Positions 1-26,775 of a stretch of 26,775 bases of DNA are shown one piece after another. The notes below the pieces were generated by a model. The model made no database searches. It was not told the DNA's origin and saw only the letters and a program-made list of their open reading frames with translations. Made by a program: the position numbers and the translations under genes. How positions within the stretch are numbered: position 1 is the stretch's first letter; the number at the start of each line of letters is the position of its first letter. The stretch is from Candidatus Schekmanbacteria bacterium (GTDB taxonomy: Bacteria; CSSED10-310; JACPHN01): positions 1 through 26,775 of the forward strand of contig JACPHN010000152.1 in assembly GCA_016188575.1 (NCBI GenBank), written 5' to 3'.

Positions 1-153
1 AAAGCATCTAAGCGGGAAGCTCTGCCTGAGAATAAGTATCCCGTGACTTCGGTCCGAGAGGCTCCTGGAAGATGACCAGGTCGATAGGCGGGGTGTGTAC
101 ACATGGTAACATGTTTAGCTAACCCGTACTAATCAGCCGATTGGCTTGTCCAC
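1..153 (+). rRNA. rrl: 23S ribosomal RNA, 3' end (partial)
   Basis: The first ~150 bases match the conserved 3' end of bacterial large-subunit rRNA: the AAAGCATCTAAGCGGGAAGC block, the GATGACCAGGTCGATAGG block and the terminal GTACTAAT...GGCTTG segment. The gene enters from outside the window, so only the last ~150 nt are present. The exact 3' boundary is estimated from the end of recognisable conservation and may be off by several bases. A 5S gene follows about 50 bp downstream in the same direction, the usual bacterial order, and no tRNA lies between them. Confidence 0.95.
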
Positions 154-204
154 ATCTTGGCTAAGTGCCTGCTTCCTCGATACCATATTCTCTTTTTCTC
201 AGAC

Positions 205-324
<120 letters not shown>

Positions 325-333
325 GATCAAAAA

Positions 334-358
334 AGCCCAGCTTAGGCTGGGCTTTTCT
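334..358 (+). terminator. Intrinsic terminator of the rRNA operon
   Basis: A perfect 8-bp stem AGCCCAGC (334-341) and GCTGGGCT (346-353) encloses a TTAG loop and is followed by a T-rich tract. The run of A before the stem gives the reverse transcript a U tract as well, so the hairpin may also stop the convergent DUF1844 operon, whose last stop codon is only ~30 bp away. Confidence 0.9.
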
Positions 359-388
359 GTTTTCAGGCCGCCTCGCTGCTCGCCCGCC

Positions 389-664
389 TCACGGCTCACG
401 CCCCTGGGCGCGGCTGACAAACGCCAGCCGCAACGTCGTAATGCTCGAATCAAGCAAGCTTGATTCCTCCCGCGTCAGGTTTCCACGCGTCTTCTCCCGG
501 AGCGCATCCAAGAGATCAATCGTCTCTTCGGCATGGCCCAAGTCACGCTCACGACGTCCGGTCACCGGATTCGGCACTTGCCCCAGAGATATCTGGGCTG
601 CATTCGCCAGTGAATAGATGAGCCCTACAAAATGGGGTGACGTCACACAACTGTTCTCGCTCAT
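389..664 (-). CDS. DUF1844 domain-containing protein
   Basis: A 91-aa protein that fits the DUF1844 family along its whole length: an N-terminal FVGLIYSLANAAQISLGQ helix, then PNPVTG, then a second helical part with the family-typical AEETIDLLDALREKTRGNLT and EESSLLDSSITTLR. The biochemical role of the family is unknown. The start ATG at 664 is decided by a strong Shine-Dalgarno AAGGAGGAGG 7-8 nt upstream; a longer frame reading back to 895 lies inside the transglutaminase gene and is not used. The start is 2 nt after the transglutaminase stop, so it is the last gene of the MoxR-DUF58-TgpA operon. It has no signal peptide or transmembrane helix and is likely cytoplasmic. Confidence 0.85.
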   Translation of the reverse strand: MSENSCVTSPHFVGLIYSLANAAQISLGQVPNPVTGRRERDLGHAEETIDLLDALREKTRGNLTREESSLLDSSITTLRLAFVSRAQGREP

Positions 665-666
665 GC

Positions 667-2874
667 TCAACCTCCTCCTTTTGAATTGCGTCTCTTGTGC
701 GTGCGCAGCTTCTTTCGCATCGTGGTGAGCTCGTCGTGCAGGAACCCGAGTGCGGCGCTTGATATCGCGGCGCTTCCAAAACGAGTAGCAACATAGGCGC
801 AAATGATCCGACGTGCCGTGTTCCCTGCGAACGGTACCGTGCTCTCGATTCGTCCAAGATAGGCGAACGGACACTCGTGATCGAGCCTCCCGCACCCGAC
901 TTGCGATAACTCTGCGGTCAGCTCCTCATATAGGCGGACGCCCTGCGACTCACTCCGCCGATGCCGCCTACCAGGAAAGATTCTTGCGAATCTCCACCAC
1001 CAGTTTGCCAAACTAAGGTGCACATAATACCGGAGGAAGCGTGACGCCAGGCGAAATCGGGTGTCCGGCGAAGCGCCGCGCCGACCTGGCGGAGCGCTAC
1101 CCCAGAGGCGCCAGCGCCCGCCAAGAACGGCTGCCAGAAGGACTAGCGCCGCACCCCCAGTAGCCAAGAGCCTGGCTCGCCTGTCGACCAACTGGCCGAG
1201 TCGCCGCCACAGTTCGCGCTGGCTGGCGCGACTGATACCGAGGACACGATTGTGCCAGTTGAACTGCATTGCGTCCCAAAATGCGTGCAGCCAGCGAAGC
1301 GGCGCCCAGGAGGATGGCTTCGCTGCTGCCTCGAAAGCCGGCGAAGGATCGAGGCCTAGCCAGCCGTAGCCGGAGAAATACACCTCAGCCCAAGTGTGCG
1401 CATTGCTTTGTAGCACGGCATAGTAATTGCCAATGTCGTTGCGTTCGCCACCCGAGAATCCGCTGACCAGCCGGGCCGGCAGTCCTACGGAGCGAAATAG
1501 CAATACGGCTGCCGTAGCGAAGTATTCACAGTGTCCGCTCTTGGTCGTAAAGAGAAACTCGTCAAGAGGATCGACCCCCGGTTCGTGTGTGTGTTCAAGG
1601 CTGTACGCGTACCCACTTCTTAAGAAAAGGAGAATCGCATTTGCTCTGGACCATTCGTCGCTCGCTCCAGCAGCCGACACGACTTGCCGCCCTAGGTTGT
1701 GGACCCGACTCGATGCCTCGGAAGTGTCCAGATAGCGGTCAAGTTGCCGGCGCGTCAGCCTTGCGGTCCGGCCGCGGCTGGCCGGAGGCGATGCCGTCGG
1801 GTCGACGAGTGAGCGCTCCGTGTCGTATGAAAGCGTGTAGTCGAGGCCGGATGTTATCGGCTGCCCGGCGTAAACGGCATATTCTTCGTCATGGAACAGG
1901 ATCGGCACTGGAATGTCAGCCCGGAGAGGAGCCGTGGGCACGAACAGCACGGCGCTGCCATACCGCTCTGTGGAGATGGCTATCGTCCCGACCGCCGAGG
2001 GCAACGGAAGGCCAGGGCGCCGAAAGTCGAAGGTTCCTGGCTCGGTTGTGGCGACTGGCCATCTTCGATCCGTGGTCGCCTCCCAGCCGCGCCCGTTGTA
2101 GTGGTCGAATGCGCGCCCTCTCAAGTACACCGGCGCCGGAGACCGTACTCGTAGCATGACATCGCGATTCAAGAGAAGCTGACCCATGTCGCCAAGCTGT
2201 ATGGATTCGCTAAACCCGCTGAGCCGCCCGGCGAACACGGGCACCTGGATCGCACCAAGACCGAAGCGCGGTACGAGTGGATACAAGATTGTAGTCAGAC
2301 CCAGTGAGGCCAGGATAGGCAAGACGGGCAGCCGAATGCTTGACGGGCTGTAGGTAGAGTCGCTCGCGCGCAGCAGGCGATGAGCCTCGCTGATCGCCAG
2401 AAAACCGAGTAGGCCCGCGGCGTAGAGTACGAAGAAGACGGCAAATTCAATTCCGGATATGAGTAGACTGGCTCCTGCAAATACAAAGAAAGAACAGATG
2501 CAGATCTCTGCTGTATTTCGTGTTGTCCTCGCTTGTAAAGATCTGATGACGATGATGATTGAGAGTGTATGGCAGGCCACGAGCACCGCTGATTGCGAGA
2601 GCACCGCCCAGTCGCAAATGGCCAGAGTAACGACAACGAGGCCAGGCGCCGTGTCAGGTGATGACGACTGTCCCGAGTGCGGATGGGAAAGCGGGCGCCA
2701 ACCCGAGGTCCGGGCTGGATCGCGCGGCCCACATAGCGCCAGGCCGGCCAGCGTGATGGCGAGCAGGTAATAGACGATGGCCATCCCCTCGGCGTAGCCT
2801 GCATAGAGCAGACACACGGCGACTTGAACCAGAAGGTAGCGGGACGCGCGTCTGGCGATGCAGTTTTCATGCAT
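667..2874 (-). CDS. TgpA-like membrane transglutaminase (DUF3488-transglutaminase-DUF4129 type)
   Basis: 735-aa membrane protein. The N-terminal ~200 residues hold a cluster of hydrophobic helices (about 12-50, 80-110, 125-165, 182-200) as in DUF3488. A periplasmic region follows, with a transglutaminase-like cysteine protease core at about 430-515. The triad is visible: Cys449 in SGHCEYFATA, His493 in NAHTWAEVY and Asp509 in LGLDPSPA. A further helix lies at ~570-587, and the cytoplasmic tail contains the DUF4129-like YEELTAEL stretch. By family, such proteins (for example Pseudomonas TgpA) are inner-membrane enzymes with a periplasmic catalytic domain; the substrate is unknown. The ATG overlaps the DUF58 stop by 8 nt (ATGCATGA), indicating translational coupling. 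Shine-Dalgarno is weak, consistent with coupling. Confidence 0.93.
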   Translation of the reverse strand: MHENCIARRASRYLLVQVAVCLLYAGYAEGMAIVYYLLAITLAGLALCGPRDPARTSGWRPLSHPHSGQSSSPDTAPGLVVVTLAICDWAVLSQSAVLVACHTLSIIIVIRSLQARTTRNTAEICICSFFVFAGASLLISGIEFAVFFVLYAAGLLGFLAISEAHRLLRASDSTYSPSSIRLPVLPILASLGLTTILYPLVPRFGLGAIQVPVFAGRLSGFSESIQLGDMGQLLLNRDVMLRVRSPAPVYLRGRAFDHYNGRGWEATTDRRWPVATTEPGTFDFRRPGLPLPSAVGTIAISTERYGSAVLFVPTAPLRADIPVPILFHDEEYAVYAGQPITSGLDYTLSYDTERSLVDPTASPPASRGRTARLTRRQLDRYLDTSEASSRVHNLGRQVVSAAGASDEWSRANAILLFLRSGYAYSLEHTHEPGVDPLDEFLFTTKSGHCEYFATAAVLLFRSVGLPARLVSGFSGGERNDIGNYYAVLQSNAHTWAEVYFSGYGWLGLDPSPAFEAAAKPSSWAPLRWLHAFWDAMQFNWHNRVLGISRASQRELWRRLGQLVDRRARLLATGGAALVLLAAVLGGRWRLWGSAPPGRRGASPDTRFRLASRFLRYYVHLSLANWWWRFARIFPGRRHRRSESQGVRLYEELTAELSQVGCGRLDHECPFAYLGRIESTVPFAGNTARRIICAYVATRFGSAAISSAALGFLHDELTTMRKKLRTHKRRNSKGGG

Positions 2875-4015
2875 GGCCTGTGGTCGACACCCATGTCAGC
2901 TCGCCAGTGGCCCCTACCAGGCCCACATTGGCGAAGCCGTCCGCCGCGGCCGCTCTGAGAAGAGGCGTTAGCATTTCGTCCTGGTTGTCGGCCACAATTC
3001 CCGTCAGCATGGCAAGTCCAGCAGCCGCCTCATGGAATTGTTGATCACTTTGTGCCGAGTGCGCGTCGATACGGTACCGCACTGCGACCAGCTCGGGAGT
3101 CACCTCATGCGCACTTCCGGGCTCCCCGAGATACAGTGTCAGGGAGAGATTCTCTTGGCGCGCCATATCGAGCAGCCACGTCAAGCGTCCAATCGTGAGC
3201 TCTCGGTTGCGGTCGACGCCATTCTGAATTGGCGCCATGTTTGCGAACACCAGTGCGCCAGACCCGGGCGAGGCGCTTTCAGGCTCTGTTACCATCAACT
3301 TCGCCATCCTGGCGGTCGAGCGCCAATGAATCCGCCTCAAGTCATCGCCCGGCTCGAATGCCCGCACCCGGGAAGCCGGTGCCCCAGCGATGGCGAAAGC
3401 GCCCGATCCACCCCCGCCGAGTATTTCATGGAAACGTTCGAGGAAGCTCATCCCGTCTGGCCACGGCACCCGCTCGGGATAGACAACGTGCTGTCGTGCG
3501 GGGAGATCCAACCGAAGTTTATATCGGACGAGACCAAACGGATAGGAGGATTCAACCTCAAAGGCTACAATTTTCCAAAGTCCCCTTCGATTGCGAACTG
3601 CTTCGTAGACAAATGATTGTCTACGATAAATGTGCAAGAAGAAGCTATTGAGGGATTTGTGATATATTGTGCTATGTTGTGGCGCAATTGCATGGAATAC
3701 GTCTTGGGGAGCGACGTGACAAGAAACTTCCCTGAGAGATATGTGAAGGAACTGAAGAAACCTTGACCTGATCCAGGCGTTTACCCGAATAACCACAGTA
3801 TCATTGACAAATACATCCGCAGGTTGTTGAATATCGCACTGAAAATTTCTAGTGGAATATATTGCCGTCAATAGGTTTACGGCAAGTATTGATATAGAAA
3901 AGCAAAATTGTATATAGAATAAGTTAAGGCCGGAGTTAATAGCGGCAACTGACAAAACCATACAGAAACCAAGCACAGCAGTTCCTGCATGCGTTAATGT
4001 GATACTTCTGAGCAT
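2867..4015 (-). CDS. DUF58 domain-containing protein (MoxR-associated)
   Basis: 382-aa protein with two N-terminal hydrophobic helices (~10-30 and 35-52), an extracytoplasmic-type beta-rich stretch, and the DUF58 hallmark at residues 218-240, including RAFEPGDDLRRIHWRSTAR. DUF58 proteins are vWA-like partners of MoxR ATPases, and the triplet MoxR-DUF58-transglutaminase is a recurrent operon. The start is 9 nt after the MoxR stop and the stop overlaps the transglutaminase start by 8 nt. No clear Shine-Dalgarno precedes the ATG. The 5' half (about 3600-4015) is strikingly AT-rich (about 33-45% GC in the lines I counted) in an otherwise GC-rich window, while the DUF58 core is normal. The AT-rich part also contains a perfect inverted repeat at 3603-3626. 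The reading frame is intact, so this is not an obvious insertion. Confidence 0.9.
   Translation of the reverse strand: MLRSITLTHAGTAVLGFCMVLSVAAINSGLNLFYIQFCFSISILAVNLLTAIYSTRNFQCDIQQPADVFVNDTVVIRVNAWIRSRFLQFLHISLREVSCHVAPQDVFHAIAPQHSTIYHKSLNSFFLHIYRRQSFVYEAVRNRRGLWKIVAFEVESSYPFGLVRYKLRLDLPARQHVVYPERVPWPDGMSFLERFHEILGGGGSGAFAIAGAPASRVRAFEPGDDLRRIHWRSTARMAKLMVTEPESASPGSGALVFANMAPIQNGVDRNRELTIGRLTWLLDMARQENLSLTLYLGEPGSAHEVTPELVAVRYRIDAHSAQSDQQFHEAAAGLAMLTGIVADNQDEMLTPLLRAAAADGFANVGLVGATGELTWVSTTGHA
3600..4015. other. AT-rich island within an intact gene
   Basis: Counting individual 60-base lines between 3600 and 3960 gives about 33-45% GC, against clearly more than 55% for most of the window. 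The island covers the N-terminal membrane part of the DUF58 protein. On the plus strand (antisense) it contains promoter-like pairs TTGACA (3804-3809) with TTGAAT (3827-3832), 17-bp spacer, and TTGATA (3889-3894) with TATATA (3911-3916), 16-bp spacer. Such matches are expected by chance in AT-rich DNA, so transcription is not claimed. Confidence 0.5.
3603..3626. repeat. Perfect 10-bp inverted repeat inside the DUF58 gene
   Basis: TCGTAGACAA (3603-3612) and TTGTCTACGA (3617-3626) are exact reverse complements separated by ATGA. The element is fully coding on the minus strand (residues RRQSFVYEA of the DUF58 protein). It lies at the boundary of the AT-rich 5' half of that gene. No T tract follows on either strand, so it does not look like a terminator; it could be an mRNA hairpin or an operator-like palindrome. 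Confidence 0.6.
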
Positions 4016-4024
4016 GATTAATAG

Positions 4025-5020
4025 TCAGATAGGCGGATTCACCGCAGACGCAATGACATGCAGAGCGTCCGATTCAGACATGCCCTTTCGCCGCGCTTCC
4101 AGCGACAAGGTAACGCGATGACCCACCAGCGAAATGAAGAGCTCGCGTACATCATCCGGTACGGAATAGTATCTTCCATGAAGCAAAGCTCGTGCCTGAG
4201 CGCCGCGAAAGAGAGCGAGAGAGGCCCTGGGGCTCGCGGGGATGGAGAAAAGCTGACTGGCTCTGGTTGCTCCTACGAGGCGGGTCGCGTAGCGCGCGAC
4301 AGAGGCGTCGACGAAAACGCTCCGGACCGCGCGCTGCAGCTTGGAAAAATCGTGGATCGAGCCCCAGGGGCTGAGGTCGTGCAGGGGGTGAGAGTTAGCT
4401 TGAGCGAACAAGATCTGCAGCTCGTCGTCCTCCGCCGGGTAGCCAAGGCTGATGCGGGAGAAGAAGCGATCAAGTTGAGCGACGGGGAGGCGAAATGTCC
4501 CTTCGAGCTCGGCCGGATTCTGCGTTGCAATAACGAGGTGCGGTGTGGGCAAAGGGCGCGTAGTTCCGTCCACCGTTACCTGGGACTCACTCATGCTCTC
4601 GAGCAGGCTCGATTGCGTCCTCGGCGAAGCGCGATTTATTTCGTCAGCGAGGACCACATTAGCGAACACGGGACCCTCCTGAAATCTGAACTGCTGCTCG
4701 CGCTGGTCGAATACGGAAACGCCGACAACATCCGATGGTAAGAGGTCGGGCGTAAACTGAATGCGTTTGAAGACTCCGCTGAGCAGTCTCGCGAGCGTGC
4801 GAGCAAGCATGGTTTTGCCAACGCCGGGCAGGTCTTCGATCAGGAGGTGTCCTTCACTGAGAAGTGTGATTACGGCAATTTCGATTTGTACGCTCTTGCC
4901 GACGATGACCGACTGTGCGGCCCGGCAAAACTCGGCGACGCGGGTAGAGCAGGCAATGAGATCGGCCTGTCGTGAGCGTGCGAGCGCATCCGAAGTGTGG
5001 GCCAGGGACGTGTTTGCCAA
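4025..5020 (-). CDS. MoxR family AAA+ ATPase
   Basis: AAA+ ATPase of the MoxR/RavA type, probably a chaperone acting on its DUF58 partner. Numbering from the upstream GTG at 5089: Walker A LPGVGKT (87-93), Walker B VVLADE (145-150), sensor 1 ATQNP (188-192), arginine-finger region LPVAQLDRFF (201-210), and a C-terminal lid domain ending ASAVNPPI. Two starts compete. GTG 5089 gives 354 aa but has only a weak ribosome site. TTG 5020 gives 331 aa, closer to the usual family length, and follows an excellent AAAGGAGGAGAA; I prefer it. The 23 extra residues of the longer form are Pro/Arg/Gly-rich and outside the domain. It is first in the four-gene operon; the DUF58 gene starts 9 nt after its stop. 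No minus-strand promoter is obvious. Confidence 0.92.
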   Translation of the reverse strand: MANTSLAHTSDALARSRQADLIACSTRVAEFCRAAQSVIVGKSVQIEIAVITLLSEGHLLIEDLPGVGKTMLARTLARLLSGVFKRIQFTPDLLPSDVVGVSVFDQREQQFRFQEGPVFANVVLADEINRASPRTQSSLLESMSESQVTVDGTTRPLPTPHLVIATQNPAELEGTFRLPVAQLDRFFSRISLGYPAEDDELQILFAQANSHPLHDLSPWGSIHDFSKLQRAVRSVFVDASVARYATRLVGATRASQLFSIPASPRASLALFRGAQARALLHGRYYSVPDDVRELFISLVGHRVTLSLEARRKGMSESDALHVIASAVNPPI

Positions 5021-5131
5021 TTCTCCTCCTTTGCCCCGCCGAAGGGGTCTCGGGGGCGGCGTTTCAATGGTCTCAGAGAAATCTAGCACCGTTCTCGGAC
5101 TCTTTGCTGCCCTGCAAAGCGGAGGCGGCGC

Positions 5132-5160
5132 TTGACAGGGTTGCAGTCAAGGCATAAACT
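5132..5160 (+). promoter_or_regulatory. Sigma70-type promoter for the MBL-fold hydrolase gene
   Basis: A consensus -35 box TTGACA (5132-5137), a 17-bp spacer and a TAAACT -10 box (5155-5160) precede the GTG start at 5198 by about 37 bp. This is the best promoter match in the window. It lies in the divergent spacer between the MoxR operon and the hydrolase gene, so transcription should start near 5167. Confidence 0.7.
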
Positions 5161-5197
5161 CCCCTCAGCCCCGCGCCCTAACTAGGAGGATATTGCC

Positions 5198-6049
5198 GTG
5201 CTGGTGCGATTCTGGGGAGTTCGAGGGTCCATCCCAGTGCCCGGACCGACAACCATGCATTTCGGCGGTAACACATCCTGCGTGGAGGTGCGGGCCGACG
5301 ATGGTCAGTTGGTGATTATCGACGCGGGGACTGGACTGCGCGGATTGGGCAATGAGCTCATGCTGCCGGGCTACGCCCGAGGTCAGAAGGAAGGCTTCGT
5401 TCTCTTTTCGCACACGCATTGGGATCACATTCAAGGTTTTCCCTTCTTTCAGCCCGCATTTGGGAGCCGCCCCGAAGATCGGGGTATCGATCAGTTTCAC
5501 CTGTTCGGATTTGACGCGGTCGACAAGCAACTGGAGAATACTCTTCGCGGGCAGATGGAGCATCCCTACTTTCCGGTCAAGCTGGAGCAGATGGGAGCCA
5601 GAATCAACTTCCACGGAATTCGGGAAGGCTCGTTTCGACTGGGGCCGAACGTTGTGGTCGAGGCCGGGCACCTCAATCACCCGAACGGATGCCTGGGTTT
5701 TCGCATTGTCGACGAATCGTCCGGGAAGGTAGTCTGTTACGCATCGGACACCGAGCCACTGGGGCCGGGGTTGCTCGATCAGAATGTCGTCAAGCTGGCG
5801 CACGAGGCCGATGTCTTCATATATGACGCCCAGTTTACGCCGAATGAATATGATCACCATGTCGGTTGGGGTCATAGCACCTGGGAAGACGGTGTCAGGC
5901 TAGCCAAAGCCGCGCGGGCGAAGATGCTTGCATTGACACATCATGCTCCCCAGCACGACGATGCGGCCGTGGCGGACATTGAAGCTCAGGCGCGGCGGTG
6001 CTTCGACAACGTGCTGGCAGCGTACGAGACGCTGGCGATCAAGGTGTAG
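5198..6049 (+). CDS. MBL-fold metallo-hydrolase (cyclic-nucleotide phosphodiesterase-like)
   Basis: 283-aa metallo-beta-lactamase-fold protein. The metal-binding signature is SHTHWDHIQG (His72, His74, Asp76, His77), preceded by the N-terminal FWGVRGSIPVPGPTT and FGGNTSCVEV blocks typical of this subgroup. Further candidate metal ligands are Asp42 in IDAGTG, Asp185 in CYASDTEP and the histidines of LALTHHAPQ near the C-terminus. Relatives are annotated as PhnP- or cAMP-phosphodiesterase-like hydrolases; the substrate here cannot be told from sequence. No signal peptide is seen, so it is probably cytoplasmic. The GTG start is supported by AGGAGGA (5184-5190) at 7-nt spacing. It is a single-gene unit driven by the promoter at 5132-5160 and converges on the AMMECR1 gene. 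Confidence 0.9.
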   Translation: MLVRFWGVRGSIPVPGPTTMHFGGNTSCVEVRADDGQLVIIDAGTGLRGLGNELMLPGYARGQKEGFVLFSHTHWDHIQGFPFFQPAFGSRPEDRGIDQFHLFGFDAVDKQLENTLRGQMEHPYFPVKLEQMGARINFHGIREGSFRLGPNVVVEAGHLNHPNGCLGFRIVDESSGKVVCYASDTEPLGPGLLDQNVVKLAHEADVFIYDAQFTPNEYDHHVGWGHSTWEDGVRLAKAARAKMLALTHHAPQHDDAAVADIEAQARRCFDNVLAAYETLAIKV

Positions 6050-6106
6050 GCCGTAGCGCCGGCAAGCAGCCACGGCAAGACGCACGCGGATGGCGCGGCG
6101 GCAGGG

Positions 6107-6679
6107 TCAGGGCGGGGCCGGCTGCTGTAGACGACCCTCGGCGATCACGTCGGCCTCGAAGACCTCGATTTCGGCGCCTTGGCGCCAGGCATCGGCCGGA
6201 AGACCCGCCTTCCGGCAGGTCTGGCTGAGGAAAGTCTCGCGGTCCCATCCGTGCTCAAGCGGCACCTGCGGTAGCATGACCGCGCGCCGAGCGCCGCGCG
6301 AGATGATGACTCCGTGCTGACCTACAACGACGTCATTGGGCGAGAGAACTGCGCGCGGTGGAGTCAGCACCGACACCTCAATGGTTGCACACCGAATTTC
6401 GCCGGGGGTCATGGGTGGGAAACGCGGGTCGCGCATGGCGGCGGCCAGCGCAACTTGCTGGACTTCAGCGTACAGCGGTTGCCGGGGGATAAGGTGACCG
6501 ATGCAGCCGCGCAGCCGCCCATCAATGCGGAGTGTCACAAATAGCCCACGTGGCGCGCTCAGCTCGAACATGGGCGCTAGTTCCGCTGCTGGGCTGGCGT
6601 TGTCGACGCTATTCTCCAGCGCTTGGCGCGCAAGATGCAGTAGCTCCTCTCGTGCGGGCGGCGGTAACGACGTATCCAC
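6107..6679 (-). CDS. amrA: AMMECR1 domain protein (AmmeMemoRadiSam system protein A)
   Basis: 190-aa AMMECR1-family protein. The hallmark LRGCIGHL lies at residues 56-63, followed by AAAMRDPRFPPMTPGEI and EVSVLTPP, the conserved middle of the family, then VMLPQV and a C-terminal FLSQTCRKAGLP block. In many prokaryotes this protein is encoded with a MEMO1 homologue and a radical-SAM protein, a set of unknown function. Neither partner is in this window, so it appears as an orphan here. The start is GTG (6679); AGGAGG lies ~11 nt upstream, a little far. It is transcribed away from the membrane-protein gene at 6873 and converges on the MBL hydrolase, 57 bp from its stop. Confidence 0.88.
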   Translation of the reverse strand: MDTSLPPPAREELLHLARQALENSVDNASPAAELAPMFELSAPRGLFVTLRIDGRLRGCIGHLIPRQPLYAEVQQVALAAAMRDPRFPPMTPGEIRCATIEVSVLTPPRAVLSPNDVVVGQHGVIISRGARRAVMLPQVPLEHGWDRETFLSQTCRKAGLPADAWRQGAEIEVFEADVIAEGRLQQPAPP

Positions 6680-6814
6680 TCTCTGGCGTGCCTCCTGCCT
6701 TCATGATTACCTGCGCGCGCGGGCTTGTCAACTCGATGGATTTTCCGGCATTCGCTCGGGTACCGGCCCTCTGCGCGGGTAAGCCCCCGAGTCCGCGGCT
6801 CAGTGGCCAGGTGC

Positions 6815-6843
6815 TTGCGGGTTGCGCGGAAAATCTCTAATTT
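6815..6843 (+). promoter_or_regulatory. Possible promoter upstream of the 6873 gene
   Basis: TTGCGG (6815-6820), a 17-bp spacer and TAATTT (6838-6843) lie about 30 bp ahead of the GTG at 6873. The spacing is right, but both boxes have mismatches. Confidence 0.35.
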
Positions 6844-6872
6844 CCGTGCAATACGCTACACGGAGATCTTGA

Positions 6873-7334
6873 GTGCCTATGATCGGTCCGGTGTTGCGAG
6901 TCATGAGCGTCATGCTCGCGGTTCTTGTTGTGGGAGTCGCTGTGCTCTTGGGGGTGCGGTCCGCCATTGACGTCGAGCCCGCTCGGGCCGGGCTGGACGC
7001 CGACCGGCAGATGATTGGCGAAATTTCTCGAGCCTTCATTGAGGACATCAGGTTTGCGGACTTCGAGAGCATCCGGAGCTATGTGGCGCGAGGCGATCTA
7101 CCGATGCAGAAGACCGAGCAACGCGTGGCGCTTCTCTTTGGAGTTGACGCTTCGCTGCTTCGCACCGCGAAATTTACCCTCGGGCGGGCAGTCATGGCGA
7201 ACGGGGGTGACCGCGCTCACATCGCTGGCACGCTTGTACTCTCCGCCCGGCGAAGCGATTTGATGGAAATAGTGCACTTTCGGCTCGATTTTCGTCGTGC
7301 GTCCGGGCGTTGGCTGCTGAGTTTGCCAAGCTGA
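6873..7334 (+). CDS. Membrane-anchored protein of unknown function
   Basis: 153-aa protein that I do not recognise. A single hydrophobic helix at residues ~7-29 (LRVMSVMLAVLVVGVAVLLG) acts as signal anchor, leaving a ~120-residue domain that is probably periplasmic. That part starts helical (DADRQMIGEISRAFIEDI) and ends in alternating strands (IVHFRLDFRR, GRWLLSLPS), a layout reminiscent of small NTF2-like or lumazine-binding-like folds. This resemblance is a guess from pattern, not a motif match. There are no cysteines. The GTG start is favoured over the ATG six bases downstream because GGAG (6862-6865) sits 7 nt before it. Its stop is 9 bp from that of the convergent STAS gene. Confidence 0.75.
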   Translation: MPMIGPVLRVMSVMLAVLVVGVAVLLGVRSAIDVEPARAGLDADRQMIGEISRAFIEDIRFADFESIRSYVARGDLPMQKTEQRVALLFGVDASLLRTAKFTLGRAVMANGGDRAHIAGTLVLSARRSDLMEIVHFRLDFRRASGRWLLSLPS

Positions 7335-7343
7335 CCCGCCGGG

Positions 7344-7688
7344 CTAGAATGATTCGATGGCCTCTTCCTTTGTCGTGTACAGTGCGGTGAACTTGGTGAG
7401 GCCGACCATCTTGAAGATCTTTCGGAAGTACGGCTTCAGACCGCAAATCGCTACCTTTTGCGCGTGCTGCTCGGACCGCATGAAAAGATCAATGAAGACG
7501 GCGATCCCCGCGCTGTTGATGTAGTCGACCCCCTCGAGGCTCAAGATCAACTTGCCCAGGCCCTGCTCGAGAACTTCCTTGTGCGCCTGTGCCAGATCGT
7601 TTTCGGAAAAGCCGGTAATGTCTCCCGCCACTGTAAGGATGGCGACGTCGCCTTCTGTTGAGCGACTGATTCTGGTTTCCTTGTCCAT
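7344..7688 (-). CDS. STAS domain protein (anti-sigma factor antagonist-like)
   Basis: 114-aa single-domain STAS protein: beta-strand AILTVAGDIT (16-25), LGKLILSLEGVDYINSAGIA (44-63) and C-terminal KMVGLTKFTALYTTKEEA. STAS proteins of this size are SpoIIAA/RsbV-like phospho-switches that bind anti-sigma kinases. In SpoIIAA the phosphorylated serine directly precedes the conserved glycine; here that position is Ala60, with Ser59 one residue earlier, a variant common in STAS proteins outside the SpoIIAA group. No anti-sigma kinase gene is adjacent. The ATG at 7688 is chosen over an upstream GTG because AGGAAAGG lies about 10 nt before it and the upstream codons overlap this ribosome site. It is divergent from the GT9 gene. 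Confidence 0.85.
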   Translation of the reverse strand: MDKETRISRSTEGDVAILTVAGDITGFSENDLAQAHKEVLEQGLGKLILSLEGVDYINSAGIAVFIDLFMRSEQHAQKVAICGLKPYFRKIFKMVGLTKFTALYTTKEEAIESF

Positions 7689-7876
7689 GGTACAAACGCC
7701 TTTCCTCACTTCGCTATGCGCTCGCGGGCGAGTCTACTTGCAAATCGCGGGGCTGTCAATCAACGGCGCGAGGCTATAGACTCAGTCCGGCCTGGCCCCG
7801 GGCTGCCGCCGAACCCGCAATCGGCTTCCGGAACTGACGCGCGGAGTTGCGCATTCCGCGGGCGCTGGCTATACGA

Positions 7877-9094
7877 ATGGACATGGACTCTGAGCTCTCA
7901 CCCCAGTCCTCCCCACCTGTCGCGCGGCTCGATTGCCGCCATTTCAGAGGCGACAAGCCGTGTGTAGCGCATCGGCTCTGCCCGGGGTGCGAGGAGTATT
8001 CACCGATGGGAGCGCGAATTTGCATCGTCAAGCTGGGGGCTCTGGGTGATGTGCTCAGAACGACCACGTTGCTCCGCGGGCTCCACGAAGCCTATCCGCG
8101 CTGTCACCTGACGTGGCTGACGTCGCTTGCCGCGATACCACTCCTGGTTCCAAACCGCCTCATCGACCGCGTCTTGGCGATGGGCTTGGAAGCTGTATTG
8201 GCATTGACACCGGAGCGGTTTGACCTCGTGATCAGCCTCGACAAGGAGCCGGCCCCTACGGGATTGGCCGTGTCGCTACGTGCAGACCGCAAGGTCGGCT
8301 TTGGGCGGTCACCATACGGTTCGCTCTGCCCGCTCAATGATGAGTCGCGCCATTGCTTTCAGATGGGATTCGACGATGAGCTGAAGTTTGTTCGAAACCT
8401 GAAGAGCTATCCGCAGCTTGTTTACGAGATGGCCGGACTTCGCTATGCGAGGCAACGATATGTTTTTGAGCCGCGCCCCAAAGACGCGCACTGGGCTCGC
8501 GAGAGGCTTGCGCAAGCGGCCAGCGCCGCTACATTCCGCGATGCGGCGCCACTTGTCGGGCTGAATGTCGGAGCCGGTCCCGTCTATCATGCGAAGTGTT
8601 GGCATCCGGCCGGATTTGCGCGGCTCGCGGTGCTGCTCGAGGGGATCGGCCTGCGCTCAGTGCTGCTCGGAGGACCCGACGACCGCGAGAGGATGGAGGC
8701 TGTCCGTGCCGCCACTGCTGCGCCAGTCCTCAGTGTAGGATGCGAGCAGGATCTGCGCCAGTTTTCGGGCCTTGTCTCGTGTTGCGATGCGATCGTAACC
8801 GGGGACACGCTGGCGATGCATCTGGCGATTGCGCTGGATGTTCCGACGGTCGTATTGGTGGGTGCAACCTCTGCGCAAGAGATCGAGTTGTATGATCGCG
8901 GCGAGCTCATGGTCGCAGATTATCCGTGCAGTCCTTGTTATCTGAGCAAGTGTGACGAGGCGCGTAGACCGCCCGGCCGCCCGCATTGCCTGGAAGCGAT
9001 CGCCGCCGAAACGGTGGCGGATGCCGTCGTACGGGTGCTGGCCAAGCGGAGGGGGCGGCCCAGCGAACCGGAGGAGCGAGGAAGAAGATCATGA
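7877..9094 (+). CDS. Glycosyltransferase family 9 (heptosyltransferase-like) protein
   Basis: GT-B-fold glycosyltransferase of family 9, the family of LPS heptosyltransferases. The N-domain begins ICIVKLGALGDVLRTT (~48-63); the C-domain holds the nucleotide-sugar loop (LVGLNVGAG, WHPAGFARLA), VLLGGPDD, and VTGDTLAMHLAIAL with the usual acid/His pattern. The C-terminus has the family's CSPCYLSKC...HCLEAI cysteine block. Before the fold lies a Cys/His motif, DCRHFRGDKPC then H and CPGC (C20, C29, H32, C35, C38), that could bind a metal. It likely adds a sugar to an LPS-core-like acceptor at the inner membrane. The start is uncertain: ATG 7877 lacks a clear ribosome site, and a TTG at 7847 and an ATG at 7883 are alternatives. 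The stop overlaps the amidohydrolase start (ATGA). Confidence 0.88.
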   Translation: MDMDSELSPQSSPPVARLDCRHFRGDKPCVAHRLCPGCEEYSPMGARICIVKLGALGDVLRTTTLLRGLHEAYPRCHLTWLTSLAAIPLLVPNRLIDRVLAMGLEAVLALTPERFDLVISLDKEPAPTGLAVSLRADRKVGFGRSPYGSLCPLNDESRHCFQMGFDDELKFVRNLKSYPQLVYEMAGLRYARQRYVFEPRPKDAHWARERLAQAASAATFRDAAPLVGLNVGAGPVYHAKCWHPAGFARLAVLLEGIGLRSVLLGGPDDRERMEAVRAATAAPVLSVGCEQDLRQFSGLVSCCDAIVTGDTLAMHLAIALDVPTVVLVGATSAQEIELYDRGELMVADYPCSPCYLSKCDEARRPPGRPHCLEAIAAETVADAVVRVLAKRRGRPSEPEERGRRS

Positions 9095-10074
9095 AATCGT
9101 TGTCGCGGTCCGTGGTCGATTTTCATCTTCACTTGATCACGAGGGCGACACTTGTCGGCAGGGAGCTGCAAGCACCGCCCCACAAGCGGCACCTTCTCGC
9201 CAAAGACGACGAGAGGCATCGCCGTCATGTCAGCAGAATCGGCAATGCCCCCATGCAAGTTGTGGACGAGCCCATCGAAACTACCGCATCGCGATGGGTC
9301 GCGGAGCTCGATAGCGCGGGCGTGGACGTGGGCACGTTCTATGTTACCGGCGGGAACCGGAATGATGTGCTGGCTCTCGTATCCAAAGCGCCACGCAGGA
9401 TCGTCGGATTCACTTGGATCGATGACCCCTGTGGGCCGGGAGCGGTGTCGCAACTCGAACGCGATGTGGCGGACGGATTCGCCGGTGTCAAGCTCTACCC
9501 ACCGCTACAGCTCTATCACGCCTATGACGAGCGCGCCTATCCCTTGTACGAGAAGATTCAGGAGTTGTGCCTGCCAGTCGTTTTTCACATGGGCGTCAGC
9601 ATTGGCTACCTCACCGACTTGCGATATGCGAACCCCACGGATCTGCAGCCGGTTGCCCGGGACTTTCCGGAGATGCCGGTAGTCATGGCGCATTTTGGGA
9701 CAGGCTATATGCGGGAGGCACTGTTTACCGCCTACCATTGTCACAATGTCATGTTCGATACGTCAAGCTCGAATATTTGGCGAGAATTCCTTCCCGCACG
9801 GCCGAGCCTGAGAGACGTATTCGCCCAGTTTCTGGATGCCGTTGGGGCGCACCGCATTCTTTTCGGAAGCGACTCCAGTTACTTCCCCAGGGGCTATCGC
9901 AGAGATCTCTTGGCCGAGCAAACCGAGATCCTGCATCAACTCGGCATATCGGATGACGACATGGCGGCAATCATGGGGGGAAACGCGCGGCGGCTGTTGG
10001 CGAGGTCAGACCTTGAGCTCTCCGGCAGTGGCGAGCGCGATTCGCATCTGCAATCTGGCGATATCGAAAAGTAG
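9091..10074 (+). CDS. Amidohydrolase family (TIM-barrel metal-dependent hydrolase)
   Basis: 327-aa protein of the amidohydrolase-2 group. Visible metal-site residues are the N-terminal HxH in DFHLHL (His12, His14), His166 in VVFHMG, His201 in VVMAHFGTG and Asp261 in ILFGSDSSYF; AGVKLYPPLQ (131-140) is the strand-3 motif of the group. Relatives catalyse decarboxylation or hydrolysis of small carboxylates and amides; the substrate is unknown. The ATG shares ATGA with the GT9 stop and is preceded by a purine-rich GGAGGAGCGAGGAAG, so the two are translationally coupled. A longer frame back to 8986 lies within the GT9 gene and is rejected. The last ~20 residues (LSGSGERDSHLQSGDIEK) are outside the barrel and overlap the opposite-strand gene at 10006 by 69 bp. 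Confidence 0.88.
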   Translation: MKSLSRSVVDFHLHLITRATLVGRELQAPPHKRHLLAKDDERHRRHVSRIGNAPMQVVDEPIETTASRWVAELDSAGVDVGTFYVTGGNRNDVLALVSKAPRRIVGFTWIDDPCGPGAVSQLERDVADGFAGVKLYPPLQLYHAYDERAYPLYEKIQELCLPVVFHMGVSIGYLTDLRYANPTDLQPVARDFPEMPVVMAHFGTGYMREALFTAYHCHNVMFDTSSSNIWREFLPARPSLRDVFAQFLDAVGAHRILFGSDSSYFPRGYRRDLLAEQTEILHQLGISDDDMAAIMGGNARRLLARSDLELSGSGERDSHLQSGDIEK

Positions 10075-10908
10075 ATCGGTCATGGCGCCCAGTCGCTTCT
10101 TGACGGTGCCGACCTTTTCCGCGGACAGAGCAGCGGATGACAGCACCACTGAGCCGCCTTCGGACTTGGTCGCCTTGAGGACGGCACCGGCCTCCCGCTG
10201 AATCGCCGCGATTTTGTCCTTCTCCAGACCTCTGGTCTGTCCATCTTTGATCAACGCCACCATCGAATCGCGTGACAGAGTGCCGGCATCGAAGCCTTGT
10301 TGGACATCGAGAATCGCGCGCAGCGGGAACCCATGTTCCTGAAGCAAGCTGACGAGTCGGCCCAAGCTCCCCTCGACCTGGCCCGCGGAGCCGGCGAGGT
10401 CGACGCCACTTGCGGTATCAGGAGTCAGCGAGGTCAGGGTGGAATCCAGGTCGCCAACGGCTTCCCGGAGCCGTTGCAGCAGCGAAAGGAGCACGGTTCG
10501 TCCGCTCACGGGGCCGCCACCGGCGCTGGAATCGCCAAGAGCGAGGTCCGCCTCCGGGTCGCCGCTGATTTGCCAGGGCTGCACCTTTACCGGCTGGGGC
10601 CGGAAGGGTCGGTCGGCTGCCTCCAGATCGGCTGGTAGCGGCATGCTGAACGTCGGCATCGGTGCGCTGTCGGTAGGCCGGACTAGTGGGCTGCCGGGGG
10701 CTCGCAGGAGAACCTGGATGTCGTTTACGAGGTGGCCGATTTCGTCGAAGAAATCTTGCCCCGCCGTGAGCACGCCCTGAAACTCTTGCTTGAATAGCGC
10801 CGTGCCCCCCACAATCTCGGCCAGCTCGGCGGGGGTTCTGACCTCTGGAGGCAAGATCTCCGGCTGAGGTAATCCGAATCCGAGCCCTCTCCAAATTCCT
10901 CCCAGCAT
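10006..10908 (-). CDS. Hypothetical protein, helix-rich, function unknown
   Basis: 300-aa protein I cannot assign. It has no cysteine, no signal peptide and no membrane segment. Residues ~25-70 are predicted helical by eye (TPAELAEIVGGTALFKQEFQ, FFDEIGHLVNDIQVLLR), followed by a Pro-rich linker (72-115), a Gly/Ser/Asp-rich stretch, and a second helical half (138-300) rich in Leu, Ala and charged residues. ATG 10908 is chosen because GGAG lies 8 nt upstream; the frame can be extended to a TTG at 10971 without a better ribosome site. Its 3' end overlaps the convergent amidohydrolase by 69 bp, which makes either the true end of the amidohydrolase or this gene somewhat doubtful. The length of the open frame and the good ribosome site argue that it is real. 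Confidence 0.6.
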   Translation of the reverse strand: MLGGIWRGLGFGLPQPEILPPEVRTPAELAEIVGGTALFKQEFQGVLTAGQDFFDEIGHLVNDIQVLLRAPGSPLVRPTDSAPMPTFSMPLPADLEAADRPFRPQPVKVQPWQISGDPEADLALGDSSAGGGPVSGRTVLLSLLQRLREAVGDLDSTLTSLTPDTASGVDLAGSAGQVEGSLGRLVSLLQEHGFPLRAILDVQQGFDAGTLSRDSMVALIKDGQTRGLEKDKIAAIQREAGAVLKATKSEGGSVVLSSAALSAEKVGTVKKRLGAMTDLLFDIARLQMRIALATAGELKV

Positions 10909-11018
10909 GATGCGATCTCCGAGGAGTTTCGGTTCTGCGGTGCCAGTAGCGGCGCCGAATGCAGTCGCCAAATTAGGTTATCGCTGCGACGCGGCCGCGA
11001 GTTGCGTCAGGTGCGGCC

Positions 11019-11039
11019 GGACGGCAGACGTCCTTTTTT
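11019..11039 (+). terminator. Terminator-like hairpin between the 10908 gene and fni
   Basis: GGACG (11019-11023) and CGTCC (11029-11033) form a 5-bp GC-rich stem around GCAGA, followed directly by six T (11034-11039). It points rightward in the divergent spacer ahead of the isopentenyl diphosphate isomerase gene, so it would end read-through from the left or act as a leader attenuator if transcription starts upstream. Confidence 0.4.
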
Positions 11040-11067
11040 CATAGCGCGAACTGCGGGCGTAGGCAAG

Positions 11068-11097
11068 TTGAGGAAATCCTGTGCGGCAGCTTATCCT
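11068..11097 (+). promoter_or_regulatory. Possible promoter for fni
   Basis: TTGAGG (11068-11073), an 18-bp spacer and TATCCT (11092-11097) lie downstream of the terminator-like hairpin and about 70 bp ahead of the ATG at 11166. Both boxes have mismatches to consensus. Confidence 0.35.
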
Positions 11098-11165
11098 TTC
11101 ATTTGCGGATCTTCGGCGATACCATGAAACAGGTCACTTCCCAATCCTAATCCAGACCAGAGCCC

Positions 11166-12212
11166 ATGAAAGAGATTCCGGCTGGTCCGCTCCGAAAGCA
11201 GCGGCAGCTCCATGCCGCGGCGTCGGAAGCATCGCAGGCGCGCGGCATAACGACAGGTCTTGACCGTTATCGCCTTGTTCATCAGGGACTTCCCGAGCTC
11301 TCCCTGGAATCCGTGGATACGAGCACGACCTTCCTGGGGCACGCGCTCAGCGCGCCGCTCATCATCGCGTCGATGACTGGAGGCACAGATGAAGCCGGCA
11401 TCATCAATCGGCGACTGGCGATTGCTGCTCAGGAAACCGGCATCGCCATGGGCGTTGGGTCGCAGCGGGTGGCGCTGGAGAACGGCTCCGTAGCGGCGAC
11501 TTTTCAGGTCCGAGGGTACGCACCAGACATCATGCTTTTCGCTAACCTTGGGGCGGTTCAGCTCAACTACGGTTATGGTCCGGACCAGTGTCGTCGCGCC
11601 ATCGAGATGATAGAGGGGGACGCTCTATTCTTGCACATCAACCCGATGCAGGAAAGTGTGCAGGTGGGGGGAGACACCGATTTTTGCGGGTTGCTGGGGA
11701 AGATCGGGTCGATCGTCCGGGCACTTGACCCGGTTCCGGTGCTGGCGAAAGAGGTCGGCAACGGCGTGAGCGAGCGCATGGCGCGGCAGTTGATTGACGT
11801 GGGCGTCGCCGGAATCGATGTCGGTGGCGCCGGAGGTACCGCATTTCAACAAGTTGAGGAGTTGGTGGGGGAGGATGCGGAGCTCGCGGCGATCGCCAGC
11901 GCGTTCATGGGCTGGGGAATTCCGCTCGTGGATTCGCTGCGCGCCGTGCGGAGCTGCTCCATGCACCTGCCACTGATTGCTACAGGGGGGATACGGAGTG
12001 GGGTAGACGTGGCCAAAGCGCTGGCGCTAGGTGCGAACCTCTGTGGGATGGCGTCGCCGTTTCTACGCGCGGCGATGGAATCGGAAGCGGCGGTGGTGGC
12101 CAGAATCCGGGAGCTCGTCGGGGTGCTGCGGAGGGTCATGTTTCTGACCGCCGCGTCGAGCGTCGAGGAGCTCCGCGGTCACCCCGAGGTGCTGGTGCGC
12201 GTCAGTCCCTAG
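11166..12212 (+). CDS. fni: Type 2 isopentenyl-diphosphate delta-isomerase
   Basis: 348-aa FMN-dependent enzyme that interconverts IPP and DMAPP in isoprenoid synthesis. Family motifs in order: RKQRQLHA and TTGLDRYRLVHQGLPEL at the N-terminus, SMTGGT (69-74), GVGSQR (96-101), NLGAVQLNYG, the active-site HINPMQES (157-164), AKEVGNG (194-200), the phosphate-binding GIDVGGAGGT (216-225) and ATGGIRSG. The length fits the family. No strong Shine-Dalgarno precedes the ATG, but the protein start matches the family. No other isoprenoid gene is in the window. The downstream gene is convergent, 49 bp away. Confidence 0.95.
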   Translation: MKEIPAGPLRKQRQLHAAASEASQARGITTGLDRYRLVHQGLPELSLESVDTSTTFLGHALSAPLIIASMTGGTDEAGIINRRLAIAAQETGIAMGVGSQRVALENGSVAATFQVRGYAPDIMLFANLGAVQLNYGYGPDQCRRAIEMIEGDALFLHINPMQESVQVGGDTDFCGLLGKIGSIVRALDPVPVLAKEVGNGVSERMARQLIDVGVAGIDVGGAGGTAFQQVEELVGEDAELAAIASAFMGWGIPLVDSLRAVRSCSMHLPLIATGGIRSGVDVAKALALGANLCGMASPFLRAAMESEAAVVARIRELVGVLRRVMFLTAASSVEELRGHPEVLVRVSP

Positions 12213-12261
12213 CCAGCGCGAGCACCATGGTCACGTTCGCCGCGTGGGCTCAGCGACGGCC

Positions 12262-13251
12262 TCACGCGCCGAACCCCTCTGCGGGCGTCCGACGTATCGG
12301 CGTACCGATGGAGCTTCCCCACTGCTCAGCGAGGCTCCGGGCAGTGTGGTCGCTGCATAACCCGCGCTGCACAGAACGCTCCAGCGATTCCCACAAGCGG
12401 CTTTCTCGCACCCCTTCGTCGAGCATGCCGAGCGCAACGCGATGCACGCCGGGCAAGGAAACGATGTGCTCGGCGTGCAGCACGAGCGCAGCCTGGAGCA
12501 TGTCATCAACGGCGCGGATTCTCGAATCGTGGGCTTCGGTACATTCATAGGGGACGCATCTGCCGCCCGTCGTATCGCGCCGAATGATTACGCGCGCGAC
12601 GGCTCGTCGCGCAGCGGTGGCGTTGCGCGCCCGCTCGGCCAGCATCTCCAAGTAGCGCGCATCCGACCGGCGCAGCCCATGACAGGAGACGAGGGCGCAA
12701 ATGTCTGTTGCGGCGGACGAAGGCTCCAAGATCCTGCTGTACGTAGCGTAGATGAGCGGATCTTGCTCGAGGTCGTCGCCGAACAGGACTTCGGATGCCG
12801 CGGCCGGGAAGACCAAACGATTTCCGAGGAGGGCGAGGAGCTTGTACGCGAATGCGGTCCTGATCGCGCCCAGTCGGCCGCTGAGCAACAATCCGGTCCA
12901 GTTTCTCAACGTGATCCCATCAAACTCGATTTCATCGAGCAATAACCGGCGTTCGAGCACCGGTCGCATGGCGGCGGGGCTGGCGCTGACGAAGTATATG
13001 GGCCGCCGCTCCCCCCCGCGCTGAAGCTCGCCGCTCTCCGATCGCTCGCGCCGCAGCTCGCGCAACAGCCAGACGGCACCTGGAACTGGCTTCTTGTCGA
13101 CGGCGAATTCGACGGCGGTACCGATCATGCCAAGAAGCGAGTGCAGGTTCGTGCTGAGATAGGTGTTGTCGACGTCCCAGGTGAAGATGGGACCCGCATA
13201 TCCTTCATCCGGCTTGCGGTAGATCGTTTGCGCGGTATACGTTTCGTTCAT
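12262..13251 (-). CDS. App1/HAD-like phosphatase (phosphatidate phosphatase APP1 domain)
   Basis: 329-aa protein with HAD phosphatase motifs: motif I TWDVDNTYL (D26, D28, T30), motif II YFVSASP (S89, S91), a candidate motif III Lys137 in FAYKLLALLG, and motif IV VLFGDDLEQDPLIY (D159, D160, D164). The spacing and the GI-TLRNW segment resemble the bacterial branch of the App1 catalytic domain (DUF2183), whose yeast member dephosphorylates phosphatidic acid; the substrate here is not known. It has no signal peptide, so it is probably cytoplasmic. The ATG at 13251 starts the conserved part; the open frame extends to 13416, but the added 55 residues are low-complexity and lie in the divergent promoter region. 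No clear ribosome site is visible. Confidence 0.75.
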   Translation of the reverse strand: MNETYTAQTIYRKPDEGYAGPIFTWDVDNTYLSTNLHSLLGMIGTAVEFAVDKKPVPGAVWLLRELRRERSESGELQRGGERRPIYFVSASPAAMRPVLERRLLLDEIEFDGITLRNWTGLLLSGRLGAIRTAFAYKLLALLGNRLVFPAAASEVLFGDDLEQDPLIYATYSRILEPSSAATDICALVSCHGLRRSDARYLEMLAERARNATAARRAVARVIIRRDTTGGRCVPYECTEAHDSRIRAVDDMLQAALVLHAEHIVSLPGVHRVALGMLDEGVRESRLWESLERSVQRGLCSDHTARSLAEQWGSSIGTPIRRTPAEGFGA

Positions 13252-13346
13252 CGGGTGTCGTGTCGAGGCGCCGGAGGCGGCGGGATTGGATGAAGAGTCT
13301 GACCGCTCTTTCGGTCGATGGCAAGGGCACGGCGATGGCGGTCGAC

Positions 13347-13375
13347 ATGACTTCGCGGCCGCGACGAGGTATACT
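13347..13375 (+). promoter_or_regulatory. Possible promoter for the zinc-ribbon and PP2C genes
   Basis: A near-consensus -10 box TATACT (13370-13375) is preceded at 17 bp by ATGACT (13347-13352), a weak -35. It lies in the ~220-bp divergent spacer, about 95 bp before the ATG at 13470. Confidence 0.4.
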
Positions 13376-13469
13376 TTGAAACAAGACCGATCCCATCTGC
13401 GGGCCAGACTCCCCATACCAACATCCCAAGGAGGCGCGAGAGACTGTGGATCGACACCGAGGTGATGGC

Positions 13470-13682
13470 ATGTCGGACCCTACTGAAAAGCAGATCTCCG
13501 GACGGTGTTTGGTTTGTGGAAAGCCGGCGGAGGCGAGCATTTGCAGCCCTTGCCAGGACCGCATCCGCGCTGAGGCAGCGGGGCGGAAGATTGCGGTGGA
13601 GCGGGGTGGCCGCACGGACCGCGAACGCGGTGTCAGGAAAGGCCCGCCGCCGGCGACACTGCCAGATAACGACGAGCTCTGA
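13470..13682 (+). CDS. Small zinc-ribbon-like protein
   Basis: 70-aa protein with two CxxC pairs, CLVCGKPAEASICSPCQ (near residues 13-28), a treble-clef or zinc-ribbon-type metal site, followed by a charged Arg-rich tail (DRIRAEAAGRKIAVERGG). I do not recognise the family; Arg-rich tail plus zinc site would suit nucleic-acid or protein binding, but that is inference. ATG 13470 is preferred because GAGGTGAT lies directly upstream. An alternative GTG at 13446 (78 aa) has AAGGAGG (13428-13434) at 11-nt spacing. It is followed after 37 bp by the PP2C gene on the same strand, so the two are probably co-transcribed. Confidence 0.7.
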   Translation: MSDPTEKQISGRCLVCGKPAEASICSPCQDRIRAEAAGRKIAVERGGRTDRERGVRKGPPPATLPDNDEL

Positions 13683-13719
13683 TTGATTTGGGCAAGCGTA
13701 GCGCCGAGCGCGGAACGGC

Positions 13720-14610
13720 ATGACACGTCGGATTCAACCTCGAGAGGGCCTGATCGTAGCCAATATCAGTCATCGGGGAAACGTGCGCCGAAACAATGAG
13801 GACTCGTATGGCTACTTCGAGCACCCGGACGAGGGGGAGTTCGCAGCGCGCGGTCGACTTGCAGTGGTTGCAGACGGCATGGGGGGCCAAGCGGCTGGAG
13901 AAGTGGCGAGCTGCATGGCAATCCGGTGTATTCGTACGGCCTACTACGGGGCGTTGTTTGGCGGGCAACGACCGGAAGCCGCGCTCGAGGAGGCCATTCA
14001 GCAGGCGAATGCGCTCATTGCCAAGGAAGCTGACCGGGACGAATCGAAGGCCGGGATGGGTACTACGGTTACGGCTGTCCTGGTCTGCGGCGAGCGCGCC
14101 TGGGTGGCGCACGTCGGTGATAGCCGCGCGTACCTGATGCGCCGGTGGGTGCTGCGGCAGGTCACGGAAGATCACTCACGCGTGTGGGAGCTCGTCAGAA
14201 GCGGGTTCATCGGCACTGATGCCGTCAAGACACATCCGTTCGCGTCTGCCATCTACCGTTCGCTTGGCGTGGCGCACGAAGTGGAAGTCGATGTCACCGG
14301 GCCAATAGCACTTGAGCCCAATGATCGCTTTCTGATCTGTAGCGATGGCCTGACGGATATGGTGAACGACGAGGCGATTGCGGAAGTCCTGGGCACGCAA
14401 GCGCCACCGTCCGCGTGCAAGACACTGGTCGAGCTGGCACGCGAACATGGCGGCAAAGACAACATCACCGTTCAGATCCTCGCGGTGCCTGCGGAGAACG
14501 GGAAGCTTGGCCCACGCCCCGAGACTGCCCAGGAGGGAAGCCGGCGGCGGCCCACGCAAGATACGGGGCTGCGCTCGCTGGTCAGACGCCTCGTGCGCGG
14601 CGCTCCTTGA
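13720..14610 (+). CDS. PP2C-family protein serine/threonine phosphatase
   Basis: 296-aa cytoplasmic metal-dependent phosphatase of the Stp1/PrpC type. Motifs in order: NISHRGNVRRNNEDSYG (N26, E27, D28), VVADGMGGQAAGE (Asp52), GMGTT (112-116), AHVGDSRAYL (Asp134), RSLGV, LICSDGLTDMV (Asp209) and GGKDNITVQ (Asp247). All metal-binding aspartates are present. The C-terminal ~35 residues are Arg/Pro-rich and outside the domain. Such enzymes reverse Hanks-type kinase phosphorylation; no kinase gene is in the window, although two FHA phosphothreonine-binding domains are encoded 7 kb away. The ribosome site before the ATG is weak. It follows the zinc-ribbon-like gene and converges on pyrD. Confidence 0.93.
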   Translation: MTRRIQPREGLIVANISHRGNVRRNNEDSYGYFEHPDEGEFAARGRLAVVADGMGGQAAGEVASCMAIRCIRTAYYGALFGGQRPEAALEEAIQQANALIAKEADRDESKAGMGTTVTAVLVCGERAWVAHVGDSRAYLMRRWVLRQVTEDHSRVWELVRSGFIGTDAVKTHPFASAIYRSLGVAHEVEVDVTGPIALEPNDRFLICSDGLTDMVNDEAIAEVLGTQAPPSACKTLVELAREHGGKDNITVQILAVPAENGKLGPRPETAQEGSRRRPTQDTGLRSLVRRLVRGAP

Positions 14611-14686
14611 ACTGGCGCAGCGGAGGTGCTGGCCGCAGGGCAGGGGGAACGACTCGCACCGCGTGCCGTCCGCTTGCGCGACCTTC

Positions 14687-15742
14687 TCAGTGGGGTCGTC
14701 GCTGCAGCCCCGCCGCAATCTCGCGGACGAGCCGCGGTCCTTCGTAGGTGAAGGCCGTATACACCTGTAGCAGGTCAGCTCCGGCCTGCAGCCGACGGCG
14801 AGCTTCGAAGGCGCCGTCGATACCGCCGGCGCCGATCAGGACGAGGCGATTGCCAGCCGCGCGGCGAAGGCCCGCGAGTGCCGACGTGGCGGCGGCAGCG
14901 AGGGGAGGGCCTGAGAGGCCACCTTGCTCTGCGGCGAGGGGCGCAGAGCTGACTGCCGGGCGGGCCACGGTCGTGTTTGTCGCGATGAAACCGGCCGCGC
15001 CTTCAGCGAGGGCCGCGTCGACGAGGCGCTCAAGGCCTGCCTCGGCGACATCGGGGGAGATCTTCACGAGCACGGCTGGGCGCCGAGCCCACCGGCCCTG
15101 AAGATCGGCGTCGGCGAGCGCCGCCAGGATGCTCCGAATGCCTGTTGGGCTTTCGAGGTCGCGCAGACCTGGGGTATTCGGCGAGCTCACGTTGACGCAT
15201 ACATAGGTGGCGTAGCCGGAAAGCTGTCGCGCGACTGCCAGGTAGTCTCGCCACGCTTGTTCGTTGGCGGTGTCGCGGTTTTTCCCGACATTCACTCCAA
15301 GGGGGATGCGGTCGAGCATGCCGGTGGCCGCAGCCGCTGCAAGCCGCGCCTCGACCGCATCTTTTCCCGCGCTCGGGAAGCCCATCCGATTGATGAGTGC
15401 GGCGTGTTCCGGAATGCGGAAGATGCGTGGGCGAGGGTTGCCGCCCTGCGGCCGAGGAGTCACCGTGCCAATTTCGGCGAAGCCGAAGCCAAGCGACGCC
15501 CAGGCAAGGACAGCCTCGGCATCCTTGTCGAGGCCAGCGGCGAGCCCGAGTCGGTTAGGAAAGTTGGCTCCCCACAATCTCGTGGGTTGTTCGCAAGGCG
15601 CTGCGGCGCCAGCGGCGCGACCGAGCAATCGCAGGCGATGAGTCAGAAACGGCCCAGGCCCCGCGGCGAGCTTCAGCGCGAGCATTGCGGTGCGATGCGC
15701 GCGTTCGGGATCGAGGCTCCCCAGTACTCCGAGGGGGCTCAT
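14687..15742 (-). CDS. pyrD: Dihydroorotate dehydrogenase (quinone), class 2
   Basis: 351-aa FMN enzyme of pyrimidine synthesis that oxidises dihydroorotate to orotate with quinone. The N-terminal ~50 residues (DPERAHRTAMLALKLA) form the membrane-associating extension that marks class 2. Then come NRLGLAAGLDKDAEAV (63-78), IGTVTPRPQGGNPRPR, NRMGFPSAG, NVSSPNTPGLR with the catalytic Ser187, LVKISPD, ATNTT, GGLSGPPL and LIGAGGIDGAFEA. The length is normal. The ATG shares ATGA with the stop of the upstream phosphoesterase gene, so the two are translationally coupled. It converges on the PP2C gene with a 76-bp gap. Confidence 0.95.
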   Translation of the reverse strand: MSPLGVLGSLDPERAHRTAMLALKLAAGPGPFLTHRLRLLGRAAGAAAPCEQPTRLWGANFPNRLGLAAGLDKDAEAVLAWASLGFGFAEIGTVTPRPQGGNPRPRIFRIPEHAALINRMGFPSAGKDAVEARLAAAAATGMLDRIPLGVNVGKNRDTANEQAWRDYLAVARQLSGYATYVCVNVSSPNTPGLRDLESPTGIRSILAALADADLQGRWARRPAVLVKISPDVAEAGLERLVDAALAEGAAGFIATNTTVARPAVSSAPLAAEQGGLSGPPLAAAATSALAGLRRAAGNRLVLIGAGGIDGAFEARRRLQAGADLLQVYTAFTYEGPRLVREIAAGLQRRPH

Positions 15743-16623
15743 GCGCTCTCGTCGTCCGCTGTAGGTGCTTGTTGAAGGGTTACTCGGCGAATACCGTGGA
15801 CGCCGCGGTCGTCGAGATCGTAGACGGCAAACCCCGCGACTCCGCTCATGGTTGACGATCCGCAGTTGGAAATGGTAACCGCGCGCCCGGGAACGGCACG
15901 GATGAACGGGTGGTGCTGATGGCCGTGCAGAATCAAGGAGACACCGTGGTCAGCGGCCACGGTGATCAGCTCGGCATGGTCGATTAACCCATGATGGGGC
16001 GCATCGATGGTGCCGTCGTGGCGGTAGGGGCCATGATGTAAGCACAGGACGATGGTTCTGCCGCGCAGAGCCGAGTGGCGCAAGGCTGCAGTCAGCGAGC
16101 GCAGTTGAGCTTCTCCGATCGCACCCCGCGCGACAAAAGGTAGACGCGATGGAATCGTCGAGTCCACGCCGATGAGGGCGACACCGTCGTCGAACAATCG
16201 AACCCACGGGAAAAGTGAGCCAGGCACCGCCACAGGAAGATCGCTGCCCAGAGCCTCCGCGAACGCGGCGGCGAAGCGGCGGTGGCGGACGGCGCCAAGG
16301 GTGTACATGTCGTGATTGCCCGGGATTGCGGACAGCGCACCTCGCGATCTCAGCAGATCACCGAAGATTTCGCGCACCGCGGCGAATTCTTGCTCGAACG
16401 CGAGTGCCGTGGCGTCGCCGGTGAACGTTACATGGTTGGCGCCCAGGTCCGCGGCTTGTCCCAGGATCTCACGGAGCGTCGCCGCCGCCAGGGCGAAGCG
16501 CGACTGGCGTCCCAACACCTTCAGATTGAAGAGCCCGGCCAGCCGCCGACCCCAAAAGCGGCGCGCAGGGATCGAATGATAGGGAACCTGCAAGTGGACG
16601 TCGCTGATATGGACAAGCTTCAT
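15739..16623 (-). CDS. Calcineurin-like metallophosphoesterase
   Basis: 294-aa binuclear-metal phosphoesterase. Motifs in order: HISDVHL (Asp8, His10), TFTGDATALAFEQEF (Asp70), IPGNHDMYT (Asn103, His104), CLHHGPY (His196/His197) and LHGHQHHPF (His235, His237). This is the CpdA/Icc-like group; possible substrates include cyclic nucleotides, nucleotides or lipid-linked diphosphates, and the sequence does not decide. It has no signal peptide. The ATG at 16623 begins exactly at the conserved MKLVHISDVH; the open frame continues upstream to 18051, but that part is antisense to the amidase gene and Arg/Ala/Pro-rich, so it is not coding. The stop overlaps the pyrD start by 4 nt. An AT-rich stretch near 16698-16712 is a possible promoter. 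Confidence 0.9.
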   Translation of the reverse strand: MKLVHISDVHLQVPYHSIPARRFWGRRLAGLFNLKVLGRQSRFALAAATLREILGQAADLGANHVTFTGDATALAFEQEFAAVREIFGDLLRSRGALSAIPGNHDMYTLGAVRHRRFAAAFAEALGSDLPVAVPGSLFPWVRLFDDGVALIGVDSTIPSRLPFVARGAIGEAQLRSLTAALRHSALRGRTIVLCLHHGPYRHDGTIDAPHHGLIDHAELITVAADHGVSLILHGHQHHPFIRAVPGRAVTISNCGSSTMSGVAGFAVYDLDDRGVHGIRRVTLQQAPTADDESA

Positions 16624-17130
16624 GGCCGATGGGTAATCAGAGGTGGCTGAGCTTTCTCTCTCGCGCGCTGCGGCGCGCTTCGCGCGGTAACCGCGGTAAT
16701 TGATTATTCCACGAAGGCTCGGGTGATGCCAGCTTGCGCCGCGCCGCGCGCACCTATCGTAGAGTGCTGAACCTACCGCCTGTGAGCCGGCAAGCTGCGC
16801 GGCAAGCGCATCATGAAGACTCCCCACCTCACTTCCGCCCGCAAGCGCGGGGAGGGACGGAGAGGGGCGCCGTGACGTCGACGTCGAACCGGCGGTGGGT
16901 GCAGTGAGCCGGCGGGCCTTGACCTCGCTGCTCCACCAGCGTATGAACCGAGACCGGTGCGCAATCGGCGCGTGCGGTCGGCGACGGGCTGCGGGCCCGG
17001 GGCGCGGCTGTCGGTGAGCTTCGGCAACGCCGCGTGTGCGGCGCCCGCGGGTTCGGGAGCGGCACCTGCGGCGATCCAAGGTGGCAAGCCGGCAAGGTAG
17101 GAGTGCTTCCGAGAAAGAAGAGGGAGAGAG
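16624..17130. other. Divergent intergenic region, no gene seen
   Basis: This 507-bp stretch between the phosphoesterase and amidase starts is the longest non-coding gap in the window. It has a GC-rich palindromic patch (about 16665-16690), a short AT-rich patch with GGTAATTGATTATTCC (16697-16712) that could hold the leftward promoter, and a degenerate inverted-repeat element (16821-16867). Short frames exist on both strands, but none has a ribosome site and recognisable protein. Confidence 0.6.
16821..16867. repeat. Degenerate hairpin element, possibly a decayed dispersed repeat
   Basis: The stretch CCCACCTCACTTCCGCCCGC - AAGC - GCGGGGAGGGACGGAGAGGGG can fold back imperfectly (12 of 21 positions pair by Watson-Crick). 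It resembles the widespread intergenic hairpins with CCCTC...CCGCAAGCGG...GAGGG seen in many GC-rich Proteobacteria. Only one copy is visible in the window. Confidence 0.3.
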
Positions 17131-18828
17131 TTGAGCGTCTACAATCTGCAGTCGGTGAGCCTGCCGCGGCTGACTGGGCGACCCTTGGCGGCGCTGGCGG
17201 CGACTCTGGGCAACGGTTGGACACGCCCCCTGCTCATGGGCAAGCTGCTGCGGCAGGGCGGGCTGGACGGCCTCAGAAGCAAGGTTTTCGAGGAAGCCCC
17301 CGCATATTGGCCGGAGCTGTCTCCGATTGGGGACGAAGATCCTGCGGCTGCTGCCGAGGGGGCCTCCATGACCGCACAACGCGGGTTGGGTGATGGCGAG
17401 GGCGATGGTGATGACAGTGCGATTTCCATTGGCCGAATCGCCGCCGCCTTCAGGCGCGGTGAGGCGACGCCACTCGCCGTCGCCGAGCGAGTGCTGGACG
17501 CGGTAGCTGTGAGCGAACGCGGCGACTCGCCGCTGCGCGCATTCGTCGCCCAGGACCGCGGCGATGTGTTGGCGCAGGCGCGCGCGGCAACTGCTCGCCA
17601 TGCCTCCGGGACGCCCCTTTCGGTGCTCGACGGCGTGCCCATCGCGGTCAAGGACGAGCTCGACCAGGTGCCGTATCACACCAAAGCGGGAACGGCGTTT
17701 CTCGGGGCGCGGCCGGCGGTGACGGATGCGACCGTGGTGCAGCGATTGCGCGCCGCAGGCGCCGTGTTGATCGGCAAGGCGAACATGGCGGAGATTGGCA
17801 TCAATCCTACGGGGTTTAACCCGCACCACGGGATCGCCAGGAATCCGTGGAACCTGGGGCACGATCCCGGCGGGAGCTCTAGTGGCTCGGCGGTTGCGGT
17901 CGCGGCCGGTCTTTGCCCCGCGGCGATTGGCGCCGATGGCGGCGGCTCGATTCGGATTCCGGCGTCCTTGTGTGGCATCGTCGGCCTCAAAGCCACCTTC
18001 GGGCGCATTCCGGAGCATGGCGTCGCGCCGCTGTGCTGGAGCGTCGGTCACGTGGGGCCGCTGGCTTGTTGCGCGGCGGACGCTGCCATTCTCTACGGCG
18101 TCATCGCCGGTCCGGATGGCGGCGATCCCAACAGTCTCCGCCAGCCACGGCCAACGCTAGAGGGCATTGACAAGGCCGACCTGGCTGGGCTCCGCCTTGG
18201 TGTTTATTCGGCATGGTTTGACCACTGTGACCCGGAGGTTGCCGCGGTGTGTCACGGGCAAGTGGCTCAGTTGCAGGACCTGGGCGCGCTGGTGGTGGAA
18301 GTGGAGATCGCCGAGCTTGAGGAGATGCGGATTGCCCACGCGATTTCCATCCTGTCCGAGATGGCGGCCAGTCTCGGTCAATTTCGAGAGCACTGGGACA
18401 CGTTCGCCCCGGCGACGCGGATCAATCTCGAGATTGGGGCCGCCTTCGGCGCTGCGGATTTCGTTCACGCTCAGCGCATGCGGCGCCGGGCGGTGGAGAT
18501 TTTTCGGTCTGTATTCGAGCAGGTGGACGCGATCGTGTCACCGGCGACCGCGGTCCCATCGCCGCCGATCCCGCCGGGGGGCGCGGCCTGCGGCTGGTCC
18601 GATCTTGCCACCGTGACGGAGCTGATGCGGTATTGCTTCGCCGGAAACTTGACGGGGCTGCCGGCGATCAGCTTTCCGGCGGGCTTCTCCGCGGGCGGGC
18701 TGCCGATCGGCATGCAGGCCATGGGCCGGCCGTGGGAGGAGCATCTGCTGCTCCGCATCGCGCGGGCGGCGGAGAAGACATCGGAGCGCCGTCGACCACC
18801 GGTGTGCTTCGACCTGCTGGCCAGATAG
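17131..18828 (+). CDS. Amidase signature family hydrolase
   Basis: 565-aa protein of the amidase signature family. The catalytic triad is Lys174 in PIAVKDEL, cis-Ser249 in DPGGSSSGSAVAV and nucleophile Ser273 in ADGGGSIRIPAS; the 75- and 24-residue spacings equal those of mammalian FAAH. Before the domain there is a ~95-residue N-terminal extension (RPLAALAATLGNGWTRPLLM, then acidic/Gly-rich 85-97), hydrophobic in part but without a clear signal peptide. It hydrolyses a C-N amide bond; possibilities are fatty amides, aryl amides or nitrile-derived amides. The glutamine-dependent tRNA amidotransferase GatA is less likely because no gatB or gatC is adjacent and the extension is unusual. The TTG start is supported by AGGGAG (17121-17126). 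It is probably monocistronic. Confidence 0.9.
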   Translation: MSVYNLQSVSLPRLTGRPLAALAATLGNGWTRPLLMGKLLRQGGLDGLRSKVFEEAPAYWPELSPIGDEDPAAAAEGASMTAQRGLGDGEGDGDDSAISIGRIAAAFRRGEATPLAVAERVLDAVAVSERGDSPLRAFVAQDRGDVLAQARAATARHASGTPLSVLDGVPIAVKDELDQVPYHTKAGTAFLGARPAVTDATVVQRLRAAGAVLIGKANMAEIGINPTGFNPHHGIARNPWNLGHDPGGSSSGSAVAVAAGLCPAAIGADGGGSIRIPASLCGIVGLKATFGRIPEHGVAPLCWSVGHVGPLACCAADAAILYGVIAGPDGGDPNSLRQPRPTLEGIDKADLAGLRLGVYSAWFDHCDPEVAAVCHGQVAQLQDLGALVVEVEIAELEEMRIAHAISILSEMAASLGQFREHWDTFAPATRINLEIGAAFGAADFVHAQRMRRRAVEIFRSVFEQVDAIVSPATAVPSPPIPPGGAACGWSDLATVTELMRYCFAGNLTGLPAISFPAGFSAGGLPIGMQAMGRPWEEHLLLRIARAAEKTSERRRPPVCFDLLAR

Positions 18829-18975
18829 CGCGAAGGCTGGCCGAGCGGCGAGCACGCGCGCCGGGAGCCGTCGCGGTGCTCGCCGGAGCTCGTCTCGCGC
18901 GGAGAAGCTCCGCACGCGGAGCGCAGGCGTGTCGAGTCGCAGTATCTGCTCGGATACCGGCAAGAGCGCGGGGAT
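18829..18975. other. Convergent intergenic region with a small GC hairpin
   Basis: This 147-bp gap separates the amidase stop from the ABC permease stop. GCTCC and GGAGC around GCACGC (near 18906-18921) form a short stem without a T tract. No clear intrinsic terminator is seen for either gene. Confidence 0.4.
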
Positions 18976-20394
18976 TCAGCTCGCCCGCATCCATTTCCAG
19001 AGCTCCCAGGGCGACGGAGGTTTGCCGTACATCAGCACGCCGATGCGAAACACGCGGGCTGCAACCCATACCATCGCGACGCTGGCGGCATACCCTTCGA
19101 CCAGGCTCAGCGCAATCTGCCAGAGGGCGACCGGTTCGGTCGACGTGATGCGCACAATCATGACAAATGGGGTCATCAGCGGCACGAAGCTCGTGACGGT
19201 GGCAAGTACGCCGTTTGGGGACTCGCTGATCGGCAGCCACAGTAACAGGGGAACCATCAGCACCAGCGCCGCAGGCAACATCAAGGCCTGCGCCTCACGC
19301 AGCTCGTTGACGGCGCTGCCGACCGCTGCCATGATTGCCGCGATCATGAAGTACGCCATGATGTAGTACAGGCCCACATAAATCAGGTCAGTCCAGTTGA
19401 TGAGATCCACGAAGGCGAAGGCGACGAGTGCGGCGATGCCGGCGGCGATGTAGACGCTCAGCATCACCAGACCAACAAAGGCTTGACCGATGATTTTCCC
19501 TGCCATGAGCTGAAGTGGGCTGACGGCGCTCAACAAGACCTCCATGACCTTGTTCGATTTTTCTTCGATCGTAAGCGTCAGCAGGTAGTTCCCGCTCATG
19601 AACGATCCCATCCAGACAAGCATCATGAAGATCATTGGCACGACGATTCTGAAGACCTTGACATCGCGGTCCTCGGTTACCTGCTTACCCTCGTCGTTGA
19701 TTCTTACGGTCTTCACGAGCGGAGCCCGTGAGAGCTCGCGGACGCGCTCGACGGAGAGGCCGGCGGCCTCGATGTGGATGCGGGACAGGGCAGTCGCCAG
19801 GGTGTCCTCGATTACCGAGGAGTGGCGAATATTCGTCTGCGCTTGCACATATAGCGTTAGCTCTTCTTGCCGCTGGTCGCCGGCCGGCGCGGCTGCGCTT
19901 GTGGCCGGGACCTCCGCCGGTGGTACGTAGACGGCGACCGCGACCAGCGAGCCTTCGCCGAGACTCGCCTGCAGTCGCGGCAGCGCTTCCAGGCCCGCTT
20001 CGCCAACGACCTCGATGGCCACGTCGGTGACGAGCCCAGCGGTGATGAGCGCCTCCGGGGAGCTTTCCCCCGCGGCGGGGTTCGGCGCCGTGGGCCCGAG
20101 AGTCTGGTTGCCTGGAAGCTTGGTAACCTGCGTCCGGCGGATGAGCTCGTCGCGGAGCCGCCCGAGGAGGCGATCGCGCTGAAACTCGACGCGCGCGGCC
20201 GTGAGCAGGCGGCCGGTGGGATCGACGATAGCCAACTGGCCCTTCAGAGGTGCGATCTTCGAGGCGAAGAGTCGGGGGCCGTAGATGGCCATGGCACCCA
20301 TGAGCACCGGGGCTGCGACTGCCGAGAGGATGAAGGCCTTGGTCAGGGCCGTGGACTTGAACTCCCTCCAGGCCACGATAGCGATCTTATGCAT
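18976..20394 (-). CDS. ABC-2 type transporter permease (NatB-like)
   Basis: 472-aa membrane protein. One helix at ~20-40 is followed by a ~205-residue soluble loop (45-248) that should lie outside the cytoplasm, then about six helices (248-268, 300-330, 337-362, 370-390, 398-415, 427-447). Between the first two of this set is TIEEKSNKVMEVLLSAVSPL (275-294), the cytoplasmic coupling motif diagnostic of the NatB/ABC-2 exporter group. NatAB exporters move sodium ions or small organic substrates outward, but most homologues have unknown cargo. The ATG overlaps the ATPase stop by 8 nt (ATGCATAA). It is the last gene of the FHA-transglycosylase/ABC operon. Confidence 0.9.
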   Translation of the reverse strand: MHKIAIVAWREFKSTALTKAFILSAVAAPVLMGAMAIYGPRLFASKIAPLKGQLAIVDPTGRLLTAARVEFQRDRLLGRLRDELIRRTQVTKLPGNQTLGPTAPNPAAGESSPEALITAGLVTDVAIEVVGEAGLEALPRLQASLGEGSLVAVAVYVPPAEVPATSAAAPAGDQRQEELTLYVQAQTNIRHSSVIEDTLATALSRIHIEAAGLSVERVRELSRAPLVKTVRINDEGKQVTEDRDVKVFRIVVPMIFMMLVWMGSFMSGNYLLTLTIEEKSNKVMEVLLSAVSPLQLMAGKIIGQAFVGLVMLSVYIAAGIAALVAFAFVDLINWTDLIYVGLYYIMAYFMIAAIMAAVGSAVNELREAQALMLPAALVLMVPLLLWLPISESPNGVLATVTSFVPLMTPFVMIVRITSTEPVALWQIALSLVEGYAASVAMVWVAARVFRIGVLMYGKPPSPWELWKWMRAS

Positions 20395-21340
20395 CAGTCA
20401 GCTCCCGTCGCATCCGCACCACGTCTTCAGCGGCCAGGTCGGCGCGCACGAGGCGGACGAAGACTTCCTCGAGGGTGATGCGGCGCAGTCGCAAGCTCCT
20501 GACGTCACACCGCTCGATGACCTGTTTCATGATTGACCGGGGCTCGGCGCCATCCTTGAGGAAAAGCTCCAGGCTGCGGCCATTGGAGACGGAGTCAATG
20601 CCAGGGATGTCGAGCAGCGAGGATGCCGCATCGTCGGCATTGAGCGGTTCGACCTCGATCGTGCGGGGGTCGAACTGCGCGCGGATATCGGCGATCGTGG
20701 CATCCAGGAGCTTGATGCCGTTATTGATGAGGAAGCAACGGTCACAAAGCTGTTCCGCCTGGTGGAGAATGTGGGTGGAGAAGATGATTGTCTTTCCGCG
20801 CTGGTGAAGCTCCTCGATCAGCCGGCTCACCAGAGACGTGTTGACGGGATCCAGGCCCGAGAACGGCTCGTCGAGAATAAGCAGATCGGGATCGTGAATG
20901 ATCGCGGCGAGGAACTGGATTTTTTGCTGCATCCCCTTGGACAGCTCCTGGCACCGTTGGCGATACGTCAGTGGCAGCTCGAGTCGGTCCAACCACTGCT
21001 TGATGTCATGCGCAAGGCCGCGCCGGGTTACCCCTTTGAGGGCCGCGACGTATTCCAGGAACTCGCCGACTCGCATTCGCCGGTAGAGGCCGCGTTCTTC
21101 CGGGAGATATCCGATGCGATCCTTGTTGTCCAGAGCGCTGCCGCCGAGCACTTCGACAGTGCCGCTGTCCGGCAGCAGGATCGACATGATGATGCGGATC
21201 GCAGTGGTTTTACCGGCGCCGTTTGGGCCGAGAAAACCGCACAGGCTTCCTGCGGGCACCTCAAGCTCGAGGTCTTGCACCGCCTTGTTCGCCCCGAACG
21301 ACTTGCACACAGCCCGGAGTTTCAGAGGAGGCAGGTTCAC
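20387..21340 (-). CDS. ABC transporter ATP-binding protein (NatA-like)
   Basis: 317-aa ABC ATPase: Walker A GPNGAGKTT (38-46), Q-loop region IGYLPEERGLYRRM (76-89), signature LSKGMQQK (133-140, an ABC-2 exporter variant of LSGGQ), Walker B LLILDEP (153-159), D-loop SGLDP (161-165) and switch His190 in FSTHIL. A ~95-residue C-terminal domain ending LRRITLEEVFVRL is the DUF4162-type extension of NatA-like proteins. It pairs with the permease encoded 8 nt into its 3' end. The start is GTG, sharing GTGA with the stop of the FHA-transglycosylase gene. This tight overlap argues that the three products are made together. Confidence 0.93.
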   Translation of the reverse strand: MNLPPLKLRAVCKSFGANKAVQDLELEVPAGSLCGFLGPNGAGKTTAIRIIMSILLPDSGTVEVLGGSALDNKDRIGYLPEERGLYRRMRVGEFLEYVAALKGVTRRGLAHDIKQWLDRLELPLTYRQRCQELSKGMQQKIQFLAAIIHDPDLLILDEPFSGLDPVNTSLVSRLIEELHQRGKTIIFSTHILHQAEQLCDRCFLINNGIKLLDATIADIRAQFDPRTIEVEPLNADDAASSLLDIPGIDSVSNGRSLELFLKDGAEPRSIMKQVIERCDVRSLRLRRITLEEVFVRLVRADLAAEDVVRMRRELTDA

Positions 21341-23640
21341 GATGTGGCACCTTCGGTGATGGTGGGTTCAGTGGCGGCCTCGTCTGTGGGAACGGTTGCC
21401 GCGGCGTGGGCGGGAACGCCGATGCGCTGGAGCTCCTGGGCGACTGTCTCGGCAGTTCCCGAAGGCACGTGCAGGCCAAACGGTTTGCCTGCGGGCGTGG
21501 TGAGAGCTTTTTCCGGGATCGCGGGATTGAGTCGTTGCAGCTCCCCGACCGAGGTCACGGCGAGCTCGGCGAGCATGCGCAAGCTCACCGGCCGCTCGAC
21601 AATCACGGTCTCGTATGCGGGCGCGGTGCTCATCGTTTCCAGCGGGTCTTCGCCGGAGATGCCGAAGGCGTCCGGCGCCGCCGAGATGATAGCGATGGCC
21701 ATAATGCGCGGAACGTATTCGGTGGTCTCGGTCGCGAGCAGGCGCTGCTCGACGAGTCGCCAGAAGCTTCTGGTGCCCAGCGGGTCATCGAGCTGTTTGA
21801 GTGCCCAGCGGACCTTGCCGTCGCCCGCGTTGTATGCCGCCATGGCCAGAAAGAAGGATCCGGATCCGAAGATCGAGAGATGGTCGAGAAAGATCTCGCG
21901 TGCGGCCTCCGTGGACTTGAGCGGGTCGGTGCGCTCGTCGACGGCCTTGGTCACGCGCAAGCCGTAGTCCTTTGCCGTTCCCGGCATCAGTTGCCACAGA
22001 CCGACGGCGCCAGCCTTGGACCGTGCCTGGGGGTAGAAGTTGCTTTCGACGAAGGCGACGTAGATGAGGTTTTCGGGCAGCTTTCGGCGGGCCAGGACTT
22101 GCTTGAGCAACGCGTTGTACTTCCTGCCACGCTGCAATCCGCGCACGTATTGCTCGCGCATGCCGCCGGCCGAGTACTCGTCGACGAACCGCTCCACGGA
22201 GCTTGTGAACCCGGCCTGGTTTGCCGGCGCGCGTTCGCCGAACCCTTCGGATAGCCGCGTGATCTCGTCGCGAATGCGCGCGCGTCGCGCTTCAGGCGAA
22301 AGTGGACCGAGGGGTTGGCGTGGCGGCGCCTTGCTGCCTGCGACGACCGGTTCGTTGCTCGGAGACCGCCCGCCGAGCCGCGCTTCCTGAAGGCGCGCGA
22401 GCTGTTCGGGTGGCATTTTCGCTACCTGCTCCTGGAGAGTGGCGTAGAGTCCGGCGAGGTCAAGGCCCGCGTCCTCCGGAGGCAGGCCGAGGCGGAGGAT
22501 TTGCCAACCTTTCAGGCGCGACGGGAGGTTTGCGAGGTCGAGGCAGTCGAGGGCGGCCTGCATGTTCTCGAATGCCACCACCGTCTCGCTGGATCGGCTT
22601 GCGAGCAGCGCGGCGCTGACGTGCTGGTGGGCGGCATCGAGGAGCTCCGCGGTCTGGTAGGTCGAGAGGCGATCGCGCGCGCGCTGAAACCGCTCCTGCT
22701 GGCGAGAAAGGTAGAGGTAGCCCGCAAGCAACCCCAGCGCCACGACCGCCGCCGTGAGGCCCAGCGGGAGAAGCCACGACAATGGCCCGGCGCGCCGGCG
22801 GGATGCGGGGAGCAAGCTGTCCGGCGACGCCCCCGGCGGGAGGACGCGATAGACGAATGGGTAGGCGTCGAAAGAGACGGTCTCCCCGGGCTGCAGGAGG
22901 TGCTGGGTGACGCGGCGGCCGTTCACGAAGGTGCCGTTGGTGCTGCCGAGATCCTCGAGGAGCAGCCCGGTGGGCGCGCGCATCAGGCGGGCATGCTGCT
23001 TGGAGATGCTGGCCTCCGGCAGGACGATCTGCGCGTCCTGCTCTCGTCCGACAATGGATACGGTGCCGGCGAGCTCGATGGCGCGCAGCCCGCTTCCGGG
23101 TATCGATCCGACCAGAAAGTGCCGGTTTGCGTCGGCGAGGGAGCGGACGACGGTTCCCTGACCTTTCAGCATCCAGGCGTCGGGAGCGGATGGGGAAGGC
23201 GGCGCGGGTGCGGCGGTCGGCGTGGGGCGGGGTGGGACAGGAGTGGAGTCGGGGGCGACCTGCACCGCGGGGGCGCGGCGGGCGGTACGCAGCTCGTCAG
23301 TCGGAGAGACGGGCAGCGCCAGCGCCTCGCCGCCGCTCACGAAGCGAAGCGTTGTGCGGGGGCCAAGCTGCACGCGGCTTCCCGACGGTAGGGGCGCGGC
23401 GTCCGCCAGTCTGCGGCCGTTCAGTATGGTCCCATTGGTGCTGCTCTCGTCCCGGATCATGGCCTGGCCATGATGCAAGTAGAGCGTGGCGTGGTGCCGG
23501 GAGACCGAGGAGTCGGCAATCTGGACCGTGCAGGAGGCTGACTTGCCGATGCTGACCTGCTCGGTGTCGCGGAGCGTGACGTCGAAGGCGCGGCCGGCAG
23601 CCGGTCCGCCCTCGACCACGAGTCGACCTTCCAGGATCAT
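21337..23640 (-). CDS. FHA-FHA-transmembrane-lytic transglycosylase (MltD-like) fusion protein
   Basis: 767-aa protein with an unusual order of domains. FHA 1 (~5-101) has IGKSASC, SSVSRHHATL (Ser47, His50) and ESSTNGTILNG. FHA 2 (~176-268) has IVGREQDAQ, SISKQHARL (Ser213, His216) and GSTNGTFVNG. A Pro-rich linker joins them. A single membrane helix lies at ~288-311, preceded by SRRRAG, which fits an N-in topology. The ~205-residue stretch after it is helical and Pro-rich. The SLT domain (~515-650) is MltD-type: YVAFVESNFYPQARS with catalytic Glu532, GAVGLWQLMPGTAKDYGL and AMAAYNAGDGKVRWAL. A LysM-like MltD tail follows at 681-740. FHA domains bind phosphothreonine, so a cytoplasmic reader is joined to a periplasmic peptidoglycan-cutting enzyme. 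AGGA lies 7 nt before the ATG. The stop overlaps the ABC ATPase start. Confidence 0.92.
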   Translation of the reverse strand: MILEGRLVVEGGPAAGRAFDVTLRDTEQVSIGKSASCTVQIADSSVSRHHATLYLHHGQAMIRDESSTNGTILNGRRLADAAPLPSGSRVQLGPRTTLRFVSGGEALALPVSPTDELRTARRAPAVQVAPDSTPVPPRPTPTAAPAPPSPSAPDAWMLKGQGTVVRSLADANRHFLVGSIPGSGLRAIELAGTVSIVGREQDAQIVLPEASISKQHARLMRAPTGLLLEDLGSTNGTFVNGRRVTQHLLQPGETVSFDAYPFVYRVLPPGASPDSLLPASRRRAGPLSWLLPLGLTAAVVALGLLAGYLYLSRQQERFQRARDRLSTYQTAELLDAAHQHVSAALLASRSSETVVAFENMQAALDCLDLANLPSRLKGWQILRLGLPPEDAGLDLAGLYATLQEQVAKMPPEQLARLQEARLGGRSPSNEPVVAGSKAPPRQPLGPLSPEARRARIRDEITRLSEGFGERAPANQAGFTSSVERFVDEYSAGGMREQYVRGLQRGRKYNALLKQVLARRKLPENLIYVAFVESNFYPQARSKAGAVGLWQLMPGTAKDYGLRVTKAVDERTDPLKSTEAAREIFLDHLSIFGSGSFFLAMAAYNAGDGKVRWALKQLDDPLGTRSFWRLVEQRLLATETTEYVPRIMAIAIISAAPDAFGISGEDPLETMSTAPAYETVIVERPVSLRMLAELAVTSVGELQRLNPAIPEKALTTPAGKPFGLHVPSGTAETVAQELQRIGVPAHAAATVPTDEAATEPTITEGATS

Positions 23641-23726
23641 GCGGCCTTCCTCGCGCTGGCGCGAGCCGCTGCAGCGCCCTCCGCATTCCGCCGCGGGAGT
23701 GGCAGCCGCGGCGCCGTGTCCGACAA
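23637..23726 (-). CDS. Possible 29-aa leader peptide before the FHA-transglycosylase gene
   Basis: A short frame starts at TTG 23726 with GGAGG 7 nt upstream (an ATG at 23732 is only 1 nt from the same GGAGG) and ends in a TGA that overlaps the ATG of the FHA gene (ATGA). The peptide begins SDTAPRLPLPRR and ends in an Ala/Arg-rich tail. The ribosome site and overlap suggest translational coupling, but a frame this short in GC-rich DNA may be chance. Confidence 0.25.
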   Translation of the reverse strand: MSDTAPRLPLPRRNAEGAAAARASARKAA

Positions 23727-23826
23727 GAGCATACCTCCAAGTGAGCGGTTTTCCGCAGCCGTCGCGGTGCGTGCGCCGCGGTGGCGGGGCACAGCGTGGG
23801 CCCCGATCGACCGTACAGCAACCTTA

Positions 23827-26751
23827 TCATCGCCGGAACCTCAGGTCAAAGGTCGGGAGCCTGGTTGTGTGGCGTGGCGGTGCGGCACCGGTCGAGGCGC
23901 GCGGGTGGCGAGCTGCCACGAGGGCGATGCCGATGACGGCCGCGAGCAGCAAAGACGATCCTGATGGGACGGCGGGCGCGCCGTCTTGAATTGTGACGGT
24001 TACAGCGCTTGGGTCAACTTGAACCGCGTCCTGCGGGTCGGTAAACGTTACGGCAAAGGTCTCGGCGGCCTCGGCTTCCGCGCCGCTCAGGAGGCTGACC
24101 GAGATTGTCTGGGAGGCGCCGTCGGGGCTGCCAGTGGCGAAGACGAGAGTACCGCTGGTCGCGGTGAAGTCCTGCCCGGCGCTGGCGGTGCCGTCCGCGG
24201 TGGCGTAGTCGACCCGGATCTCCGCGGCGGAGGGCGCCCCATCCCAGGTGCGCAGCCGCACGGGGATGTCGAAACCGCTCATGCTCTCCCAGACGGTGCG
24301 CGCGGCTTTCGTCGGGCCGACCATCGCCGCGGCGAGCGCCGTCGTTGCCGACGCGGAGTCGTTGTCGTCTCGCGGGTCGGCCTGGTCAGCGGCGGCCGCC
24401 GCGGTGAGGGTGACGGATCCGGGGGCGGCGGGCGCGGTCAGCTCCAGCGCCACAGTGGCGGTGCCGCCCGCGGCGATGCCGTCGAGCGCGCATGCCAGCG
24501 GCGCCGTGCCGCTGCATTCGCCCTGGCTCGGCGTCGCGGTGACGAGAACGGCGCCTTCCGGCAGGGTGGCGGTGAGCGTGACGCCGGTGGCCGCGAGCTC
24601 ACCGAGGTTGCGGGCGGTGAGGGTGTAGCGCAGCGGGCCGCCGGCGAGCACCGGGTCGGCGTCTTCCGCGATGGCCGCGGCGACGTCCGCGCCGGGCGCG
24701 AGCACCACGAGAAAGCCATCGTATTCGCCCTGCAGAGTCGTTTGCAAACCGCCCGCTATCGGGAAGTCGGCGGACGCGGTGGCCCCCCCGACCACCGTTC
24801 GCCCATCCGCGGTCACGGCGACCGCCTTTGCGCCGTCCTCCAGCACTCCGCCGAGAAACGTCGAGAATCCGAGCGTGCCGTCGGGGCCGAAACGCGCGGC
24901 GAAGGCGTCCCATCCGCCGGCGTGGTCCGCAATCGTCCCCAACACCGGTAGCCCGTCGCCGTTGGTGCGCCCGGCGATGTGAATGTTGCCCGCCACGTCG
25001 ACCGCGATGTCCCGGACCTCGTCGTCCCGCGATCCGCCAAAGTAGGTCGAGAAGCGCAACGCCGTGCCCGCGGCGTTGAGAACGGCGACGAATACATCAT
25101 CGTAGTCGCCTGGAGTCGGCTGGAAGGCGTTCACGACCGGGAAGTCGGTGGAACCAGTGTCGCCGGTCATGGCGAAGTTGCCGCTGGAGTCCACAGCGAC
25201 GGCCAGGCATTCATCTCTCCCAATGCCGCCGAGGAACGTGGCGTACAGGATCGCCGATCCCGCCGTGTCGAGTACCGCCAGGAGCGCCTGCGTGTTTCCC
25301 TTCATGCCTGAGTCGAACGCATCGTCGGTGAGCGGAAAGTCGGCAGAACCGGAAATGCCGCAGGCGATGAGCCGGCCGGCGCCGTCAAGCGCGATGCCGC
25401 CGAAGTCATCGCTACTGCTGCCGCCGAGATAGGTGGCGTAGGCGAGGCCGCCGTCGGGCAAGACCTTCACGAGGAAGCCGTCAGACGTACCTCCCAGGGT
25501 CGTGTCAAGCGCGTTTACGACGGGGAAGTCCAGCGAGTCCGTGCCACCGCCGGCGTACAGGTTTCCGGCACCGTCCGCGGCGACGTCGGACACTATATCA
25601 CCGCCGGAACCGCCGAGATAGCTCGCGTAGACCAGCTCTGAACCCGACGGCGAGATGGAGGCGACAAAGCCGGTGAAGACGAGCTCGGCGCTGGCCTTCT
25701 CCGGCTGGAAGGCGTTCATGACAGGAAAGTCGCTCGATAGCGTGCTCCCCGCCAGGAAAATACCTCCGGCCGGTCCCAGCGCCATGACATTGGGAGACTC
25801 CCAGTCGCTACCGCCAAGAACCGTCGAATAGAGGAGCTGCCGCCCGTCGGGAGACAGCTTGCTGACAAAGGCATCCGACTGCCAGGGTCCGCCTGAATAC
25901 AGGGGGTCGGTTACTGGGAACCCATCGCCAGCGGTGCTGCCGCTGACGTAGATGTTGCCGTCGCCATCGATCTTCACGTCGTCGATCACGTCACCGAGGC
26001 CGCCGCCCCAGTAGGTCGCGTATTCGAGCACCGGGTCGATGACCAGCGGCAAGCCGGGCTCGACCGCGGCGGAATCCAGGTCGAAGCCGACCCGCCAGGC
26101 TCGCGTCCCGCCAGGAGCGGGGCTGATGCGGTAGGTACAGGGGATGAAACGCCGTCCGTGGGCGTCGTCTTGATAGGCTACGGGCCGGCGGAGGCGCAGC
26201 TCTCCGGCTGGAACGGTCAGTACCAGGTCGCCGTCCGCCGCGATCGCCGCGCTGGCGGCGCCTTCCACGTCGAGAGCCGCGGCCCCCGGGTCGGCTCCCG
26301 GCCGGACGGTGACGTCGAGCTCCACGGCGCCCTGTCGTCCATAGTAGGTGAGGTCGACGCCCGGGTACACCTCGCGCGCTTCGACGCGAGCGAAATGGGG
26401 CACATCCCGGCGCCAGCGCGAGGGGTCGCGGCCGACCAGATAATGGCTGCGACCGGGCAACGGGTTTGCCCCGGCGAGCGCGGCGTCAGGGCGGGCCCCG
26501 GCGAACCGGAGGTGAATCGCCGCGCCGCCGCGCGGAGTGACGATCGCTTCCGCCGGCGTGATGGTGACGCGGTAGCCGCGGGCGCGGGCGACGAAGGCTT
26601 TCTCGCCGCTGCCCAAGGTGCGCGGCTCGAAGCACAGCGGCAAGCCCGCGAGCAGGCTCGGGGCGCTGGAGGCGGGAAGCGCGCCGGTCCCCCAGGCCGT
26701 CAACAACAGGGCGAAAAGCGACGCGACCAGGCGAACGTGCAGCGACTTCAT
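23827..26751 (-). CDS. Secreted SBBP-repeat beta-propeller protein with DUF11-like and Calx-beta domains
   Basis: 974-aa protein. A signal peptide (1-~30) and a ~200-residue N-terminal domain of the kind that precedes SBBP repeats (DUF7948-like; HYLVGRDPSRWRRDVPHF, YPGVDLTYYG) lead into seven ~60-residue SBBP repeats (243-685), each opening YATYxGG or a variant (YATYWGG, YSTVLGG, YASYLGG, YATYLGG, YATFLGG, FSTYFGG, FSTFLGG) and carrying a DFPV-like element. Seven repeats suit a closed seven-bladed propeller. Then come a DUF11/CARDB-like beta sandwich (~688-805; ADPRDDNDSA), a Calx-beta domain (~815-925; VDYATADGTASAGQDFTATS) and a C-terminal hydrophobic helix (931-947) followed by a basic tail, possibly a sorting or anchoring signal. 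Surface or secreted role likely, perhaps binding. AAAGGAG sits 8 nt before the ATG. Confidence 0.9.
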   Translation of the reverse strand: MKSLHVRLVASLFALLLTAWGTGALPASSAPSLLAGLPLCFEPRTLGSGEKAFVARARGYRVTITPAEAIVTPRGGAAIHLRFAGARPDAALAGANPLPGRSHYLVGRDPSRWRRDVPHFARVEAREVYPGVDLTYYGRQGAVELDVTVRPGADPGAAALDVEGAASAAIAADGDLVLTVPAGELRLRRPVAYQDDAHGRRFIPCTYRISPAPGGTRAWRVGFDLDSAAVEPGLPLVIDPVLEYATYWGGGLGDVIDDVKIDGDGNIYVSGSTAGDGFPVTDPLYSGGPWQSDAFVSKLSPDGRQLLYSTVLGGSDWESPNVMALGPAGGIFLAGSTLSSDFPVMNAFQPEKASAELVFTGFVASISPSGSELVYASYLGGSGGDIVSDVAADGAGNLYAGGGTDSLDFPVVNALDTTLGGTSDGFLVKVLPDGGLAYATYLGGSSSDDFGGIALDGAGRLIACGISGSADFPLTDDAFDSGMKGNTQALLAVLDTAGSAILYATFLGGIGRDECLAVAVDSSGNFAMTGDTGSTDFPVVNAFQPTPGDYDDVFVAVLNAAGTALRFSTYFGGSRDDEVRDIAVDVAGNIHIAGRTNGDGLPVLGTIADHAGGWDAFAARFGPDGTLGFSTFLGGVLEDGAKAVAVTADGRTVVGGATASADFPIAGGLQTTLQGEYDGFLVVLAPGADVAAAIAEDADPVLAGGPLRYTLTARNLGELAATGVTLTATLPEGAVLVTATPSQGECSGTAPLACALDGIAAGGTATVALELTAPAAPGSVTLTAAAAADQADPRDDNDSASATTALAAAMVGPTKAARTVWESMSGFDIPVRLRTWDGAPSAAEIRVDYATADGTASAGQDFTATSGTLVFATGSPDGASQTISVSLLSGAEAEAAETFAVTFTDPQDAVQVDPSAVTVTIQDGAPAVPSGSSLLLAAVIGIALVAARHPRASTGAAPPRHTTRLPTFDLRFRR

Positions 26752-26775
26752 CGGCGGGGCTCCTTTCTCGTCACG

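Follow-up and report, generated by a model that had tools for sequence, protein, structure and literature searches.

One polypeptide carries two FHA domains, a single membrane helix and an MltD-type lytic transglycosylase, with relatives in a second phylum

Enzymes that cut the cell wall need confinement in place and time. In Enterococcus faecalis, the Ser/Thr kinase IreK phosphorylates MltG, a membrane lytic transglycosylase, and controls it through its cytoplasmic portion (PMC12369325). Assembly of the T6SS is under the control of the kinase PpkA, the phosphatase PppA and Fha, and it also needs the transglycosylase MltE, which TssM recruits to the membrane complex (PMC10433429). An FHA-bearing envelope protein is Rv1747 of Mycobacterium tuberculosis, an FHA-FHA-ABC exporter whose FHA I, which has Arg33, binds phospho-Rv2623 (PMC5549992).

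The protein described here is encoded in the window, i.e., the whole stretch of DNA that was analysed, which is an entire contig of 26.8 kb. It has in common with MltD (Pseudomonas aeruginosa, structure 8rhe; Escherichia coli) the catalytic domain, the fold, the catalytic Glu, the motifs and the module that follows, but it has neither a lipobox signal peptide nor a LysM match, and carries instead a predicted cytoplasmic FHA-FHA pair and an inner-membrane helix. As in Rv1747, two N-terminal FHA domains stand on an envelope-tied membrane protein, and positions G32, S47, H50 and N69 of its first FHA domain (FHA1) coincide in both, whereas residue 33 is Arg there and Lys here; moreover, the output of Rv1747 is a transporter on the same chain, while that of the window protein would be a transglycosylase, an ABC exporter being encoded by a separate gene. 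All the kinds of protein found in the T6SS threonine phosphorylation pathway, together with a transglycosylase as in the case of MltE, are also encoded in loci of a second phylum (L100-L104), which differ from the T6SS in having the FHA reader and the transglycosylase on a single chain; no machine of this sort is visible in the window. In GltG and other FHA-TM proteins, FHA stands on a membrane component of an envelope machine; L004 and L007 of the window genome likewise have FHA-FHA, one helix and an outer part, and none of these outer parts contains a transglycosylase domain. MltG, in turn, comes from a different transglycosylase family and serves as the kinase substrate itself, and the abstract on it describes no FHA reader domains (PMC12369325). 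Since MltG is already under Ser/Thr kinase control, kinase control of a membrane transglycosylase is a known principle, and it is the fused FHA reader that appears new. The literature searched, mostly that open without subscription, held no description of a fusion of FHA with a lytic transglycosylase, also in connection with contractile injection systems. The initial annotation of this DNA knew of no characterised protein with this layout; the layout is not unique, as four further genomes carry it.

The ORF starts with ATG, which a good ribosome-binding site precedes, and fills exactly 21337-23640 of the minus strand (Table 1). Pfam recovered FHA (PF00498) in two stretches with 129 bits against a gathering cut-off of 20.7, and SLT at residues 519-616 with 87.8 bits against 21.3, and hydropathy gave exactly one hydrophobic segment, located between the FHA pair and the transglycosylase. 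AlphaFold modelled both FHA folds with confidence (block means of ~90-96 for FHA1 and ~80-94 for FHA2, in a model of the FHA tandem), as well as residues ~450-745 (mostly >90 in the whole-protein model, where the helical spacer was of low confidence). Structural matches supported the FHA beta-sandwich fold for FHA1 (GarA, 7rj3, Z 18.4) and for FHA2 (residues 164-268; EmbR, 2fez, Z 17.1; FhaA, 3po8, Z 16.8), and residues 461-738 aligned with P. aeruginosa MltD 8rhe (Z 22.3, 255 residues, rmsd 4.3). These results confirm that the architecture read initially from the letters, namely two FHA domains joined through one membrane helix to a complete MltD core with Glu532, is real, every domain being backed by Pfam, AlphaFold models and structural alignment.

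Table 1. Features of the FHA-SLT gene, its product and the two genes downstream (positions in the window)
Feature	Position	Strand	Evidence
FHA-FHA-TM-SLT protein, 767 aa	21337..23640	-	ORF/translation, Pfam, AlphaFold
AGGAAGG, Shine-Dalgarno-like, 4 nt upstream of ATG	23645..23651	-	sequence
FHA1, residues 2-105, Lys33 in place of phosphate-binding Arg	23326..23637	-	Pfam, alignment, AlphaFold, GarA Z 18.4
Pro/Ala-rich linker, residues 106-170, pLDDT mostly low	23131..23325	-	translation, AlphaFold
FHA2, residues 171-268, canonical R199/S213/H216/N235	22837..23130	-	Pfam, alignment, Rv1747 FHA E 5e-11, EmbR Z 17.1
Single transmembrane helix, residues 287-311	22708..22782	-	hydropathy
Helical spacer, residues 312-447, homologous to the stretch of MltD lipoproteins between signal peptide and catalytic domain	22300..22707	-	alignment
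MltD-type lytic transglycosylase domain, residues 448-662	21655..22299	-	Pfam, AlphaFold, structural alignment
Codon for catalytic Glu532	22045..22047	-	motifs, alignment
MltD module C-terminal to the catalytic domain, residues 663-746	21403..21654	-	alignment, AlphaFold, structure; no Pfam LysM match
ABC transporter ATPase, DrrA type	20387..21340	-	Pfam; GTG start overlaps FHA-SLT stop
ABC-2 permease	18976..20394	-	Pfam; start overlaps end of ATPase gene

The catalytic domain displays the lytic transglycosylase motifs ESNF, GLWQ, AYNAG and YVPRI (family 1D pattern ES / GxWQ / AYNxG / YxP), with Glu532 invariant in 28 aligned sequences. The NCBIfam MltD equivalog model gave 124.5 bits, far under its cut-off of 508, and the domain is therefore named MltD-type rather than an MltD equivalog; neither Pfam nor NCBIfam matched the protein to the MltG (YceG) family. 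From about residue 329, the chain aligns with the mature part of three MltD lipoproteins of the same phylum (L009/L010/L011), which have a signal peptide with lipobox and C-terminal LysM matches, both absent from the FHA-SLT protein by translation and Pfam. Judging from this alignment, the window protein is best described as an MltD that would have exchanged its lipoprotein signal for FHA-FHA-TM and lost its LysM tail.

The same homology to secreted MltD lipoproteins supports the proposed topology, for we infer that the FHA pair is cytoplasmic and the transglycosylase outside from the fact that the part following the helix aligns with mature, lipobox-bearing proteins. The charges flanking the helix do not decide: the initial annotation described a positive flank before it, but basic residues occur on both sides, with three before, and five accompanied by two acidic ones after. 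The positive-inside rule was consequently set aside as an argument, being undecided for the window protein and clearer for two of its relatives (L081 and L096).

As for the FHA domains, FHA2 holds a complete phosphate-binding set (G198, R199, S213, H216, N235) and matches the Rv1747 FHA sequence with an E-value of 5e-11. FHA1 keeps G32, S47, H50 and N69, whereas the usual Arg of the IGR motif is replaced by Lys33, the equivalent position being Arg in most domains aligned; thus, the view that both FHA sites are intact holds for FHA2 and only in part for FHA1. The replacement is conservative, and binding may persist. The T6SS Fha/TagH model reached 60.4 bits, under its cut-off of 120.25.

Searching 437 genomes (including 8 of the window phylum, ~60-100 of a large FHA-rich phylum, ~100 across the domain and 98 of the second phylum) for FHA, TM and SLT on one chain revealed the layout in five, namely the window genome and four of the second phylum (L081, L096, L097 and L098), a lower bound given that FHA was tested in the fetched ORFs alone. 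An E-value ranking shows the transglycosylase part alone, and the second family therefore surfaced through a scan of the transglycosylase ORFs with an HMM built from these FHA domains, in which L081, retrieved in the across-domain search, was the sole match beyond the window protein. The window-phylum (8 genomes) and FHA-rich-phylum (~60-100 genomes) searches yielded no full-length relatives. Among the 98 genomes of the second phylum, L096 displayed 77% identity to L081 over nearly its full length and L097 37%, and L098 had the same layout. Several long MltD ORFs (L045/L092, L065 and L089-L091) were considered as fusions and discarded, FHA being absent from them both by reading and by HMM.

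L097 and L098 lie in larger regions (L102/L100 and L104/L101, respectively) that present, in this order, genes for an NHL/vWA-TM-FHA protein, the FHA-FHA-TM-SLT protein, a Ser/Thr kinase, an FHA protein and a PP2C, and this five-gene set lies directly downstream of contractile-injection-system genes. The latter encode, in order, the sheath, the tube, a LysM tube protein, the baseplate spike, Baseplate_J and Tail_P2_I, and an unassigned 534-aa protein is encoded between Tail_P2_I and the NHL propeller/vWA-TM-FHA gene; the sheath and tube genes come from L102 alone, as L104 begins at its contig's start, and L104 adds PAAR-like and gp25-like genes. The FHA-SLT and kinase genes share 4 bp in both loci, and the encoded kinases have PEGA domains and, within the linker that precedes the kinase's own helix, 4-5 [KR]T-x-[IV] motifs, which are candidate phosphosites. 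The propeller-FHA gene is also a neighbour of L081 and L096, but no kinase or injection genes were found near these two. The neighbourhoods of five unfused siblings (L107-L111) gave no match to contractile-injection or PP2C queries, and a weak kinase match in L111. For two of the four second-phylum proteins, the partner machine is probably a contractile injection system. Since kinase, phosphatase and injection-machine genes adjoin these two relatives, wall cutting may be under the direct guidance of kinase signalling. Such an arrangement suggests how these machines pass peptidoglycan under kinase control, and the compact operons of L100 and L101 offer a defined kinase-reader-enzyme-phosphatase set for reconstitution.

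The reading we favour, with somewhat better than even confidence, is that the window protein is a lytic transglycosylase anchored in the inner membrane, with Ser/Thr phosphorylation determining where it acts; we infer phosphothreonine binding, enzyme activity, phospho-control and the existence of a partner as its components. In the cytoplasm, FHA2 would dock to a phosphothreonine displayed by a partner, which could be a kinase, a scaffold or a phosphorylated linker, and FHA1, with its Lys33, would provide a weaker or auxiliary contact, while the helix would tether the enzyme and the helical spacer would let the MltD domain reach the peptidoglycan, whose glycan strands Glu532 would cut. The enzyme would in this way be positioned at the site where a machine has to pass through the wall; for the window genome, the co-translated ABC-2 exporter is a candidate for that machine. 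Control by recruitment or clustering is more likely than a conformational signal through one helix, because a short low-confidence linker joins the FHA module to the helix. Possible phosphorylation partners are plentiful in the window genome, considering its 188 Pkinase matches and the PP2C gene at 13720-14610, 7 kb from the FHA-SLT gene. Within the contig, no kinase, PP2C or contractile-injection gene adjoins the FHA-SLT gene, and a homology search of the window with the L100/L102 contractile-injection loci matched the FHA-SLT protein itself and the PP2C only. If this reading is true, one chain directly links Ser/Thr kinase signalling to a wall hydrolase, and does so testably.

The FHA pair could instead be a phospho-independent structural module serving assembly or oligomerisation, as in SctD and GltG, with the transglycosylase fixed in an envelope complex free of phospho-control, an explanation that we consider unlikely. 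The cytoplasmic domain of SctD/YscD has an FHA fold and a structural role that does not involve phosphothreonine. The FHA region does match the corresponding model (Yop-YscD_cpl, 96.7 bits) and, below cut-off, that of GltG, a membrane protein with FHA that belongs to an envelope machine (PMC3169522), and the presence of Lys33 in FHA1, common to the closest paralogue in the same genome (L002), also fits a structural role. However, the FHA match outscores that to SctD (129 vs 96.7 bits), the phosphate-binding Gly, Arg, Ser and His of FHA2 are invariant across all eight aligned FHA tandems, and a kinase and a PP2C are linked to the fusion in two relatives, all of which speak against a purely structural module.

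A further alternative, compatible with phosphorylation-directed placement and in itself rather improbable, is that the protein mainly serves the co-encoded ABC-2 exporter, opening peptidoglycan at the exporter for the passage of cargo or of an exporter-linked envelope complex, with FHA only localising it there. The FHA-SLT gene comes first in a trio with those of the ABC ATPase and the ABC-2 permease, and the start/stop overlaps that join them make the three one translationally coupled unit; in addition, the M. tuberculosis ABC exporter Rv1747 has two FHA domains, of which FHA I is bound in a phosphorylation-dependent manner (PMC5549992). Nevertheless, the closest ABC pair in the window phylum (L035) has no transglycosylase alongside, and the trio was found in no second genome, so the linkage may be recent or incidental. 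Finally, an assembly artefact or pseudogene, in which error or decay would have fused two unrelated genes, is highly improbable, for although the assembly comprises 275 contigs and no close relative occurs among the genomes searched, the gene lies mid-contig as one uninterrupted frame whose GC at codon positions is coding-like along its whole length, its catalytic and FHA2 residues are intact, and the layout recurs in four other genomes.

When 51 catalytic domains were placed in a tree, the window protein grouped with the unfused L030, L065 and L009-L011 (93/93) and the four other fusions formed their own group (88/87), so that two label changes were needed, whereas a single clade of all fusions was not rejected by the AU test (p 0.21). 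The helical spacer is recognisable in the unfused L009 and L065 and not in L097, which favours separate fusion events; on these comparisons, the fusion likely arose separately in the window lineage and in the second phylum. We tentatively propose, as a broader possibility in which we place less than even confidence, that FHA-FHA-TM-SLT proteins evolved separately as a class of peptidoglycan cutters directed by phosphorylation, in which a kinase and PP2C would mark threonines, FHA would dock, and the tethered transglycosylase would make an opening in the wall to accommodate a large envelope machine, namely the ABC exporter here and a contractile injection system in the other phylum. The reader and the drill of a T6SS-like phosphorylation pathway would in this way be merged into one protein.

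The FHA-FHA unit also occurs elsewhere in the window genome: the FHA pair of L002 is 43% identical to that of the window protein and is fused to a DUF898 membrane protein, and L004 and L007 combine FHA-FHA and one helix with an outer part that holds no recognisable enzyme, which indicates that this genome reuses FHA-FHA as a module.

Across the whole 9.2 Mb genome that carries the window, Pkinase was matched 188 times and FHA dozens of times; its phylum is thinly sampled, with 8 genomes covered by the analysis. This genome contains two FHA-FHA modules with 43% identity to each other, that of the window protein and that of the L002 region, whose first FHA domains have an Arg-to-Lys change in common. 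Each module is adjoined by the gene of a secreted-looking DUF7948 protein (Table), and these two proteins display 33% identity across ~620 aa. Likewise, the FHA-FHA-TM-SLT fusions of the second phylum are adjoined by NHL-propeller FHA proteins.

Features of the window and of two further regions of the same genome (L002, L093)
Feature	Region	Position	Strand
Transglutaminase TgpA-like, DUF58 and MoxR-type AAA genes, consecutive	window	667-5089	-
PP2C phosphatase	window	13720-14610	+
Metallophosphoesterase, 770 aa	window	15739-18051	-
DUF7948 protein with SBBP propeller, DUF11 and Calx-beta	window	23827-26751	-
FHA-FHA joined to DUF898 (YjgN-like) membrane domains	L002	1492-3258	+
DUF7948 protein	L093	2215-7923	-

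In two second-phylum genomes, G276 (L102/L100) and G241 (L104/L101), genes for NHL/vWA-TM-FHA, FHA-FHA-TM-SLT, Ser/Thr kinase-PEGA, FHA and PP2C proteins are located immediately downstream of a contractile injection system locus, a gene set resembling that of the T6SS-type phosphorylation pathway. The window PP2C shares 34-38% identity with the PP2C of these loci. The window metallophosphoesterase matched the anti-phage DS9_1 model weakly and partially (53.7 of 420 bits).
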